Source of the DNA: Streptomyces lunaelactis
GTDB taxonomy: Bacteria > Actinomycetota > Actinomycetes > Streptomycetales > Streptomycetaceae
Assembly: GCF_003054555.1 (NCBI RefSeq)
Contig: NZ_CP026304.1
Location: 2,418,001 to 2,482,000, forward strand
Length of the DNA stretch: 64,000 bases
Direction: 5' to 3'
Part shown: in pieces, positions 1-64,000 of the stretch
How the letters are laid out: each line of letters starts with the position of its first letter
Numbering within the stretch: position 1 is the stretch's first letter
The notes under the pieces: generated by a model
What the model was told of the DNA's origin: nothing
The model's database searches: none
What the model saw: only the letters and a program-made list of their open reading frames with translations
Program-made: the position numbers and the translations under genes

Positions 1-332
1 TCGGACGAGGGCCAGACGGCGGTCACGGTGCCGTCGGGGCGGGCCTTGCGGGCGGCCTCGACCTGGGCGCCGAGCGGGAGGGTGCGGTCGCCGACCGGGA
101 CCTCCAGCTCATGGCTGTAGATGATCTTCTCGGCCTGGAAGGAGAGCGCGTAGAGCAGTCCGCTGGTGGCGGCGATGAGGAGCAGCGGGGCGATCAGCAG
201 GCCGGCGTAGAAGTGGAGCCGGAGTACGAGGGGCCGCAGGGAGCTCCAGGTCGATCCGGACCTGGTCTCGTCGGCTCTCTCGGGGCTCTGGGTGCTCTCG
301 GTGCTCTGGGACGGGGCGTCGTCAATGGCCAT
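1..332 (-). CDS. PepSY-associated membrane protein, 3' end outside window
   Basis: Only the first 110 codons are in the window; the gene runs off the left edge. After a hydrophilic Ser/Thr/Glu-rich N-terminus of about 32 residues comes LRLHFYAGLLIAPLLLIAA, the first membrane helix typical of PepSY-associated TM proteins (about residues 37-63), followed by an extracytoplasmic stretch starting FQAEKIIYSHELEVP. In this family the protein usually has four helices and extracytoplasmic PepSY modules and is often linked to metal (iron or copper) uptake or reduction. It lies 45 bp downstream of the His-rich membrane protein at 378-1001 on the same strand, so the two are probably one operon. The metal link is an inference. 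The ATG at 332 is the first in-frame start after the upstream gene. Confidence 0.75.
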   Translation of the reverse strand, partial: MAIDDAPSQSTESTQSPERADETRSGSTWSSLRPLVLRLHFYAGLLIAPLLLIAATSGLLYALSFQAEKIIYSHELEVPVGDRTLPLGAQVEAARKARPDGTVTAVWPSS

Positions 333-377
333 GGCTGTCCTAGGGAGTTGGCGTCGACATGGGGAGTCGGCCCCAGG

Positions 378-1001
378 TCAGACGGCTGCTCCGGGGGCCG
401 TGGCGAAGGGTGCGGGGAGCGCGGGCGGGCCGCGGCGCACGAGGGTGTGAGCGAGTACGACGCCGTGGAAGCGGGGGGTACGGGACCGGTGGCGTACCGG
501 GGGCCGTACGGCTTCGGGCAGCCGGACGGCCGTGAGCAGCAGCCGCAGCGGGGCGAAGGCGAGGGTGCCGATGGCCTGCGCGAGCCGGAAGAACGCGGCC
601 TCGCCGCGGGCCAGCCAGAGCGCGCAGACGGCGGCGGCGAGGAGGTGGGCGGCGAGCATGCCGGCGTCCGTGTCCATCGCCGTGGTGGCGGCTTCGTACT
701 GCTGGTACTGGTACTGGTGTTGGTGGTGCTCGGCGGACTGTCCGCCCGGTCCGGCTCCGGAGAAGATCAGATGCAGCGCGCCCTGGACGGCGAGCAGTCC
801 GGTGCCGATGGCGGGTACGCCACGGCGGCGCCCGCCCGCGAGCCAGCCGGCGGTCGCGGTCACCGCGAAGGCGGCGAGCAGCGCCGGGAGCGGAAGGTCA
901 TGAGCAGACATGGAGGAATGCCCCACGGCGGCCAAAGTCACGCACACCGCCGCGAAAAGCGCGGCCCGAAAGGCGCGTATCGGCGACCGGGCATCTGTCA
1001 T
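378..1001 (-). CDS. Multi-pass membrane protein with His/Gln/Tyr-rich loop
   Basis: 207 residues with four or five hydrophobic segments (about residues 8-28, 38-56, 62-82, 112-130, 142-158). Between the third and fourth lies a striking polar loop, EHHQHQYQYQQYEA, which could bind a metal. The C-terminus is basic and Pro/Ala-rich. The open frame extends further upstream, but that would run into the divergent SDR gene, so the ATG at 1001 (MTDARSPIRAF) was chosen; a GTG three codons upstream is also possible. It is the first gene of a probable two-gene operon with the PepSY protein. I do not recognise a named family; function unknown, metal handling is a guess from the loop and the neighbour. 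Confidence 0.6.
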   Translation of the reverse strand: MTDARSPIRAFRAALFAAVCVTLAAVGHSSMSAHDLPLPALLAAFAVTATAGWLAGGRRRGVPAIGTGLLAVQGALHLIFSGAGPGGQSAEHHQHQYQYQQYEAATTAMDTDAGMLAAHLLAAAVCALWLARGEAAFFRLAQAIGTLAFAPLRLLLTAVRLPEAVRPPVRHRSRTPRFHGVVLAHTLVRRGPPALPAPFATAPGAAV

Positions 1002-1116
1002 GGTCCGCACATGCTGCCATCCCGCGGCCGGATGCGGGAGAGGGGGCTCCTGTTCGGTTCGCCTGGCAGCAGAATCCCTGTCCCCGGTGGCGCATCGGCG
1101 GGCAGAGTCGGCAGGT

Positions 1117-2112
1117 ATGAGACTTCTGATTCTGGGGGGCACGGAGTTCGTGGGCCGTGCGGTGGTCGAGTCGGCCCTCGCGCGCGGCTGGGAGGTCACG
1201 GTGTTCCACCGCGGCCGCCACGAAGCACCGGCGGGTGTCACTGAACTGCTCGGCGACCGCACCGCGCCTGACGGCCTCGCGGCGCTGGCCGAGGGTACGT
1301 GGGACGTGATCGTCGACACCTGGTCGGCCGCGCCGTCGGCCGTACGGGATGCGGCCCGGCTGCTGGCGGGGCGGGCCGGTCGCTATGTCTACGTATCGAG
1401 CTGCTCGGTGTACGCCTGGCCGCGGGCGGTCGGCTACGACGAGACCGGCCCGGTGGTGGCAGGCTCGCCCGACGCGGGCGACGTCCCGTACGCGGAGGCC
1501 AAGCGGGGCGGGGAGCTGGCCGTGCTGGACGCCATCGGCGAGGCCCGCTCGCTGCTGGTGCGCGCGGGGCTGATCATCGGCCCGTGGGAGAACATCGGCC
1601 GGCTGCCGTGGTGGCTGGGGCGGGCGGCCCGGGGCGGCCCGATGCTGGCGCCTGGCCCGCGGGACACCCCGCTGCAGTACATCGATGTGCGCGACCTCGC
1701 GGAGTGGATGGTGGAGGCGGCGGAACGGGGTCTGAGCGGCCCGTACAACCTGGTGAGCGAGCAGGGCCACACGACGATGGGCGAGCTGCTGGAGCTGTGC
1801 GCGCGGGTCACAGGCTCCGCCGCAGAGCTGCGCTGGACGGCCGCGGAGAGGGTCCTGGCGGCGGGCATCGAGCCGTGGACGGAGCTCCCGATCTGGGTCC
1901 CGCGGGCGGAGCTGCCGGAGCTGCACAACGAGGTGTACGGCCTGAGTGCGGCGAAGGCGCTTGGGGCGGGGCTGAGTTGCCGGGGGGTCGGGGAGACGGT
2001 GACGGATACGTGGGCGTGGCTGCGGTCGATCGGAGGGGTGGCGCCGCGGCGGGGGGACCGGCCGGGTGTGGGGCTGGACCCGGCGGTCGAAGCGAAGGTC
2101 CTGGCGGGGTGA
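1117..2112 (+). CDS. NAD-dependent epimerase/dehydratase (extended SDR)
   Basis: 331 residues. The N-terminus MRLLILGGTEFVGRAVV carries the Rossmann dinucleotide-binding motif (GGTEFVG, residues 7-13), followed by a typical extended-SDR layout: SSCSVY strand (about residues 93-98), a Tyr-containing middle region, DVRDLAEWM (about 190), and a C-terminal substrate-binding part. The ATG at 1117 was chosen because the protein begins directly at the first beta strand; the longer upstream open frame lies over the divergent gene at 378-1001. Such enzymes act on nucleotide sugars or related substrates, but nothing nearby shows the substrate. Transcribed alone, convergent with the MMPL gene. Confidence 0.85.
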   Translation: MRLLILGGTEFVGRAVVESALARGWEVTVFHRGRHEAPAGVTELLGDRTAPDGLAALAEGTWDVIVDTWSAAPSAVRDAARLLAGRAGRYVYVSSCSVYAWPRAVGYDETGPVVAGSPDAGDVPYAEAKRGGELAVLDAIGEARSLLVRAGLIIGPWENIGRLPWWLGRAARGGPMLAPGPRDTPLQYIDVRDLAEWMVEAAERGLSGPYNLVSEQGHTTMGELLELCARVTGSAAELRWTAAERVLAAGIEPWTELPIWVPRAELPELHNEVYGLSAAKALGAGLSCRGVGETVTDTWAWLRSIGGVAPRRGDRPGVGLDPAVEAKVLAG

Positions 2113-2230
2113 GGGGCCGGGCCGCCTGCGGCGGGCCCACGCGGCGGGGCCGCATATCGGATGCAGCCCTACCCGCCCCTTCCCGTAACTGAGGGCTGCG
2201 CCCCCAGACCCCCGTACGGCCTTCGGCCGT

Positions 2231-2252
2231 GTCCTCAAACGCCGGACGGGCT
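2231..2252. repeat. Dispersed Streptomyces gene-end repeat, copy 1
   Basis: GTCCTCAAACGCCGGACGGG followed by CT, one arm of an element seen many times in this window at gene ends (6535, 15693, 22834, 27138/27178, 47950/47976, degenerate at 55364). Here it sits between the convergent SDR and MMPL genes and overlaps the MMPL 3' end: read on the minus strand it provides the last codons (SPSGV) and the TGA stop. Probable terminator-related repeat. Confidence 0.7.
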
Positions 2253-4385
2253 CAAGTTGCCCGGCGCCGGGACCTCCGCCTCGCCGTGGTCCATCCGCGG
2301 CAACCACCCCAGCCCCCTCGGCGTCCGCCAGTTCCGCTCCCCCAGCAGCGCCATCACCGACGGCAGCAGCACCATCCTGACGATCGTCGCGTCCAGCAGC
2401 ACCGCCGCCGCCAGGCCGACGCCCATCTGCTGCATGTCCTGCATGGACAGCGTCCCGAAGACCGCGAACACCGCCACCATGATCGCCGCCGCGCCCGTCA
2501 CCGCGCCCGCCGTGCGGCGGATGCCCTCGTTGATCGCGGCCCGCGTGTCCGTCCCCCGGTCACGCGCCTCGCGGATTCGCGACACCACGAAGACGTGGTA
2601 GTCCATCGAGAGACCGAACAGCACCACCAGGACGAACAGCGGCATCCAGCCCTCGATCGCGCCCACCGCCTCCGTACCGAGGGCCGAAGCCCCCCAGCCG
2701 TGCTGGAAGACCGCCACCATCACGCCGTAGGCCGCCGCCACCGAGAGCAGGTTGAGCAGGATCGACGTCACCGCGATGACGTACGACCTGAAGCAGAACA
2801 GCATCAGCAGGAACGTCACCGCCGTGATGAACGCGAACACCGGCACGATGCCGCGCTTCAACTGGTCGTTGAAGTCGACCGACTCGGCCAGCTCGCCGCC
2901 CACGAACACCTGGGCCCCCGTGCCGCCGAATGCCGCCGGCACCCGCTTGTCGCGCAGATCCGCCAGCGCGTCCTTGGAGGCGCTGTCGTTGCCGTTGCCC
3001 GCAAGCACCACCTCGATCTCCGCGACGTTCTTCGCCCGGTGCACGGTCACATCGGACGGGTCGAACCGCGCCAGCGCGCCCCGCATCCGCTCCGAGTCGA
3101 TGTCGTCCGCCTTGACGACGACGCGCGCCGGCTCAGGGCCGCCCGGGAAGGCCTCGGTGACCTTCTTGTACGCGACCGACAGCGACGCGTCCGAGCCGAA
3201 CTGCTTCTCCATCCCGAGCGATTCGGTCTTCATGCCCAGCGCCGGCGCGGCCAGCACCAGCAGCACCGCGACCGCCCCGAACGCGAACAGCTTCGGCTTC
3301 GCCAGGACGGGCCGCAGCACCGCACCCGCCACCGCGCCGCTCTCGTGCGCGCCCTTCTTGCCGCGCCGGTTCAGGAAGGGGATCCGGCCCGCGTCGATCC
3401 GGTCGCCCAGCCAGGCCAGCAGCGCCGGGAGCACCGTCACCGAGCCGAGCATCGCGATGAACACGACGATGATCGTGGCGAGCGCGAAGCCCTTGAAGAG
3501 CATCAGCCCGGACAGGAACATCCCGGCCATCGCGAGCATCACCGTCACACCGGAGACCAGGACCGCCCGCCCGCTGGTCGCGGCCGCGATCCGCAGCGCG
3601 GTCTCGGCGTCGTGCCCCGCGGCCCGCTCGTCACGCTCGCGCCGCAGATAGAACAGGCAGTAGTCCACGCCGACCGCGAGCCCCATCAGGAACATCACGG
3701 AGTACGTCGTCTGGAAGAGGTGCAGCTGGTGGCTGGCGAGCGACAGCAGCCCGAAGGCGGCCATGCACGCGGTCAGCGCGAGACCGACCGGCAGCAGCGC
3801 CGCGACCACGGCCCCGAAGGCGACCAGCAGAATGCCGAGCGCCAGCGGTACGGCGGTGAACTCGGCCCGCTGGAAGTCCTCGGAGAGCAGATCGCCGAGC
3901 CACTTCTCCGAGCTGGCCTGCCCGAACTGATGGATCTCGACGCCCTGTTGGGCCTTGCCCGTGTCCCGTACGGCGTCGAGCACGGGCTGCACCCGGTCCG
4001 CCGCCGTCTTCGAGTCGCCCTTGATCTGGAAGCGGATCAGCGCCTCCCTGCCGTTCTGGGAAGCGAGCGGCGGCTCGATCTTCTGCGCCTCGCCCGTCTT
4101 CCCGATCGCCTCGCTCAGCTCTGCCGCGGCGGCCTTCCAGCCGCCCGCCGTCCCGCTGCTGACCAGGACGAGCTCGCCGGCGGGCTGATCGAGGCGCGCG
4201 TCGTCGAGAATCTTCTGGGCCCGCGCGGAGTCGCCCGTGCCCTGCTCGGACGCGGACATCTCGACCATCCCGGATGCACCGCCGGCCGCCGTCGCCAGGA
4301 CGACGAAGAGAAGCCAGCCGATGATCGCCGTTCTGCGATGGTGTGCGCTCCACACACCCATACGTGCCGCGAGGTTACGCCTCAT
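2235..4385 (-). CDS. MMPL/RND-family transporter
   Basis: 716 residues, the usual size of actinobacterial MmpL-like proteins. The first helix is at about residues 19-36, then a large extracytoplasmic domain, a block of five or six helices containing GLAVGVDYCLF, a second extracytoplasmic domain, and a second helix block containing FGLSMDYHVFVVSRIREARDRG. The two [V/M]DY motifs in repeated helix blocks are the MMPL/RND signature and carry the proton-relay aspartates. Such proteins export lipids, pigments or drugs using the proton motive force. The ATG at 4385 (MRRNLAARMGVW) was chosen because the homologous part starts there and a GGGGGC stretch precedes it; the frame stays open to 4466. No regulator or substrate gene adjoins. 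The last codons and stop come from the repeat at 2231-2252. Confidence 0.88.
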   Translation of the reverse strand: MRRNLAARMGVWSAHHRRTAIIGWLLFVVLATAAGGASGMVEMSASEQGTGDSARAQKILDDARLDQPAGELVLVSSGTAGGWKAAAAELSEAIGKTGEAQKIEPPLASQNGREALIRFQIKGDSKTAADRVQPVLDAVRDTGKAQQGVEIHQFGQASSEKWLGDLLSEDFQRAEFTAVPLALGILLVAFGAVVAALLPVGLALTACMAAFGLLSLASHQLHLFQTTYSVMFLMGLAVGVDYCLFYLRRERDERAAGHDAETALRIAAATSGRAVLVSGVTVMLAMAGMFLSGLMLFKGFALATIIVVFIAMLGSVTVLPALLAWLGDRIDAGRIPFLNRRGKKGAHESGAVAGAVLRPVLAKPKLFAFGAVAVLLVLAAPALGMKTESLGMEKQFGSDASLSVAYKKVTEAFPGGPEPARVVVKADDIDSERMRGALARFDPSDVTVHRAKNVAEIEVVLAGNGNDSASKDALADLRDKRVPAAFGGTGAQVFVGGELAESVDFNDQLKRGIVPVFAFITAVTFLLMLFCFRSYVIAVTSILLNLLSVAAAYGVMVAVFQHGWGASALGTEAVGAIEGWMPLFVLVVLFGLSMDYHVFVVSRIREARDRGTDTRAAINEGIRRTAGAVTGAAAIMVAVFAVFGTLSMQDMQQMGVGLAAAVLLDATIVRMVLLPSVMALLGERNWRTPRGLGWLPRMDHGEAEVPAPGNLSPSGV

Positions 4386-4604
4386 GGCGTTTTCGCCCCC
4401 AGAGGTAAGCGCCGAATAAGTCGAGTACGACGCTAGAAACCCGCGGGCTCGCGCCCCAACCGTCAAGGCCCCCTCCCGTGGAGCCGAAAGGCGAGCTCAC
4501 AGGGGTGGTGCCAGGTACACCCCCACACGGTGTCGGAGGCCAGTGCCGCCGCCCGTACGGTCCGGCCACACTGGTGCCCGAGACCGGACAACGAGGGGAA
4601 CCCC

Positions 4605-5873
4605 ATGAAGACGACGAAGGCACGCGATGCGGTGGTGGCCGGCGCACAGGGACTCGCGCTGGCGCTGATGGCGCTGGTCGGGTCGATCACAGCCTTCGTC
4701 CTGGCGGTGGTCTCCATCGCCCTCATCCCGATCGGTGTGGGTGTCCTCACCACACCCGCCGTACTGCACCTGGTGCGGGCACACGCCAACCAGCGGCGGC
4801 TGCTGGCGGCCCAGTGGTCGGCCGTACGTATTCCGGTGCCGTACCGCCCCTTCCCCTCAGACATGCGCACCGGCATCACCGGGCAGGTCGAGCGGTGCAC
4901 GCTGATGCTGAAGGATCCGGCGACCTGGCGCGACATGCAGTGGCTGCTGGTGGACATGACCGCGGGGGCGATCGTGGCGATCCTCCCGCCGGCGCTGATC
5001 CTGGAGGGCATCTTCGGACTGCTGCTCCTCGCCGGTCTGTGGCAGCCGATCGTCGAGGCGGACGGCACGTACTGGTATTCCTTCATACCGGTCGACGGAT
5101 GGGGCACGGCCGGTCTTGCCGCGCTGCTCGGAGTCGTCTGGATAAAGGTCGCGCTGTACGGCAACCAGTTCCTGATACGGACCCACTTCCGGCTGGCCGG
5201 CTCCGTACTCGCCCCGAACCGCGAGGTGGAGCTGGAGCAGCGCATCGGCCGGCTCACCGAGACCCGGCACGACGCCCTGGACACCTCGGCCGCCGAACTT
5301 CGCCGTATCGAGCGGGATCTGCACGACGGGGCGCAGGCCCGGCTCGTCGCCATGGGCATGAACCTGGGCACCATCGAGGCGCTCATCGAGAAGGACCCGG
5401 CACAGGCCAAGGAGCTCATCTCCAAGGCCCGGGAGTCCTCCGCCGAGGCGCTGACGGAGCTGCGCGACCTGGTCCGCGGCATCCACCCGCCGGTCCTGGC
5501 GGAGCGCGGCCTAGGCGACGCGGTCAAGGCCCTGGCGCTGCGGCTGCCGGTCAGGACCGAGGTGGAGGTGGAGCTTCCCGGCCGCGTCGAGGCCCCGGTC
5601 GAATCGGCGGCGTACTTCGCGGTCAGCGAGGCACTCACCAACGCGGTCAAGCACTCCGGCGCGGACCGGCTCTGGGTAGACGTGACGTACGCGGACGGCT
5701 CTCTGCGTATCGCGGTCACGGACAACGGCAAGGGCGGCGCCATGATCGGAACCGGCTCCGGCCTGAGCGGCATCGAACGCCGACTCGGTACATTCGACGG
5801 CGTCCTGGCCGTCAGCAGCCCCGCGGGCGGTCCCACCATGGTCACCATGGAGATCCCTTGCGCGTTGTCCTAG
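4605..5873 (+). CDS. Sensor histidine kinase, NarL/DesK type
   Basis: 422 residues. The N-terminal half has about four membrane helices (two near residues 12-50, two near 120-185) with no large sensor domain, so it probably senses a membrane signal. The HisKA_3 dimerisation domain contains RIERDLHDGAQARL with the phospho-acceptor His240. The HATPase_c domain follows with the N box EALTNAVKHSG (Asn346) and the G box DNGKGG. ATG at 4605 has GAGGGG just upstream. The stop overlaps the response regulator gene by 16 bp, so the two are translationally coupled and form a cognate two-component system. The signal is unknown. Confidence 0.92.
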   Translation: MKTTKARDAVVAGAQGLALALMALVGSITAFVLAVVSIALIPIGVGVLTTPAVLHLVRAHANQRRLLAAQWSAVRIPVPYRPFPSDMRTGITGQVERCTLMLKDPATWRDMQWLLVDMTAGAIVAILPPALILEGIFGLLLLAGLWQPIVEADGTYWYSFIPVDGWGTAGLAALLGVVWIKVALYGNQFLIRTHFRLAGSVLAPNREVELEQRIGRLTETRHDALDTSAAELRRIERDLHDGAQARLVAMGMNLGTIEALIEKDPAQAKELISKARESSAEALTELRDLVRGIHPPVLAERGLGDAVKALALRLPVRTEVEVELPGRVEAPVESAAYFAVSEALTNAVKHSGADRLWVDVTYADGSLRIAVTDNGKGGAMIGTGSGLSGIERRLGTFDGVLAVSSPAGGPTMVTMEIPCALS

Positions 5874-6505
5874 CCGAAGACCTGTTCCTGCTGCGCGACG
5901 GCCTGGTCCGCATGCTCGAGGCATTCGACTTCGAGATCCTGGCCGCCGTGGAGAGCGGGCCGGAACTCACCGAAGCGCTCGCGGAGCTGGAGCCGGACGT
6001 CGCCGTCGTCGACGTCCGGCTCCCGCCGTCCCACACGGACGAGGGCCTGCAGTGCGCGCTCGCGGCGCGGCGGGCCAGACCCGGGCTGCCGGTGCTCGTT
6101 CTCTCGCAGCACGTGGAGCAGTTGTACGCGCGTGAGCTGCTGGCCGACGGGAACGGCGGGGTCGGCTATCTGCTGAAGGACCGGGTCCTCGACGCGGAGC
6201 AGTTCATCGACGCGGTACGGCGGGTGGCGGCGGGAGGCACCGCGATGGATCCGCAGGTGATCTCCCAGCTACTGTCGCGACGGGCCCAGGACAAGCCGAT
6301 CGCCGGGCTGACCCCGCGTGAGCTGGAGGTCATGGAGCTGATGGCGCAGGGCCGCTCCAATGCGGCGATCGCGGGGCAACTGGTGGTCACCGAGCGGGCG
6401 GTGGCCAAGCACACCTCGAACATCTTCGCGAAGCTGGGGCTGCCGGTGTCGGACGACGACAACCGCCGGGTGCTCGCGGTGCTGGCGTACCTGGACCGCG
6501 GCTAG
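5858..6505 (+). CDS. LuxR/NarL-type response regulator, TTG start
   Basis: 215 residues: receiver domain (1-120) with acidic residues Glu7/Asp8, phospho-acceptor Asp52 in VAVVDVRLP and conserved Lys107 in YLLKD, then a LuxR-type helix-turn-helix (about 149-193, LTPRELEVMELMAQGRSN and AVAKHTSNIFAKLGL). No ATG exists in this frame near the start. TTG at 5858 gives MRVVLAEDLFLLRDG, exactly the expected start of a receiver, and GGAGA lies just upstream. It overlaps the end of the kinase gene by 16 bp. It receives the phosphate from that kinase and regulates unknown targets. Confidence 0.92.
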   Translation: MRVVLAEDLFLLRDGLVRMLEAFDFEILAAVESGPELTEALAELEPDVAVVDVRLPPSHTDEGLQCALAARRARPGLPVLVLSQHVEQLYARELLADGNGGVGYLLKDRVLDAEQFIDAVRRVAAGGTAMDPQVISQLLSRRAQDKPIAGLTPRELEVMELMAQGRSNAAIAGQLVVTERAVAKHTSNIFAKLGLPVSDDDNRRVLAVLAYLDRG

Positions 6506-6534
6506 CTGTTCCGGGGCCGTCCGGTGGCCGTGCT

Positions 6535-6556
6535 GTCCTCAATCGCCGGACGGGCT
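6535..6556. repeat. Dispersed gene-end repeat, copy 2
   Basis: GTCCTCAATCGCCGGACGGG plus CT, between the convergent response regulator (stop 6505) and GNAT gene (stop 6566). Same element as at 2231 with A to T at one position. Probable terminator-related repeat. Confidence 0.65.
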
Positions 6557-6565
6557 GGATTCTCC

Positions 6566-7099
6566 TCAGGCCTCGTACTCCGTGAGGTCGATCGCGTAGA
6601 CGCTCAGCAGGGAGCCGTACCGCGGGTGCGTCGTCTGCCGCTCCAGCTCCATGCCCAGCTTGTGCATCACGTTCTCGGACGCCTCGTGGCCGGTTCGCGC
6701 GATGCTGATCACGCGGTCCAGGCCACGGTCCTGGAGCGCGAACTCCAGTGTGGCGGCGGCGGCTTCGGACGCGTACCCCTGGCCCCAGAACTGCCGGCCG
6801 AGCCGCCAGCCGATCTCCACCGCGGGCAGCACCTCCGGCAGGAACTCGGGGACGGACAGGCCCACGAAGCCGATCAGTTCGCCCGAGGCGAGCAGCTCGA
6901 CGGCGAACAGGCCGAAGCCCTCGTCGTCCCACTCCTCCTCCCACCGCTCGATGGCCTCGGCCGTCTGGTCGAGGTCCTGCACCGAGCCGTCACCGATCCA
7001 CTCCATGACCTGCGGGTCCGCGTTGATCTCGGCCATCGGTACAAGGTCGTCGTCGTGCCAGCGGCGGAGGAGGAGTCGGGGAGTCTGGATCTCGGTCAT
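6566..7099 (-). CDS. GNAT acetyltransferase, RimJ/RimL type
   Basis: 177 residues. Begins MTEIQTPRLLLRRWHDDDL, the typical start of RimJ/RimL-like acetyltransferases (LxLRxWxxxD). The acetyl-CoA-binding part is present: IGWRLGRQFWGQGYASEAA (about residues 88-106), then DRVISIARTGHEASENVMHKLGM (about 120-143), the V-motif and S-N-x-x-S-like region. It transfers an acetyl group from acetyl-CoA to an amino group; protein N-terminus or small-molecule substrate unknown. ATG at 7099 was chosen; another at 7108 adds MGA. Convergent with the response regulator. Confidence 0.88.
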   Translation of the reverse strand: MTEIQTPRLLLRRWHDDDLVPMAEINADPQVMEWIGDGSVQDLDQTAEAIERWEEEWDDEGFGLFAVELLASGELIGFVGLSVPEFLPEVLPAVEIGWRLGRQFWGQGYASEAAAATLEFALQDRGLDRVISIARTGHEASENVMHKLGMELERQTTHPRYGSLLSVYAIDLTEYEA

Positions 7100-7218
7100 G
7101 GCGCCCATCCTGCCATCCCCACAGCCGTCCGACTTCAGCGCAATGCGCCGGGTTTACTCATGGAGATTTCTACGAATTCCAACGGCGGTTGAACACCCCA
7201 TGAGCCCCAGCCGTATTG

Positions 7219-7272
7219 GACGTCGCGCTTCTCCCTCTGCCGGGGAACGTCGCGCTTCTCCCTCTGCCGGGA
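7219..7272. repeat. 27-bp tandem duplication upstream of DUF1996 gene
   Basis: Two near-identical copies (7219-7245 and 7246-7272) sharing ACGTCGCGCTTCTCCCTCTG and CCGGG, ending 40 bp before the start at 7313. They lie in the leader or promoter region. Slipped duplication or a duplicated regulatory element; no known motif recognised. Confidence 0.8.
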
Positions 7273-7312
7273 CCCCCCTAACCCACACCCGGCAACGAAG
7301 CAGAGGAGTTCC

Positions 7313-8851
7313 ATGGGACGCAACAGAAAACGCTCGACGCTGGCGAACCGGGCGATAGTCGCCTCGGCCGCATTGATCCTGGGCGGGGGTGGACTGGTCG
7401 CGGTCAATACGTATGCCTCCGCAGGCGAAGGCTGGTCCTGGTCCGGCCAGCAGAACGAGCAGACGCAGAATCAGACAAAGGGCGCGGGACAGAACGTGTC
7501 CACCATCGACTGCCCCGAGGTCGCGAACGATCTGCCCGACGTCCCCGAACAGGCACGTCCGGAAGTCGACCGGGAACTGGCGGCGATGGACAGCCAGATC
7601 ACCGACGCGTACCAGAAGTTCGCGGATCAGAAGGAGCAGATCGAACAGGATCCCCAACTGGCCAATAACGCCATTCTGAATCCGCTGAAGGACAAGCGGC
7701 TGGCGAGCATCGACCGTATTTCCGTGTCCATCGGCCGGGCCGGCCAGCAGCCGAAGGGGCTTGATTCCCTCGCCCCCTGCGCTCTGCGCCCCGACGACAA
7801 CGTCAACGCCGGCGAAGGTGACAACGGCGGCGACGGACAAGGAGACGGACAGGACGGCAACGGCCAGGACGGCGGTCAGGATGACGGCCAGGGTGATGGT
7901 CAGGATGATGGCCAGAATGGCGGTCAGGACGACGGTCAGGGCAATGACCAGCGCGGGCAGGGCGGAAATGGGCCCGAAGCAGCCGACTTCGTCGACATCC
8001 AGTCCGTCGAGCCCAACGTCCAGCAGCCCCAGCAGCGCCGGGGCGGCTCCAGGGGATCGTTCGCCACGGCGTGCGGAACGAACGAGAACGGAAAGTTCAA
8101 TCCGGACAATGTCATCGTCGCGCCCGGTGTGAGCAATGGCGCGCACCATATGCACGATTACGTCGGCAACCAGGCGAATGACGCATTCGCCAGCGACGAC
8201 GATCTCGCGAACGGTGACACCACCTGCCAGAACGAGGGCGACAAGTCGACCTATTACTGGCCCGTCCTGCGACTGCAGAACGGACAGGCCGAGAACGACG
8301 CCAATGCGGACGGCGGTGGCAAGGACCAGAACGTCGGAGAGATCCAGACTCCGTCCGAGGTCACGCTGAATTTCGTCGGCAATCCGCGGAGCAAGGTCAC
8401 CGCCATGCCCCGATTCCTGCGGATCATCACCGGTGACGCCAAGGCATTGACCAACGGCGACGCGAACGCCAATGCCTCCTGGAGCTGCACCGGATTCGAG
8501 GACCGTCAGCTGAAGGACAAGTACCCGATCTGCCCCGAGGGCAGCCAGGTGGTACGCAGTTTCAAGTTCCAGAGCTGCTGGGACGGCCAGAACACCGACA
8601 GTGCGAATCACCGCACCCATGTGGCGTTCGCCGACGGCAACGGCAACTGCGGAAACGGATTCCAGGCGATCCCGCAGCTGGTGCAGCGGATCGTGTACGA
8701 CGTACCGCCGGGCCCCGGCTTCGCGGTCGACTCCTTCCCGGAGCAGCTGCACAAGCCGGTCACCGACCACGGTGACTTCATCAACGTCTTCGACGAGAAC
8801 CTGATGAACCAGGTGGTGAACTGCATCAACGGCGGCAAGAAGTGCACCTGA
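7313..8851 (+). CDS. Secreted DUF1996-domain protein
   Basis: 512 residues. A basic N-terminus and hydrophobic stretch (about residues 13-32) form a Sec signal peptide ending near TYASAG. Then a helical, Gln/Glu-rich region (33-155), a low-complexity Gly/Asp/Gln linker with repeated DDGQ/GGQ units (about 164-215), and a DUF1996 domain (about 222-505) with the hallmark [15 protein letters not shown] and several Cys residues likely to form disulphides. DUF1996 proteins are extracellular in fungi and actinomycetes; the enzymatic role is not established to my knowledge, and the conserved His cluster suggests a metal site. ATG at 7313 has GAGGAG 4 bp upstream. Single gene, followed by a strong terminator. 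Confidence 0.9.
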
Positions 8852-8869
8852 CCGACTGAACGAACCGAC

Positions 8870-8902
8870 CGGAGCGGCCTCCCTGAGTGGGGGGCCGCTC
8901 CG
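8870..8902 (+). terminator. Strong hairpin after DUF1996 gene
   Basis: Arms CGGAGCGGCCTCCC (8870-8883) and its partner at 8889-8902 form a 14-bp stem with one G-T wobble and a short loop, 19 bp after the DUF1996 stop. It separates that gene from the convergent lipoprotein gene and probably serves both. Confidence 0.8.
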
Positions 8903-8941
8903 CTTTGCTCAGCCGGCCCCCCTCCCCAAGTAGCCGCGCGG

Positions 8942-9442
8942 TCAGCCCCCGTGCCCCGTGTGGGTGTGGCCTTCCTCGCTCGCACCGGTGTCACCACTGC
9001 TCCCCGAGTGGTGCTGCGCGCCGGTCTCCACCGTCCCGCCGAGCCGGCCGCGCAGCGCCGTGACCACCTTCGGCTCGCCCACCGCGACCCACTTCCTGCC
9101 GACGAGATACGCGCCGCCGTAGTCGTTGGCCTCGTTGATCCATTCGCGCTGCCCGCGGTCGGTGGCGAAGGTGGCCAGCACATACCTGCCATCACCCGTG
9201 GTGCAGTTGGCCTGCCGCAGTTCGGCCGCATCCGTCTGGATGTTCGGTTTGCACTCGGCCTTTTCCGCGATCTGCTCCAGGCTGCCCGTCGCCGTCTCCG
9301 GCGGCTTGGGTGCCTTGTCGGCGTCGCCGCCACGCCCATCGCCGTCATTGCCCGAGCCACAGGCGGCGGCCAGGGTCAGGGCCAGAACTGCCAGTGCTGT
9401 CCGGGCTGTCCGCTTCGCTCCGGTGTTCGTACGCGTACTCAT
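8942..9442 (-). CDS. Small lipoprotein
   Basis: 166 residues. The N-terminus has Lys/Arg residues, a hydrophobic stretch and a lipobox LTLAAAC with Cys28 as lipidation site. A Gly/Asp-rich spacer follows, then a compact domain (about 55-140) with two Cys (CKPN and ANCTTGDG), which probably form a disulphide. The C-terminus is His-rich (HHSGSS, HTHTGHGG), which may bind metal. I do not recognise a named family. ATG at 9442 (MSTRTNTG) was chosen because the signal begins there; the frame is open well upstream but overlaps the divergent gene. It shares a 100-bp divergent promoter region with the GH89 gene. Confidence 0.7.
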   Translation of the reverse strand: MSTRTNTGAKRTARTALAVLALTLAAACGSGNDGDGRGGDADKAPKPPETATGSLEQIAEKAECKPNIQTDAAELRQANCTTGDGRYVLATFATDRGQREWINEANDYGGAYLVGRKWVAVGEPKVVTALRGRLGGTVETGAQHHSGSSGDTGASEEGHTHTGHGG

Positions 9443-9545
9443 CCGGCCATCGTGCCCTCTCACCCCCCTCTCGCGCGCGCGAACGCCGGGTAACCTGCGC
9501 TCCGCCACGCACCTGTTGTCACTCGAGCAACACGGAGGAGCGCTG

Positions 9546-12500
9546 ATGAACGAGCTGTCGAGACGTACTCTGCTGGGCACCGCCGGAGCGATCGGCGCCG
9601 GTGCGGCGTTCGCCGGAACCACCCCCGCGGCCGCCGCCGGAGGGACCCTGGCGGCCGCGGCTCCGGTCCCCGCTCCGGCCCTTGCTCGGGCCCCGGCTCC
9701 CGCCGCGGACGGATTCGCCACGACACCCGCGTACGCGGCACTCCAGCGGCTGCTCCCCCGCCACGCCGGCCAGTTCGGGCTGCGGGCGCTGGACGGCCCC
9801 GAGCGCTTCCGGGTCACCGGCTCCACCGGCCGTATCGAGGTCGCGGGCACCAGCGCGGCCGTCCTGCTCACCGGGGTGCACTGGTACCTCAAGTACGTCT
9901 GCCGGGCCCACATCTCGTGGTCGGGCAGCCGGCTCGACCTGCCCGGCCGGCTGCCGGCGCCCCGCGAAGCGCTGGAGCGATCGGCGACCGTCCCGCACCG
10001 GTTCGCGTACAACGACACGCACGACGGCTACACCGGCCCGTACGCCGACTGGCCCCGCTGGGAGCGACTGCTCGACGTCCTCGCCCTGCACGGCTGCAAC
10101 GAGGTGCTGGTGACCCCCGGCCAGGAGGCCGTCTACCACCGGCTCCTGCAGGACTTCGGCTACACGGACACCCAGGCGCGCACCTGGCTGCCCGCGCCCT
10201 CCCACCAGCCGTGGTGGCTGCTGCAGAACATGAGCGAGTACGGCGGCCCGCTCAGCCCCGAGCTCATCGAGAGACGCACCGCCCTCGGCAGACGGATCGC
10301 CGACCGGATGCGCGAGCTCGGCATGCACCCGGTCCTGCCCGGCTACTTCGGGACCGTCCCGGACGGCTTCGTCGCACGCAACCCCGGCGCCCGTGTCATC
10401 CCGCAGGGCTCCTGGAACGGCAAGCGCCGCCCCGACTGGCTCGACCCCCGCACCCAGAGCTTCACCGACGTCGCCGCGGCCTACTACCGGCACCAGGGGG
10501 AACTCTTCGGCGAGGTCGCCCACTTCAAAATGGATCTGCTGCACGAGGGCGGCACCGCCGGGGATGTCCCGGTGCCGGACGCCGCCCGTGCGGTCGAGGC
10601 GTCCCTGCAGAGGGCACGCCCCGGCGCGACCTGGGTGATCCTGGGCTGGCAGGCCAACCCGCGCCCGGCGCTGCTCGGGGCGATCGACACCGGCCGGGTG
10701 CTGATCGTCGACGGGCTCTCCGATCTGGACACGGTCACCGACCGGGAGACGGCGTGGGGCGGGGCTCCGTACGCCTTCGGCACCATTCCCAACTTCGGCG
10801 GCCGTACGACGATCGGCGCGAACACCGACCGGTGGACGGAGAAGTTCACCGCCTGGCGCGACAAGCCGGGCAGCGCACTGGCCGGCACCGCATACATGCC
10901 GGAGGCCGCCGAGCGCGACCCGGCCGCCCTGGAGCTGTTCAGCGAGCTCGCCTGGCGCGAGGAGAAGATCGACCGGGACGCGTGGTTCGCCGAGTACGCG
11001 GAGCTCCGCTACGGCGGCGAGGACCGCTCGGCGCGTACCGCCTTCGCCGCGCTCGCCGCGACCGCCTACAAGCTGACCAGCAGCGACGGCCGCCCCTACG
11101 ACTCCCTCTTCTGCCGCCGCCCGGGCATGACCTCCTCCATCGGCACCGCATTCGACCCGGCCGGGTTCGACCGCGCCTTCGCGGCACTGCTCGGCGTACG
11201 GCCGTCGCTGCGCGACTCCGACGCCTACCGCCACGATGTGACCGACCTGGCCCGGCAGGCCCTCGCCAACCGCTCACGCACCCTCCAGCGCCCCCTGCGC
11301 GCCGCCCATCTGGACAAGGACGTGGACACCTTCCGTGCCGTGTCCGCGCTCTGGCTGAAGCTGATGCGGCTGAGCGACACCATGGCCGGCTGCCACCGCC
11401 AGTTCCTGCTCGGGCCCTGGCTGGAGGATGCCAAGCGGCTGGCCACCAGCCCGGACGAGGCGGTGGAGCTGGAGCGCACCGCCCGTGTGCTGATCACCAC
11501 CTGGGCGGACCGGGCCGCCGCCAACCAGCTCAGCAACTACGCCAACCGCGACTGGCAGGGGCTGATCAACGACGTCCATGTGCCGCAGTGGGAGGCGTAT
11601 CTGGACGAGCAGGCGGCCGCGATGGCCGAGGGCCGCGCCCCCAGGTCCTTCGACTGGTATCCGGCGGAGGAGGCGTGGACGAAGGACCGGCGCGCCTATC
11701 CGGTGCGGGCGACGGGGGACGCGTACCGCACGGCGCGGCGGGTGTACGACACGCTCGCCGCAGCCCCGTACCAGGGCTTCGTCACCGTCACCGTGGACCC
11801 GCCGGCCTTCACCCCCGGAAGCACCGGCACCGTCGCCGCCACCTTCGGCAATGTCAACGGCCTGCGCTCCACCGGCCGCGTCGACCTCGCCCTGACGGGC
11901 CTGGACGCCGAGCCGCAGGGCGAGCCCGTCCTGCGACGCGTCCCGGCGGGCGGCACCGGCACGGTCTCCTGGCGGGTGACGGCCCCTTCGGAACCTCTCA
12001 CCGAACCGTTGAAGGCCATGCCGTACGAGCTGTGCACGCGGTACGGGCCACGGGGAGAGGAGCGGGTGGCGGTCACGCAGAAGAGCGCGCTGCATCTCGC
12101 ATCCCCGCTGGATCCCGAGTGGCGCACTTTCACCAGCAACGCGGCCGTCTTCGGGCAGCTCGGCGACCGGCTCGCGGTCAACGGCGCGGGCAGCGACCTG
12201 TGGCGGGGCACCACCCAGTTCGGCACCGCCTACCGGCAGGGCGCGCTGGCGGCGGGCACGAGCGTCGTCCTGCGGGTGGACTCCCAGGAGAACACCGCCA
12301 GTTGGGCGCGGGCGGGCATCGCGGTACGCAACAGCCTCGCCGAGCCGGGTGACGCCGGCTTCCTGAACCTGGCCGCGACACCGGGCCAGGGCATCGTGCT
12401 GTCGTACGACACGAACGCCGACGGCACCCTGGACACCTACCAGCGCATCACGGGCATCAAGGCTCCGGTGCTGCTGCGGCTCACCCGGAACTCCGGGACC

Positions 12501-12677
12501 TCGTTCACCGGCGCCTGCTCCACGGACGGCGGCGCCACGTGGCGCATGGTCGCCACGGTCTCCGTGCCGGGGGCGGCGGCCAGCCAGGACGTGGGCCTGT
12601 TCATGACCGCCGCGAACGGGGGCGGCGGGGCCCGGGGCACGGTGCGGTTCAGCGGGTGGTCGGTGACCGCGGGGTGA
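9546..12677 (+). CDS. Secreted alpha-N-acetylglucosaminidase, GH89 family
   Basis: 1043 residues. A twin-arginine signal (SRRTLLGTAGAIGAG, residues 5-19) predicts export by the Tat pathway, with Ala/Pro-rich linker after it. The GH89 layout follows: N-terminal small domain (about 60-145), TIM barrel (about 150-500) with LLHEGG (Glu334, candidate acid/base), GTIPNFGGRT (about 417-426), and an all-helical domain (about 500-740). Two C-terminal beta modules follow: an Ig-like one (about 745-840) and a DUF1349/laminin-G-like one (about 860-1043). GH89 enzymes release terminal alpha-linked GlcNAc from glycans. ATG at 9546 has GGAGGAG upstream. Monocistronic. Confidence 0.88.
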   Translation: MNELSRRTLLGTAGAIGAGAAFAGTTPAAAAGGTLAAAAPVPAPALARAPAPAADGFATTPAYAALQRLLPRHAGQFGLRALDGPERFRVTGSTGRIEVAGTSAAVLLTGVHWYLKYVCRAHISWSGSRLDLPGRLPAPREALERSATVPHRFAYNDTHDGYTGPYADWPRWERLLDVLALHGCNEVLVTPGQEAVYHRLLQDFGYTDTQARTWLPAPSHQPWWLLQNMSEYGGPLSPELIERRTALGRRIADRMRELGMHPVLPGYFGTVPDGFVARNPGARVIPQGSWNGKRRPDWLDPRTQSFTDVAAAYYRHQGELFGEVAHFKMDLLHEGGTAGDVPVPDAARAVEASLQRARPGATWVILGWQANPRPALLGAIDTGRVLIVDGLSDLDTVTDRETAWGGAPYAFGTIPNFGGRTTIGANTDRWTEKFTAWRDKPGSALAGTAYMPEAAERDPAALELFSELAWREEKIDRDAWFAEYAELRYGGEDRSARTAFAALAATAYKLTSSDGRPYDSLFCRRPGMTSSIGTAFDPAGFDRAFAALLGVRPSLRDSDAYRHDVTDLARQALANRSRTLQRPLRAAHLDKDVDTFRAVSALWLKLMRLSDTMAGCHRQFLLGPWLEDAKRLATSPDEAVELERTARVLITTWADRAAANQLSNYANRDWQGLINDVHVPQWEAYLDEQAAAMAEGRAPRSFDWYPAEEAWTKDRRAYPVRATGDAYRTARRVYDTLAAAPYQGFVTVTVDPPAFTPGSTGTVAATFGNVNGLRSTGRVDLALTGLDAEPQGEPVLRRVPAGGTGTVSWRVTAPSEPLTEPLKAMPYELCTRYGPRGEERVAVTQKSALHLASPLDPEWRTFTSNAAVFGQLGDRLAVNGAGSDLWRGTTQFGTAYRQGALAAGTSVVLRVDSQENTASWARAGIAVRNSLAEPGDAGFLNLAATPGQGIVLSYDTNADGTLDTYQRITGIKAPVLLRLTRNSGTSFTGACSTDGGATWRMVATVSVPGAAASQDVGLFMTAANGGGGARGTVRFSGWSVTAG

Positions 12678-12828
12678 ACGGCTGTCGGCGGTCACGGCCG
12701 GGGCCGGAGCCGTCGACTACCGTTCTCGGCAGAGCAGATGTGCCCGGTGGACATCGACCGCACCGCACGACGAGCCCGATCAGTCCCATCAGCACGATCA
12801 GCACGATCAGTCAGGGAGCCGCCCCGCC

Positions 12829-13623
12829 ATGACCGCGATCCCCGCCCACACCGTCGCCAACCTCCGCGACCTCGGCTCCACCGCGCTGCCCGCCAACCGC
12901 TTCGTACGTCCCGGTCTCGTCTTCCGTTCGGGGGCGCTCGACCGGCTCGATCCCGCCGCCGATCCGGCCTTCGCCGCGCTCGGGATCCGTACCGTCGTCG
13001 ACTTCCGCACCGAGGCCGAGCGCCGCGCCCGCCCCGACCACATCCCGGAGGGCGGGCGGCTCCTCCTCGCCGATGTGCTCGCCGACCAGGTCGCCGCCGG
13101 CCGGAGCCCGGCCGCTGCCCAGCTCAAGCAGGTACTGGCCGATCCGGTCGCCGCCGAGCGGAACTTGGGCGGCGGCAAGGCGCAGGCGCTGTTCGCCGAC
13201 CTCTACCGCTCCTTCGTGACCACCGAATCCGCGCGCGCCGCCTACCGTGCCTTCCTCACCGAACTCGCCGAGCCCGACGCGGAACCGCTCCTCTTCCACT
13301 GCACGGCGGGCAAGGACCGCACCGGCTGGGCCGCGACGGTCGTCCTCAGCCTTCTCGGCGCGACGCCCGAGACCCTCGAGGAGGAGTATCTCGCCGTCAA
13401 TCCGGCGGTACGGCAGGCCTTCGCACCGCTCGTCGAGGGTTTCACCGCGGAGGGCGGCGATCCCGAGATCGCCCTCGCGATCATCGGCGTGGTCCCCCAG
13501 TATCTGAATGCGGCACTGGACGAGGTGGACGCCCGCTACGGCACGATGGAGAAGTACGTGTGCGAAGGGCTCGGCGTCCCGGCGGCAGCGATCGAGCGCA
13601 TCCATGAACGGCTGACCGGCTGA
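12829..13623 (+). CDS. Tyrosine-protein phosphatase (PtpB-like)
   Basis: 264 residues. It starts with the conserved NLRDLGS of bacterial DSP-like phosphatases, then VFRSGALDRL and TVVDFRTEAER. The catalytic P-loop is HCTAGKDRTG: nucleophile Cys158 and Arg164. A Lys/Asp P-loop (CTAGKDR) is typical of PtpB-type phosphatases that can also act on phosphoinositides. ATG at 12829 follows GGGAG. The leader at 12777-12815 contains short ATCAGCACG direct repeats. Single gene. Confidence 0.9.
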   Translation: MTAIPAHTVANLRDLGSTALPANRFVRPGLVFRSGALDRLDPAADPAFAALGIRTVVDFRTEAERRARPDHIPEGGRLLLADVLADQVAAGRSPAAAQLKQVLADPVAAERNLGGGKAQALFADLYRSFVTTESARAAYRAFLTELAEPDAEPLLFHCTAGKDRTGWAATVVLSLLGATPETLEEEYLAVNPAVRQAFAPLVEGFTAEGGDPEIALAIIGVVPQYLNAALDEVDARYGTMEKYVCEGLGVPAAAIERIHERLTG

Positions 13624-13677
13624 CCCGCGGACAGGGGTGACGGGCCGACCCGGTGACCGGCCGCGCCCGTCGGGCTG

Positions 13678-15660
13678 GTGACCATAAGACGATTCGCTCG
13701 TTCTGCTGAACGTGCGCCCACAGGATGTCGTCACCTCCTGCTCCGCCCCACCGCCGGCCGTGTCGAGGTCGAGCAGGCCGAGGCGGCCCTCGTCGAGCAC
13801 TACCCCCGGCTGGTGCGGATCGCGTATCTCGTACTGCCGCCGTCGCTCGGCCGCAACCGGCGTGTGCTGACCGCGCATGCCCTCGCGCAGCGCTCGCTGC
13901 CGCGCGGCCGCAGCACGCCGGCCGGCGCCGAGGACTCGGCGATCCCGGCCTCACGCCGCGCGCCGGGCGACGGCGACCCCGGGTATGCCTATGTGAGGGG
14001 GCGGGTGCTGCGCCAGGCCCTGGACGCGGGACTCCCGCTCAGGCGCCTCGCCTGGCCGAAGCGCTCCCAGCTGCCGCCGCTGCTGCCGCACGTGTGGGGT
14101 CTGCGGGTCTTCCCGCGCTCGGGCGGAGCCGATGAACTCGCCCTGGACCAGCGGCTTTCCGCACTCTCCGGCCCCGCGAGGGCGGCCTACGTGCTGCGCG
14201 GTCTTGAGGGGCTCAGCGACGCGGATGTACGTCACGCCCTCACCGCCGCCGGGGTGGTGGACCCGCATGCGGCGCTCGCCGAGGCGGACGGGATGGACAC
14301 GGCGGGGGATGCCGCGCTGCTCGAATCCCCGGAGTTCGACCCGTGTTCCCTCCAGGCGCGCCCCACCGATCTGATGCGCCGCCGCCAGCACGTCAAGGCG
14401 GCCCTGGTCGCGGCCGCGGCCCTCGCCGTGTGCGGCGCGCTGCTCGGGCTGCCGGGCGACGGCTGGGGCCCGGACGGTGCGGCGGCGCCGCCGTACGCGC
14501 GCAACCCCGCGGCCGAATCCGCCCTGGACCCGGCCCGGTTGACGCGGGTCTCCCCCACGGCGTGGCAGAGCTCGTCCCGTACGGACTTCTCCGTCTGGCC
14601 GGCCCGCGGCAATCTCACCGGCGACAGCGCCCTGCTGCGCCGCGCGCTCGCCGTCTGGGCCAGGCCCGGCAGCGCGGTCCAGGTCTCCGCGACCCCGGGC
14701 ACCCCGCCCGGACCGCCGAGCGGCCCGCCGCAGCTGCTGTACGCGGGCGTTGTCGACCAGGCGCGTGTGGTGCTCCTGCACGACGGGCTGCGGGTCGTCC
14801 GCTACGCCGAGCCGAAGGACGGCACCGGCGGTGTGGCGTTCGACTTCGCGCGTACGGACGGGGCCGACGCCGCCTCGTCGGGCGCGCTCGTGGCGGGCCG
14901 CACCGACGGCAACGTCCGCTATCTGACCGCTCCCTGGGTGCGGACGGCCGCCGTACGGGACCTGCTCGACCCGACGGCGAACCCGCGGCCGATCGAGCGG
15001 GGCGCGGACGGTGTCACGGCCCCGCTGCCGAGCCCGGCGCAGGCGCGGGACTGCAAGGCCTGGGACGTGCTGGAGCTGGGCGACGACACGGCCGAGCGGC
15101 TGCTGACCGACCTCGGCGAACTGACCCCGGCCCGGCTCACCTCGGGCCCGCCCTCCGCCCCGAAGGACGTCAGCGGCAAGGCGGCGCGGGCGTCGTGGGC
15201 CCGTACGGCGTGTCTGCTGTCCGGGGTGCGTGCGCACGGTGTGCGCAGCGTCAACTCCTGGGAGTACGCGAAGCAGCCGCTGCCCGAGTCGAACGGCACG
15301 GCGTCCTGGCTGTGCACGCGCGCGGAGACGTGGCGGGGTACGGGGAGCCGGGTGATGGCCCAGTTCCAGGCACCGGGGGCACAGGCCGGCGCCCCGGGCG
15401 CGATCGCGGCGCGGGCGGAGGACTCGCCGTCCTGCGGCGAGAGGGATCCGCGGGTGCTGGCGGGTGTGCTGTGGAAGTCGCGGACGGGGAGTTGGTACGT
15501 ACTCGCGGCGGGCAGCGAGCAGTTCGCGTCGCTCACGACGTCGGGAGGGGTGGACGGCAGCGCGAAGGGCCATCTGCTGGCGGTCCGTGCGAAGGAGGGG
15601 GCGCGGGCGGAACTGAACGGGCGGCTGCGGGACGGGCGGCGGGTGGGGGCGCTGCACTGA
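13678..15660 (+). CDS. Sigma-like N-domain membrane protein, 5' end uncertain
   Basis: 660 residues from GTG 13678. Residues about 35-230 resemble a degenerate sigma-70/ECF fold (EHYPRLVRIAYLVLP, then LSALSGPARAAYVLRGLEGL like sigma region 4). One helix (about 240-260, VKAALVAAAALAVCGALLGL) follows, then a large exported-looking domain. The role is unknown. The start is doubtful: no Shine-Dalgarno is seen and no ATG lies in frame. An ATG at 13725 in another frame reads MSSPPAPP and would join the main frame if one C of the CCCC run at 13746-13749 were removed. So either GTG is used, or there is a one-base frameshift or sequence error. Confidence 0.65.
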   Translation: MTIRRFARSAERAPTGCRHLLLRPTAGRVEVEQAEAALVEHYPRLVRIAYLVLPPSLGRNRRVLTAHALAQRSLPRGRSTPAGAEDSAIPASRRAPGDGDPGYAYVRGRVLRQALDAGLPLRRLAWPKRSQLPPLLPHVWGLRVFPRSGGADELALDQRLSALSGPARAAYVLRGLEGLSDADVRHALTAAGVVDPHAALAEADGMDTAGDAALLESPEFDPCSLQARPTDLMRRRQHVKAALVAAAALAVCGALLGLPGDGWGPDGAAAPPYARNPAAESALDPARLTRVSPTAWQSSSRTDFSVWPARGNLTGDSALLRRALAVWARPGSAVQVSATPGTPPGPPSGPPQLLYAGVVDQARVVLLHDGLRVVRYAEPKDGTGGVAFDFARTDGADAASSGALVAGRTDGNVRYLTAPWVRTAAVRDLLDPTANPRPIERGADGVTAPLPSPAQARDCKAWDVLELGDDTAERLLTDLGELTPARLTSGPPSAPKDVSGKAARASWARTACLLSGVRAHGVRSVNSWEYAKQPLPESNGTASWLCTRAETWRGTGSRVMAQFQAPGAQAGAPGAIAARAEDSPSCGERDPRVLAGVLWKSRTGSWYVLAAGSEQFASLTTSGGVDGSAKGHLLAVRAKEGARAELNGRLRDGRRVGALH

Positions 15661-15692
15661 GCGCGGGTGCGGGTCGCCTGCGTCGGGCTTGT

Positions 15693-15714
15693 GTCCTCAA
15701 ACGCCGGACGGGCC
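15693..15714. repeat. Dispersed gene-end repeat, copy 3
   Basis: GTCCTCAAACGCCGGACGGG plus CC, 33 bp after the stop of the preceding gene and 86 bp before the TetR gene. Same element as at 2231 and 6535. Probable terminator-related repeat. Confidence 0.6.
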
Positions 15715-15799
15715 GAGATTTCCGCCCCTGCGGGCGAGAATCCGGCGGAGCGGAACGACTCAGGACTGCCGCCCGGCGCCCAGTCGGTAGGGTGTTCGT

Positions 15800-16540
15800 A
15801 TGACGACCGGGGTACGCCGCAGGATGGGCGTCGAGGAGCGCAGACAGCAGCTGATCGGTGTGGCGCTGGAACTGTTCAGCCACCGCTCCCCCGACGATGT
15901 CTCGATCGACGAGATCGCCGCGGCCGCCGGTATCTCACGGCCGCTCGTCTACCACTACTTCCCCGGCAAGCAGAGCCTGTACGAGGCCGCGCTGCGGCGG
16001 GCGGCCGATGAGCTGGCCGCGCGGTTCCGGGAGCCGCGCGAGGGGCCGCTCGGGGCGCGGCTGCTGCGGGTCATGGGGCGGTTCTTCGACTTCGTGGACG
16101 AGCACGGGCCCGGGTTCTCCGCGCTGATGCGGGGCGGACCCGCCGTGGGCTCCTCGACGACGAACGCGATGATCGACGAGGTGCGGCAGGCCGCGTACGA
16201 GCAGATCCTGGCCCATCTGGGGGTCGAGCGGCCCCCGGCGCGGCTGCAGTTGGTCGTACGGTCCTGGGTGTCGCTCGCCGAGTCGACGGCGCTGATCTGG
16301 CTGGACGGACGGGAGATCCCGCGCGCCGAGCTGGAGTTGCAGCTCGTGCACGACTTCGCGGCGCTGTCCGTGGTGAGTGCCGCCTACGACGAGGAGATGG
16401 CGGGGATCCTGATCCGCATCCTGGGGGACGAGCCGGCCGACGGCCCGTTCGGCGAACTGGTCGGCCGGCTCGTGGCGCTGGTGCCAGGGGAAGGCAAGGT
16501 GTCCACGGTGGGCAAGATGCCCGCTCAGCGCTTGCGGTAG
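15800..16540 (+). CDS. TetR-family transcriptional regulator
   Basis: 246 residues. N-terminal helix-turn-helix at about residues 16-62: RQQLIGVALELFSHRSPDDVS, then IDEIAAAAGISRPLVYHYFPGKQSLYEAAL, the classic TetR signature. The C-terminal ligand-binding half (about 70-235) is helical. Target and ligand are unknown; neither neighbour is an obvious transporter. The 3' end overlaps the convergent tautomerase gene by 16 bp. GTATG at 15798 gives the only good start; the next ATG is nine codons on (MGVEERRQQ). Confidence 0.92.
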   Translation: MTTGVRRRMGVEERRQQLIGVALELFSHRSPDDVSIDEIAAAAGISRPLVYHYFPGKQSLYEAALRRAADELAARFREPREGPLGARLLRVMGRFFDFVDEHGPGFSALMRGGPAVGSSTTNAMIDEVRQAAYEQILAHLGVERPPARLQLVVRSWVSLAESTALIWLDGREIPRAELELQLVHDFAALSVVSAAYDEEMAGILIRILGDEPADGPFGELVGRLVALVPGEGKVSTVGKMPAQRLR

Positions 16541-16875
16541 GACGGCTCCAGGTCGCGCACCTCGGCGGAGACGATCGGCACCATGCCGTCGACCGCCTTG
16601 AGATGGCCGGCCACCAGGTCCAGAACGGCTTCCGAGAGCCGTGCCTTGAGCTCCGGCGTACGGCCGGGCAGCACGGCGATGCCGATGTGGATGACGGCAT
16701 CGTCGGGCGCGCCCGCTGCGACGACCGTCTCCTCGACACGGCGGATCCGGGTCTTGCAGGCCTCGATCTTGCTGTCGATCGTCTCCACGATCAGCGGGTG
16801 CAGGGCGAGCGCGAAGGCCCGGCGGTCGAAGGACGATTCCAGGCTCGCGGAGTAGTCGACGGTGATCTGCGGCAT
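16525..16875 (-). CDS. Tautomerase, 5-carboxymethyl-2-hydroxymuconate isomerase-like
   Basis: 116 residues. Starting at ATG 16875 the protein is MPQITVDYSASLESSF; after Met removal Pro is residue 1, the catalytic base of the tautomerase superfamily, which decides this start over the ATG five codons upstream. The rest follows the CHMI (HpaF) fold: a beta-alpha-beta unit, TIDSKIEACKTRIRRVEE, and VIHIGIAVLPGRTPELKARLSEAVLDLV. In 4-hydroxyphenylacetate degradation CHMI converts 5-carboxymethyl-2-hydroxymuconate, but no other genes of that pathway are nearby, so the real substrate is open. Confidence 0.8.
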   Translation of the reverse strand: MPQITVDYSASLESSFDRRAFALALHPLIVETIDSKIEACKTRIRRVEETVVAAGAPDDAVIHIGIAVLPGRTPELKARLSEAVLDLVAGHLKAVDGMVPIVSAEVRDLEPSYRKR

Positions 16876-16966
16876 CGGGCGCTCCAGCACGGGTGACGAG
16901 GATGGATGGGTCGGTTGCGGGACCCACCCTTACGTGGGCCTCCATGACCCCGTCAATAATGCTGGA

Positions 16967-17476
16967 ATGAAGATCACCTGTCGGCTCGCTGCCCACTCCG
17001 ATGCGGAAACCCTTGTCGCACTCTTCGACGAGGCGGCCCGCTGGATGCAGCTCAACGGCATCGCCCAGTGGAAGCCCGGCGACAAGGACGCCGACCATTT
17101 CCGGCACCGGATCAAGGAGGGGGAGGTCTGGATCGCGGAGACCGCGGAGGGCGACACCATAGGGGCGTACGAACTGTGGTGGGAGGACCAGCCCGCCTGG
17201 GGGATCCAGCCGCCCGTCGCAGGGTACGTGCACCGGCTGATGATCGACCGGGACGCGGCCCCTGCCGGCTTCGGCCGGCTGCTGCTCGCCCACGCCGAGC
17301 AGCGCATCGCCGACAGCGGGCGCGAGTTCGTCCGGCTCGACTGTCTGTCGAGCAATCCCGCACTGCGGACGTACTACGAGGCCGCGGGATACCGGGTCGC
17401 CGGCGAGGAGCCGGGCAAGGTGGCCGAGGACGGCAGCCGTTACGGAGTGATCCTGCTGGAGAAGCCGGTCAGTTGA
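16967..17476 (+). CDS. GNAT-family N-acetyltransferase
   Basis: 169 residues. Starts MKITCRLAAHSDAETLVALFDEAARWMQ, with the typical GNAT N-terminal strand and helix. The acetyl-CoA-binding segment is VHRLMIDRDAAPAGFGRLLL (about residues 86-105; motif A variant xxGFGxxLL), followed by EFVRLDCLSSNPALRTYYEAAGY (about 123-145), the standard motif B. Substrate unknown. ATG at 16967 was chosen because the fold starts there. It converges with, and by 8 bp overlaps, the pullulanase gene. Confidence 0.88.
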   Translation: MKITCRLAAHSDAETLVALFDEAARWMQLNGIAQWKPGDKDADHFRHRIKEGEVWIAETAEGDTIGAYELWWEDQPAWGIQPPVAGYVHRLMIDRDAAPAGFGRLLLAHAEQRIADSGREFVRLDCLSSNPALRTYYEAAGYRVAGEEPGKVAEDGSRYGVILLEKPVS

Positions 17477-20400
17477 CGCCGGCCAACCGACCCCGGGCGA
17501 AGACGGCGACTGTGCGGGCCGGTACGGTGAAGCTGCCTGAACTCCCCTCATACGCCGCAGACTTGGTGATGAGGTCCCCGCCCGCGAGCTGGACCGGATG
17601 GAGGGCGTACACCTTCCCCGCCAGTCCCGGGACCCGCTGGGTCTGCCGCTCCGGTGTGGCGTTGAAGACCACGACCAGATCGCCGAGGCGCATGGTGATC
17701 ACGCCGGGTGTCTCCTCCTTGCCGGAGAGCGGGAAGGACAGCACGGACTGGACCTCGCCCGCCGAGGCCAGGCTGAAGGCCTGCTCGGTGGTACGGATCG
17801 TCAGCAGGTCGCGATAGGCGGCCGACGCACCGTCGATCTGCGGACAGCCGACGGTGAGCGAGGGCGCCGTCAGCAGTGGTTCGGCGAACGGCCACTTGGT
17901 CTTGTTGTCGGCCTCGGGCGGCAGTCCGCGGCCGAAGCCGTTGCCGTCCCGGCAGTCCCAGTGGATCGCGTTGAACCAGTCGCCGTTGTCGTACGAATTG
18001 CGGTCCAGTGACTTGGACCGGAGCAGGTCCGTCCCCGCCTGGGAGAGCGCGGGCCCCTGGGAGAGCGCGGCGGTCGCCATCGCCAGCACCTGCATACGTG
18101 CCCGGTCGGCCGGAGAGGTGGCCGGGGGCAGCTTGAAGGCGAGGGCGTCGTACAGCGACTCGTTGTCGTGGGCGTCGGCGTAGGCGAGGGCGTCACCGGG
18201 GGCGGCGGCGTACCCGGCAGGGGCGCCGTTGTAGTCGACCTCGGAGCCCTTGACGCTGCGGCCGGAGCTGTCGGTGAAGGAGTACCCGGCGAGATTGCCC
18301 GCCAGGCCCACCTTGATCAGGTCCTGGTAGTGCAGCAGCCGGGCCTTCTGCTCGGCCGGAGTGCCGTTCGCCGGGGCCGGGTTGGGGTCGGTGAACAGGC
18401 CCGATGCGAAGCCCTGCACACCCGGGTCCTCGTCGAAGGGGCCGCCGCCGCGCACCGCGTCACGGGCCCGGTCGGAGAACGTCGCCACCCCCGTCCCCGC
18501 CATGTTCTTCTGGGTGGCCTGGACGAAGCGGGCGTCATCCGCGATCTCCCCGAAGTTCCAGCCCTCCCCATAAAGGATGATCTTCTTCCCGTCGACGCCG
18601 TCGCGGGCGGGCGTCAGCTCGTCGAGGGCGGCGCGCACCGCGAGGATGTTGGCCTTCGGATGGTGGCCCATCAGGTCGAAGCGGAAGCCGTCGACCTTGT
18701 ACTCCTTCGCCCAGGTGACGATCGAGTCGACGACGAGTTTGCCCATCATGGCGTTCTCGGGCGCGGTGTTGGCGCAGCAGGTGGAGGTGGCGACCGTACC
18801 GTCGGCGAGGAGCCGCTGGTAGTAACCGGGCACGATCTTGTCGAGTACGGACTTGTCGGCCTGTCCGCTCGCCACGGTGTGGTTGTAGACGACGTCCATG
18901 ACGGTGCGCAGGCCGGCGCCGTTCAGGGACTGGACCATCTGCCGGAACTCGACCGTGCGCCGCGTTCCCTCGGGGTCGGAGGCGTACGAGCCCTCGGGGA
19001 CGGTGTAGTGCAGCGGGTCGTAGCCCCAGTTGTACGCGTCCTTCGCGGCGGCCTTGGCGATGCACGCCTGCTGCTCGTCGGAGTCGGGGGCGTACACCTT
19101 CAGGTCGCAGTCGGGGACGGCCTGTTCGGACTTCTTCTCGGGGATGGTGCCGATGTCGAAGGCCGGCAGGAGGTGGACGTAGGAGGTGCCGGAGACGGCG
19201 AGCGCGCGCAGGTGCTTCATACCCTGCGAGTCGCGGTCGGCGAAGGCCAGATACTCCCCCGGGTGCTTCGATGTGCTGTCCGCGACGGAGAAGTCACGGA
19301 TGTGCAGCTCCTGGATCTGCGCGTCGCGGAGCGGAACGGCCGCCGGTTTCCTGAGGCCGGACCAGCCCTTGGGGGCCAGCTCCGGGTCGGTGAGGTCGAC
19401 GGCGAGGCTGCGGGCCGAGTCGGTGGTGAGCGCGGTCGAGTACGGGTCGGTGACCTTGTTGGTGACGAGCTTTTGGACGCTGGGCGCCCAGACCGTGACG
19501 GAGTAGCGGTACGGCTTGCCCGCCCAGCTCTTGGGCCCGGTGACGGACCAGACGCCGCTCGCGCCGTCCCGGCGCATCGCGACGGTCCTGCCGTCGAGTT
19601 CGAGGCTGACGGACCGAGCGGTGGGTGCCCAGAGGGAGAGGGTGGGGCGGCCTCGGTCGAAGACCGGGCCGAGCTTCGCCCCGGTCGCGTCGTACAGGTC
19701 GTCCAGGACACCCGAGATCTGTACGCCGGTGGCTGCGAGCAGTGCGCCATTGGCCGCTCGCTGGGTGGCGATCAGCTGGCCGCGCAGGGAGTCCCGTACC
19801 CGGTCCCGGTCGCGCGGGTCGACGGTGAAGGCCGGATAGTCCTTGAGGTGGGGGTACTTGGCTTTCTGGGCGTCGGTCAGGGCGGCGGAGTTCAACCGCA
19901 GCCAGCGGCCCTCGTCGCTCAGCGCGCCGTCGACGACAGAGATCCCGCCGCTCGCCGCGTACACCAGCTGCTGGCTGGTGGCGTCGGTGGCCTTCACCCT
20001 CCAGACGACGGTGTCCCGGTCGATCCACTGGGCCTCGGCCTTGGCGAGGTCGAGCGAGGGCGCGCCGCCGGTCTGCGGCAGCAGATACTTCGGCTGCCCG
20101 GCCAGCAGCCAGACCTCGTTCGTATACGTTGCGAGGTCCAGGGACTGGTCGGTCGGCAGGTCCTTCTGGTCGCCCTTGTGGAGGATGTAGCTGAGCGAGG
20201 TCGCGCCCGCGGCGAGCGGCACCTCGAAGGTCACTCCGTACGCGTCCTGCCTGACCGGCTGGAGCGGCTTGGACCAGTCGGTGGGCGTTGCGGCCCCGGT
20301 CCAGGTGTGCAGACCCCAGCCGTCGTAGTCGCCGTCGGGCCGGTGGTAGTGGAGGACGGCCCTGGTCCTGTCCTGCGGCGGGTAGGCGCCGTCGGGCGCG

Positions 20401-22787
20401 GTGTCCGACTGGCCGTCCTTGCCCTGGGTGATCCAGACCTGGCCGGTGCGGGCGAGGTCGACGGTGCGCTGCGGGCCGTCGGCGGTGCCGTTCTTCTCGA
20501 CGGTGTACGGAAGGCTCGCGGCGCCCTCGGGGAGCTTGACCCAGGCGAACGCGCCGTAGGCGTCCCGCCCGGTGAACACGGCCTGCTCGCCGCCGGTCCT
20601 CAGCTGCCAGCCGTCGTACTCTCCGTCCGGGCGCTGGTAGTGGACGACCGCGTAGTCCCGCTCGACGGCCACCGGCTTCTCGGGGGGCGGGGCCTGCCCG
20701 GCGGTCGTCTCCGCCAGGTCACTCGCCGTACGTCCCGCGCTGTCCACCACAACTGCCTTGTAGCGCACGGGGGTTCCGGCCGCCACCTTGGCGTCGATGT
20801 ACTGGGTGACCTTGTACGGGGCGTGATCGGCGGAACCGAGGGTGCGCCACTTGCCGCTGCCGACCTGGGCTGCGAAGACGACGCGGTTGAGTGCGCCGCC
20901 TTCGGTGTCCGCGGTGATCTCGACGGTGCCGGTGGCCCCGGCGGGCGGGGCGTCGAGGGTGATCGAGGGCTTGGAGGTGGGTGCGCCCAGGGGCTTGGTG
21001 GCCTGAAGCACGAGGGAGGACAGCGCGGGAAGGGTAAGGGTGATCTTCCCGTCGGCGGCCCGCACCGGGCCCGAACCGCCGTACAGCGTACGGAAGTCGG
21101 TGGCGTCCACCGGAATGGTCACGGCCTTGGGCGCGGTGCCGTTGTTGGCGGCGACGACGTACTCCGTGCGCGTCCTGGCGTCTGTGCGGGAGAAGGCGTA
21201 CACCGAGTCCTTGGCGTACCGCTCTCTCTGGATGCCGTCGCGCAGCGCCGGGTGGTCCTTGGTGAGCTTCGACAGCGCGGCGATGGACCGGTAGACGGGA
21301 TGGGTGGGGTCGTACGCGTCGGATGCGTGCGTACGGTCCGTGCCGAGCTGGTCGTCGTCCAGATAGTCGGCGGTCCTGGAGGCGAAGAGGCTCTGGCGGG
21401 CGTCCTTGTCGCCGCCCGCGCCGGTGAAGCCCTGCTCGTCGCCGTAGTAGATGACGGGGTTGCCCCGGGAGAGGAACATCAGCTCGTTTGCGAGCCGGGC
21501 GCGCTGCAGCAGCTCCGCGTCGTCGGCCTTCGGGTTGTCCTGCTTGAGGAACGTGCCGATGCGGCCCATGTCGTGGTTGCCGAGGAAGGTCACCTGCTCA
21601 TAGGCGTTGGCCTTGTCGGTGGTGTAGCGGTAGTCGTCGGCGAAGACCTTGGCGAGGCGGTCGGCGGGTGCGCCCTGCGATGCGTAGGCGCGGGCCGCGT
21701 CCTGGAAGGGGAAGTCGAGGGTCGCGTCGAGGCGGCCTCGGGTGACATACGGCGAGGTGATCGCCGTGTCCGCCGCGAAGATCTCGCCGAACATGAAGAA
21801 GTCGTCGCGGCCGCGCTCGGCGGCGTACGCGTCGAGCGCGGTGGCCCACTGGGTCCAGAAGTCCAGGTCGACGTGTTTGACGGTGTCGATACGGAAGCCG
21901 TCGATGTCGAAGTCGCGGACCCACTTCTCGTAGATCTTCTCCATGCCGTCGACGACCTCGGGACGCTCGGTCCACAGGTCGTCGAGCCCGGAGAAGTCGC
22001 CGTACTCGGAGCTCTCGCCGGCGAAGGTCGAGTCGCCGCGGTTGTGGTACATCGTGGGGTCGTTGAGCCAGGCGGGGACCTTCTGGCCGGTGGCCTTGGG
22101 GGTGTACGGGAAGGAGTCGGCGTCGACCTTGCCGATCCCCGCCCGGTCGTCGAAGGGGCGGCCGCTGCTGTCCAGGTATGGATAGGCGCCCTTGGGGCGG
22201 TAGCCGTACTTCTGCTCGGCGTAGTCGACGGTGTCGGCGGTGTGGTTGGTGATGACGTCGAAGAAGACCTTCATGCCCTTGCCGTGGGCCTTGTCGATCA
22301 GCTTCTCGAGGTCGGCGTTGGTGCCGAAGTGGGGGTCGACCTGGGTGAAGTCGGTGATCCAGTAGCCGTGGTAGCCGGCCGACGCGTCCTTGCCGGTGCC
22401 CTGTACGGGCCGGTTCCTGAAGATGGGCGCGAGCCAGATGGCGGTGGTGCCGAGCCCCTTGATGTAGTCGAGCCTGCCCGTCAGGCCCTTGAGGTCGCCG
22501 CCCTGGTAGAAGCCCTTGTCGGCGGGGTCGTACCCGGTCTCCAGCCGCGAACCGGTGAGCCCGCCGCGGTCGTTGGAGCGCTCGCCGTTGGCGAACCGGT
22601 CGGGCAGGACGAAGTAGAACTGCTCGCGGGTCAGATCGTGTCTGGCCGGCTCGGCGGCCAGTCTCCCGTCCGACGGCGGAGCGGGCGGCGGAGCGGCCGA
22701 CGCCGCGGGTACGGCCGGTATCAGCGCCGCGCACAGGGCGGCCGCGATGGCCGCGGCGCGGGTGCGGCGGCGGGGGGTACGGGGCAT
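17469..22787 (-). CDS. Secreted bifunctional alpha-amylase/pullulanase
   Basis: 1772 residues. A Sec signal peptide (1-31, ending ASAA) is followed by a complete GH13 alpha-amylase unit (about 50-600) with DGFRIDTVKHVD (nucleophile Asp near 300), FGEIF (Glu near 333) and LGNHDMGR (Asp near 404). Next come an Ig-like linker, two CBM41-type starch-binding modules, each starting with VHYQRPDGEYDGW-like sequence (about 712 and 809), a CBM48-like module (about 1050-1140) and a pullulanase GH13 unit with DVVYNHT, DGFRFDLMGHH (near 1371), LYGEGWNFGE (near 1407) and ADAHDNES (near 1541). It cuts alpha-1,4 and alpha-1,6 bonds outside the cell. ATG 22787 has GGAGAG 8 bp upstream; ATG 22805 is less likely. 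Downstream of aml. Confidence 0.93.
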   Translation of the reverse strand: MPRTPRRRTRAAAIAAALCAALIPAVPAASAAPPPAPPSDGRLAAEPARHDLTREQFYFVLPDRFANGERSNDRGGLTGSRLETGYDPADKGFYQGGDLKGLTGRLDYIKGLGTTAIWLAPIFRNRPVQGTGKDASAGYHGYWITDFTQVDPHFGTNADLEKLIDKAHGKGMKVFFDVITNHTADTVDYAEQKYGYRPKGAYPYLDSSGRPFDDRAGIGKVDADSFPYTPKATGQKVPAWLNDPTMYHNRGDSTFAGESSEYGDFSGLDDLWTERPEVVDGMEKIYEKWVRDFDIDGFRIDTVKHVDLDFWTQWATALDAYAAERGRDDFFMFGEIFAADTAITSPYVTRGRLDATLDFPFQDAARAYASQGAPADRLAKVFADDYRYTTDKANAYEQVTFLGNHDMGRIGTFLKQDNPKADDAELLQRARLANELMFLSRGNPVIYYGDEQGFTGAGGDKDARQSLFASRTADYLDDDQLGTDRTHASDAYDPTHPVYRSIAALSKLTKDHPALRDGIQRERYAKDSVYAFSRTDARTRTEYVVAANNGTAPKAVTIPVDATDFRTLYGGSGPVRAADGKITLTLPALSSLVLQATKPLGAPTSKPSITLDAPPAGATGTVEITADTEGGALNRVVFAAQVGSGKWRTLGSADHAPYKVTQYIDAKVAAGTPVRYKAVVVDSAGRTASDLAETTAGQAPPPEKPVAVERDYAVVHYQRPDGEYDGWQLRTGGEQAVFTGRDAYGAFAWVKLPEGAASLPYTVEKNGTADGPQRTVDLARTGQVWITQGKDGQSDTAPDGAYPPQDRTRAVLHYHRPDGDYDGWGLHTWTGAATPTDWSKPLQPVRQDAYGVTFEVPLAAGATSLSYILHKGDQKDLPTDQSLDLATYTNEVWLLAGQPKYLLPQTGGAPSLDLAKAEAQWIDRDTVVWRVKATDATSQQLVYAASGGISVVDGALSDEGRWLRLNSAALTDAQKAKYPHLKDYPAFTVDPRDRDRVRDSLRGQLIATQRAANGALLAATGVQISGVLDDLYDATGAKLGPVFDRGRPTLSLWAPTARSVSLELDGRTVAMRRDGASGVWSVTGPKSWAGKPYRYSVTVWAPSVQKLVTNKVTDPYSTALTTDSARSLAVDLTDPELAPKGWSGLRKPAAVPLRDAQIQELHIRDFSVADSTSKHPGEYLAFADRDSQGMKHLRALAVSGTSYVHLLPAFDIGTIPEKKSEQAVPDCDLKVYAPDSDEQQACIAKAAAKDAYNWGYDPLHYTVPEGSYASDPEGTRRTVEFRQMVQSLNGAGLRTVMDVVYNHTVASGQADKSVLDKIVPGYYQRLLADGTVATSTCCANTAPENAMMGKLVVDSIVTWAKEYKVDGFRFDLMGHHPKANILAVRAALDELTPARDGVDGKKIILYGEGWNFGEIADDARFVQATQKNMAGTGVATFSDRARDAVRGGGPFDEDPGVQGFASGLFTDPNPAPANGTPAEQKARLLHYQDLIKVGLAGNLAGYSFTDSSGRSVKGSEVDYNGAPAGYAAAPGDALAYADAHDNESLYDALAFKLPPATSPADRARMQVLAMATAALSQGPALSQAGTDLLRSKSLDRNSYDNGDWFNAIHWDCRDGNGFGRGLPPEADNKTKWPFAEPLLTAPSLTVGCPQIDGASAAYRDLLTIRTTEQAFSLASAGEVQSVLSFPLSGKEETPGVITMRLGDLVVVFNATPERQTQRVPGLAGKVYALHPVQLAGGDLITKSAAYEGSSGSFTVPARTVAVFARGRLAGVN

Positions 22788-22833
22788 GGACGTGCTCTCC
22801 TTCATCGACGTTTCCTACGGCCGTCGGCCGGGT

Positions 22834-22873
22834 CCTCAATCGCCGGACGGGCTCGAGTTGCCGGCGATTGAGG
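22834..22873 (-). terminator. Hairpin between amylase and pullulanase genes
   Basis: CCTCAATCGCCGG (22834-22846) and CCGGCGATTGAGG (22861-22873) form a perfect 13-bp stem with a 14-nt loop. It belongs to the dispersed gene-end repeat family. It lies 30 bp after the amylase stop and 47 bp before the pullulanase start, so it should reduce read-through between the two genes. Confidence 0.75.
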
Positions 22874-22902
22874 CGCGGGGGGCCTGGGGCGGAGCCCCGG
22901 AC

Positions 22903-24288
22903 TCAGCCGCAGGCGCGCGCAGCTGCGTGCAGCGCCACCGCCGTGTTGGGGCCCAGCGTCGCCGTGAACTGACCGGAGCCGTTCACCGTCACGCCCCTCC
23001 CGTTCTGCACATCGCAGTAGTCGCCCGCCGGCAGCGACGTCTGGAACGTGCGCGTCAGCGAACCGGCCTCGTGGTTGATCGCCACGTACGCCTTGCTGCC
23101 GCGCCCGAAGGCGATCTGGTCGCCCCCGTTGTCCCACCAGTTGGTGACCGACTCGCCGCGGGCGGTGTTGCGGAACGCGACCATCGACTTGATCTCCGGC
23201 CACGCGTGCTGGCACTTCCAGCCGTCCTGCCAGCACGCGTTGACCGTCCCGCCGCCAGGCGGGCCCGCGTCCCGGTCGGACCACTCGTAGCCCGAGTGCA
23301 CATCGGGCGCCCCGTACGGCCAGGCCAGCATGAACACGTTCGCCAGCGTGTAGTTCGCGCCGTCCTTGTAGCTCAGGGTGTCGCCGCCCCGCTCGGTGTC
23401 GTGGTTGTCCACGAAGACCGCGGACCTGCCGGACTCCATGTACCCCCAGCCCTCGCCGTAGTTCTTCAGATACGCGAGGTTCTCGTTGTTGAAGACGCGC
23501 TTGAGGTCGCGGGCGTACCGGAACTCCTGCACATCCCCGGTCCCGAGGTACTCGCTGGGCGACACCGCCTCGCCCGCGCCGTAGATCGCCTCCTGCTTCC
23601 AGTACGCGCCCGGATTGCTCAGCCTGGACTTGATGTTGGCGAGGTCGGCGGCGGGCATGTGCTTGGCGGCGTCGATACGGAAGCCGTCGACGCCGAGCGT
23701 GAGCAGATCGTTCAGGTAGGCGGCGATGCGTCCGCGGACGTAGTCCTCACCGGTGTCCAGGTCGGCGAGCTGGACAAGCTCACAGTTCTGGACGTTGGCG
23801 CGGTCCTGGTAGTTGGTGATGGTCGACCGGCAGTCGTCCATGTCGGCGCCGGAGTAGATGCCGGGGTAGGTGTACTTCTCGTAACTCGAGCCGCCCGTGC
23901 CGGTACCGGACGCGGAAGCCATGTGGTTGATGACGCTGTCGACGACGACCTTGACGCCCGCCGCGTGGCAGGTGTTCACCATGCTGCTGAACGCGGCGCG
24001 GTCGCCGAGACGGCCGGCGATCTTGTAACTGACGGGCTGGTACGAGGTCCACCACTGGCCGCCCTGGACGTGCTCCTGGGGCGGGGAGACCTGAACATAG
24101 CCGTAACCGGCCGGGCCCAGGCTGCTGGTGCACGCCGTGGCGACCGAGGCGAACTTCCACTCGAAAAGGACGGCCGTGACGTCCTTGTCCCCCGGCGGGG
24201 CCGCCTGCGCGGGGCCCACCGGTGCAACCACACTCACCGCGGCGCCCGCCACAAGGGCGAGCGCCGCGGCCAGAGATCTGCCGGCCAT
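22903..24288 (-). CDS. aml: Secreted alpha-amylase, GH13
   Basis: 461 residues. A Sec signal (1-29, ending AQA) precedes a compact Streptomyces-type alpha-amylase: [19 protein letters not shown] start, [10 protein letters not shown] (region I), [11 protein letters not shown] (nucleophile Asp near 204), YGAGEAV (Glu near 241), [11 protein letters not shown] (Asp near 298), and a C-terminal beta domain with a Cys pair near the end. It has no starch-binding CBM20, so it is the short form. It hydrolyses internal alpha-1,4 bonds of starch outside the cell. GGAGG lies 4 bp before ATG 24288. Its promoter carries the MalR-type element at 24486-24512, so it is probably repressed without maltodextrins. 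The symbol aml is the usual Streptomyces name. Confidence 0.93.
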
Positions 24289-24370
24289 TTTTCCTCCTGC
24301 ATGGGGGGAGGTGCGGGTGACGGTGCAGCCTTGTCCGGCAACGCGCCGTGCCCGTAAGGCCTATGAGGGT

Positions 24371-24512
24371 TCTTGCTGCAAGGCAGCAGAAAGTTATTGC
24401 GGTCGCGACCGTACGAGCCTCCCGGTCCGCGGTCAACCCCCTGGACACACTCTCGTCGCACCGCGGAAATCTTGCTGTTTCCCAACTGCAAGACCTTTCG
24501 CAAGTTTTGCAG
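24371..24512 (-). promoter_or_regulatory. aml promoter region with MalR-type operator
   Basis: The 200-bp region upstream of aml contains CTGCAAGACCTTTCGCAAG with TTTTGCAG (24486-24512), which shares CTGCAA, CTTTCGCAAG and TTGCAG in the same order with the mal promoter site at 33722-33750. A further TTGCTGCAAGGCAGCAG stretch lies at 24372-24388. GCAAG/TTGCAG repeats upstream of Streptomyces amylase genes are known binding sites of the LacI-type regulator MalR/Reg1. Exact -35/-10 hexamers cannot be fixed by eye. The rest of the gap, 24513-24756, holds GC-rich inverted stretches (24541-24600) and no gene. Confidence 0.75.
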
Positions 24513-24756
24513 TGGTGTTACTTTCAACCATGACTCCGGGCCGGCCGGCCGGGGGCCCGGCAGGTCCGGGCCCCACGCGCCCGGCCGGCCGGTCCGGTCC
24601 GGCGGCCCATGGCGCCTGCGGCGGGCTTCTCCCCCACCCCGCCCCGTAGCTGGGGCTCCGCCCCAGACCCCGCTTCTCAAACTCCCCAGAATCCGTCCGG
24701 GTCGGGGGCGGAGCCCCCGGCAGCCCATCACGCCGGGCGAAGAGGCAGCGATCTCA

Positions 24757-25128
24757 ATGACCGGGGCCAGTGGGACTAGTACTCCAGTCATGCTTTGCGA
24801 TCACGGCCTGACCGACACCGGGCAGTTCGAAGTCCTGCGCGACATCGCAGGGTTCTGCATCCAGGCCCGCGCCACCATCGAGGATGGACCGGAGAGCATC
24901 CGCAGGGCCGAGATCCGGCCCACCCACACCCCTGCCGTGCTGATTACACGCGGACGTCTCACTGAGCAACTGACAAAGATCATCAACTTGCCGCAGGGCG
25001 AGCGAATCAAGGCGTTCCGGCTGCTGGTCGCGCTCCTTGGCGTTGCCGATGAGCGGCGGCGGGCGTGCTTTTGCGCCGACGGGTGTGGCCACGCCTGGCA
25101 CCACTGGGCCACCGACGGAATTCTGTGA
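24757..25128 (+). CDS. Hypothetical small protein with Cys/His C-terminus
   Basis: 123 residues from ATG 24757 (AGAGG 11 bp upstream), or 112 from ATG 24790 (MLCDHGLTDTG). The middle is helical (LTEQLTKIINLPQGERIKAFRLLVALLGVA), and the end is CFCADGCGHAWHHW, a possible zinc-binding cluster together with CDHG at the start. I do not recognise the family. It lies in the accessory patch between aml and the mal operon, where gene content often varies among streptomycetes. Third-position GC is high, supporting that it is coding. Function unknown. Confidence 0.6.
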   Translation: MTGASGTSTPVMLCDHGLTDTGQFEVLRDIAGFCIQARATIEDGPESIRRAEIRPTHTPAVLITRGRLTEQLTKIINLPQGERIKAFRLLVALLGVADERRRACFCADGCGHAWHHWATDGIL

Positions 25129-25409
25129 CCTGCTGAAACGCGACTTCCGGAGTAGGGGATCCCGCGCTCAGGTAGGGAGAGTCCCGTGAACGACGTTCGA
25201 TAGTCGGCCGAGCGCCGGCCCGGAATCACAGCACCGGGTTACCCCTGCCAGGCACCTCAGGAGCGGAAGCCCATAACGCCGAAGCGAGCCGTGCTCCGGG
25301 TGCCGCATCCAGCCGAGGCATTGCATGATGCCTCCACAACTCGGGCTCCAGCCGCGGGCCGTGTCCTGACTCGTCCACCGACAGCTTGGTGGCCTCGCCG
25401 CGCATACGG

Positions 25410-25439
25410 CGAGGGCCGAGGTCTGAACCTCGGCCCTCG
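25410..25439. terminator. Bidirectional terminator hairpin in a 330-500 bp gene-poor gap
   Basis: CGAGGGCCGAGGT (25410-25422), loop CTGA, ACCTCGGCCCTCG (25427-25439): a perfect 13-bp stem. It can end both the rightward gene at 24757 and leftward transcription from 25665. The gap 25129-25455 otherwise shows no convincing gene. Confidence 0.8.
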
Positions 25440-25455
25440 CGGTATGTCAGGCCTT

Positions 25456-25650
25456 CTAACCGGTCGGGCACAAGATCTCCCACGCGTGAACCTTGGTCGC
25501 GTAGCAGCTGAAGAGCTCGATAGTGCAGCGGCTTTCAGTCGGCATGAACCATGCCCTTAGAGTCTGGTGTCCGATTGGTCGCACCCGGTCGGCGGTTGGT
25601 GTACCGAGCTTCTCCGCCGCAGCGGTTCGGTGAGGACCCCGGCCAAGCAT
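25456..25650 (-). CDS. Possible small ORF or gene remnant
   Basis: 64 codons from ATG 25650. The second half (FMPTESRCTIELFSCYATKV, then HAWEILCPTG) has coding-like GC3 and three Cys; the first half looks less coding. It lies 15 bp past the stop of the secreted protein gene on the same strand and before the terminator at 25410-25439. It could be a small secreted-peptide gene without a visible signal, or the tail of a decayed gene. Low confidence. Confidence 0.25.
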   Translation of the reverse strand: MLGRGPHRTAAAEKLGTPTADRVRPIGHQTLRAWFMPTESRCTIELFSCYATKVHAWEILCPTG

Positions 25651-25664
25651 GATCGGTGTCAGCC

Positions 25665-26138
25665 TTAGCAGGGCACTTCGCGACCGCGCACCCAATCAGT
25701 GTCCGTCCTGCCCAGGATGGTCAGCTCGGTATCCACGCCGGTGGTGAGCTGGCAGTTAAGGGGGCTGATCGATGGGGCGAAGCAGCCGGCGGTGGCTCCT
25801 GCGGCCAGGTTGGAGGCGGCGCACCACACGTCGCCGCCCATGTTTGACTCGAAGACGATCCGGCCCTTCTCGATGTAGATGTCCTGATTGGCAAGGTTCT
25901 GAACCACCAGTACTCCCTGGGCCTTGGTGTCCCAGGTATTGCCCATGACGGTGCAGGTCTTGAACCTCACCCCGCCCCATACGCCTGCGTACGCGCTGTG
26001 CTGTCCGTAGGCGCTGCATTCCCAGTTGCTGTTGGTCTTGACGGGCTGCCAGTTGTGGGTGGGGCTGGCAGAGGCGGGTGCGGCGGACAGAGCGACGGCG
26101 CCGGCGGCGGCAACGACGGCAACGAAACGTCTGAACAT
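25665..26138 (-). CDS. Small Cys-rich secreted protein
   Basis: 157 residues. Sec signal MFRRFVAVVAAAGAVALSAA ending PASAS (cleavage about residue 24). The mature part of about 130 residues has six Cys (WECSAY, KTCTVM, VWCAAS, AGCFAP, LNCQLT and the final residue), which suggests three disulphides, and is rich in Asn, Gly and aromatic residues. No catalytic motif is seen and I do not recognise the family. GGGGAGA lies 3 bp before ATG 26138. It stands alone in the accessory patch. Role unknown; an extracellular interaction protein or inhibitor is conceivable. Confidence 0.75.
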   Translation of the reverse strand: MFRRFVAVVAAAGAVALSAAPASASPTHNWQPVKTNSNWECSAYGQHSAYAGVWGGVRFKTCTVMGNTWDTKAQGVLVVQNLANQDIYIEKGRIVFESNMGGDVWCAASNLAAGATAGCFAPSISPLNCQLTTGVDTELTILGRTDTDWVRGREVPC

Positions 26139-26265
26139 GATCTCCCCTAGAAGTGAACGATCGGTCTTGAGTTCGAGTGATCATACTGGGGGGCGTGTCA
26201 ACACATACGGGTCCCCTCCATATGGGCAGGTAGGGCAAAGCTCCACCTCTTGCCCATGCGGCGCC

Positions 26266-26532
26266 TCACGCTTCGACCTCCCGGTAGGGGTTGCCCCGTC
26301 CGGGTTCCACCCGCCAATAGGTCTCAGTGATCAGCTTGAACCCCTGATGACCGGGATTGCGGCCCGTGTGATCAAGCGCCCAAGTCTGTTGCCGCGAACC
26401 GTCGTTGTCAGCAGCGTCAGACATGACGTGGCATGACATGCACATCATTTGGAAGATCGCGACCGGCACCCCTTCCCGGTTGTCCGCGCTGAGCGTCCAC
26501 TCTGCGTACGCGTGCACCTCACGAACACTCAC
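26266..26532 (-). CDS. DUF7848-like protein
   Basis: 88 residues from GTG 26532 (MSVREVHAYAEWTLSADN). The features QMMCMSCHVMSDAADN (a CxxC pair), QQTWALDHTGRNPGHQGFK and TYWRVEPGRGNP match, from memory, the Streptomyces DUF7848 family, small proteins with one CxxC zinc-ribbon-like pair usually found next to XRE/DUF397 genes. The GTG overlaps the stop of the tiny frame 26529-26630 (TGA within GTGAG). An ATG-less extension to 26550 is possible. Function unknown. Confidence 0.7.
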   Translation of the reverse strand: MSVREVHAYAEWTLSADNREGVPVAIFQMMCMSCHVMSDAADNDGSRQQTWALDHTGRNPGHQGFKLITETYWRVEPGRGNPYREVEA

Positions 26533-26630
26533 AGCAACCCCCGCCCCCAACGGCTGTCCTTGTTGACCTCAGCGATGCGGGGCACCAGGCGCTCACGAGC
26601 AGTCGGGTCGGTGAAGCGGAGTCGCCCCAT
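26529..26630 (-). CDS. Possible tiny ORF coupled to DUF7848 gene
   Basis: 33 codons from ATG 26630 reading MGRLRFTDPTARERLVPRIA and ending SRWGRGLL. Its TGA overlaps the GTG of the DUF7848 gene, the usual sign of translational coupling, and GAGAAGGG lies upstream though rather far. It lies antisense to the 5' part of the regulator remnant at 26600-26876. It may be a real short gene or the tail of a truncated one. Confidence 0.3.
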   Translation of the reverse strand: MGRLRFTDPTARERLVPRIAEVNKDSRWGRGLL

Positions 26631-26876
26631 GTCACGCTGCAACTTCTACCCTTCTCAGCAGGAGCACCCGCCCTCGGCGTGCCATTTACGTTGCTGGCGT
26701 TCCAGGACGCGCCTACCGTGCTCCACGCGGACGGACCGCAGGGGGGACGCCCGTACGAGACAGCCAAGACCGTGGCTGCCGCCCAGGAGACCTACGATCG
26801 GTTGCGGGCCGATGCTCTGTCTCCCGCTGCTTCGGTTGCCCGCATGAAGGACATGTCCAAGGAGCACACAACATGA
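26600..26876 (+). pseudogene. Remnant of Scr1-type XRE regulator (DUF5753 C-terminus)
   Basis: The frame ending at TGA 26874-26876 reads PHVTLQLLPFSAGAPALG, then VPFTLLAFQDAPTVLHADG, and ends DRLRADALSPAASVARMKDM plus a few residues. This is the last third of the DUF5753 domain found in XRE-type regulators that precede DUF397 genes. The HTH and most of DUF5753 are missing: about 200 residues that should lie upstream are replaced by the leftward DUF7848 gene. The stop overlaps the ATG of the DUF397 gene (ATGA), the normal arrangement of the intact pair. So this is a 5'-deleted gene. Confidence 0.75.
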
Positions 26877-27088
26877 GTGACGGTATCGACCCGACGGCCA
26901 TGGAGTGGGTCCGGTCGTCCTACAGCGGGCCCGACGGCGGGCAGTGCGTCGAGTGGTCGCCCGCCTACGCGAAAGCTCACCAGGTCGTCCCCGTACGGGA
27001 CAGCAAGAACCCCACCGGCCCAGTGCTGATGCTCTCCCCCGAGGGGTGGGCCGGGCTGGTGGAGTTCGCCACCACCGCCGACGCGTAG
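26873..27088 (+). CDS. DUF397-domain protein
   Basis: 71 residues. MEWVRSSYSGPDGGQCVEW, VVPVRDSKNPTGPVL and FATTADA are the standard DUF397 pattern. These small proteins are nearly always encoded right after an XRE/DUF5753 regulator and are thought to work with it (as in the Scr1-Scr2/BldB-like or WhiJ systems). Here the partner is reduced to a C-terminal remnant, so this protein is orphaned unless a regulator elsewhere uses it. Its ATG overlaps the remnant's stop. Confidence 0.85.
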   Translation: MSDGIDPTAMEWVRSSYSGPDGGQCVEWSPAYAKAHQVVPVRDSKNPTGPVLMLSPEGWAGLVEFATTADA

Positions 27089-27137
27089 CCCAGAGCGGAT
27101 CGCCACGCCCCCGGGGCTCCGCCCCCGAACCCCCGCG

Positions 27138-27204
27138 CCTCAAACGCCGGCGGGGCTGAAATGTACGGCTCGGCCGCACATTTCAGCCCGTCCGGCGCTT
27201 GAGG
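27138..27204. terminator. Long inverted gene-end repeat, convergent terminator
   Basis: Two 27-nt arms (27138-27164 and 27178-27204) pair at 24 of 27 positions around a 13-nt loop. Each arm is a copy of the dispersed repeat (CCTCAAACGCCGG...GCTGAAATGT). It sits between the DUF397 gene (rightward) and the LacI gene (leftward) and should terminate both. Confidence 0.85.
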
Positions 27205-27313
27205 ACATGCGGCCGAAGGTCGCATACGGAGGTCCGGGGCGAAGCCCCGGTGGGGGTCTGGGGGCTTGCCCCCAGTTACGGGAAAGGGCGGGTAGGGGAA
27301 ACCCACGCCGGAC

Positions 27314-28375
27314 CTACCGCCGCGCCTGCGCGGTGGTGCCCCGGACCACGAGCTCCGGCTGGAACACATACTCCGTGCTCTGCACCGGACTTCCCTGCAG
27401 TTCCTCGAGCAACGCACCCACCGCCGCCGCGGCCATCGCCTTCACCGGCTGGCGGACCGTCGTCAGCGGCGGATCCGTGAACGCCACCAGCTGCGAGTCG
27501 TCGAACCCGACCACCGAGAGGTCGTACGGCACATCGAGTCCGCGTTCCCGGGCCGCCCGGACCACGCCGAGGGCCATCATGTCGCTGCCGCAGACGATGG
27601 CGGTGCACTCCTTGTCCAGCAGCGCACCGGCCGCCGCGTGGCCGCCCTCGACACTGAACAGTGAGCGCTGGACCAGCCGTTCGGCCGCGGCTTCGGTATA
27701 GCCCAGGATGGAGGCGAGACCGTCCAGGAAGCCCTCGGTCTTGCGGTGCGCCGGCACATAGCGGCCGGGACCGATCGCCAGTCCGATCCGCTCGTGCCCC
27801 AGTTCGGCCAGATGGTGTACGGCCATACGCATCGCCGCCCGGTCGTCGCAGGAGACGCACGGCGCACTGATCTGCTCGCTGTACCCGTTGATGAGGACGA
27901 ACGGAACTCCCCGGTCCACGAGTTCGGCGTACCGCGTGTGATCGGCCGAGGTGTCGGAGTGCTTGCCCGACAGGAACACGATGCCGTTGACACCGCTCTC
28001 CTGGAGCTGCTCGACGAGCTCGTCCTCGGTCGCGCCGCCCGGCAGCTGGGTGCAGAGCACCGGGGTGTAGCCGTGCCCTGCCAGCACCTGCTCGACGGCC
28101 TGGGCGAACGCCGGGAAGATCGGGTTGGTGAGCTCGGGGGTCAGCAGCCCGATGAGGCCCGCGCTGCGCTGCCGCAGGCGTACGGGCCTCTCGTATCCGA
28201 GCACGTCGAGCGCCGCGAGCACCCGCTGGCGGGTGCCGCTCGCAACGCCCGGTTTGCCGTTCATCACCCGGCTGGCGGTCGCCTCGCTGACCGACGCCTG
28301 AGCGGCGATGTCCGCGAGCCGCGGGGCGGCGACGCCGGTCCGGACGGCGCCGCCCCGCGACGGGGGAATCGTCAC
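27314..28375 (-). CDS. LacI-family regulator, second MalR-like paralogue
   Basis: 353 residues. LacI helix-turn-helix LADIAAQASVSEATASRVMN (about residues 25-44), then the periplasmic-binding-like effector domain (RSAGLIGLLTPELTNPIFPA onward) and the conserved SVVGFDDSQLVAFTDPPLTT. It is clearly similar throughout to MalR at 35547-36578, for example both have LAALDVLGYERPVRLR and DPPLTT, so the two are paralogues. The GTG at 28375 overlaps the TGA of the alpha-glucosidase gene (GTGTGA), which fixes the start and shows coupling. It is the last gene of the malEFG-agl operon. It probably senses a maltodextrin or related sugar. Confidence 0.9.
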   Translation of the reverse strand: MTIPPSRGGAVRTGVAAPRLADIAAQASVSEATASRVMNGKPGVASGTRQRVLAALDVLGYERPVRLRQRSAGLIGLLTPELTNPIFPAFAQAVEQVLAGHGYTPVLCTQLPGGATEDELVEQLQESGVNGIVFLSGKHSDTSADHTRYAELVDRGVPFVLINGYSEQISAPCVSCDDRAAMRMAVHHLAELGHERIGLAIGPGRYVPAHRKTEGFLDGLASILGYTEAAAERLVQRSLFSVEGGHAAAGALLDKECTAIVCGSDMMALGVVRAARERGLDVPYDLSVVGFDDSQLVAFTDPPLTTVRQPVKAMAAAAVGALLEELQGSPVQSTEYVFQPELVVRGTTAQARR

Positions 28376-30042
28376 ACCGTCCACCACACAGCGGTGTCCG
28401 CGGGCAGTTCGGCCTCGCCCTCGGCCGTGCGGACAACGCTGTTGGCCAGCAGTACGCGGCCGGGTGCCGGTATCCGTACGGCCGTGCCCGTCGTGTTGAC
28501 GGTGCAGACGAAGCCGCCGTCCCGGCGGAAGGCGAGCACACCCTCGGGCGCGTCCAGCCATTCGACGGCGTCACCCGCCCCCAGTGCGGCGTGCTCACGG
28601 CGCGCCGCGAGGGCGCTGCGGTACAGCTCCAGAGTCGAGTCCGGGTCACCGGTCTGTGCCTCGACGCTGAGCCCGGCCCAGCTGTCCGGCTGGGGCAGCC
28701 AGCTGCCGCCCGCGCCGAAGCCGTACGACGAACCCTCCGCGGTCCACGGGATTGGCACCCGGCAGCCGTCACGGAAGCCGTCCTGGCCCTCCGTGCGCCC
28801 GAAGGCCGGGTCCTGCCGGACCTCGTCGGGCAGGTCGGTGACGTCGGGGAGGCCGAGCTCCTCGCCCTGGTAGAGATAGGCGGATCCGGGCAGCGCCAGC
28901 ATCAGCAGGGTGGCGGCGCGGGCCCGGCGCAGGCCGAGTTCACGGTCGCCGGCCTCACGGATCTGGGTGCCCGCCGGCGGGCCCGCGAAGCGGGTGGCGT
29001 GGCGGGTCACATCGTGGTTGGAGAGCACCCAGGTCGCGGGGGCGCCGACGGGCCGCATGGCGTCCAGCGACACGTCGATGACCCGACGGAGCTCGGCCGC
29101 GTCCCAATGGGTGCCCAGGTACTGAAAGTTGAAGGCCTGGTGCAGCTCGTCGGGGCGCACATAGTTGGCGGTGCGCTCCACGGTGGGCGTCCACGCCTCG
29201 GCCACGGCGATCCGGTCGCCCGGGTACTCGTCGAGGATCTTGCGCCAGGCGCGGTAGATCTCGTGGACGCCGTCCTGGTCGAAGAACGGCATGACATCGC
29301 TGCCCAGCAGTTTCAGCTGTTCGCTGCCGCCGATGTCGGGCAGGCCGGCCGCCTTGACCAGGCCGTGGGCGACGTCGATCCGGAAACCGTCGACGCCCAT
29401 GTCGAGCCAGAAGCGCAGGATCGAGCGGAACTCGTCGGCGACGGCCGGGTGTTCCCAGTTGAAGTCGGGCTGCTCGGGCGCGAAGAGATGCAGATACCAG
29501 TCGCCGGGGGTGCCGTCGGGGTTCTCGGTACGGGTCCAGGCCGAGCCGCCGAAGATGGACTCCCAGTCGTTGGGCGGGAGTTCACCGCGGTCCCCCTTGC
29601 CGGGACGGAAGTGGTAGCGGTCGCGCAGCGCGGATCCCGGGCCCTCCTCCAGCGCGCGCTTGAACCACTCGTGGGCGTCGGAGGAGTGGTTGGGCACCAG
29701 GTCGACGATGATGCGCAGCCCGAGGTCGTGCGCGTCCCTGATCAGCGCGTCGGCGTCCAGCAGCGTGCCGAACATCGGGTCGATCGCGCGGTAGTCGGCG
29801 ACGTCGTAGCCGGCGTCGGCCTGCGGGGAGGCGTAGAAGGGGCTCAGCCACACCGCGTCGACGCCGAGTTCCCTGAGGTACGGCAGTCGGCTGCGGATGC
29901 CCGGAAGGTCCCCCATGCCGTCGCCGTTCCCGTCGGCGAAGCTGCGGGGGTACACCTGGTAGATGACGGCGTCTCTCCACCAGTCCGCGCGGGCCGCGGT
30001 CCTGTCGGCGGTGTGATGGGCGTCAGCCAGGTACTGGGTCAT
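28372..30042 (-). CDS. Alpha-glucosidase, GH13 (cytoplasmic)
   Basis: 556 residues with no signal peptide. Starts around WWRDAVIYQVYPRSFADGNG, then IIVDLVPNHSS (region I), DGFRIDVAHGLV (nucleophile Asp near 222), IAVAEAW (Glu near 283) and LSNHDVTRH (Asp near 344). This is the oligo-1,6/alpha-1,4-glucosidase type of GH13. It would split imported maltose and maltodextrins to glucose. GAGGGA lies 7 bp before ATG 30042. It is the fourth gene of the operon, 88 bp after malG with a hairpin in the gap. A paralogue lies at 33857-35521. Confidence 0.92.
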   Translation of the reverse strand: MTQYLADAHHTADRTAARADWWRDAVIYQVYPRSFADGNGDGMGDLPGIRSRLPYLRELGVDAVWLSPFYASPQADAGYDVADYRAIDPMFGTLLDADALIRDAHDLGLRIIVDLVPNHSSDAHEWFKRALEEGPGSALRDRYHFRPGKGDRGELPPNDWESIFGGSAWTRTENPDGTPGDWYLHLFAPEQPDFNWEHPAVADEFRSILRFWLDMGVDGFRIDVAHGLVKAAGLPDIGGSEQLKLLGSDVMPFFDQDGVHEIYRAWRKILDEYPGDRIAVAEAWTPTVERTANYVRPDELHQAFNFQYLGTHWDAAELRRVIDVSLDAMRPVGAPATWVLSNHDVTRHATRFAGPPAGTQIREAGDRELGLRRARAATLLMLALPGSAYLYQGEELGLPDVTDLPDEVRQDPAFGRTEGQDGFRDGCRVPIPWTAEGSSYGFGAGGSWLPQPDSWAGLSVEAQTGDPDSTLELYRSALAARREHAALGAGDAVEWLDAPEGVLAFRRDGGFVCTVNTTGTAVRIPAPGRVLLANSVVRTAEGEAELPADTAVWWTV

Positions 30043-30087
30043 TCTCGATCCCTCTGAGGCTCGGTGCGGCGATGCGGGACAAGACCG

Positions 30088-30116
30088 GGGCACCCGGCCG
30101 GTCGGGCCGGGTGCCC
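30088..30116 (-). terminator. Intercistronic hairpin malG-agl
   Basis: GGGCACCCGGCC (30088-30099), 5-nt loop, GGCCGGGTGCCC (30105-30116): perfect 12-bp stem in the gap between malG and the alpha-glucosidase gene. Without a T-run it may be a partial terminator or an mRNA-processing/stability element that sets lower expression downstream. Confidence 0.75.
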
Positions 30117-30130
30117 GGGTTTCGTACGGG

Positions 30131-31057
30131 TCAGGATTTGGCGGCGCCGGCGGTGAGGCCGGTGACCAGGTGGCGCTGGACCAGATAGAAGAACAGCGCG
30201 GCGGGGATGGCGATGAGCACGGAGGTCGCGGCCATCAGGTCCCACTGGGTGTCGTGCTGGCTGATGAAGCTGGTCAGGCCGACGGCGAGGGTGTACTTCT
30301 CCTCGCTGAGCATGAAGACCGACGCGTAGGCGACCTCGGCCCAGGCGGTGAGGAAGGTGTAGAACGCGGCCACCGCCAGGCCCGGCCGGGCGAGGGGCAG
30401 GATCAGCCGGTAGAAGGTGCCGAAGGGGCTGAGGCCGTCGATCCGGCCGGCTTCGTCGATCTCCTGCGGGATGGTGTCGAAGTACCCCTTGAGCAGCCAG
30501 GCGCAGTACGGGATCGCCGTGGTGCAGTAGACCAGGATCAGCGCCCAGTAGGTGTCGAGCAGACCCATGTCGGCCAGGATGTTGTAGAGCGGCACCATGA
30601 GGATGGCGACCGGGAACATCTGGGTGACCAGGAAGGTCCACATCAGCTGCCGGTGCCCGGGGAAGCGCATCCGGGAGACCGCGTAGCCGGAGCTGGCGGC
30701 GATGAAGACGCCGAGCAGGCACGTACCGAGCGCGACGATCAGCGAGTTGACGAACCACTGCAGGAACTCGGTGTCGTTCAGGACCGTCGTGTAGTTCTCG
30801 AAGCTGATCTTGTCGGCGATGTCGCCCGGGTGAAGGTAGTCGGTCTTGTCCGGACCGAGCGAGATCCAGGCGATCCAGCCGATCGGGAAGGCCGCGACGA
30901 AACTCGCGGTGATCAGCGCGCCGTGGATCAGCACGGATGCGGAACGGGGGCGCTCTCCGCGCTTCAACTGCCGCTTGCCCGCCGGTCGCTTGCGGGGCGG
31001 GACGGCGGCCGGTTCGGCGGCCGCTCCCGCGACCGGGAGATCTGCTGTGGTGCTCAT
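30131..31057 (-). CDS. malG: Maltose/maltodextrin ABC transporter permease MalG
   Basis: 308 residues. Lys/Arg/Pro-rich cytoplasmic N-terminus, then six membrane helices beginning at about residue 38. The EAA loop of binding-protein-dependent permeases is EIDEAGRIDGLSPFGTFYRL (about residues 190-210), which contacts the ATPase. The C-terminus FFYLVQRHLVTGLTAGAAKS is typical of MalG-type CUT1 permeases. GAGAGGG lies upstream of ATG 31057; ATG 31084 is an alternative. It works with MalF and MalE; no ATPase gene is present, so a shared MsiK-type ATPase must supply energy. Confidence 0.92.
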   Translation of the reverse strand: MSTTADLPVAGAAAEPAAVPPRKRPAGKRQLKRGERPRSASVLIHGALITASFVAAFPIGWIAWISLGPDKTDYLHPGDIADKISFENYTTVLNDTEFLQWFVNSLIVALGTCLLGVFIAASSGYAVSRMRFPGHRQLMWTFLVTQMFPVAILMVPLYNILADMGLLDTYWALILVYCTTAIPYCAWLLKGYFDTIPQEIDEAGRIDGLSPFGTFYRLILPLARPGLAVAAFYTFLTAWAEVAYASVFMLSEEKYTLAVGLTSFISQHDTQWDLMAATSVLIAIPAALFFYLVQRHLVTGLTAGAAKS

Positions 31058-31118
31058 GGGGTTGGCTGCCCTCTCTGTCGTCATGGCTGGTGCTGTTGCT
31101 CGACGGCCTCGGCGGCCG

Positions 31119-32129
31119 TCAGACGGCCTTCTCGTTGCGGGCCAGCCAGCGCCGGTAGAAGGAGGCGAAGACGATGAGCATCGACAGGATGATGACGCCG
31201 TAAGCGGCGGAGCCGGCGTAGTCGCGCGGGTCCTGTCCGAAGCCCAGGCGGTAGGCCCAGGTGACGAGGATCTGCGCCTCGGGCGCGCCGGTCGCGCCGA
31301 ACAGCAGGAAGATCACGACGAACTGGTTGAAGGTCCAGATGGTCCCGAGCAGGACGACCGTGCTGCTGACCGAGCGCAGGCCGGGGAGCGTCACATGGCG
31401 GAAGCGCTGCCAGGGGGTTGCCCCGTCCACCTCGGCGGCTTCGTACTGCTCCGAGGGGATCGACTGCAGACCGCCGAGCAGCGAGACCATCATGAAGGGG
31501 ACGCCGACCCAGGTGTTGACCGTGATGGCGGCGATCCGCTGCCAGAACGGCTCACTGAGCCAGGGCGGGGTGGGCAGATGGGCCCATTCCAGAGCCATGT
31601 TGAGGATGCCGCCGTCGTCGGCGAGTATCAGCCGCCAGGCGAAGACGGTGACGAAGGTGGGCACCGCCCACGGCAGGATCAGGACCATCCGGTAGAAGGT
31701 GCGGCCGCGGAGCTTGCGGTTGAGCAGCAGGGCCAGGCTCATGCCTATGCCGTAGTGCAGGGCCACACAGACGACGGTCCAGACGATGGTCCAGGTGAAG
31801 TGGGGCCAGAACTGGTGGTCGCCCCCCGAGAGGATCTCCGTGTAGTTGTCGAAGCCCACCCACGAGAAGCTGTCGGGGATCTCGTTGACGCCGATCGTCT
31901 TGCCGACGTTGCTGCTGTTGGCATCGGTCAGCGACAGATAGATGCCGCGGGCCAGGGGATAGAGCACCAGCGCGCCGATGACCGCGACCACGGGGGCCAC
32001 CATCGCCCAGGCGTACCAATTGCGGTTGTACGACTGCCTGAAACGGCTGATCGGCCCGGGACGCGGCCCGGGACGCGGCCCGGCGCCACGCTGGGTCTTA
32101 TCGCTTCCGCCCTCGACGGCGACGGTCAT
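31119..32129 (-). CDS. malF: Maltose/maltodextrin ABC transporter permease MalF
   Basis: 336 residues. A basic Pro/Arg-rich N-terminus precedes six helices (first at about residues 41-62). The EAA loop is QYEAAEVDGATPWQRFRHVT (about 227-246). It forms the channel heterodimer with MalG. ATG 32129 (MTVAVEGGSDK) has AAGG at good spacing; a GTG at 32138 adds three residues but sits directly on that Shine-Dalgarno. Second gene of the operon, 92 bp after malE, with a strong hairpin in the gap. Confidence 0.92.
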   Translation of the reverse strand: MTVAVEGGSDKTQRGAGPRPGPRPGPISRFRQSYNRNWYAWAMVAPVVAVIGALVLYPLARGIYLSLTDANSSNVGKTIGVNEIPDSFSWVGFDNYTEILSGGDHQFWPHFTWTIVWTVVCVALHYGIGMSLALLLNRKLRGRTFYRMVLILPWAVPTFVTVFAWRLILADDGGILNMALEWAHLPTPPWLSEPFWQRIAAITVNTWVGVPFMMVSLLGGLQSIPSEQYEAAEVDGATPWQRFRHVTLPGLRSVSSTVVLLGTIWTFNQFVVIFLLFGATGAPEAQILVTWAYRLGFGQDPRDYAGSAAYGVIILSMLIVFASFYRRWLARNEKAV

Positions 32130-32172
32130 CTTCGACACCTTTACGACAGATTCTCAGGAGGGTTCACGACGC

Positions 32173-32211
32173 CGTGGTGGTACGGCCCGGGTTCTGGGCC
32201 GTACCACCACG
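32173..32211 (-). terminator. Perfect 16-bp intercistronic hairpin malE-malF
   Basis: CGTGGTGGTACGGCCC (32173-32188), 7-nt loop, GGGCCGTACCACCACG (32196-32211). It starts about 11 bp after the malE stop and ends 44 bp before malF. No T-run follows. Such a structure typically lets malE mRNA accumulate above malF and malG, matching the need for excess binding protein. Confidence 0.9.
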
Positions 32212-32221
32212 GGTGGCAGCT

Positions 32222-33493
32222 TTAGGAGAAGTCCTTGAGGAGCTTCTTGTAGGACTCGGCGGTGGTGTCCAGGCCCTTCTGGGTGGTCACCTTGCCCTGC
32301 AGGATCGCCGTGAGGTTGGTGCCGAGGTCGGCGAAGAGCGAGCTGTACTCGGGCAGCTCCGGACGGGGCCGGGCGGAGCCGGCGAGGACCGCCTGGAACT
32401 CGGTGATGCCCGGGGTGGCCTTGACCTCGGCGGTGTAGGCGGAGGTGCGGGTCGGCAGCGTGCCGTTCTTCAGCGCGATCTTGGCCTGGGTCTCACCCGA
32501 GGTCATGAAGCCGACGAACTTCTGGGCCGCGGCCTGGTGCGCCTTGTCGGAGCCGGCGTAGACGGAGAGGTTGTGGCCGCCGGTCGGGGCGCCGGCCTTG
32601 CCGGTGGCGCCGGCCGGGACGCTGGAGATGCCGAGGTTGGCCTTGTCCTTGAAGGCGGCGCCCTTGTAGATGTTCGTCAGCTCCCACGGGCCCTGGACGA
32701 TCATCGCGACCTTGCCGGTGGTGAACGCGTCCTGCATGTGGGCGTAGGAGTCGGCGGTCACATCGAGCTTGGCGACACCCGGCGAGGCGAGCAGAGCCTT
32801 GGTCGCGTCCACGGCCTTGACGGCCTCGGGCGAGTTCACCGTGATCTTCTTCGCGCCGGCGTCGACCATGTCGGTGCCCTCACCGAAGAGGAACGGGAGC
32901 TCGAAGTAGGCGTCGGCGCGGAGCCCGAAGCCGTCGACCCCGGCCTTCTCCTTGACCGCCTTGGAGACGGCCTTCACCTCGTCCCAGGTGGCCGGCGCCT
33001 TGTCGAAGCCGGCCTTCTTCAGGATTTCCTTGTTCCACATCAGGCCGAGGGAGTCGGTGACGAAGGGGGCACCGTAGGTCTTGCCCTCGTACTGGGCCTG
33101 CTTCAGGAGCGAGGGAGTGATGTCCCCGGTGTTCTTGAGCGCGTCCGTGCCGTCGAGCGGGGCCAGGAACTGCGACTTGGCCCAGGAGGCGGTCCAGCCG
33201 ACCTCGGCGCGGATGATGTCGGGAGCACCCTTGCTGCCGGCCGCGGTCTGGAACTTGTTCTGCGCCTGGTCGAAGGGGACGTTGACGTACTCGACCTTGA
33301 TGTCCTTGTTCGCCTTTTCGAACTCGGCGATCATCGCCTTGTACGTCGGCGCCTCGTTCGTCGCGTTCGACGTGTCCCACCAGGTCAGAGTGACCGGGCC
33401 GGCGGCCTTGTCGCCGCTGTCGTCCCCGCCGCACGCCGTCGCTGCCAGTGCCAGTGCCGCTACCAGCGCGGTGGCCGCTATGCCACGCCGCAT
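32222..33493 (-). CDS. malE: Maltose/maltodextrin-binding lipoprotein MalE
   Basis: 423 residues. Lipoprotein signal with lipobox LAATAC (Cys21) and an acidic Gly/Asp stretch after it. Then the type I solute-binding fold for CUT1 sugar transporters: VTLTWWDTSNATNEAPTY, KAVKEKAGVDGFGLRAD, ALLASPGVAKLDVTADSYAH, VGFMTSGETQAKIA. It captures maltose or maltodextrins outside the membrane and hands them to MalF-MalG. AAGGAG lies 6 bp before ATG 33493. First gene of malEFG-agl-lacI, divergent from the second alpha-glucosidase-malR pair. Confidence 0.93.
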   Translation of the reverse strand: MRRGIAATALVAALALAATACGGDDSGDKAAGPVTLTWWDTSNATNEAPTYKAMIAEFEKANKDIKVEYVNVPFDQAQNKFQTAAGSKGAPDIIRAEVGWTASWAKSQFLAPLDGTDALKNTGDITPSLLKQAQYEGKTYGAPFVTDSLGLMWNKEILKKAGFDKAPATWDEVKAVSKAVKEKAGVDGFGLRADAYFELPFLFGEGTDMVDAGAKKITVNSPEAVKAVDATKALLASPGVAKLDVTADSYAHMQDAFTTGKVAMIVQGPWELTNIYKGAAFKDKANLGISSVPAGATGKAGAPTGGHNLSVYAGSDKAHQAAAQKFVGFMTSGETQAKIALKNGTLPTRTSAYTAEVKATPGITEFQAVLAGSARPRPELPEYSSLFADLGTNLTAILQGKVTTQKGLDTTAESYKKLLKDFS

Positions 33494-33608
33494 GTGAACT
33501 CCTTAGAGATGCCCGAGATGGCGGAGGCGACCACGCCCCCTGCCGACCGCTCCCTCGCGGCGCCGGGTTCGGCAGGAACGTAACAAGGATGAAAGAGAGC
33601 GGAAAGAC

Positions 33609-33750
33609 CTTGCGGCAATTTTCTGCAAGAGCGGGGGATCGTTACATCCACGTGTCCTGAGAGTTGCCATTGCATCGCTTGACGGCGGCCACTTCGGCCG
33701 CTCCAGGCGCTTCACAGAGTGCTGCAAACGTCTTTCGCAAGGTCTTGCAG
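33609..33750. promoter_or_regulatory. Divergent mal promoter region with two MalR-type sites
   Basis: The 363-bp gap 33494-33856 contains CTTGCGGCAATTTTCTGCAA ending in G (33609-33629), nearer malE, and an element CTGCAA...CTTTCGCAAG...TTGCAG (33722-33750), nearer the rightward alpha-glucosidase gene. The second matches the aml site at 24486-24512. For the rightward promoter TTTCGC (33733-33738), 16 bp, GATATT (33755-33760) is a possible -35/-10, so bound MalR would cover it. A small GGCGGCCACTTCGGCCGC inverted repeat lies between the sites. The rest of the gap is leader sequence. Confidence 0.75.
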
Positions 33751-33856
33751 GGCTGATATTTTGGTCCCCGAAGCACCGTCACCCCGGGCCCGCACCCACG
33801 TTGACCTCGTTAGTTGTACGTCCCCCCCGCCCCCGCACCGTACGAGAGGGACCCAT

Positions 33857-35521
33857 ATGACACACGAACTCACTTCCGCGGTCGGTCTCCCCGGCCCCAC
33901 CGCAGCCGAGGCGCCGCGCCCTGCAAGCTCTTCCATCAAGAGCAGCGACTGGTGGCGCGATGCCGTCATCTACCAGGTGTACGTGCGTTCCTTCGCCGAC
34001 AGCGACGGCGACGGCGTAGGAGATCTGCGCGGAGCCACCCGGCGCCTGCCCCATCTCGCCCAGCTCGGCATCGACGCCGTATGGCTCACGCCCTTCTACG
34101 CCTCCCCGCAGGCCGACGGCGGCTACGACGTGGCCGACTACCGGGCCGTGGACCCGCTCTTCGGGGATCTCGCCGACGCCGACGATCTCGTACGCAGCGC
34201 CCACCAGCTGGGCCTGAAAGTGATCGTGGACGTCGTCCCGAACCACACATCGGACCGGCACCCGTGGTTCTCGGCCGCGCTCGCGGACCGGGACGGGGGT
34301 GCGGCCCGCGAGCGCTATCACTTCCGCCCCGGCAAGGGCGCGGCCGGCGAGCTGCCGCCGAACGACTGGGAGTCGGTCTTCGGCGGTCCCGCCTGGACCC
34401 GCACGCCGGACGGGGCCTGGTACCTCCACCTCTTCGCACCCGAGCAGCCCGACCTCAACTGGGAGAACGCGGAGGTGCACGAGGAGTTCGACTCGGTTCT
34501 GCGCTTCTGGCTGGACCTCGGCGTCGACGGCTTCCGCATCGATGTCGCGCACGGCATGGTCAAGGCCGCCGGACTGCCGGACATCGGCCACAAGGAACAG
34601 GCCAGGCTGATCGGTTCCCAGACGCTGCCCTTCTTCGACCAGGACGGGGTGCACGAGATCCACCGCTCCTGGCGCAGGCTCCTCGACTCCTACCCCGGGG
34701 AGCGGATCGGTGTCGCCGAGGCCTGGGCGCCCAGCCCGGACCGGCTCGCGCTGTACGTACGTCCCGACGAACTGCACCAGGCCTTCAACTTCCAGTTCCT
34801 GCGGTGCCCGTGGGACCCGGAGGCGATGCGCAACGTGATCGACGAGTCACTCGCCGCCACCGCCTCGGTGGGGGCGCCCACCACCTGGGTGCTCTCCAAC
34901 CACGACGTGGTCCGCCACCCCACCCGCTACGGCGGCGGGGAGCGGGGGCTGCGCCGCGCCCGCGCGGCCGCGCTGCTGATGCTCGCACTGCCCGGCTCGA
35001 CGTACATCTACCAGGGCGAGGAGCTCGGACTGCCCGAGGTCACCGATCTGCCGAGCGAGGTGCGCCAGGACCCCGCCTTCTTCCGCGCGGCGGGGCAGGA
35101 CGGTTTCCGTGACGGCTGCCGGGTGCCGATCCCGTGGTCCGGCCACAAGGCACCGTTCGGCTTCGGCCCCGGATCCAGCTGGCTGCCGCAGCCGGACAGC
35201 TGGCGGGAGCTCTCCGTCGAGGCCCAGACCGGCGACCCCTGCTCGACGCTGGAGCTCTACCGCTCCGCGCTGACGCTGCGCCGTGAACTGCCGGGCGGCC
35301 CGATGCGATGGCTGCCGGCTCCGGACGGAGTGCTCGCCCTGTCCCGTCCGGGCATCGTCTGCACGCTCAACACCACGGCGTCGGAGATCGAACTGCCGCT
35401 GCCGGGACGGCCGCTGCTCTCCTCCGTACCGCTGGAGCCGACGGGTGACACAGCACCTCTGGAGCCGACGGGTGACACAGCCCGTATTCCGGCTGATTCC
35501 TGTGCGTGGTGGGCAATCTGA
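33857..35521 (+). CDS. Alpha-glucosidase, GH13, second copy
   Basis: 554 residues, no signal peptide. Same architecture as the enzyme at 28372-30042: WWRDAVIYQVYVRSFADSDG, VIVDVVPNHTSD, DGFRIDVAHGMV (nucleophile Asp229), GVAEAW (Glu288), LSNHDVVRH (Asp350). It would hydrolyse imported maltodextrins in the cytoplasm. ATG 33857 has GAGAGGG upstream. Near the C-terminus LEPTGDTA occurs twice in tandem from a 27-bp duplication. It is 25 bp upstream of malR on the same strand, so the two are probably one transcript divergent from malEFG. Confidence 0.92.
   Translation: MTHELTSAVGLPGPTAAEAPRPASSSIKSSDWWRDAVIYQVYVRSFADSDGDGVGDLRGATRRLPHLAQLGIDAVWLTPFYASPQADGGYDVADYRAVDPLFGDLADADDLVRSAHQLGLKVIVDVVPNHTSDRHPWFSAALADRDGGAARERYHFRPGKGAAGELPPNDWESVFGGPAWTRTPDGAWYLHLFAPEQPDLNWENAEVHEEFDSVLRFWLDLGVDGFRIDVAHGMVKAAGLPDIGHKEQARLIGSQTLPFFDQDGVHEIHRSWRRLLDSYPGERIGVAEAWAPSPDRLALYVRPDELHQAFNFQFLRCPWDPEAMRNVIDESLAATASVGAPTTWVLSNHDVVRHPTRYGGGERGLRRARAAALLMLALPGSTYIYQGEELGLPEVTDLPSEVRQDPAFFRAAGQDGFRDGCRVPIPWSGHKAPFGFGPGSSWLPQPDSWRELSVEAQTGDPCSTLELYRSALTLRRELPGGPMRWLPAPDGVLALSRPGIVCTLNTTASEIELPLPGRPLLSSVPLEPTGDTAPLEPTGDTARIPADSCAWWAI
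35432..35481 (+). repeat. In-frame 27-bp tandem duplication in the alpha-glucosidase gene
   Basis: CTGGAGCCGACGGGTGACAC plus AGC occurs at 35432-35454 and 35459-35481 (period 27 bp). It encodes LEPTGDTAP followed by LEPTGDTAR in the C-terminal beta domain. Since the unit is nine codons, the frame is kept. Confidence 0.9.
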
Positions 35522-35546
35522 CGTGCGACCGGTACAGTCCAATCCC

Positions 35547-36578
35547 GTGACCGCACGGCTTGCCGACATCGCAGCCCAGGCGGGGGTCAGCGAAGCCACA
35601 GTCAGCCGCGTGCTCAACGGCAAGCCCGGTGTGGCCGCGGCAACCCGCGAATCCGTACTCGCGGCGCTCGACGTGCTCGGCTACGAGCGTCCGGTGCGCC
35701 TGCGCCACCGCAGCGCCGGCCTGGTCGGTCTCATAACACCGGAACTCGACAACCCGATCTTCCCGGCACTCGCCCAGGTCATCGGCCAGGCCCTGACGCG
35801 GCAGGGCTACACCCCGGTCCTCGCCACCCAGACCCCGGGCGGCTCCACCGAGGACGAGCTCACCGAAATGCTGGTGGACCGCGGGGTCTCCGGAATCATC
35901 TTCGTCTCGGGCCTGCACGCGGACACCACCGCCGATATGCAGCGCTACGACCAGCTGCGCGGCCAAGGTGTCCCCTATGTCCTGCTGGGCGGCTTCTCGT
36001 CCAAGGTGAAGGCCCCCTTCGTCTCGCCCGACGACCGGGCCGCGATGCACCTCGCGGTGACCCATCTCGTCTCGCTCGGCCACACCCGGATCGGTCTGGC
36101 GGTCGGCCCGAAGCGCTTCGTCCCCGTGCTGCGGAAGATCGAGGGCTTCCAGCAGGCCATGGAGAGCCAACTCGGCCTCGCCCCCGAGGAGTCCGAGGAC
36201 CTCATCCAGCACTCCCTCTACACGCTCGAAGGCGGTCAGGCCGCGGCAAGCGCCCTGATCGGGGTCGGGTGCACCGCCGTGGTCTGCGCGAGCGACATGA
36301 TGGCGCTCGGCGCGATCCGGGCCGCCCGCGGGCTGGGCCTGAAAGTGCCGCGTGACGTGTCCGTGGTGGGCTTCGACGACTCCCCGCTCATAGCGTTCAC
36401 GGATCCGCCGCTGACCACCATCCGGCAGCCCGTGCAGGCCATGGGGCAGGCCGCCGTCCGTACCCTCCTGGAGGAGATCGGCGGCACTCCTGCCCCGCAC
36501 AGTGAGTTCGTCTTCATGCCTGAGCTGGTGGTTCGCGGCTCTACGGCGTCGGGACCCGGAGCCGTGGGGCGTTCTTGA
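35547..36578 (+). CDS. malR: Maltose regulator MalR, LacI family
   Basis: 343 residues. N-terminal LacI HTH: ARLADIAAQAGVSEATVSRV then LNGKPGVAAATRESVLAALD. The effector-binding domain follows, ending FDDSPLIAFTDPPLTTIRQP and FVFMPELVVRG. It corresponds to Streptomyces MalR (Reg1), the repressor of malE and amylase genes relieved by maltodextrins. GTG 35547 starts MTARLADI; a GTG at 35523 adds eight residues. It is co-oriented with the alpha-glucosidase gene and probably binds the sites at 33609-33750 and 24486-24512. Of the two LacI paralogues here, its divergent position from malE fits the classical malR. Confidence 0.9.
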   Translation: MTARLADIAAQAGVSEATVSRVLNGKPGVAAATRESVLAALDVLGYERPVRLRHRSAGLVGLITPELDNPIFPALAQVIGQALTRQGYTPVLATQTPGGSTEDELTEMLVDRGVSGIIFVSGLHADTTADMQRYDQLRGQGVPYVLLGGFSSKVKAPFVSPDDRAAMHLAVTHLVSLGHTRIGLAVGPKRFVPVLRKIEGFQQAMESQLGLAPEESEDLIQHSLYTLEGGQAAASALIGVGCTAVVCASDMMALGAIRAARGLGLKVPRDVSVVGFDDSPLIAFTDPPLTTIRQPVQAMGQAAVRTLLEEIGGTPAPHSEFVFMPELVVRGSTASGPGAVGRS

Positions 36579-36663
36579 GTCGTCCGCAAGGTGTAGCAGG
36601 TGCGTCGGGAACCCGACCGGGGGATGATCGGTCGGTGGGCAGTATCTGGCAGACTCTCGTCCC

Positions 36664-37572
36664 ATGGGTGAATCGACCGTGAAGACTATGGAAGGCCGGA
36701 CGGCTACCCCGTCACCCATGGTGGATCCCATGGTGGACGAGGCCGCCGACGCACCTCTGCGTACCGACGCACCTCTGCGTACTCGGCTGCGCACGCAACG
36801 GTCACCCCGCCGCCCGCGGATCTGGTTCGAAGTCCTGCTGATCGCTGTCAGTTACTGGACGTATTCGCTGGTCCGCAATGCCGTGCCGGAGCAGAAGGCG
36901 CAGGCGCTGCGCAACGCGGACTGGATCTGGGATGTCGAGCGCTCGCTGGGCCTGGCGGTGGAGCAGTCGGTCAACCAGGCCGTGAATTCGGTGACATGGC
37001 TGATCGTTTCGATGAACTACTACTACGCCACCCTGCACTTCATTGTGACGATCGGTGTGCTGGTGTGGCTCTATCGCGGGCATCCGGGCCGTTATGCGGC
37101 GGCCCGCCTTGTCCTTTTCGCGACGACGGGTGTGGCACTCGTCGGTTACTACCTGTATCCGCTCGCGCCGCCTCGGTTGATGAACGGCCAGAACTTCATC
37201 GACACGGTCCTGGTCCACGACACCTGGGGCTCGATGGCCTCGGGCAACCTCAAGAACATGTCGAACCAGTACGCGGCGATGCCGTCGATGCACATCGGCT
37301 GGTCCCTGTGGTGCGGGCTCATCATCTTCGCGGTGGCCTCCGCGCCCTGGGCGAAGATCCTCGGCATGCTCTACCCGACGGCGACGCTGGTGGTCATCGT
37401 GGCCACCGCCAACCACTTCTGGCTGGACGCCGTGGGCGGCATGATCTGCCTGGCGTTCGGCTTCGCCCTCTCGTACGCCTGGTACCGGGCGCTGCCGCAT
37501 CAGCTGCCGAAGCTGGTGGAGGACACGGACAGGCTCGGGCGCCTGCTGCCCCGTTTCAACGCCAGTACGTGA
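36664..37572 (+). CDS. PAP2-family membrane phosphatase
   Basis: 302 residues. A disordered N-terminus contains two small duplications (MVDPMVDE and DAPLRTDAPLRT), then about six helices from residue 56. The PAP2 active-site motifs are PRLMNGQNF region, AAMPSMHIGWSLW (about residues 210-222, phosphatase motif 2 with SMH) and ATANHFWLDAVGG (about 250-262, motif 3 with catalytic His and Asp). This is the AUR1/PAP2_3-like subgroup, which acts on lipid phosphates or phospholipid headgroups at the outer membrane face. Single gene downstream of malR, no functional link to maltose seen. Confidence 0.87.
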   Translation: MGESTVKTMEGRTATPSPMVDPMVDEAADAPLRTDAPLRTRLRTQRSPRRPRIWFEVLLIAVSYWTYSLVRNAVPEQKAQALRNADWIWDVERSLGLAVEQSVNQAVNSVTWLIVSMNYYYATLHFIVTIGVLVWLYRGHPGRYAAARLVLFATTGVALVGYYLYPLAPPRLMNGQNFIDTVLVHDTWGSMASGNLKNMSNQYAAMPSMHIGWSLWCGLIIFAVASAPWAKILGMLYPTATLVVIVATANHFWLDAVGGMICLAFGFALSYAWYRALPHQLPKLVEDTDRLGRLLPRFNAST

Positions 37573-37597
37573 TCTTCCTCAACTCCAGTACGTGATC
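37562..37597 (+). repeat. 13-bp direct repeat at the edge of a gene fragment
   Basis: CCAGTACGTGATC at 37562-37574 and again at 37585-37597. The first copy contains the last codons and stop of the PAP2 gene; the second marks where homology to a RibD-like protein begins. This looks like the scar of a deletion or duplication. Confidence 0.8.
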
Positions 37598-37729
37598 ATC
37601 GGACGGGGCAAACCCCTGTTCCGGGAGTCGGATGCCATGACCAGTCTGCGGCTCGCCGAGTCCCGGACCTTCGGCAACGGGGTGGTCCTGCTCCGGTACG
37701 AGCGTGCCGAGGGTTCCTCGCCGGGATGA
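37585..37729 (+). pseudogene. C-terminal fragment of RibD/dihydrofolate-reductase-like gene
   Basis: The frame reads YVIIGRGKPLFRESDAMTSL then RLAESRTFGNGVVLLRYERA and stops at 37727-37729. A G-x-G-x-P/R-LF motif followed by LxESRxFxNGVVxLRYxR is the usual C-terminus of RibD_C/dihydrofolate reductase-like proteins. Only about 45 codons remain of a normal 180-200. Everything upstream is lost at the direct repeat 37562-37597. It stops 2 bp before the convergent glnE stop. Confidence 0.7.
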
Positions 37730-37730
37730 C

Positions 37731-40718
37731 CTACGCCCCGTAGAACAGCTCCTCCACCACCGCACGCGCCCTCCGTGTCGTACGCCGGTAGTCGTCCAGC
37801 ATGTCGCCCACGCGCCCCGGGCCGTACCCCAAGTACCGCCCCACCGCCCCCAGTTCCCGCCCGTCGGAGGGGAATGTGTCGCCCGCGCGACCGCGCACCA
37901 GCATCACGCCGTTCCGCACCCGCGTCGCCAGCACCCAGGCCTCGTCCAGGATCTGCGCGTCCTCCGTCGAGATCAGTCCCGCCGCGTGCGCGGCCGCGAG
38001 CGCGTGCCGCGTCCGGGTCGTCCGCAGGCCCGGCTCCGCCCAGCCGTGCTGCATCTGGAAGAGCTGGACCGTCCACTCCACATCGCTCAGCCCGCCCCGG
38101 CCCAGCTTCGTGTGCAGGGTGGGGTCCGCGCCCCGCGGCAGCCGTTCGGACTCCATCCGCGCCTTGAGCCGGCGGATCTCGCGTACCGCGTCCTCCCCCA
38201 GTCCCTCCGCCGGATACCGCAGCGGATCGACCAGCTCCACGAAGCGCCGCCCCAGGTCCGCGTCGCCCGCCATCGGTTCCGCCCGCAGCAGCGCCTGGCT
38301 CTCCCACACCAGCGACCACCGCCGGTAGTACGCCTCGTAGGAAGCGAGCGTACGGACCATGGGCCCGCTCTTGCCCTCGGGACGCAGATCCACGTCGATC
38401 AGCAACGGCGGGTCCGCCGTGGGGAGTTGCAGCAGCCTCCGCATCTCCGCGATCACCGTGTTCGCGGCCCGCGTCGCCTCCTGGTCGTCCACGCCCTCGC
38501 GCGGCTCGTGGACGAAGAGCACATCCGCGTCGGAGCCGTAACTCTGCTCGTGGCCCCCGAAGCGCCCCATGCCGATGACGGCGAACCTGGTCGGCAGGGT
38601 GTCGTCCCACTGCTCGCGCACGGCGGCCCGCAGCGCGCCCGCGAGCGTCGCCGCGTTCAGGTCGGTCACGGCGTTCCCGACCCGGTCCACCAGCGCCCCG
38701 GGGTCGGCCTCCGCCGGGCTGTCCTCGGTGCCGTACGAGCCGATCAGATCCGCCGCGGCGGTACGGAACAGCTCCCGCCTGCGCACGCCACGCGCCGACG
38801 CGACCCCGCCCTCCGTCGTCTCCGCGCGTCCGACCGCCGCCAGGATCTCCTGCTCCAGCGCGTCCCTCCCGCGCGGCCCGAGGCCCTCCGGATCGCCGAG
38901 CAGGGCCACCGCCTCCGGCGCCCGCAGCAGCAGATCGGGGGCGAGCCGCCCGGCGGACAGGACCCGCGCCAGGTTCTCCGCGGCCGCGCCCTCGTCCCGC
39001 AGCAGCCGCAAGTACCAGGGCGTCTTGCCGAGCGCGTCGGACACCTTGCGGAAGCCGAGCAGACCGGCGTCCGGGTCGGCCGAGTCCGCGAACCAGCCGA
39101 GGAGGACCGGCAGCAGGGTCCGCTGGATCGCGGCCTTGCGGGTGACGCCGGACGACAGGGCCTCCAGATGGCGCAGGGCCGCGGCGGGATCCGCGTAACC
39201 CAGCGCTTCGAGCCGCTGCCCGGCCGCCTTCGGACTGAGCCGGGTCTCGCCGGGCGCGAGCTGCGCGACCGCGTCCAGCAGCGGCCGGTAGAAGATCTTC
39301 TCGTGCAGCCGCCGCACCACCGACGCATGCCGCTTCCACTCCTTGTTGAGCTCGGCGACCGGGTCCGTACGCAGCCCCAGTGAGCGCCCGAGACGGCGCA
39401 GATCCGCTTCGTCCTCCGGCACCAGATGCGTTCGCCGCAGCCGGTACAGCTGGATGCGGTGCTCCATCGCGCGCAGGAAGCGGTACGCCGCATCGAGCTG
39501 CGCCGCGTCCGCCCGGCCCACGTATCCGCCGGCCGCCAGCGACTGCAGCGCCTTCAGCGTGGTGCCGCTGTGCAGCGTCGCGTCGCTGCGCCCGTGCACC
39601 AACTGCAGGAGCTGTACGGCGAATTCGACGTCCCGCAGCCCCCCTGGGCCCAGCTTGAGCTCGCGGTGCACCTCGGCGACGGGGATGTTGTCGACGACGC
39701 GGCGGCGCATCTTCTGCACGTCGGCGACGAAGTTCTCGCGTTCGGCGGCCTGCCACACCAGCGGTGAGACGGCCTCGACGTACTCCTCGCCGAGCATCGG
39801 GTCACCGGCGACCGGCCGCGCCTTGAGCAGCGCCTGGAACTCCCAGGTCTTGGCCCAGCGCTGGTAGTAGGCGAGATGGCTGGAGAGCGTACGCACCAGC
39901 GGGCCGTTGCGCCCCTCGGGCCGCAGATTGGCGTCGACCGGCCAGATGGTGCCCTCGATCGTCGTCTCGGAGCAGATCCGCATCAGATGGGAGGCCAGCC
40001 GGGTCGCGGCCTGCATGGCTTTGCTCTCGTCGGCTCCCTCCACCGGCTCGCCGACGAAGATGACGTCCACGTCGGAGACGTAGTTGAGCTCGTGGCCGCC
40101 GCACTTGCCCATGGCGATGACGGCGAGCCGGCACTGCGCCGCGTCGGCGGGGGCGGCTGTACGGGCGATGGCGAGGGCAGCCCGCAGTGTGGCCGTCGCG
40201 AGGTCGGCCAGTTCGGCGGCAGCCTGGGCGACATCGGTCGTACCGCACACATCGCGGGCCGCTATGGACAGCAGGCACCGCCGGTAGGCGATCCGCAGCG
40301 TGACCGGGTCGGTCGCGTCCGCGAGGCCGCGTTCGAACTCCTCGACGCCCGGGTGCAGATCGGCCGCCTCGTAGGTGACCAGGGCATGCCAGTCGCGCGG
40401 GTGGCGGGCCAGATGGTCACCGAGCGCCTCGGACGCGCCGAGCACTCCGATCAGCCGGTCGCGCAACGGTTTCGCGGAGACGAGGGTGCCGAGGAGGGTC
40501 TGCCGCTCGACGGGGTCCTGCGCCTCCACCAGGCGTACGAGACCACGCAGCGCGAGATCGGGGTCGGAGGCGGCGCCGAGTGCGTCGAGGAGCACCGGGT
40601 CGCCGCGTACGGACGACATGTCGGGGAGGTCGAGGAGCCGCTCGGCGGCGGAGGGATCGGTGAAGCCGTGTCGGAGCAGTCGGGTGAAGGTACTGCTTCT
40701 GCGCCCCGGCACCGTCAT
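37731..40718 (-). CDS. glnE: Bifunctional glutamine-synthetase adenylyltransferase/deadenylylase
   Basis: 995 residues, full length for actinobacterial GlnE. Two nucleotidyltransferase domains, each followed by a helical domain: the first with GKCGGHELNYVSDVDVIFVG (about residue 205-225, deadenylylase half), the second with GMGRFGGHEQSYGSDADVLF (about 715-735, adenylyltransferase half). The GG-x11-DxD metal-binding motif is intact in both. It adds and removes AMP on GlnA (GSI) according to nitrogen status. ATG 40718 (MTVPGRRSSTFTRLL) has GGAGACGACGGG upstream, so it was preferred over 40769. Single gene. Confidence 0.95.
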   Translation of the reverse strand: MTVPGRRSSTFTRLLRHGFTDPSAAERLLDLPDMSSVRGDPVLLDALGAASDPDLALRGLVRLVEAQDPVERQTLLGTLVSAKPLRDRLIGVLGASEALGDHLARHPRDWHALVTYEAADLHPGVEEFERGLADATDPVTLRIAYRRCLLSIAARDVCGTTDVAQAAAELADLATATLRAALAIARTAAPADAAQCRLAVIAMGKCGGHELNYVSDVDVIFVGEPVEGADESKAMQAATRLASHLMRICSETTIEGTIWPVDANLRPEGRNGPLVRTLSSHLAYYQRWAKTWEFQALLKARPVAGDPMLGEEYVEAVSPLVWQAAERENFVADVQKMRRRVVDNIPVAEVHRELKLGPGGLRDVEFAVQLLQLVHGRSDATLHSGTTLKALQSLAAGGYVGRADAAQLDAAYRFLRAMEHRIQLYRLRRTHLVPEDEADLRRLGRSLGLRTDPVAELNKEWKRHASVVRRLHEKIFYRPLLDAVAQLAPGETRLSPKAAGQRLEALGYADPAAALRHLEALSSGVTRKAAIQRTLLPVLLGWFADSADPDAGLLGFRKVSDALGKTPWYLRLLRDEGAAAENLARVLSAGRLAPDLLLRAPEAVALLGDPEGLGPRGRDALEQEILAAVGRAETTEGGVASARGVRRRELFRTAAADLIGSYGTEDSPAEADPGALVDRVGNAVTDLNAATLAGALRAAVREQWDDTLPTRFAVIGMGRFGGHEQSYGSDADVLFVHEPREGVDDQEATRAANTVIAEMRRLLQLPTADPPLLIDVDLRPEGKSGPMVRTLASYEAYYRRWSLVWESQALLRAEPMAGDADLGRRFVELVDPLRYPAEGLGEDAVREIRRLKARMESERLPRGADPTLHTKLGRGGLSDVEWTVQLFQMQHGWAEPGLRTTRTRHALAAAHAAGLISTEDAQILDEAWVLATRVRNGVMLVRGRAGDTFPSDGRELGAVGRYLGYGPGRVGDMLDDYRRTTRRARAVVEELFYGA

Positions 40719-41033
40719 CCCGTCGTCTCCCGTCCATACCGTGTCCCGAACGATCGGCCGACCGATCAAGGTCCGGATTCGAGCCTAGGCCCTGTCCGGC
40801 CGATCCTGCCGGGTAGGGGCGCGCGGTGGAACCCCGTGATCCGCGGCGTTCCGGCCACGCGGGGCTCGTGGACCGGTCCGCGACTCCTTGCGGGCGAGGG
40901 GATCGACAGCGGGGTCACCTCGGTGCGGCCGGCCTGGACTGCCGCCCGGACTTCCCCGGGGCCGCTTAGCGATGAATAGGGGCGCCGGCCGCGGTCTACA
41001 CATTCGGTGACCCTGAATCGAAAGGACCGCGCC
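40719..41033. other. Divergent non-coding region glnE / PPOX gene
   Basis: 315 bp without a convincing gene. It contains GATCGGCCGACCGATC (40752-40767), a palindrome just upstream of the glnE start that could be an operator or leader hairpin. The start side of the PPOX gene has AAAGGA as ribosome binding site. No known regulator motif recognised with confidence. Confidence 0.5.
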
Positions 41034-41549
41034 ATGCCCCCGATCGCTCCCCTGACCACGCTGGACCCCCGGTACAGCGACGAGAAGGCCACCGCCTCCG
41101 ACTGGTCCCAGGCGGTCGCCCGCCTGAGCAGCGCCGAGGTCTTCTGGCTGTCGACGGTACGGCCCGAGGGCCGTCCGCACGTCACCCCGCTGATCGCCGT
41201 CTGGCACGACGGCGGGCTGCATTTCTGCACCGGCGCCGAAGAGCGCAAAGCCAAGAATCTCCGCGACAATCAGGAGGTGGTCCTCACCACCGGAGCCAAT
41301 GCCCTCAATGAGGGCTACGACGTGGTGGTGGAGGGCACGGCGACGCGCGTGAGCGACGAGAAGCGATTGCGTGCGCTGGCCGCGGCGTACGTCGAGAAGT
41401 ACGGCACGGACTGGACGTTCGAGGTCCGCGACGGCGCGTTCGCCGGCGACGGCGGGCCCGCCCTGGTCTTCCGGGTGGAGCCGCGTACCGCGTTCGGTTT
41501 CGGCAAGGGCGACCCGTACGCCCAGACCCGCTGGCAGTTCACCCAGTGA
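41034..41549 (+). CDS. PPOX-class flavin/F420-dependent protein
   Basis: 171 residues. A split beta-barrel of the pyridoxamine 5'-phosphate oxidase-like superfamily: VFWLSTVRPEGRPHVTPLIA then VWHDGGLHFCTG (about residues 34-65), ERKAKNLRDNQEVVL, and the C-terminal TRWQF. VRPDGRPHVTPL-type sequence is typical of the actinobacterial F420-binding branch, but FMN cannot be excluded. AAAGGA precedes ATG 41034. It is the first of three closely spaced genes with the two VOC proteins (13 and 12 bp gaps), so probably one operon. Role perhaps detoxification or redox modification of small molecules. Confidence 0.85.
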   Translation: MPPIAPLTTLDPRYSDEKATASDWSQAVARLSSAEVFWLSTVRPEGRPHVTPLIAVWHDGGLHFCTGAEERKAKNLRDNQEVVLTTGANALNEGYDVVVEGTATRVSDEKRLRALAAAYVEKYGTDWTFEVRDGAFAGDGGPALVFRVEPRTAFGFGKGDPYAQTRWQFTQ

Positions 41550-41562
41550 AGGGAACACCGCG

Positions 41563-41994
41563 ATGGAACTGACCCTCGAAGTGGTCATGGTCCCGAGCTC
41601 CGACCTGGACCGGACGAAGACCTTCTACGAGAAGGGGTGCGGCTTCAACGTCGACCTCGACCAGGAAGTGGCCCCGGGCATCCGCATCATCCAGATGACC
41701 CCGCCCGGCTCCCGCTGCTCGATCTCCCTGGGCAGTGGCCTGCCCGACCCGCCTGGCCAGTCGGCCATGACCCCCGGCTCGCTCCAGGGCCTCCAACTGT
41801 GCGTGACGGACATCGCGGCGGCCCACGCGGAGTTCACCGAGCGGGGCGTGGAGGTCAGCCCCGTCCAGCACGTCGGCGCGACGGGCTGGGAGGACGGCCC
41901 GGGCGATACGTGGAACTCGTTCGCGTTCTTCAAGGACCCCGACGGCAACGGCTGGGTCCTCCAGGAGGCCCCGGCGCCACTCTCCGAGCGCTGA
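41563..41994 (+). CDS. VOC-superfamily protein (glyoxalase-like), copy 1
   Basis: 143 residues. MELTLEVVMVPSSDLDRTKTFYE is the first VOC beta-alpha-beta unit, FKDPDGNGWVLQEAP the last strand with the potential metal-ligand Glu. The usual first ligand position holds Val (EVVMVP), so metal binding is unclear. It is about half identical by eye to the next gene, showing tandem duplication. Second gene of a likely operon with the PPOX protein. VOC proteins include glyoxalases, dioxygenases and resistance proteins; the substrate is not visible here. Confidence 0.87.
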   Translation: MELTLEVVMVPSSDLDRTKTFYEKGCGFNVDLDQEVAPGIRIIQMTPPGSRCSISLGSGLPDPPGQSAMTPGSLQGLQLCVTDIAAAHAEFTERGVEVSPVQHVGATGWEDGPGDTWNSFAFFKDPDGNGWVLQEAPAPLSER

Positions 41995-42006
41995 GGAGAC
42001 ACAGGC

Positions 42007-42444
42007 ATGGACTGGACGCTCGAAGTGATCGTGGTCCCCGTCTCCGACGTGGACCGGGCCAAGGAGTTCTACAGCGACAAGCTCGGCTTCCACGTCGACA
42101 TCGACACCCATGTGACCAAGGAGATCCGCATCATCCAGCTCACCCCGCCCGGCTCGGGCTGCTCCATCGTCATCGGCGAGGGCATCCCCACCCCTGGCGG
42201 CCGCGCCCCGGAGCCCGGCTCCTACGTCGGGCTCCAGCTCGTTGTCGCGGACATCAAGGCGGCCCACGCCGAGCTGGTCGAGCGGGGCGTGGAGGTCTCC
42301 GACCCGATCGAGGTCGCACCGGGCGACGGCGGGACCTTCCTGTACTTCGAGGACCCGGACGGGAACGCCTGGGCGGTGCAGGAGTACCGCGTACGAGCCA
42401 CTCGGCCGCTGTACGAGGTGCTGCGCCCCAAGGACAGGACCTGA
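42007..42444 (+). CDS. VOC-superfamily protein (glyoxalase-like), copy 2
   Basis: 145 residues. MDWTLEVIVVPVSDVDRAKE and FYSDKLGFHVDIDTHV start the fold, YFEDPDGNAWAVQEYRV ends it. Shares EIRIIQLTPPGSGCSI with RIIQMTPPGSRCSI of the preceding paralogue. It starts 12 bp after that gene. The pair may form heterodimers or act on related substrates. Confidence 0.87.
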   Translation: MDWTLEVIVVPVSDVDRAKEFYSDKLGFHVDIDTHVTKEIRIIQLTPPGSGCSIVIGEGIPTPGGRAPEPGSYVGLQLVVADIKAAHAELVERGVEVSDPIEVAPGDGGTFLYFEDPDGNAWAVQEYRVRATRPLYEVLRPKDRT

Positions 42445-42454
42445 GCGGTGCGCC

Positions 42455-42796
42455 TCAGTGGACGAGCGTGTAGCTGCGCCACGGCTGGGCGCCCGGCACG
42501 ATGCTGTCGGTGAGGGTGGTCGGGAGGTAGATCGTCTCACTGCCGGAGCAGTCGCGGTTCCGGTACAGGACCATGTCGATCATGGTGTTGTTGACGACCA
42601 CGGTCGCGCCCGAGGGCGCCAGGCGGTGGCAGCCGTTGACCGAGGGGTTCGACACGGTCACAAGGGCGTCCCTCTCCGTCCCGTAGGAGATCGTTCCCAC
42701 CGCATTGCGGCCGAGGCCGGAGCAGCCCGCGACGGCGAGGGTCAGGAGCGCTGCGCCGACGGCTGCGCCGAGGCGCCGGTGATCGGTCACGGACAT
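42455..42796 (-). CDS. Small lipoprotein
   Basis: 113 residues. Signal peptide with lipobox LAVAGC (Cys25). The mature part of about 88 residues has two more Cys (NGCHRL and RDCSGS), probably a disulphide, and reads like a small beta-rich extracellular domain (TVVVNNTMIDMVLYRNRDC). ATG 42796 (MSVTDHRRLG). Family not recognised; resembles small Streptomyces peptidase-inhibitor-like lipoproteins only loosely. It lies on the same strand as the sigma factor, 218 bp downstream of its stop, so it is probably separately transcribed. Confidence 0.7.
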   Translation of the reverse strand: MSVTDHRRLGAAVGAALLTLAVAGCSGLGRNAVGTISYGTERDALVTVSNPSVNGCHRLAPSGATVVVNNTMIDMVLYRNRDCSGSETIYLPTTLTDSIVPGAQPWRSYTLVH

Positions 42797-43014
42797 GGGC
42801 CGTCCTCGTCTGTGCGGGAAAGTCCTGGTGAGGGCCACCCTGCCGGTTTCCCGGCGGGGCGGCATCCGGTGAGCGGCCGGTCGGGCGACAGCCCCGCCAC
42901 GGCCGCCGCCCGGGGGTGCTGCGGAGGACCCACGACCGGGCGTCGGACCTCCTCGTCCAGGCTCGCACCTTCCGGTATCCCGGACTGGTCCAAAGGCGCA
43001 TTCCGGTCGTCGCA

Positions 43015-43899
43015 TCAGTCGTCGAGGACTTCCAGGTCGAGCCGTGCCAGGCGCACCGGGTCGGCCAGGATATCGATTTCGACGATCTTCCCGTCGCCGA
43101 ACGTGAGGCCCATCACCGACACCGGCTGTCCCTCGGGAGCCGTGACAACTCCCGGGACCCCATTGACGAGTGCCGGCCGGGCGAACGTGGCGAACCGCGC
43201 GAACATGAGCGCCTGCCCGGCCACCGCCCGCGCACCGCGCACCAGTTTCGATACGCCCGGCCCCATCGCCCCGGTGTCGGCCCGCAGCACGACATCCGGG
43301 TCGAGCAGTGCGACGAGCGCCTCGAAGTCGCCGCCGCGCGAGGCGGCGAGGAAGGCGTCGACGACCTCGCGCTGACGCGTCACGTCGCGCTCGGGAGCCG
43401 GCGCGGCTCCCTGCACCCGGCGGCGGGCGCGGCTCGCGAGCTGCCTCGCCGCCGTCGGGGTGCGGTCCACGATGGGCGCGATCTCGTCGAAGGGCACGGC
43501 GAACAGGTCGTGCAGGACGAACGCGAGCCGCTCGGCCGGCGGCAGGGTCTCCAGGACCACGAGCAGCGCCAGACCGACCGAGTCGGCCAGGAGCACCTCG
43601 TGCTCGGGGTCGACTCCGTCGATGCTGCTGACGATCGGGTCGGGCACGTACACATCGAGCGGGTCCTCGCGGCGCGAGGCGCGCGTACGGAGCATGTCGA
43701 GGCACACCCGCCCGACGACCGTCGTCAGCCATCCGCCCAGGTTCTCGACCTCGCTGGAGTCGGAGCGGCCGAGCTTGAGCCAGGCCTCCTGGACGGCGTC
43801 GTCGGCCTCGCTGAGCGAGCCGAGCATCCGGTAGGCGACCGCCCTCAGGTGGGTGCGGTGGGCCTCGAAGCGCTCCGCCAGAAACTCTTTCTCGTCCAT
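43015..43899 (-). CDS. ECF sigma factor of the ECF41/SigJ type
   Basis: 294 residues. Sigma region 2 (about 10-75: RAVAYRMLGSLSEADDAVQE, GGWLTTVVGRVCLDMLR) and region 4 (about 115-165: LPPAERLAFVLHDLFAVPFD, TPTAARQLASRARRRV), then a C-terminal SnoaL-like extension (about 175-290). This extension, instead of an anti-sigma factor, is the hallmark of ECF41: it controls sigma activity in cis. The divergent neighbour encodes an AhpD-like decarboxylase, the standard ECF41 target. Candidate ECF41 promoters lie in the shared gap, so the sigma factor probably activates both genes. Confidence 0.9.
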   Translation of the reverse strand: MDEKEFLAERFEAHRTHLRAVAYRMLGSLSEADDAVQEAWLKLGRSDSSEVENLGGWLTTVVGRVCLDMLRTRASRREDPLDVYVPDPIVSSIDGVDPEHEVLLADSVGLALLVVLETLPPAERLAFVLHDLFAVPFDEIAPIVDRTPTAARQLASRARRRVQGAAPAPERDVTRQREVVDAFLAASRGGDFEALVALLDPDVVLRADTGAMGPGVSKLVRGARAVAGQALMFARFATFARPALVNGVPGVVTAPEGQPVSVMGLTFGDGKIVEIDILADPVRLARLDLEVLDD

Positions 43900-43900
43900 C

Positions 43901-43927
43901 GGTCACACTCTCCCGTCGCGTTACGTC
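43901..43927 (+). promoter_or_regulatory. Candidate ECF41 promoter for the AhpD-like gene
   Basis: GGTCACA (43901-43907), 16-bp spacer, CGTC (43924-43927) matches the ECF41 consensus TGTCACA-N16/17-CGTC at all but the first base. The leader to ATG 43993 would be about 60 bp. It overlaps the 5' leader of the divergent sigma gene. Confidence 0.6.
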
Positions 43928-43935
43928 AGAGCTAT

Positions 43936-43962
43936 GACGGACGAACCCCAGCGGATGTGACG
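43936..43962 (-). promoter_or_regulatory. Candidate ECF41 promoter for the sigma gene itself
   Basis: On the minus strand CGTCACA (43962-43956), 16-bp spacer, CGTC (43939-43936): again one mismatch to TGTCACA-N16/17-CGTC. It lies 37 bp upstream of the sigma start at 43899 and suggests autoregulation. Confidence 0.55.
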
Positions 43963-43992
43963 ACACACCCCGAGCCCCTGGAGGGCGACATC

Positions 43993-44448
43993 ATGGAAGC
44001 ACGGATGAAGAACCCGGCAGTGATCATTCCCGCGGCCATGCCGGCCATCCTCAACGTGTTCAAGGCGACCAAGCAGGGCGGCGTACCGGAGGCGACGCTC
44101 GAGCTGGTCCACCTGCGCGCGAGCCAGATCAACGGGTGCAGCCCCTGCGTCGAGCAGGGTGCGCGCACCGCCAAGAAGGCGGGTGAGACCGATGAGCGGC
44201 TCTTCACGGTGGCGGCCTGGCGCGAGGCGCCGTACTTCACCGATGCCGAACGCGCCGCCCTCGCCCTCACCGAGGCCGCCACCCGGCTCAGCGACCGGAG
44301 CGATCCGGTGCCCGACGAGATCTGGAACGCGGCCGCCGACCACTACAACGAGGAGCAGCTCGCGGCCCTGGTCCTGCTGATCGGCGTGACCAACCTCTTC
44401 AACCGGCTCAACGCGACGACCAGGCAGATCGCCGGGGCGGCCTGGTAG
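43993..44448 (+). CDS. Carboxymuconolactone decarboxylase/AhpD-like protein
   Basis: 151 residues. All-helical AhpD fold: VFKATKQGGVPEATLELVHL, then RASQINGCSPCVEQGARTAK with the CxxC redox pair and a downstream residue of the ExxCxxCxxxH motif replaced (Gln-Gly instead of His nearby), then ALALTEAATRL and LVLLIGVTNLFNRLN. Related proteins act as alkylhydroperoxidases with thiol chemistry or as decarboxylases. GGAGGG lies 8 bp before ATG 43993. It is divergent from the ECF41 sigma factor and very likely its target. Confidence 0.9.
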   Translation: MEARMKNPAVIIPAAMPAILNVFKATKQGGVPEATLELVHLRASQINGCSPCVEQGARTAKKAGETDERLFTVAAWREAPYFTDAERAALALTEAATRLSDRSDPVPDEIWNAAADHYNEEQLAALVLLIGVTNLFNRLNATTRQIAGAAW

Positions 44449-44474
44449 CCGAGAACGCCACCCAACGGTGGCGG

Positions 44475-44504
44475 GGCCGACGGCGGACAGGCCGTCGGCC
44501 CCGG
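44475..44504. terminator. Convergent terminator AhpD-like gene / glnA2
   Basis: GGGGCCGACGGC (44475-44486), loop GGACAG, GCCGTCGGCCCC (44493-44504): perfect 12-bp stem between two convergent genes (stops at 44448 and 44516). Confidence 0.85.
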
Positions 44505-44515
44505 CACTGTCGCGC

Positions 44516-45877
44516 TTACAGCACCGGCAGGCTCTTGCGCAGCTCGAAGGCCGTGACCTCGCTGCGGTACTCCTCCCACTCCTGCTTCTTGTTGCGCAGG
44601 AAGAAGTCGAAGACATGCTCACCCAGCGTTTCGGCGACCAGCTCGCTGCGCTCCATCAGTGTGATGGCCTCGCCGAGGTTCTGCGGCAGCGGCTCGATCC
44701 CCATCGCCCGGCGCTCGGCGTCCGAGAGCGCCCACACGTCGTCGTCCGCGCCGGCCGGGAGTTCGTAGCCCTCCTCGATGCCCTTCAGGCCCGCCGCCAG
44801 CAGCACCGCGTACGTCAGATACGGGTTGGCGCCGGAGTCGATCGAGCGGACCTCGACCCGGGCCGAGCCCGTCTTGCCCGGCTTGTACATCGGGACGCGG
44901 ATCAGTGCCGAGCGGTTGTTGTGGCCCCAGCAGATGTACGAAGGGGCCTCGCCGCCCGCGCCCGCGCTGCGGGCCGAGCCGCCCCAGATGCGCTTGTAGG
45001 AGTTCACCCACTGATTGGTCACGGCCGAGATCTCGGCCGCGTGCTTGAGCAGGCCCGCGATGAAGGAGCGGCCGACCTTGGAGAGCTGGTACTCCGCGCC
45101 CGACTCGTAGAAGGCGTTCCGGTCGCCCTCGAAGAGCGAGAGGTGGGTGTGCATACCGGAGCCCGGGTACTCGCTGAACGGCTTCGGCATGAAGGTCGCC
45201 TGGACGCCCTGCTCCAGCGCGACCTGCTTCATGACCAGGCGGAAGGTCATGATGTTGTCGGCGGTGGAGAGTGCGTCCGCGTACCGCAGGTCGATCTCCT
45301 GCTGTCCCGGCGCGCCCTCGTGGTGGCTGAACTCCACCGAGATGCCCATGGATTCGAGCATGGTGATCGCCTGCCGGCGGAAGTCCATGCCGACGTTCTG
45401 CGGGGTGTGGTCGAAGTAGCCGGAGTTGTCGGCGGGGGTGGGCCGGCTGCCGTCCAGCGGCTTGTTCTTCAGCAGGAAGAACTCGATCTCCGGGTGGGTG
45501 TAGAAGGTGAAGCCCAGGTCGGAGGTCCTGGCGAGGATGCGCTTCAGTACGTAGCGGGGGTCCGCGAAGGAGGGGGAGCCGTCCGGCATCAGGATGTCGC
45601 AGAACATCCGCGCCGTGCCGGGGGCCTCGGCGCGCCAGGGCAGGATCTGGAAGGTGCCCGGATCCGGCTTGGCGATCATGTCGGACTCGTAGACCCGCGC
45701 GAAGCCCTCGATCGCGGAGCCGTCGAAGCCGATCCCCTCGTCAAAGGCCTGTTCCAGCTCGGCGGGAGCCACCGCGACCGACTTCAGAAAGCCGAGCACA
45801 TCGGTGAACCACAGGCGCACGAAGCGGATGTCGCGCTCCTCGAGCGTACGGAGCACGAATTCCTGCTGCTTATCCAT
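44516..45877 (-). CDS. glnA2: Glutamine-synthetase-like enzyme GlnA2
   Basis: 453 residues. GS beta-grasp domain (about 15-100: RFVRLWFTDVLGFLKSVAV, GFDGSAIEGF) and catalytic domain with HPEIEFFLL, GQQEIDLRY, GSGMHTHLSLF, ARVEVRSIDSGANPYL. It is a GSI-beta-type relative but the adenylylation loop NLYDLP is replaced by YELPAGADDDVW without the modifiable Tyr. By length and locus it matches S. coelicolor GlnA2, reported as a gamma-glutamylpolyamine synthetase rather than a true GS; that assignment is from knowledge of the family. ATG 45877 (MDKQQEFVLRT) chosen since GS homology starts there. Confidence 0.92.
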   Translation of the reverse strand: MDKQQEFVLRTLEERDIRFVRLWFTDVLGFLKSVAVAPAELEQAFDEGIGFDGSAIEGFARVYESDMIAKPDPGTFQILPWRAEAPGTARMFCDILMPDGSPSFADPRYVLKRILARTSDLGFTFYTHPEIEFFLLKNKPLDGSRPTPADNSGYFDHTPQNVGMDFRRQAITMLESMGISVEFSHHEGAPGQQEIDLRYADALSTADNIMTFRLVMKQVALEQGVQATFMPKPFSEYPGSGMHTHLSLFEGDRNAFYESGAEYQLSKVGRSFIAGLLKHAAEISAVTNQWVNSYKRIWGGSARSAGAGGEAPSYICWGHNNRSALIRVPMYKPGKTGSARVEVRSIDSGANPYLTYAVLLAAGLKGIEEGYELPAGADDDVWALSDAERRAMGIEPLPQNLGEAITLMERSELVAETLGEHVFDFFLRNKKQEWEEYRSEVTAFELRKSLPVL

Positions 45878-46165
45878 TTCCACCCATCCTTGCTGGTCAA
45901 GCCGCCTGCTACGGACGAGCATGCCATCCGAGAGTTTCAGGCGCGTTGCGGACCGCGTCCTGTGCCACCGCGCCGATACCGCCGTACCGGCCGATGCCCG
46001 CTGTACCGGCTGAGCCCATTGTGGGTCAGAGCTTCCCGCGAGACGACCCTGAGGCCCCCTTGGACCCTGTCCGCGGCTCCTTCCCGGACGGTGCGGTGGC
46101 TGTTTACCGGCCTTGGCAGCCCCGTATGAGGTGCGGAGCGCGGCCGCGCACTACCATCTGCGCCC

Positions 46166-46519
46166 ATGGGGGGTTCACCGCTCAACCACATCGCGCGCAC
46201 CGCGCGTCCCATGGCACTCCTCAGTGCCGCGGCGACGCTCCTCGGCGCGCTCTTCATCTGTGTGAGCCCGCCCTCCCCGCACCACAACGCCTCGCCGGAC
46301 ATCCGGACCGCGTACACCTGCCCGTACGACAACGGCGCCTGCGGTCTGCTGCCGCTCGTCGAAGCGGCCGTGCTCACCGCGCCGCCGCACGATGCCCCGC
46401 TCGAGGCCGGCGCACTGCCCTCACAGCTCGACCCGTCGGCCTCCGCCGGCCGGCCGACCCGCTCCGGAGCGCAGCCTCGCGCCCCGGACCTTCACGTTCT
46501 TCAAGTGCTGCGGACGTAA
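46166..46519 (+). CDS. Small exported or membrane-anchored hypothetical protein
   Basis: 117 residues. One hydrophobic segment (about residues 13-33, RPMALLSAAATLLGALFICV) as signal anchor, then TAYTCPYDNGACGLLPLVEA with two Cys and a Pro/Ala-rich tail. No family recognised. No clear Shine-Dalgarno. It lies 60 bp upstream of the DUF3105-DUF305 pair on the same strand and may belong to that operon. Confidence 0.55.
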   Translation: MGGSPLNHIARTARPMALLSAAATLLGALFICVSPPSPHHNASPDIRTAYTCPYDNGACGLLPLVEAAVLTAPPHDAPLEAGALPSQLDPSASAGRPTRSGAQPRAPDLHVLQVLRT

Positions 46520-46579
46520 CAGGTCCCGCCTCCCCCAGCCTCTTGATCACCGCAGACTTCACGAAGGACGACAACCACC

Positions 46580-47221
46580 ATGGCTTCCCGCACGAACGAC
46601 CGCCGGGCCCGAATAGAGCAGATGCGCAAGGCCGAGCAGGCCCGCGAGCGCCGCAGTCGCATCATCACGATCAGCATCAGCGCCGTCGTCGTCGCCGGCC
46701 TCGTCGGCTTCGGCCTCTTCGCCCTCAACAAGGAGTCGGACAAGAAGGATCAGGAGGCCGCCGCGGCCAAGGCTCCCGTCACCGGCGAGAAGACCTGGGA
46801 CGCGAAGAAGCTCGGCCGTACCCATGTCACCAAGGCCGTCACCTACCCGATGAAGCCGCCGGTCGGCGGCGACCACGATCAGGCGTGGATGAACTGCAAC
46901 GGCGACGTCTACAAGGAGGCGATCCCCGACCGGAACGCCGTCCACTCGCTGGAGCACGGCGCGGTCTGGGTGACGTACAACGACAAGGCGCCGGCAGGCG
47001 ATGTGACCAAGCTCGGCGAGAAGGTCAAGAAGACGCCGTACTCGCTGATGAGCCCCGTCAAGGACCAGTCCGGGGCGATCATGCTGAGCGCCTGGGGCAA
47101 GCAGGTCACGGTCGACAGTGCCGACGACCCGCGCGTGGACCAGTTCTTCACCAAGTACGTGCAGGGCGCGCAGACTCCCGAGCCCGGCGCGGCGTGCACC
47201 AACGGTGTGGCCGGCGAGTGA
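46580..47221 (+). CDS. DUF3105 membrane-anchored protein
   Basis: 213 residues. Arg/Lys-rich cytoplasmic N-terminus with coiled-coil potential (RRARIEQMRKAEQARERRSR), one helix (about 28-50), then an outside domain with the DUF3105 hallmarks: YPMKPPVGGDHDQAWMNCNG and HSLEHGAVWVTY (conserved His residues and Cys), ending ACTNGVAGE. The His/Cys set suggests a metal site. Its TGA overlaps the GTG of the DUF305 gene (GTGA), so the two are coupled. The joint function is not established. Confidence 0.88.
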   Translation: MASRTNDRRARIEQMRKAEQARERRSRIITISISAVVVAGLVGFGLFALNKESDKKDQEAAAAKAPVTGEKTWDAKKLGRTHVTKAVTYPMKPPVGGDHDQAWMNCNGDVYKEAIPDRNAVHSLEHGAVWVTYNDKAPAGDVTKLGEKVKKTPYSLMSPVKDQSGAIMLSAWGKQVTVDSADDPRVDQFFTKYVQGAQTPEPGAACTNGVAGE

Positions 47222-47898
47222 CCGGTATGACCCGTACGCACTGGGCGGCGATCACGGCGGTCGTGCTCGCGCTGCTCTTCGCGGGGGCCGCCACGGTGGC
47301 CTCCGCGGGCGGCGGCGGGGACGCCACGTCCCGTACGCCGTCGGCCGGTTCCGCGGACGCCGGCTTCGCCCGCGACATGTCGGTCCATCACCAGCAGGCG
47401 GTGGAGATGTCGTTCATCGTGCGGGACCGTACGAAGGACGACGAGGTGCGCCGGCTCGCGTACGACGTCGCCAACACACAGGCCAACCAGCGCGGGATGA
47501 TGCTGGGCTGGCTGGATCTGTGGAGCCTGCCGAAGATCTCCACGGACAGTGAGCCGATGGCCTGGATGGCGCAGGACGGTGCGCAGAGGGGGCACGGCGC
47601 GCATGCCGGAACCGGCGGGCATCAGGTGAAGGACGGCTCGCTGATGCCGGGCATGGCGACCAGGACCGATCTGGAGAGGCTCGGCAAGGCGGGCGGCAAG
47701 CAGGCCGAGATCGAGTATCTCCAGCTGATGATCATCCACCACAACGGTGGGATCTCCATGGCCGAGGGCTGTGTGAAGCTCTGCACGGTCGATACGGAGC
47801 GGAATCTCGCCCAGGGGATGGTCGACGCCCAGCGCTCGGAGATCGAGCTGATGGTCGACCTGCTGCACAAGCGCGGCGCGGAGGCCCGTACGTCCTAG
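47218..47898 (+). CDS. DUF305 ferritin-like protein
   Basis: 226 residues from GTG 47218 overlapping the DUF3105 stop, or 223 from ATG 47227. Signal anchor at about residues 10-30, then two repeats of the DUF305 four-helix pattern: FARDMSVHHQQAVEMSFIV (about 52-70) and YLQLMIIHHNGGISMAEGC (about 165-183). Paired HH and Met residues are typical; some members bind copper or other metals. Middle loop is Met/His/Gly-rich (HGAHAGTGGHQ). Outside the membrane. Ends before a strong convergent terminator. Confidence 0.88.
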   Translation: MTGMTRTHWAAITAVVLALLFAGAATVASAGGGGDATSRTPSAGSADAGFARDMSVHHQQAVEMSFIVRDRTKDDEVRRLAYDVANTQANQRGMMLGWLDLWSLPKISTDSEPMAWMAQDGAQRGHGAHAGTGGHQVKDGSLMPGMATRTDLERLGKAGGKQAEIEYLQLMIIHHNGGISMAEGCVKLCTVDTERNLAQGMVDAQRSEIELMVDLLHKRGAEARTS

Positions 47899-47949
47899 GT
47901 CCGTCCGGCGGAGCTCTCCCCGAACTGGGGCTCCGCCCCAGACCCCGCG

Positions 47950-47998
47950 CCTCAATCGCCGGCGAGGCTGACAAAGTCAGCCCGTCCGGCGATTGAGG
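47950..47998. terminator. Inverted gene-end repeat after DUF305 gene
   Basis: Two 23-nt arms (47950-47972 and 47976-47998) pair at 20 of 23 positions with a 3-nt AAA loop; both are copies of the dispersed CCTCAATCGCCGG...GGCTGAC repeat. It lies 52 bp after the DUF305 stop and adjoins the end of the broken DUF5990 gene. Confidence 0.85.
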
Positions 47999-48007
47999 AC
48001 ACGGCCG

Positions 48008-48466
48008 AAGACCGGCTTGGCCCGGCGGCAGCTCGCCCCAGGTCAGATAGACGAAGCGCTCGCCGCGCCGGCCCTGGACGTAGGGCCTGTCTTCTGGATC
48101 AGGCCGGATCAGGGAGCGGCCCGCCGCGGAGCGGCTGATGTCACTGCGGTGCGTGCAGATGCAAGGCGGAGGAAGGAGTCCACGCGGAGCGTAGGCGACT
48201 GACGACAACGCAGCAGATGTGCGTGCCAGGGCACGCGAGCCCGGCAAGATCCGGAAGACAGGCCCTCAGGCACCGCGGAAGTCGGCGGTGCCGTCGGAGG
48301 CGGTGACGGTCTCGACGGGGATCTCGAAGACCGCCTCGGCCGCGTCGGCCGGCACCAGCTGGTCGGGGTCCTTGCCGCGCTGCGTGCCGACATGGATGTG
48401 CCGGTACTCGCCGCAGGCGCTGCCCGGCAGCTCTCGGCCGGTGATCCGGAGGGTCAGCTCTGCCAT
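48008..48466 (-). pseudogene. DUF5990-like gene split by a MITE
   Basis: From ATG 48466 (AAGGAG upstream) the frame reads MAELTLRITGRELPGSACGE, YRHIHVGTQRGKDPDQLVPA and ends TVTASDGTADFRGA at a stop (48266-48268) created by the insertion. Past 185 bp of inserted sequence the same gene resumes with YVQGRRGERFVYLTWGELPP. Joining the halves gives DFRGA-YVQGRRGERF, as in intact DUF5990 proteins. The usual last 10-15 residues (FTMFRRAKL-like) are also missing, replaced by the gene-end repeat at 47976. The gene is therefore inactive. Confidence 0.85.
48082..48266. mobile_element. 185-bp MITE with 19-bp terminal inverted repeats
   Basis: Left end AGGGCCTGTCTTCTGGATC (48082-48100) and right end GATCCGGAAGACAGGCCCT (48248-48266) are inverted copies with one mismatch. 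The inside has no ORF and contains GCGTGCCAGGGCACGC, an inner palindrome. It interrupts the DUF5990 reading frame exactly. No clean target duplication is seen. It is a non-autonomous element that must have been moved by a transposase recognising these ends; none is encoded in the window. Confidence 0.88.
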
Positions 48467-48574
48467 GCCGGAGGGCTCCTTCCACACGTTCGACCCGCTG
48501 CGGTCGCGTACTCCGAACGGCCCAATGACAATGGGGTGGCTCGGGGCGTACGGCACTCAGGAGGTACGAACCCC

Positions 48575-48994
48575 ATGACCACCGCCAGAGACATCATGCA
48601 CCCCGGGGCCCAGTGGATCCCGGCCCACGAGACCCTCGACCGGGCCGCGCAGCTGATGCGGCAGCTCGATGTGGGGGCGCTGCCCATAGCCGACGCCGAC
48701 GAACGGCTCTGTGGCATCCTCACCGACCGCGACATCGTCATCGGCTGTGTCGCCATGGGCCACGACCCGTCGAAGGTCACCGCGGCCGACATGGCCAAGG
48801 GCACACCGCGCTGGATCGACGCCGGTTCCGACGTGGACGCGGTGCTGCAGGAGATGCAGGGCCACCAGATCCGCCGGCTCCCGGTGATCGAGAACAAGCG
48901 CCTGGTGGGAATGATCAGCGAGGCCGATCTGGCCCACCATCTGAGCGACCAGCAGATCGCCGCCTGGGCGGAGCGGGTCTACGCGAACGGCTGA
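48575..48994 (+). CDS. Two-CBS-domain protein
   Basis: 139 residues forming one Bateman module: CBS1 (about 6-60: ARDIMHPGAQWIPAHETLDR, CGILTDRDIVIG) and CBS2 (about 70-128: IRRLPVIENKRLVGMISEAD). Such stand-alone modules bind adenine nucleotides or NAD and regulate partner proteins; in Streptomyces they are often stress-induced. GGAGG lies 10 bp before ATG 48575. The 3' end overlaps the convergent hydrolase gene by 16 bp. Confidence 0.92.
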   Translation: MTTARDIMHPGAQWIPAHETLDRAAQLMRQLDVGALPIADADERLCGILTDRDIVIGCVAMGHDPSKVTAADMAKGTPRWIDAGSDVDAVLQEMQGHQIRRLPVIENKRLVGMISEADLAHHLSDQQIAAWAERVYANG

Positions 48995-49854
48995 GGCCGC
49001 TCTTCTCGTACGACCTCCCCCGCGTCCCGTGCGTCGCCTGCGTCCAGGACCGCCCGGGCCACCGCGTCCGGGCGGTCCAGCATCATCAGGTGGCCCGCCG
49101 GATCGACCGCCTCGAAGCGGGCTCCGAGCTGCCGGGCCAGGGTGCGCTGCCGCTCCACCCAGCGCGCCCCGCCCGCCGTCGCGGCGAGGACGGTGACCGG
49201 GGCGCCGGGGAGGGCGTGGCGCTCGCGCAGGGCGAGGAGTTCGGCGGCGACCGCGAGGTAGTGGGTGTTCTCCAGCAGGGCGCCCTGGAGCACCCGGGAG
49301 GTCGCGTAGCAGCGGCGCACGAGTGCGGCCGGGGCCGGGTCGCCGCCGCCGGTGCGGGAGAGCCGGACCACGGCGCGGCGGGTGAGCGGCCCCAGGGCGG
49401 CGGGGATTCCGGCGGCGCTGAGCGCGCTGCCGACACCGTGTGCCACGGCGGTGCGGACCGCGGGCGCGGCGGGCACGCGCGCGTGCTCCTCGATGGACGA
49501 GTCGAGCAGGACGACGGCCGCGGTACGGGCGGGGTGCAGGCGGGCGAAGGCCTCGGCGTGGAAGCCGGCGATCGAGTGGCCGACGACGGTGGAGGGCCCG
49601 TCCAGGCCGAGCGCGTCGAGGATGTCCGCGATGCGATGGCCCTCACCGGCGGCGGACGGCGGTACGGCGGCCGGGCCGCTCAGCCCGTGTCCCGGCCGGT
49701 CGAAGCGGACGACGGTGCGGTACGGCGCGAGCAGCGGCACGACCTGGTCCCAGTCGAACCAGCTCATCGCGAGGCCCGCGCTCAGTACGCAGACCGGGCC
49801 GCTGCCCTCGACGACCACATGGTGCGGCACGCCTCCCACCCGTACAAAGGTCAC
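48979..49854 (-). CDS. Alpha/beta hydrolase
   Basis: 291 residues. Alpha/beta hydrolase fold with oxyanion region and VVRFDRPGHGLSG (about residues 48-60), nucleophile elbow VVGHSIAGFHAEA (Ser near 93), and DPAGHLMMLDRPDAVARAV (catalytic His near 258). Substrate unknown. The GTG at 49854 (MTFVRVGGVPHHV) is preceded by GGAGGAGAG at good spacing. Single gene, convergent with the CBS gene. Confidence 0.88.
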   Translation of the reverse strand: MTFVRVGGVPHHVVVEGSGPVCVLSAGLAMSWFDWDQVVPLLAPYRTVVRFDRPGHGLSGPAAVPPSAAGEGHRIADILDALGLDGPSTVVGHSIAGFHAEAFARLHPARTAAVVLLDSSIEEHARVPAAPAVRTAVAHGVGSALSAAGIPAALGPLTRRAVVRLSRTGGGDPAPAALVRRCYATSRVLQGALLENTHYLAVAAELLALRERHALPGAPVTVLAATAGGARWVERQRTLARQLGARFEAVDPAGHLMMLDRPDAVARAVLDAGDARDAGEVVREERPQPFA

Positions 49855-49978
49855 TGTCTCTCCTCCCCCTCCCGCGCCGGGGACAGCGCGGGTACCGCCG
49901 ACCAGCCTGCCACGAGGAGCACGTGGAGCCGCATGGGGTCATGATCGGCGGGGTGGAGGTGGGCCGCACGTCGGCATA

Positions 49979-49993
49979 TACCGGGTGGGGGTA
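49979..49993 (+). promoter_or_regulatory. Candidate copper-responsive operator (CsoR-like)
   Basis: TACCGGGTGGGGGTA, flanked by AT-rich ATA on the left, has TACC...GGTA ends around a G-tract and lies 11 bp before the DUF6153 gene. This resembles CsoR-type sites in actinomycetes and the downstream genes look copper-related. Weak evidence from sequence form only. Confidence 0.35.
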
Positions 49994-50004
49994 GGCTGAC
50001 GGCC

Positions 50005-50457
50005 ATGGAGACCGGTCGGCGCGCGCGGTACGGACGGCTGTTGCTGTTCGTGGTGCTGCTGTTCGGGATCGCCACGATGCACACGCTGGGGCACCCGGTG
50101 CTCGGTCACGGCGGCGGGACGCCGGAGCACACGGTCGCGTCCTCGACGATGCACTCGCCGACGGACATGGCGATGGACATGGCGATGGAGATGGCGCCCC
50201 TCGGGCACCAGCCCGCCGCCGATCCCGCCGATCTGCCGCCCGCCGGGAGGGAGTTGCCCGGCCCGGGCACGGACCCGATGACCGTGTGTCTCGCCGTGCT
50301 GGCCACCTTCACCCTCGTCCTGCTGGCCGCGGGGCTGCTCCGGACCGACCCCGTCGCCCTGCTCACGGCCCGGCAGGCCCGGATACTGCGCGCGCTGCGG
50401 CCCAACCCGCCTCCCCGCAAGACGCTCCTCGCCCGGCTGTCGGTACTGCGGATCTAG
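50005..50457 (+). CDS. DUF6153-like membrane protein
   Basis: 150 residues. Two helices (about 11-28 and 95-113) enclose an exported His/Met-rich loop: MHTLGHPVLGHGG and TDMAMDMAMEMAPLGH, typical soft-metal ligands. C-terminus is basic and cytoplasmic. From memory it matches the DUF6153 family of Streptomyces, found beside copper genes. It lies 129 bp upstream of the multicopper oxidase on the same strand. Role in copper handling is inferred. Confidence 0.75.
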   Translation: METGRRARYGRLLLFVVLLFGIATMHTLGHPVLGHGGGTPEHTVASSTMHSPTDMAMDMAMEMAPLGHQPAADPADLPPAGRELPGPGTDPMTVCLAVLATFTLVLLAAGLLRTDPVALLTARQARILRALRPNPPPRKTLLARLSVLRI

Positions 50458-50586
50458 AACCGGGCACTGCTGCATGGGACCCTCCGCGCTCCGAGCGGTG
50501 CACCAGAAGCAGCAGACGCGCCCATCTGCACGCATCACCCCACACAGCACGAGGTGCACTCAGTCATGCCCCTTCACCACACGAGC

Positions 50587-52173
50587 ATGTCCACTCACCC
50601 CACGCGCCGCGCCGTGCTCGGCGCCGCGATCGCCGCCGCCGGTACGGGAGTTCTTGCCGCCTGCTCCGACGCCTCCGGCTCTCCGGGCACGGACCACGGC
50701 CCGATGAACCACGGCAGCTCCACGGAGGCGACCCCGGCGGGCTATGTCGCCCCCGACGGCCCGGAGGTCGCCGCCGCCGAGGCGAAGCGCGGCTCGGGCC
50801 CGGTCCGCTCGGTCAGGCTGACCGCGACGGCCACCCCGCTCGATCTCGGCGGCGGCCGTACGGTCACGTCCTGGGCGTACGGCGACCGGCTGCCCGGCCA
50901 GGAGGTCCGCGTCACGGCGGGTGACACGCTCGCGCTCAGCCTCGCCAACAACCTGCCGCAGTCCACGTCCGTGCACTGGCACGGACTGGCCATGCGTAAC
51001 GACATGGACGGCGTCCCCGGCCTCACCCAGAGCCCCGTCAAGGCCGGCGCCTCCTTCGACTACCGCTTCACGGTCCCGGACCCCGGGACGTACTGGTTCC
51101 ATCCGCACTCGGGCGTCCAGCAGGACCGCGGGCTGTACGCCCCGCTGATCGTGGAGGACCCGAAGGAGCCCCTGAAGTACGACAGGGAGTGGGTCGTCAT
51201 CCTGGACGACTGGGTCGACGGCATCGACGGCTCCACTCCGGACGGGGTCCTGGCGGAGCTGAGCGGTGGCATGGCCGACCACGCGGGCCATGCCGCTGCG
51301 TCCCCGACCGGGACGGTGAACGGGCCGTCCAGGGTGCTGATGGGCGCGACCAGCCCGCTGCTCGGCGGCGACGCGGGCGATGTCGCGTACCCGTACTACC
51401 TGGTCAACGGGCGCACGGCGGAAGCCCCTTCGGTCTTCGACGCCAAGCCGGGCGACCGGATCCGGCTGCGCATCATCAACGCCGGCGGGGACACGGCGTT
51501 CCGGGTCGCGCTCGGCGGCCATCAGCTGACGGTGACGCACACCGACGGCTTCCCGGTCCAGCATGCTCGGGCGGACGCGCTGCTGCTCGGCATGGGCGAA
51601 CGGTACGACGTGCTGGTCACCGCGGGCGACGGCGTCTTCCCGCTCACGGCGGTCGCCGAGGGCAAGGAGGCGAAGGACAGGAAGGCGGCCGCGATGGCGC
51701 TGCTCCGCACGGGCGGCGGCACGGCGCCCACCGCGTCCGTACGGCCGAAGGAGCTCGCCGGGAAGCTGCTGACCGCCGACCGGCTCAAGGCGGCCGAGTC
51801 CGTGGCGCTTCCCGCGCGCAAGCCGGACCGCACGATCGAACTGCGACTGACGGGCAATATGGAGCAGTACAACTGGGCCTTCGACTCCGTGCCGTACACG
51901 CCCGATCAGCGCCACCCGGTCAGGGCGGGCGAGCGGGTCCGGCTGGTCTTCTCCAACAACACGAAGATGTGGCATCCGATCCACCTCCACGGCCACAGCT
52001 TCGCCCTCGGAGCTGACGCGGGCGGCGCCCGCAAGGACACCGCGAGCCTGCTGCCGCGCGGCAGGCTGACGGTGGACTTCGACGCCGACAATCCGGGCTT
52101 GTGGATGGTCCACTGCCACAACGTCTACCACTCGGAGGCCGGAATGATGACGGTGCTGGGGTACCAGAAGTAG
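50587..52173 (+). CDS. Multicopper oxidase, Tat-exported lipoprotein
   Basis: 528 residues. Tat-type motif TRRAVLGAAIA followed by lipobox VLAAC, so it is probably a lipid-anchored extracytoplasmic enzyme. All copper-ligand motifs are present: SVHWHGLAM, TYWFHPHSGVQ, HPIHLHGHSF and HCHNVYHSEAGMM (last with the type 1 Cys? no; HCH supplies Cys and the T1 His/Met follow). It oxidises phenols or Cu(I), reducing O2 to water. Residues 24-45 are Met/His-rich (HGPMNHGSS). No Shine-Dalgarno is evident; GTG 50554 or ATG 50566 are alternative starts. Confidence 0.9.
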   Translation: MSTHPTRRAVLGAAIAAAGTGVLAACSDASGSPGTDHGPMNHGSSTEATPAGYVAPDGPEVAAAEAKRGSGPVRSVRLTATATPLDLGGGRTVTSWAYGDRLPGQEVRVTAGDTLALSLANNLPQSTSVHWHGLAMRNDMDGVPGLTQSPVKAGASFDYRFTVPDPGTYWFHPHSGVQQDRGLYAPLIVEDPKEPLKYDREWVVILDDWVDGIDGSTPDGVLAELSGGMADHAGHAAASPTGTVNGPSRVLMGATSPLLGGDAGDVAYPYYLVNGRTAEAPSVFDAKPGDRIRLRIINAGGDTAFRVALGGHQLTVTHTDGFPVQHARADALLLGMGERYDVLVTAGDGVFPLTAVAEGKEAKDRKAAAMALLRTGGGTAPTASVRPKELAGKLLTADRLKAAESVALPARKPDRTIELRLTGNMEQYNWAFDSVPYTPDQRHPVRAGERVRLVFSNNTKMWHPIHLHGHSFALGADAGGARKDTASLLPRGRLTVDFDADNPGLWMVHCHNVYHSEAGMMTVLGYQK

Positions 52174-52195
52174 GAGCCGGGGCGCCTCGCGCCGC

Positions 52196-52237
52196 CACGT
52201 GGGGCGCCCCACACCGGCACGTGGGGCGCCCCACACC
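52196..52237. promoter_or_regulatory. Duplicated 14-bp palindrome upstream of nadE
   Basis: CACGTGGGGCGCCCCACACC occurs at 52196-52215 and 52218-52237. Each holds the perfect palindrome GTGGGGCGCCCCAC (52199-52212 and 52221-52234), 22 bp apart, about two helical turns. It sits 46 bp before nadE and 23 bp after the oxidase stop. It may be a tandem operator for nadE or a terminator of the oxidase gene. Confidence 0.6.
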
Positions 52238-52282
52238 ACTCCGCCGGGACATCGCGTCAGAAGGACGATTACACTGGGCCGC

Positions 52283-54037
52283 GTGCCTCAACTACGCCTC
52301 GCTCTGAATCAGATCGACTCGACCGTCGGCGATCTCGCCGGCAACGCCGAGGCGATCGTGCACTGGACCCGGCACTCCGCCGAGCAGGGGGCGCATCTCG
52401 TCGCCTTCCCCGAGATGGTGCTGACCGGCTATCCCGTCGAGGACCTGGCGCTGCGGTCGTCCTTCGTGGAAGCGTCCCGGGCCGCCCTGCGCGCGCTCGC
52501 CGCACGCCTCGACGCCGAGGGCTTCGGCGAGCTGCCGGTCATCGTCGGCTACCTCGACCGCTCCGAGCGGGCCCAGCCCCGCTACGGGCAGCCCGCCGGG
52601 TCACCGCAGAACGCCGCCGCCGTGCTGCACCGCGGCGAGGTGGTGCTGACCTTCGCCAAGCACCATCTGCCCAACTACGGCGTCTTCGACGAGTTCCGCT
52701 ACTTCGTACCGGGCGACACCATGCCGGTGATCCGCGTGCACGGCGTCGATGTCGCGCTCGCGATCTGCGAGGACCTCTGGCAGGACGGCGGCCGCGTGCC
52801 CGCGGCCCACAGCGCGAATGCCGGGCTGCTGGTCTCCATCAACGCCTCGCCGTACGAGCGCGAGAAGGACGACACCCGCCTGGAGCTGGTGCGCAAGCGC
52901 GCCCAGGAGGCCGGCTGCACCACCGCCTACCTCGCCATGATCGGCGGGCAGGACGAGCTGGTCTTCGACGGCGACTCGATCGTCGTCGGCGCCGACGGCG
53001 AAGTCGTCGCGCGCGCCCCGCAGTTCGCCGAGGGCAGCGTCGTCCTGGATCTGCACCTCCCCGCGGCCGGTGACATCCCCTCCGGCGTGGTCGACGACGG
53101 GCTGCGCATCGAGCACGTCGTCATCTCCGAGGAGCCGCTGCCCTCGTACGAGGCCGAGCTGGCCGGCGGCTACGCCGACCGTCTCGACGACGACGAGGAG
53201 GTCTACTCCGCGCTGGTCGTGGGCCTGCGCGCGTACGCCGCCAAGAACGGCTTCCGGTCCGTGCTGATCGGACTCTCCGGCGGTATCGACTCCGCCCTGG
53301 TCGCGGCGATCGCCTGCGACGCGCTCGGCGCGCAGAACGTGTACGGCATCTCCATGCCCTCGAAGTACTCGTCGGACCACTCCAAGGGCGACGCGGCCGA
53401 GCTGGCCCGCCGTACCGGGCTCAACTTCCGCACCGTACCGATCGAGCCGATGTTCGACGCGTACATGAGCTCGCTCGGGCTGACCGGGCTGGCCGAGGAG
53501 AATCTGCAGTCGCGGCTGCGCGGCACGATGCTGATGGCGCTCTCCAACCAGGAGGGCCACATCGTGCTCGCGCCGGGCAACAAGTCCGAGCTGGCGGTGG
53601 GGTATTCGACGCTGTACGGCGACTCGGTCGGCGCGTACGGGCCGATCAAGGACGTCTACAAGACGACGGTCTTCCGGCTCGCGAAGTGGCGCAACCGGGC
53701 GGCGGAGCAGCGCGGCCAGACCCTGCCGATCCCGGAGGCCTCCATCACCAAGCCGCCGAGCGCGGAGCTGCGCCCCGGCCAGGTCGACACCGACTCGCTG
53801 CCGGACTACGACGTACTGGACCGGATCCTGGAGCTGTACGTCGACCGGGACCAGGGCAAGGACGCGATCGTCGCGGCCGGCTTCGGCGAGGAGCTGGTGG
53901 CGAAGACACTGCGGATGGTGGACACGGCGGAGTACAAGCGGCGCCAGTACCCGCCGGGCACCAAGATCTCGGCAAAGGGCTTCGGCAAGGACCGGCGGCT
54001 GCCGATCACGAACCGCTGGCGCGAGACGACGCACTGA
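52283..54037 (+). CDS. nadE: Glutamine-dependent NAD+ synthetase
   Basis: 584 residues. The N-terminal nitrilase-type glutaminase domain (1-270) has its triad: Glu44 in AFPEMVLTGYP, Lys126 in FAKHHLPNYGVFDE, Cys162 in AICEDLW. The C-terminal synthetase domain (about 300-570) carries the ATP-pyrophosphatase loop IGLSGGIDSALVA and the conserved LAPGNKSELAVGYSTLYGD. It converts nicotinate adenine dinucleotide plus glutamine to NAD+. GTG 52283 gives MPQLRLALNQIDSTVGD, the expected start. Overlaps the convergent MFS gene by 32 bp. Confidence 0.95.
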   Translation: MPQLRLALNQIDSTVGDLAGNAEAIVHWTRHSAEQGAHLVAFPEMVLTGYPVEDLALRSSFVEASRAALRALAARLDAEGFGELPVIVGYLDRSERAQPRYGQPAGSPQNAAAVLHRGEVVLTFAKHHLPNYGVFDEFRYFVPGDTMPVIRVHGVDVALAICEDLWQDGGRVPAAHSANAGLLVSINASPYEREKDDTRLELVRKRAQEAGCTTAYLAMIGGQDELVFDGDSIVVGADGEVVARAPQFAEGSVVLDLHLPAAGDIPSGVVDDGLRIEHVVISEEPLPSYEAELAGGYADRLDDDEEVYSALVVGLRAYAAKNGFRSVLIGLSGGIDSALVAAIACDALGAQNVYGISMPSKYSSDHSKGDAAELARRTGLNFRTVPIEPMFDAYMSSLGLTGLAEENLQSRLRGTMLMALSNQEGHIVLAPGNKSELAVGYSTLYGDSVGAYGPIKDVYKTTVFRLAKWRNRAAEQRGQTLPIPEASITKPPSAELRPGQVDTDSLPDYDVLDRILELYVDRDQGKDAIVAAGFGEELVAKTLRMVDTAEYKRRQYPPGTKISAKGFGKDRRLPITNRWRETTH

Positions 54038-55246
54038 CCTGCTGCTCAGCGGTACGGGGGCTTCCTGCGGCGATGACGCGGGAGGCCCCCTTCGTCGTAC
54101 CGCCGTCGCCGCGGTCCGGCAGGCCCGCCGTCACCGCGATCGCCAGACCGGCGGCCGCGAGGACCGCGCCGACCAGGGCCGGGGACGTCCAGCCCCAGCC
54201 CGCCGCGATGGCCACGCCGCCGAGCCAGGCACCGCCCGCGTTGGCGAGGTTGAAGGCCGAGTGGTTGGAGGCGGAGGCGAGCGTCGGGGCGTCCTGCGCC
54301 TTCTGCATGACCAGCATCTGCAGCGGCGTGGTGGTCATGAAGCCGACCGCGCCCAGCAGCACCACCAGGGCCAGGGCGGCCCACTGGATGTGCGCGTGAA
54401 GCGGAAGGCGACCAGCACCAGGGCGAGGGCGGCGAGCGAGCCGTACAGCGTGGGGCGCAGGGCGCGGTCGGTGAGCGGGCCCGCGGCCAGCGCGCCCAGC
54501 GTCATGCCGATGCCGAAGAGGGCGAGGACGAGGGTCACCGAGGACTCGCCGAAGCCCATCACCTCGGTGGTCATGGAGGCCAGGTAGGAGTACACCGCGA
54601 AGACTCCGGCGAAGCCGAGGACCGCGGTCAGCAGGCCGAGCAGCACCTGACGGTTGCCCAGCGCGCGCAGCTCGCGGCCCACGCTCTGGTGCGCGTCGAC
54701 GGGTACGTACGGAATGAGCCGGGCGAGCGCGGCCATCGCGACGAGGCCGATCACCGTGACGACCAGGAAGGTGGCCCGCCAGCCGAGGTGCTGGCCGAGG
54801 AGGGTGGCGGCGGGTACGCCGACGATGTTGGCGACGGTCAGGCCGAGGAACATGGTGGCCACGGCGCGCGCCTGGCGCCCGTCCGCGACCAGCCTGGCCG
54901 CGACGACCGCGCCGACGCCGAAGAACGCGCCGTGCGGCAGCCCGGCGAGCACCCGCCCGGCGATCAGCCAGCCGAAGCCGGGGGCGAGGGCGGATGCGAG
55001 GTTGCCGACGACGAAGAGCGCCATCAGGAGCAGGAGCATCCGCTTGCGCGGTATGCGGGAGCCGAGGGCGGTGAGCAGCGGGGCGCCGATGACGACGCCG
55101 ATCGCGTACGCGGAGACGAGGTAGCCGGCCGTGGGGACCGAGGTGTGCAGGTCGTCGGCGACGTTGGGCAGGAGGCCCATCATCACGAACTCGGTGGTGC
55201 CGATGCCGAAGGCGGATACGGCGAGCGCGAGCAGCGCGAGGGGCAT
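54006..55246 (-). pseudogene. MFS transporter (DHA1 type) with one-base frameshift
   Basis: From ATG 55246 (MPLALLALAVSAFGIGTTEF) a 12-helix drug/sugar-exporter-like MFS protein is read through about residue 282. Near 54385-54412 the frame changes: the first frame goes on as nonsense and stops at 54335, while the true helices (ALALVVLLGAVGFMTTTPLQ, then NLANAGGAWLGGVAIAAGW) continue in another frame to the stop at 54006. Adding one base, for instance a C in GTCGCCTTCCG, restores one frame of about 413 residues. Either a real inactivating mutation or a sequencing error. Without it this would be an AraJ/CmlA-like exporter. Confidence 0.8.
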
Positions 55247-55377
55247 GGAGGGCCTTTCGAAGTTAGTTCTCCTTCGAAACAAATCCTCGCACGCGGATTG
55301 TTCCTCGCGGTGAACGCGTGGTTGCCGTCACACAACTGGGGCGGCGCGCCCCGGACCCCCGCGCCTCGAACGCCGGA

Positions 55378-55397
55378 GTGGCTCGCTTTCGAGCCAC
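55378..55397 (-). terminator. Small hairpin after EEP gene
   Basis: GTGGCTCG (55378-55385), loop CTTT, CGAGCCAC (55390-55397), 3 bp after the stop of the leftward endonuclease-family gene. Adjacent to a degenerate gene-end repeat GCGCCTCGAACGCCGGAG (about 55361-55378). Confidence 0.65.
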
Positions 55398-55400
55398 AGG

Positions 55401-56426
55401 TCACATCTTGATGCGCGCCGCGATCGGCAGGTGGTCGCTGTCCGTCCGCGGCAGCGTCCACGACGACACCGGCTCGACACCCTTCACCATGATCTGGTCG
55501 ATCCGCGCCATCGGGAACCCCGCCGGCCAGCTGAAGCCGAAGCCGTCGCCCGCCGCCCCCTGCGTGGAGCGCATCTGGGAGGTGACGGCGTTCAGCGAGC
55601 GGTCGTTCATCGTGCCGTTGAGGTCACCGAGCAGCACCGTCCTGCGGATCGGTTCGCGGGCGATCGCCTCGCCCAGCGCGTCCGCGCTGTTGTCGCGCTG
55701 GTTGGCGGTGAAGCCGGCGTTGAGCTTGACCCGTACGGACGGCATATGGGCGTTGAACACCGCGACCTCGCCCGCGGGCGTCGTCACCGTGGAGCGCATC
55801 GCACGGGTCCAGCCCAGCCGGATGTCCACGGCGCGGGTGTCGCTCATCGGGTACTTGCTCCACAGCCCGACCGTGCCCTGCACCGAGTGGTACTTGTACG
55901 TCCCGGCCAAGGCCTCCTCGTACGTGGAGACTTGGCCGCCCGGCAGCTCCTGCAGCGCCAGTACGTCCGCTCCCGAGGCGGCGACCTGTTTGGCCGTGCC
56001 CTGCGGGTCCGGGTTGTCCGCGTTGACGTTGTGCGTGGCGACCGTCAGATTGCCGCCGCTCGCGCCCGACTTGCCGGTGAGCAGCCCGCCGAAGAGATTG
56101 AGCCACACGATCAGCGGCACCAGCAGGGCGATCAGCGCGGTGGCCGAGCGCCGCACCAGCGCGACGACGAGGATCACCGGAACGAATACCCCGAGCCAGG
56201 GCAGGAAGGTCTCCGTGAGGCTGCCCAGGTTGCCGATGCGGTTCGGGATCTGCGCGTGGAAGATCATCAGCAGGGCGATCAGCACGGCGAAGCCCGCGAG
56301 CACGAGGCCGCGCTTCCAGATGCCGGGGTCGCCGCTCCAGCGGTCGAGCAGGCTCCGGACCCGGGGTCCGGTGCGCCGGTCCCCCGGGCCGCCGTTCCCG
56401 GTCTCCGTCATTTCCGCCTGCGCCAT
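55401..56426 (-). CDS. Membrane-anchored endonuclease/exonuclease/phosphatase-family protein
   Basis: 341 residues. Three membrane helices (about 41-62, 70-90, 95-115) lead to an outside EEP domain (about 125-341): LTVATHNVNADNPDPQ, LALQELPGG (Glu metal ligand), VAVFNAHMPSV, TVLLGDLNGTMNDR (catalytic Asp-x-Asn), DSDHLPIAARI (terminal Asp-His). Members cleave nucleic acids or phospholipids; being extracellular it could be a secreted DNase or sphingomyelinase-like enzyme. GAGGAC lies 7 bp before ATG 56426. Single gene. Confidence 0.87.
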   Translation of the reverse strand: MAQAEMTETGNGGPGDRRTGPRVRSLLDRWSGDPGIWKRGLVLAGFAVLIALLMIFHAQIPNRIGNLGSLTETFLPWLGVFVPVILVVALVRRSATALIALLVPLIVWLNLFGGLLTGKSGASGGNLTVATHNVNADNPDPQGTAKQVAASGADVLALQELPGGQVSTYEEALAGTYKYHSVQGTVGLWSKYPMSDTRAVDIRLGWTRAMRSTVTTPAGEVAVFNAHMPSVRVKLNAGFTANQRDNSADALGEAIAREPIRRTVLLGDLNGTMNDRSLNAVTSQMRSTQGAAGDGFGFSWPAGFPMARIDQIMVKGVEPVSSWTLPRTDSDHLPIAARIKM

Positions 56427-56633
56427 GAAGCTGTCCTCACTGCCTTGCCGTCACGCCGCCCTCGCCGTTGACCCTAGGCGATGACGGGCGTTTTCCCTGC
56501 CGTCACCGGACGGCCGTTCTGCCTCGATGACGACAGTGGGGCGCGTGGGGTTCCTCGTATCGGGCCAGGTGGGGACGCTGTGACAGAACCCGCACACTTC
56601 GGGCGGCGCGAAAAGACCGTTCTGTACGGCAGT

Positions 56634-57383
56634 TCAGCGCGGCGCGCGTACGCCCGCCAGCACCGCGTCGACGATCTGCTCCGCGCTGCCCTCCCCCGGC
56701 GTGCCGTCCGGCCGCAGCACGGTCCGTACGAGCATCGGGCCGACGAAGAGGTCGCCGAGCAGATCGAAGTCGATGTCCGCCCGGATCTCACCGTTTTCGA
56801 TCCCCCGCCGCAGCACTTCGTCCATCAGCTGCCGGCGCGGGAGGACCGAGGTGCGGTGGTACATGTCCCACAGCTCGGGGTAACCGTGCATCTGCGCGAA
56901 GACGTTGTGCAGCAGGGCGGAGGAGCGTTTGGCGAGGCCGCGTTGGCGCAGCATCTCGATCATCGCGACCAGATCGTCGCGGACCGACGTGCCGGGCAGC
57001 GGCGGGTCCACCGGCTCCATGGAGCGGACGACGTCGACGAGGAGGGCTTCCTTGCCCTTCCAGCGGCGGTAGATGGTGGCCTTGCCGACGCCTGCCGTGC
57101 GGGCGATGCGTTCGATGGAGAGCTCCGAGAGCGGCAGGCCCTCCTCGAAGAGGCGCACCACGGCCTCGACGATCGAGCGCTCGACGGCTTCACTGCGGGG
57201 CCGCCCGCGCCGCTGCGCGGGCGAGGAGGATTTCGCACCGGAGGCGCCAATAGCGGAGGCGCCAGTACCGGAGGCGCCACGGCCCCGCGCGACCTCCGCT
57301 GCCGGCCGCGGTGCGCGCCCCGCGCCAGAGTCGGCGCCCTCGCGCCGGCCCCTCTCGTGCTGCTCCCTCACGGGCACGTCCAC
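56634..57383 (-). CDS. TetR-family repressor of the adjacent exporter
   Basis: 249 residues. A long disordered N-terminus of about 55 residues contains GAS repeats (GASGTGASAIGASGAK), then the TetR HTH (about 70-110: AVERSIVEAVVRLFEEG, IERIARTAGVGKATIYRRWK) and a helical ligand-binding domain. GTG 57383 has AGAGGCGGA upstream; GTG 57377 and 57371 are alternatives. It lies 62 bp downstream of the DHA2 exporter gene on the same strand, so probably the same transcript, and likely binds the palindrome at 59066-59084 to repress both. Confidence 0.88.
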   Translation of the reverse strand: MDVPVREQHERGRREGADSGAGRAPRPAAEVARGRGASGTGASAIGASGAKSSSPAQRRGRPRSEAVERSIVEAVVRLFEEGLPLSELSIERIARTAGVGKATIYRRWKGKEALLVDVVRSMEPVDPPLPGTSVRDDLVAMIEMLRQRGLAKRSSALLHNVFAQMHGYPELWDMYHRTSVLPRRQLMDEVLRRGIENGEIRADIDFDLLGDLFVGPMLVRTVLRPDGTPGEGSAEQIVDAVLAGVRAPR

Positions 57384-57445
57384 TCCGCCTCTCGCCGTCG
57401 TCAATGCCGTTCGATTCTCGCTGATGACGGGCGTACGAACGCCGG

Positions 57446-59041
57446 TCAGCGCCCGGCGCCGGTCACCACCCGCTCGCTCCCGTCCTCCTGTTCCGCCTTC
57501 GGCCGGCCCGGCAGGAAGAGCGCGACCACCACCGCGCCGATCAGCGCAACCGCCGCCGCGCTGAGCGCCGTCAGATGCATGGCGTGCAGGAACGCCTCGT
57601 GCGCCGGGCCGATCAGGGCCTTGCCCGCGGGGCCGAGCTTCTCCGCGACGCCGAGCGTCGCCTCGATCGACTCGCCCGCAGCCTCCCGGGCGCCGCTCGG
57701 GAGCACCTCGAGGTGCCCCTCGATCCGGCTGCGGTACTGCGTGGACAGCAGCGAGCCGAGTACGGCGACGCCCAGCGCCCCGCCGACCTGGCGGAAGGTG
57801 TTGGTGACCGCGGAGCCGGAACCGGCCTTCTCGCGGGGCAGCGCCTGCATCACGGCCACGGTCACCGGCGGCATGATGTGCGCCATTCCGGCGCCCTGGG
57901 CGAAGAAGACCACTTCGAGCACCCATACCGGGGTGGAGGCGTCGAAGAACGCGAAGGCCGAGAGCCCGGCCGCGATCAAGAGCATGCCGGCCGTGCAGAC
58001 CGCACGGGCCCCGAAGCGGTCCACGACCAGCCGGGCGCGCGGCGCGAAGACCATCTGGGCCACGGCCAGCGGCACGATGAGCAGTCCGGCCTCCAGCGCG
58101 CTGTAACCGCGCACGCTCTGCAGATAGAAGGCGGCGAAGAAGGTCACGCCCATCAGCGCGAAGAAGACCAGCGCGATGGCGGCGACGGCCGCGGAGAAGG
58201 CCGGCTTCTTGAAGTACGCGATGTCGATGGCCGGATGGCTGCTGCGCTTCTCGTGCAGGACAAAGGCGACGAGCACGACGAGACCCCCGAGCAGCGGGAG
58301 CAGCACGGAGGCCGCGGTGAAGTCGGAGAGCTCACCGCCGCGGATGATTCCGTACACCAGCAGGACCAGGCCGACGACGGAGAGCACCACGCCGAGGGGG
58401 TCGATACGGCCGGGGTTCGGGTCCTTGGAGTCCGGGACCAGCAGGATCATCGCGATCAGCGCAATGATCACGATCGGGACGTTGACCAGGAAGATCGAGC
58501 CCCACCAGAAGTGCTCGAGCAGGATTCCGCCGGTGACCGGGCCGATGGCGATGGCGAGGCCCACACCGCCCACCCAGATGCCGATCGCCTTGGGCTGCTC
58601 GTCACGCTCGAAGACATTCATCAGTACGGCGAGGGTGGCGGGCATCACAAAGGCCGCGCCGAAGCCCATCACCGCGCGGTAGGCGATGAGTTCGGTGGGC
58701 GATCCCGACATCGCGGCGAGGGCCGAGCCGACTCCGAAGACGAGGATGCCGAAGAGCAGCACCTTCTTGCGGCCGATGCGGTCGCCGAGCAGGCCCGCCG
58801 TGAAGAGGAGTCCGGCGAAGACGAGCGTGTAGGAGTTGATCGCCCACTCCAGCTCGCTCTGCGTGGCGCCGATACCGACGGGCTCCGGGGTGGCGATCGT
58901 CTTGACCGCGACATTCAGGATCGAGTTGTCCAGCACGACGATGAGCAGGCTGAACATCAGAACGACGAGGATCGCCCAGCGACGGCGGTGGACGGCTTCG
59001 GATATGCGCGGTACGGCAGCTGCGCCGGACGGAGTCGACAT
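57446..59041 (-). CDS. MFS drug exporter, DHA2 (EmrB/QacA) family
   Basis: 531 residues with about 14 membrane helices. [13 protein letters not shown] is motif D1 of the DHA2 family, [14 protein letters not shown] motif A, and the middle and C-terminal helix blocks follow ([58 protein letters not shown]). Proton-driven export of drugs or secondary metabolites. ATG 59041 was chosen because the N-terminal cytoplasmic part [12 protein letters not shown] fits; the long upstream frame crosses the operator. Regulated by the TetR protein encoded downstream. Confidence 0.92.
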
Positions 59042-59065
59042 GATCCCCAGCCTAGCGTCATTTCG

Positions 59066-59084
59066 ATACGAGACCGTCTCGTAT
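59066..59084 (-). promoter_or_regulatory. TetR operator upstream of DHA2 exporter
   Basis: ATACGAGACCGTCTCGTAT: two perfect 9-bp arms around a central C, 25 bp upstream of the exporter start at 59041. Form and place are classic for TetR-family operators controlling exporters. The repressor is most likely the product of 56634-57383. Confidence 0.85.
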
Positions 59085-59203
59085 AGGAACACTTTACCGA
59101 ACGGACGGGTCCCCTTCCCCAGGGGCGGCACGAGGTGCCACCATGGAGGAGATCCGGGGACGCCGTCAGGGCGCCACGAGATGACAAAAGGAGCCGTTGA
59201 GCC

Positions 59204-60064
59204 ATGACGCTTCAGGCTGCCCAGAAGCCCACCGACAGCAGCAAGGCGCTGTACGGCGGCAAGGGCACTCGCCGTATCACCGTGCACGACATCGCCGCCG
59301 CCAAGGAGCGCGGCGAGAAGTGGCCCATGCTGACCGCCTACGACGCGATGACCGCGTCCGTCTTCGACGAGGCCGGTATCCCGGTCATGCTCGTCGGCGA
59401 CTCCATGGGCAACACCCATCTGGGCTACGAGACCACCGTTCCCGTCACGATGGACGAGATGACGCTGCTGTCCGCCGCCGTCGTACGGGGCACCAAGCGC
59501 GCCCTCGTCGTCGGCGACCTCCCCTTCGGCTCGTACCAGGAAGGGCCCGTCCAGGCCCTGCGCAACGCCACCCGGCTGGTCAAGGAGGCGGGTGTCGGCG
59601 CGGTCAAGCTGGAGGGCGGCGAGCGCTCACTGGCCCAGACCGAGCTGCTGGTCCAGGCCGGCATCCCGGTCATGTCGCACCTGGGTCTGACCCCGCAGTC
59701 CGTCAACACCATGGGCTACCGGGTGCAGGGCCGCGGCGACGAGGCCGCGCACCGGCTGATGAACGACGCGAAGGCGGCACAGGATGCCGGCGCGTTCGCG
59801 CTCGTCCTGGAGCTCGTACCGGCCGAGGTCGCCGCCGAGGTCACCCGCAGCCTCCACATCCCGACCATCGGCATCGGCGCCGGCCCCGACACGGACGCAC
59901 AGGTCCTCGTCTGGACCGACATGGCCGGTCTGACGGGCGGGAAGGTGCCGCGCTTCACCAAGCAGTACGCCAATCTCCGCCAGACGCTCGGCGACGCGGC
60001 CCGCGAGTTCGCCCAGGACGTCGTCGGCGGCGCGTTCCCGCAGGAGGAGCACACCTTCCACTGA
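59204..60064 (+). CDS. panB: 3-methyl-2-oxobutanoate hydroxymethyltransferase
   Basis: 286 residues. The PanB barrel is recognised from [77 protein letters not shown] and [19 protein letters not shown]. It transfers a hydroxymethyl group from methylene-tetrahydrofolate to 2-oxoisovalerate, the first step of pantothenate synthesis; Asp and Glu ligands for Mg2+ are in VGDS and EGG. An AAAGGAG lies upstream of ATG 59204. Single gene. Confidence 0.95.
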
Positions 60065-60200
60065 CCACTCCCGGTACGGACGACGGCCCGCCGACATCCC
60101 CCATCGGCGGGCTGTCGGCGTGCGGGAGACCGCAGAGGGGCCGCGGCGTAGCCTGGAACTGGCACTCGGGGCCGCTCTCTCCGCCTGGAGGCGGATGACC

Positions 60201-60566
60201 ATGACCGGAATCGTTTCCAGGAACTTCGACGCGGCCGACGAGACCCGGCCCTTCGAGGACGGCAAGGGGAAGGTCGCCCTTCTCACCACCGACCAGGGCC
60301 TGGTGGGCAGGGCCGTGTTCGAGCCGGGCTGGCAGTGGTCCAAGCACGTCAAGCCCATTGCGGGCACCGAGAGTTGTCAGGCCGCTCACGTCGGGTACGT
60401 CATCAGCGGGCAGATGAAGATCGTCATGGACGACGGCGATTCCGTGGACACGGGACCCGGCGACTTCATCTCCGTCGCGCCCGGGCATGACGCGTGGGTG
60501 GTGGGGGACGAGCCGTGCGTCGTGCTCGACTGGGCCGGTTTCGGGGACTACGCCAAGCCCGCGTAG
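60201..60566 (+). CDS. Small cupin-domain protein
   Basis: 121 residues. MTGIVSRNFDAADETRPFED, then a single cupin barrel: EPGWQWSKHVKPIAG, AHVGYVISGQMKIVMDDGDS and VDTGPGDFISVAPGHDAWVV. Of the usual His ligands only KHVKP and AAHVGY are clear, so metal binding is uncertain. ATG 60201 has GGAGG at 9-bp spacing; ATG 60195 is the alternative. Binding of a small ligand is likely, function unknown. Lies alone between panB and the ABC exporter genes. Confidence 0.85.
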   Translation: MTGIVSRNFDAADETRPFEDGKGKVALLTTDQGLVGRAVFEPGWQWSKHVKPIAGTESCQAAHVGYVISGQMKIVMDDGDSVDTGPGDFISVAPGHDAWVVGDEPCVVLDWAGFGDYAKPA

Positions 60567-60688
60567 CGCTGGCTCCCGCATGGTTTCACGGGACCTGACC
60601 TGCCCGTCCCCCGTTGTCGGTGCGGCTGTCACCGGCTTGTCGGTGATCTGTCGGCAGCCTGTCGGTGGCGGCTGGAACCGTGCGGGGC

Positions 60689-61681
60689 ATGACGCGAATC
60701 GACAAGAACGCCGTCGAGGTACGAGGCCTCGTAAAGCATTACGGCGAGACGAAGGCGCTGGACGGGGTGGACCTGGACGTGCGCGAGGGCACGGTCCTCG
60801 GTGTCCTCGGCCCGAACGGCGCCGGCAAGACCACGCTCGTACGCTGCCTCTCCACCCTCGTCGCCCCGGACGCCGGCCACGCCACGGTCGCCGGCTTCGA
60901 CGTGGTGAAGCAGCCCAGGCAGCTGCGCCGCACCATCGGGCTAACCGGCCAGTACGCCTCGGTCGACGAGAAGCTCTCCGGCTGGGAGAACCTCTACATG
61001 ATCGGGCGGCTGCTCGACCTCTCCCGCAAGGACGCCCGCCGCCGGTCCGACGAGCTGCTGGAGCGCTTCTCGCTCACCGAGGCCGCCAAGCGGCCCACGA
61101 TGCAGTACTCCGGCGGTATGCGGCGCCGGCTCGACCTGGCCGCATCGATGGTCGGGCAGCCGGCCGTGCTGTATCTGGACGAGCCCACGACGGGCCTCGA
61201 CCCCCGTACCCGTAACGAGGTCTGGGACGAGGTGCAGCGGATGGTCGCGGAGGGGGCGACCGTACTGCTCACCACCCAGTACATGGAGGAGGCCGAGCAG
61301 CTCGCGAGCGAGCTCACGGTCATCGACCGCGGACGGGTCATCGCCAGCGGCAAGGTGGACGAGCTCAAGGCCAGGGTCGGCGGCCGCACCCTGCAGATCC
61401 GGCCGAGCGACCCGGCGCAGCTGCCCGCGATGGCGCGGGCGCTGGGCGAGTCCGGACTCGACGGCATCGCCGGTGCGACGGTCGTCCCCGACGATGGCCT
61501 GCTCTACGTGCCGATCCTCAGTGACGAGCAACTGACCGCCGTGGTCGGCCTGTTGGGCTCGCGCGGCTTCGGTATCGCGCACATCGGCACCCATCTGCCC
61601 AGCCTGGACGAAGTGTTCCTGGCGATCACCGGCGAGAAGACACCCGTGTCCGGCACGATTTCCGAGGAGGTCGCCGCATGA
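60689..61681 (+). CDS. ABC exporter ATPase, DrrA-type
   Basis: 330 residues. Walker A LGPNGAGKTTLV (about 41-52), Q-loop GLTGQYASVDEKL, signature YSGGMRRRLDLAASM, Walker B AVLYLDEPTTGLDPR, then the DrrA-type C-terminal domain ending HLPSLDEVFLAITGE. These pairs export anthracycline-like drugs or lipids. ATG 60689 was chosen (MTRIDKNAVEVRGL). Its TGA overlaps the permease ATG (ATGA), so both are one coupled unit. Confidence 0.92.
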   Translation: MTRIDKNAVEVRGLVKHYGETKALDGVDLDVREGTVLGVLGPNGAGKTTLVRCLSTLVAPDAGHATVAGFDVVKQPRQLRRTIGLTGQYASVDEKLSGWENLYMIGRLLDLSRKDARRRSDELLERFSLTEAAKRPTMQYSGGMRRRLDLAASMVGQPAVLYLDEPTTGLDPRTRNEVWDEVQRMVAEGATVLLTTQYMEEAEQLASELTVIDRGRVIASGKVDELKARVGGRTLQIRPSDPAQLPAMARALGESGLDGIAGATVVPDDGLLYVPILSDEQLTAVVGLLGSRGFGIAHIGTHLPSLDEVFLAITGEKTPVSGTISEEVAA

Positions 61682-62526
61682 GTACGGCAACTGCCACCAC
61701 CGCTCAAGCGCCCGCGCCCGCCCCGGTGAAGAGCGCGCCGGCCGACGAGGGCCGGATCGGCCTGCGGGCCAATCTGCGGCACATCGGCGCGCTGGTGCGC
61801 CGCAACGCCCTGCAGATCAAGCAGGACCCGGAGTCGATGTTCGACGCCCTGCTGATGCCGGTCATCTTCACGCTGCTGTTCGTGTACGTCTTCGGCGGCG
61901 CGATCTCCGGCAAGGGCAACCAGCAGGAGTACGTCAACTATGTGATACCCGGCCTGATGGCGATGATGGGCCTGAACATCGCCATGGCCGTCGGCACCGG
62001 TGTCAACGACGACTTCAAGAAGGGCGTGATGGACCGCTTCCGGTCCATGCCGATCGCCCGGTCCTCCGTCCTCATCGCCAAGATCGTGGTCGAGGTCGGC
62101 CGGATGATGGTCGCCACCACCGTCCTGCTCGCCATGGGCTTCCTGCTCGGCCTGCAGATCCACACCTCGGTCCTCGGCCTGGCCGCGGCGATCGCCCTCT
62201 CCATGGCCTTCGGCGCCTCGCTGATGTGGATCTTCATCCTGCTCGGCCTCACCATGAAGACGGCCCAGGCCGTCCAGGGAGTGGCCATGCTCGTACTGAT
62301 GCCGCTCCAGTTCGGCTCGTCGATCTTCGCCCCGCCGACCACGATGCCCGGCTGGCTGCAGAGCTTCACCGACTACAACCCGCTGTCCAACCTCGCCGAC
62401 GCCGCCCGGAACCTGATCAACGGCGGTCCGGTCGCCCACTCGGTGTGGATGACGCTCGGCTGGGCGGCGCTGATCACGGCCGTCACGGCACCGCTCGCGG
62501 TCGCCAAGTTCCGCAAGAAGACCTGA
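61678..62526 (+). CDS. ABC exporter permease, DrrB-type
   Basis: 282 residues. A Pro/Ala-rich cytoplasmic N-terminus (1-30), then an ABC2-type permease with six helices: first LMPVIFTLLFVYVFGGAI, later MVATTVLLAMGFLLGL, and ADAARNLINGGPVA with the conserved C-terminal ABC2 motif region PLSNLADAARNL. It forms the membrane part of the exporter with the ATPase encoded just upstream (4-bp overlap). Substrate unknown. Confidence 0.92.
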   Translation: MSTATATTAQAPAPAPVKSAPADEGRIGLRANLRHIGALVRRNALQIKQDPESMFDALLMPVIFTLLFVYVFGGAISGKGNQQEYVNYVIPGLMAMMGLNIAMAVGTGVNDDFKKGVMDRFRSMPIARSSVLIAKIVVEVGRMMVATTVLLAMGFLLGLQIHTSVLGLAAAIALSMAFGASLMWIFILLGLTMKTAQAVQGVAMLVLMPLQFGSSIFAPPTTMPGWLQSFTDYNPLSNLADAARNLINGGPVAHSVWMTLGWAALITAVTAPLAVAKFRKKT

Positions 62527-62551
62527 CCGCGGCTGGGTGCCGGACCAGGTG

Positions 62552-64000
62552 TCATACGAGGGCGGCTGCCTCCTCGACGCTGAGGCGGCCGCCTTCGGCG
62601 TATGCGGACTCGTACGCCGCGTCCCCGAGCGCGGCACGTACTGCCGCCTCGGCATCGGCCCTGTTCTCCCGCTCGAACCGGGGCGCGAAATGACCGGGCG
62701 GCAGCAGGCCGTCGGACGCCCCGATGATCCGGGCCGCGTCCCGCACGCGCTCCGGTCGGCCCAGGGCCAACGCCCAGGCGGCGGTCACCATGTGCACCGA
62801 GGACATCTGCGGAGCGACCATCACGGTCAGCGGGTCCTGCGCCTTGGCCAGCGCGAAGCGCAACCTCTCCAGCGACAGTTCGTAGTCGCCGTCGAGAAGG
62901 TCCAGCCAGCCGAGAAAACCCCTCACCATGCCCTCGAAGATCGCGAGGGTTCCGGACTCGAACTGCACCATCAGCAGCTCGACCTCCGCGCGGGCCTCCT
63001 GGCGGCGACCGGTCCGGCCCAGCCACAGGGCGAGGAACATCCGGGCGACGGCCAACGGCTCGCTGTTCGCGCCCGCGTGCTCGGCCAGCACCTCACGGAT
63101 GAGGGCCTCGGCCCGCTCGCCCTCCCCCGTCTCCATGAGGACGCCGGCGAGGCGGGAGCGCAGCACAGCCGTCTGGGCCTGGGCGCCGATCTGCTCGGCG
63201 TACTTCAGGGCGGCCGTGAAGTCCTCGGCGGCGAGCGCGTAGGCACCGCTGCGCTCCCGCGCCTCACCGCGCGCGGACAGGGCCTCGGCCGCGCCCCAGA
63301 GATCGCCGAGCCGGGTGAAGATCTCCAGCGCCTCGTCGGCGTCGCGGTTCGCGTCGCCCGCCCACTCGCTGCGGTTGGCGAGGACATTGGCCCGCGCCTG
63401 GAGAGAGGCGGCGAGCTCCCACTCGTATCCGAACGCGCGGCAGGCCTCGATCGTCCTGTCGAGCAGGTCCTTGAGCTGGCCGGGTTCTCCGGTCATCACG
63501 ACGGCGAAGAACCAGAGCGAGCCCGGAGGGCGGCACGTCTGCGGCAGGCCGGGCCGGTAAGCCTGGGTGATCCCGCGCAGCCGCTCGGTCTTCTCCGGCG
63601 CGGACCAGTTGTCCGTGTCGTAGTCCATGAAGACCAGCCGGATCAGCGCGGCACCGCGCCGCGCCTCCTGCAACAGCTCGGGCGACATGGGCGGCGGCGC
63701 GTCCGTGAACCGTTCGGGGATCGGCGGGGCGGGTTCGACGGGCGGCGCGAAGGGGTCGGGGCCGAGCCCGCCCGCGGCATCGGCCCAGTGGCGGGCCTCG
63801 GTACGCAGATCCCTCATCTGCCAGTACCAGGACAGGCAGAGGACGAGGCAGAGCGCCTCGTGCTCGTCGCGGGCGGCGACGGCGCGGCGGAGCGCGGTGC
63901 GCAGATTCTCGTACTCGAGCTGGAACCGGTCGACAGCGGCGCGCTGCCCGTGGCCGCGCAGGAGGGGGTCGGTGGTACGGGCCAACTCCCGGTAGTGGAC
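62552..64000 (-). CDS. BTAD/AfsR-like large regulator, C-terminal part
   Basis: The visible 482 residues run off the right edge. The part seen is helical TPR-like repeats: VDRFQLEYENLRTALRRAVA and CLSWYWQMRDLRTEARHWAD are typical of the segment after the NB-ARC domain in Streptomyces AfsR/SARP-type regulators with BTAD domains. The DNA-binding and ATPase domains must lie outside the window. It converges with the ABC exporter pair; whether it controls it is unknown. Confidence 0.8.
   Translation of the reverse strand, partial: VHYRELARTTDPLLRGHGQRAAVDRFQLEYENLRTALRRAVAARDEHEALCLVLCLSWYWQMRDLRTEARHWADAAGGLGPDPFAPPVEPAPPIPERFTDAPPPMSPELLQEARRGAALIRLVFMDYDTDNWSAPEKTERLRGITQAYRPGLPQTCRPPGSLWFFAVVMTGEPGQLKDLLDRTIEACRAFGYEWELAASLQARANVLANRSEWAGDANRDADEALEIFTRLGDLWGAAEALSARGEARERSGAYALAAEDFTAALKYAEQIGAQAQTAVLRSRLAGVLMETGEGERAEALIREVLAEHAGANSEPLAVARMFLALWLGRTGRRQEARAEVELLMVQFESGTLAIFEGMVRGFLGWLDLLDGDYELSLERLRFALAKAQDPLTVMVAPQMSSVHMVTAAWALALGRPERVRDAARIIGASDGLLPPGHFAPRFERENRADAEAAVRAALGDAAYESAYAEGGRLSVEEAAALV

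Follow-up and report, generated by a model that had tools for sequence, protein, structure and literature searches.

A maltose/maltodextrin uptake operon governed by a pair of isorepressors, MalR1 and LacI2, appears to lie in the stretch of Streptomyces lunaelactis DNA that we analysed (64,000 nucleotides; the window). With middling confidence we read the two proteins as acting on shared operators, the second being produced from the operon that it represses; that both act on the same control sites is probable on comparative grounds. In our model MalR1 and LacI2 most likely bind the same CTTGCA...GCAAG class of operator at malE and at agl2–malR1, probably also at an amylase-like gene, and both would release the DNA on binding an alpha-glucoside. 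Since lacI2 is most likely expressed from the repressed operon, translationally coupled to agl1, induction would raise the amount of repressor. Such delayed negative feedback would damp induction and shut the operon off quickly once the sugar is exhausted.

The locus comprises seven genes, the starts of which were refined by hand from the DNA sequence, and their order and strands are those given in an earlier note on this DNA. On the minus strand malE (32222–33493; solute-binding protein, PF13416) is followed by the maltose-type ABC permease genes malF (31119–32138) and malG (30131–31084), both PF00528; the best NCBIfam models are MalE, MalF and MalG, respectively, each below its cut-off. Next come agl1 (28372–30042), encoding a GH13 alpha-glucosidase (PF00128; T clade of the agl tree), and lacI2 (27314–28375), which lies at the operon end on the same strand as malE rather than divergent from it. 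Facing these on the plus strand are agl2 (33857–35521; GH13 alpha-glucosidase, PF00128, D clade) and, 25 bases beyond it, malR1 (35547–36578), divergent from malE with agl2 in between. Co-transcription would be expected for agl1–lacI2 and for agl2–malR1. Both regulators are MalR-type LacI proteins, with PF00356 and PF13377 above cut-off, corresponding to a LacI helix-turn-helix and a periplasmic-binding-protein-like effector domain. The GTG start of lacI2 (28375–28373) shares a 4-base overlap with the TGA stop of agl1 (28374–28372), as the earlier note had observed. The paralogy proposed there also holds: in pairwise alignment each pair is 66% identical, LacI2 and MalR1 at 218/331 and Agl1 and Agl2 at 367/560, and within their own genome lacI2 is the nearest relative of malR1 (65%) and agl1 that of agl2 (70%). 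The next LacI after lacI2 is 54% identical to MalR1 and the next enzyme after agl1 is 55–56% identical to Agl2.

The second regulator had been presented as a departure from the classical layout. It is not unusual. We counted gene order in 136 mal loci of the genus, 11 of 147 being left out for short flanks and three genomes (G016, G079 and G099) contributing two loci each. A LacI gene stands on each side of malEFG in 68 of the 136, and the two-repressor layout is common in the genus. Most of these loci nonetheless do not carry the exact two-pair order of the window (27/136); the classical order with a single divergent malR (<R>E>F>G>A) accounts for 59/136. Where there are two LacI genes, an xTGA overlap of the operon-end LacI start with the agl stop is kept in 60 of 74 loci.

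Operator-like elements are present at the sites that the earlier note had named. The putative malE operator CTTGCAGAAAATTGCCGCAAG (33609–33629, minus strand) is the only exact match in the genome of CTTGCA-N10-GCAAG and contains, upstream of malE, a CTTGCAG core (33623–33629) as a repeat with an inverted partner. A second candidate precedes agl2–malR1 (33722–33750, plus strand; CTGCAA..CGCAAG..CTTGCAG). A third, recognized by its sequence pattern, lies at 24486–24512, upstream of an alpha-amylase-like gene (22903–24288, minus strand) named from a reading of its translation. Two copies of the composite CTGCAA-N4..12-CGCAAG are present in the window, where 0.03 would be expected. Looser patterns carry less information. 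With one mismatch, CTTGCA-N10-GCAAG gives 35 matches genome-wide against 135 for the reversed pattern and is not selective; it therefore defines no regulon. With two mismatches allowed, the malE-type pattern matches in the window no more often than by chance (9 versus 10.9), CTTGCAG by itself is near chance (7 versus 4.5 expected) and a longer operator pattern of our own gave no matches.

In trees restricted to LacI hits longer than 250 residues and agl hits longer than 400, the two LacI genes appear to fall into separate ancient clades, the divergent gene into alpha and the operon-end gene into beta. Allowing at most one mismatch, a malE operator of the form CTTGCA-N8..13-GCAAG is found in 73 of 75 loci with both clades and in 11 of 11 beta-only and 84 of 86 alpha-only loci, terms that refer to the LacI kinds at the mal locus and not genome-wide; one locus (L209) is scored as alpha-only because its operon-end LacI was omitted by length. 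The same pattern occurs in 18 of 885 shuffled sequences. Bases 7–10 of the operator are GAAA in nearly all of the aligned two-regulator (75) and beta-only (10) loci. The recognition helix, SEATVSRVLN, is near-identical as well, with eight of its ten residues at 99–100% in all five groups of proteins; V19 stands at 87% and L23 at 95% in operon-end beta, and L23 at 89% in beta proteins without a divergent partner. The LacI2 of the window carries V19A and L23M. Such an operator appears compatible with either clade as the sole LacI of the locus; binding by both in the genome of the window is a further step, which we infer. Of the two ideas put forward in the earlier note, negative feedback agrees with an operator common to both kinds of regulator and with lacI2 lying inside the operon; split sensing fits less well.

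In the free tree the Streptomyces beta proteins group with those of Kitasatospora and Streptacidiphilus, although the alternative, a duplication inside Streptomyces, is not rejected (p-AU 0.0616). We also asked whether the genus started out with both pairs. The glnE tree, which we chose to root on a nine-locus clade, does not bear this out: lacI2 is reconstructed as present at the root (seven changes) but divergent agl2 as absent (nine changes).

Under split sensing the two repressors would share operators but each would respond to an alpha-glucoside of its own, say maltose in one case and a longer or branched maltodextrin in the other, and full induction would need both sugars or either one. 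We regard it as possible, though clearly the less likely account. Against it, ten polar residues of the effector pocket (N69, D126, S160, D162, R196, K197, S249, D250, D277 and S279) are invariant in all five groups; in its favour, position 148 is glycine in MalR1. Only 4 of 163 alpha proteins have this Gly148, those of the window and three relatives; it is one of three private MalR1 changes of that group and points to a somewhat different response to effector. Elsewhere positions 148 and 294 are coupled, always N/Q or D/K (159/163 alpha, 93/93 beta), and a mixed pair is never seen in the 252 proteins without Gly148. Alpha is D/K and beta N/Q in six other two-regulator loci, and in five of seven Streptacidiphilus loci the two regulators show the same kind of difference. 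The partner enzymes differ too: the loop after the catalytic NHD motif has 25–26 residues in 113 of 141 operon-end enzymes (25 in Agl1), and in none of the 35 divergent enzymes does it exceed 18 (13 in Agl2), but a short loop also occurs in 28 of the 141. Against split sensing, alpha carries Asn148/Gln294 in 66 of 76 two-regulator loci, the pair found in all 75 operon-end beta proteins. Nor is alpha/beta divergence focused on the pocket: clade-specific positions number 3 among the 38 listed for the pocket and 22 among all 341 (p 0.45), both the pocket list and the LacI sequence used to place it being provisional. One of the three, LacI 222, appears among the dimer-interface positions in Table 2 of PMC3877293. 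Ten of the 22 clade-specific positions fall at residues 80–120 (post hoc p 5e-5), two of them matching LacI 84 and 97, which that table likewise assigns to the dimer interface; the clades may therefore differ in dimerization or allostery, which we treat as a lead only. In the lineage of the window MalR1 has undergone a change at one pocket residue, so split sensing may apply there.

A more elaborate scheme, tentative and a shade less likely again when its parts are taken jointly, makes the locus a two-input switch on one operator set. LacI2 would keep the canonical Asn148/Gln294, and MalR1, with Gly148, would respond to a different or larger alpha-glucoside or have lost its response to maltose; the transporter between them would have been exchanged for one of another type and the 148/294 pair would be a family-wide specificity switch flipped several times in both clades.

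It is unlikely that LacI2 is instead a local regulator of something else with an operator of its own, like AmlR of Actinoplanes, leaving MalR1 alone to control the transporter. Two Nocardioides loci (L042 and L065) with a divergent LacI of their own also carry a beta-type agl–lacI pair on the far side of malG, so the pair is able to travel as a unit. Beta is, however, the sole LacI kind at the locus, with the same operator, in three Kitasatospora-like and seven Streptacidiphilus loci, and the overlap of lacI2 with agl1 leaves no intergenic promoter, although an internal one is possible. Least probable is that LacI2 is a vestige of an ancient duplication, redundant and in the course of being lost: across the 30 two-pair loci with a full set of rows lacI2 does evolve faster than malR1 (median identity 78% versus 88%), and 66 of the 112 loci on the glnE tree lack it (at least seven changes, root state present), but a dN/dS of 0.25 (malR1 0.13; our own Nei–Gojobori script, same loci) does not favour recent decay and shows both genes to be under purifying selection, and the DNA-reading residues and the agl1 overlap are conserved.

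A second MalR-type repressor, missing from the model layout, is present in half of the sampled loci of the genus, and results from S. coelicolor and S. lividans may therefore not transfer. Mobile enzyme–repressor pairs, coupled pocket residues and natural one- and two-regulator genomes provide a route to asking why bacteria retain two repressors per operator.

Starch use in S. coelicolor and S. lividans is controlled by MalR, one of the well-known regulators of actinobacteria. The S. coelicolor layout has one LacI and one alpha-glucosidase in the order <R>E>F>G>A, to which the window adds a further LacI and a further enzyme; our named loci (the best 80 of 109 found) come from species other than S. 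coelicolor. In classical-order loci MalR is mostly D148/K294 (62/68) and the operator spacer mostly CTTT, not GAAA. The divergence of malR1 from malE and the CTTGCAG core with inverted partner at the malE promoter are as in S. coelicolor and S. lividans; according to PMC5526262, MalR of S. lividans has its core site, CTTGCAG, in front of malE.

By its description in part of PMC6828939, the published local pair AmlR/AmlE of Actinoplanes sp. SE50/110, a LacI-type regulator and a GH13 maltase in one operon, resembles agl1–lacI2 and agl2–malR1 in placing the regulator beside the enzyme gene; it differs in its own 12-nt palindrome and its gene neighbourhood. The same portion has the Streptomycetaceae maltase homolog standing without a regulator gene, whereas here a LacI gene directly follows the operon-end alpha-glucosidase in 73 of 136 loci. 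AraQ and MalR1 of Bifidobacterium, likened by description, are presented in an excerpt of PMC6882875 as two functionally similar LacI-type regulators acting jointly, with other genes and another regulon. In E. coli, GalR and GalS are likewise two paralogous LacI-family repressors in one genome, thought, according to the relevant part of PMC3877293, to share one operator. They lie at separate loci, whereas MalR1 and LacI2 flank one transporter, each beside its own enzyme gene. A common effector has been reported for GalR/GalS; for MalR1 and LacI2 the matching polar pocket residues would allow one, but Gly148, present only in MalR1 of the window group, would speak for a difference.

The mal operon of the window, in a genome of 8.57 Mb, lies on the minus strand in the order malE, malF, malG, agl1 and lacI2; agl2 and malR1 lie on the plus strand, divergent from it. 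Refined from the sequence, the starts are ATG 30042 for agl1, GTG 28375 for lacI2, with a four-base overlap at the agl1 stop, ATG 33857 for agl2 and GTG 35547 for malR1. Every NCBIfam match shown fell below its curated cut-off, so the names MalE, MalF and MalG are based on best match and gene order. Past the locus (17469-24288, minus strand) are a 1778-residue pullulanase-like protein, apparently of two amylase-type halves, and an α-amylase-like protein, both named from their translations. Elsewhere in the genome (6.408-6.415 Mb; 8624-14835 of the stretch L100) a third cluster, named from its translations, contains a LacI, a binding protein, two permeases and an α-glucosidase. A CTTGCA-like site with one mismatch (6408581-6408601) is directly upstream of that LacI gene.

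A MalF search of 150 genomes of the genus, evenly drawn from a larger group, gave matches in 145, and gene order was read from the fetched loci. With the window excluded, malF was present in 147 loci, 136 of which had sufficient flank on both sides. The order malR / malEFG-agl accounts for 59 of these and malR / malEFG-agl-lacI for 38. The exact order of the window occurs in 27, the same without agl1 in two, malEFG-agl-lacI without a divergent regulator in seven and other orders in three. Half of the loci (68/136) therefore have a LacI gene on both sides of malEFG. In the open-licence literature searched we found no paper in which a Streptomyces mal operon ends with a second MalR-type LacI. 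According to PMC6828939, the maltase homolog in Streptomycetaceae has no regulator gene beside it.

The two regulators belong to separate clades. In a FastTree tree of 265 proteins all 75 operon-end copies that accompany a divergent LacI fall in one clade, β, and all 144 divergent Streptomycetaceae copies fall in the other, α. Loci counted as lacking a divergent gene, some few of them truncated at contig ends, add 17 proteins to α (n = 163, including two from loci without malF) and 18 to β (n = 93). In a careful tree of 58 proteins support was 99/95 for α, 99/92 for β and 100/100 for the 16 operon-end copies from two-regulator loci. The operon-end LacI of one locus, L209, gave only a short match and was left out of the trees; a broken gene or a sequencing fault is possible.

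The agl tree splits operon-end from divergent copies in parallel, with exceptions. Eleven loci (L150, L151, L153, L156, L169, L017, L020-L023 and L028) have an operon-end α regulator with an agl2-type enzyme, and six others (L016, L024, L026, L187, L191 and L196) pair α with an agl1-type enzyme. Given also the β-type agl-lacI pairs past malG in two Nocardioides loci (L042, from 12831; L065, from 12890), which have their own divergent LacI, each pair looks like a unit able to travel. Three Kitasatospora-like loci and seven Streptacidiphilus loci have LacI genes of the β kind alone, the latter with two copies each. On the tree of the neighbouring glnE (112 loci), lacI2 requires at least seven changes and divergent agl2 at least nine.

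We looked upstream of malE for CTTGCA-N8..13-GCAAG, allowing one mismatch over the whole pattern. It was found in 73 of 75 both-clade loci, 84 of 86 α-only, 11 of 11 β-only and three of five with neither clade in the tree, against 18 of 885 mononucleotide shuffles, five of which were made for each locus. In a few cases the best match is not at the malE-proximal site, which in the window is 33609-33629 (minus strand). The first three groups give 168 matches, and 148 of them have a spacing of 10. Bases 7-10 are GAAA in nearly all aligned two-regulator (75) and β-only (10) loci; where one divergent regulator stands without an operon-end partner (68 loci), they are mostly CTTT.

Both α and β keep the recognition helix, SEATVSRVLN, nearly unchanged; LacI2 of the window has V19A and L23M. 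For the effector pocket we numbered residues against a LacI sequence used as a ruler. On this basis ten polar pocket residues are invariant across all groups, and positions 148 and 294 correspond to LacI D149 and Q291. These two are strictly coupled: N/Q in 82, D/K in 77 and G/Q in four α proteins, N/Q in 88 and D/K in five β proteins. N/Q or D/K thus covers 252 of 256, and neither N/K nor D/Q occurs among the 163 α and 93 β proteins. The nine proteins of the tree that belong to neither clade all have N/Q. The FastTree tree needs five changes at position 148 and four at 294. G148 is confined to MalR1 of the window, L001, L002 and L003, and is one of three private changes of that group. In five of the seven Streptacidiphilus loci with two regulators, one is N/Q and the other D/K. 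Of 341 positions 22 are clade-specific, ten of them at residues 80-120 and three within the pocket list.

Among 30 two-pair loci (435 pairs) the median dN/dS was 0.13 for malR1, 0.25 for lacI2, 0.29 for agl2 and 0.27 for agl1, and in 99.5% of pairs LacI2 was the less conserved of the two regulators. The loop following the NHD motif has 25 residues in agl1 of the window and 13 in agl2. Of 141 operon-end copies, 113 have a loop of 25-26 residues and the remaining 28 one of 9-15; in all 35 divergent copies, a few Micromonosporaceae among them, it has at most 18.

At 30131-33493 the window holds a transporter block, malEFG, of the type seen in single-malR genomes, inside flanks typical of genomes with the other transporter type and with a history unlike that of glnE. 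MalEFG clusters with the transporters of single-malR genomes and Kitasatospora. A placement of the window group's MalEFG beside that of 12 genomes with the other transporter type was rejected (p-AU 1.8e-5); in some of these 12, MalR1 stands at about 91% to that of the window group. glnE places the window among genomes of the other type, and a glnE clade of the window with single-malR genomes was rejected (p-AU 0.016). malR1 tends in the same direction as glnE (p-AU 0.058); agl1 was undecided (p-AU 0.60), the constrained tree being even slightly better. Thus malEFG, at least, was exchanged between conserved flanks.

The simplest account of MalR1 and LacI2 is an isorepressor pair on shared operators, in which LacI2 is produced by the very operon under its control. 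Binding of LacI2 to the candidate operators in S. lunaelactis is a prediction, and so are the effectors of the two repressors and the dynamic effect. The operator pattern upstream of malE agrees with CTTGCAG, the core site of S. lividans MalR reported in PMC5526262. There is precedent for the joint duplication of a regulator and a regulated gene in PMC4052901, and GalR and GalS, as treated in PMC3877293, provide one for an isorepressor pair.
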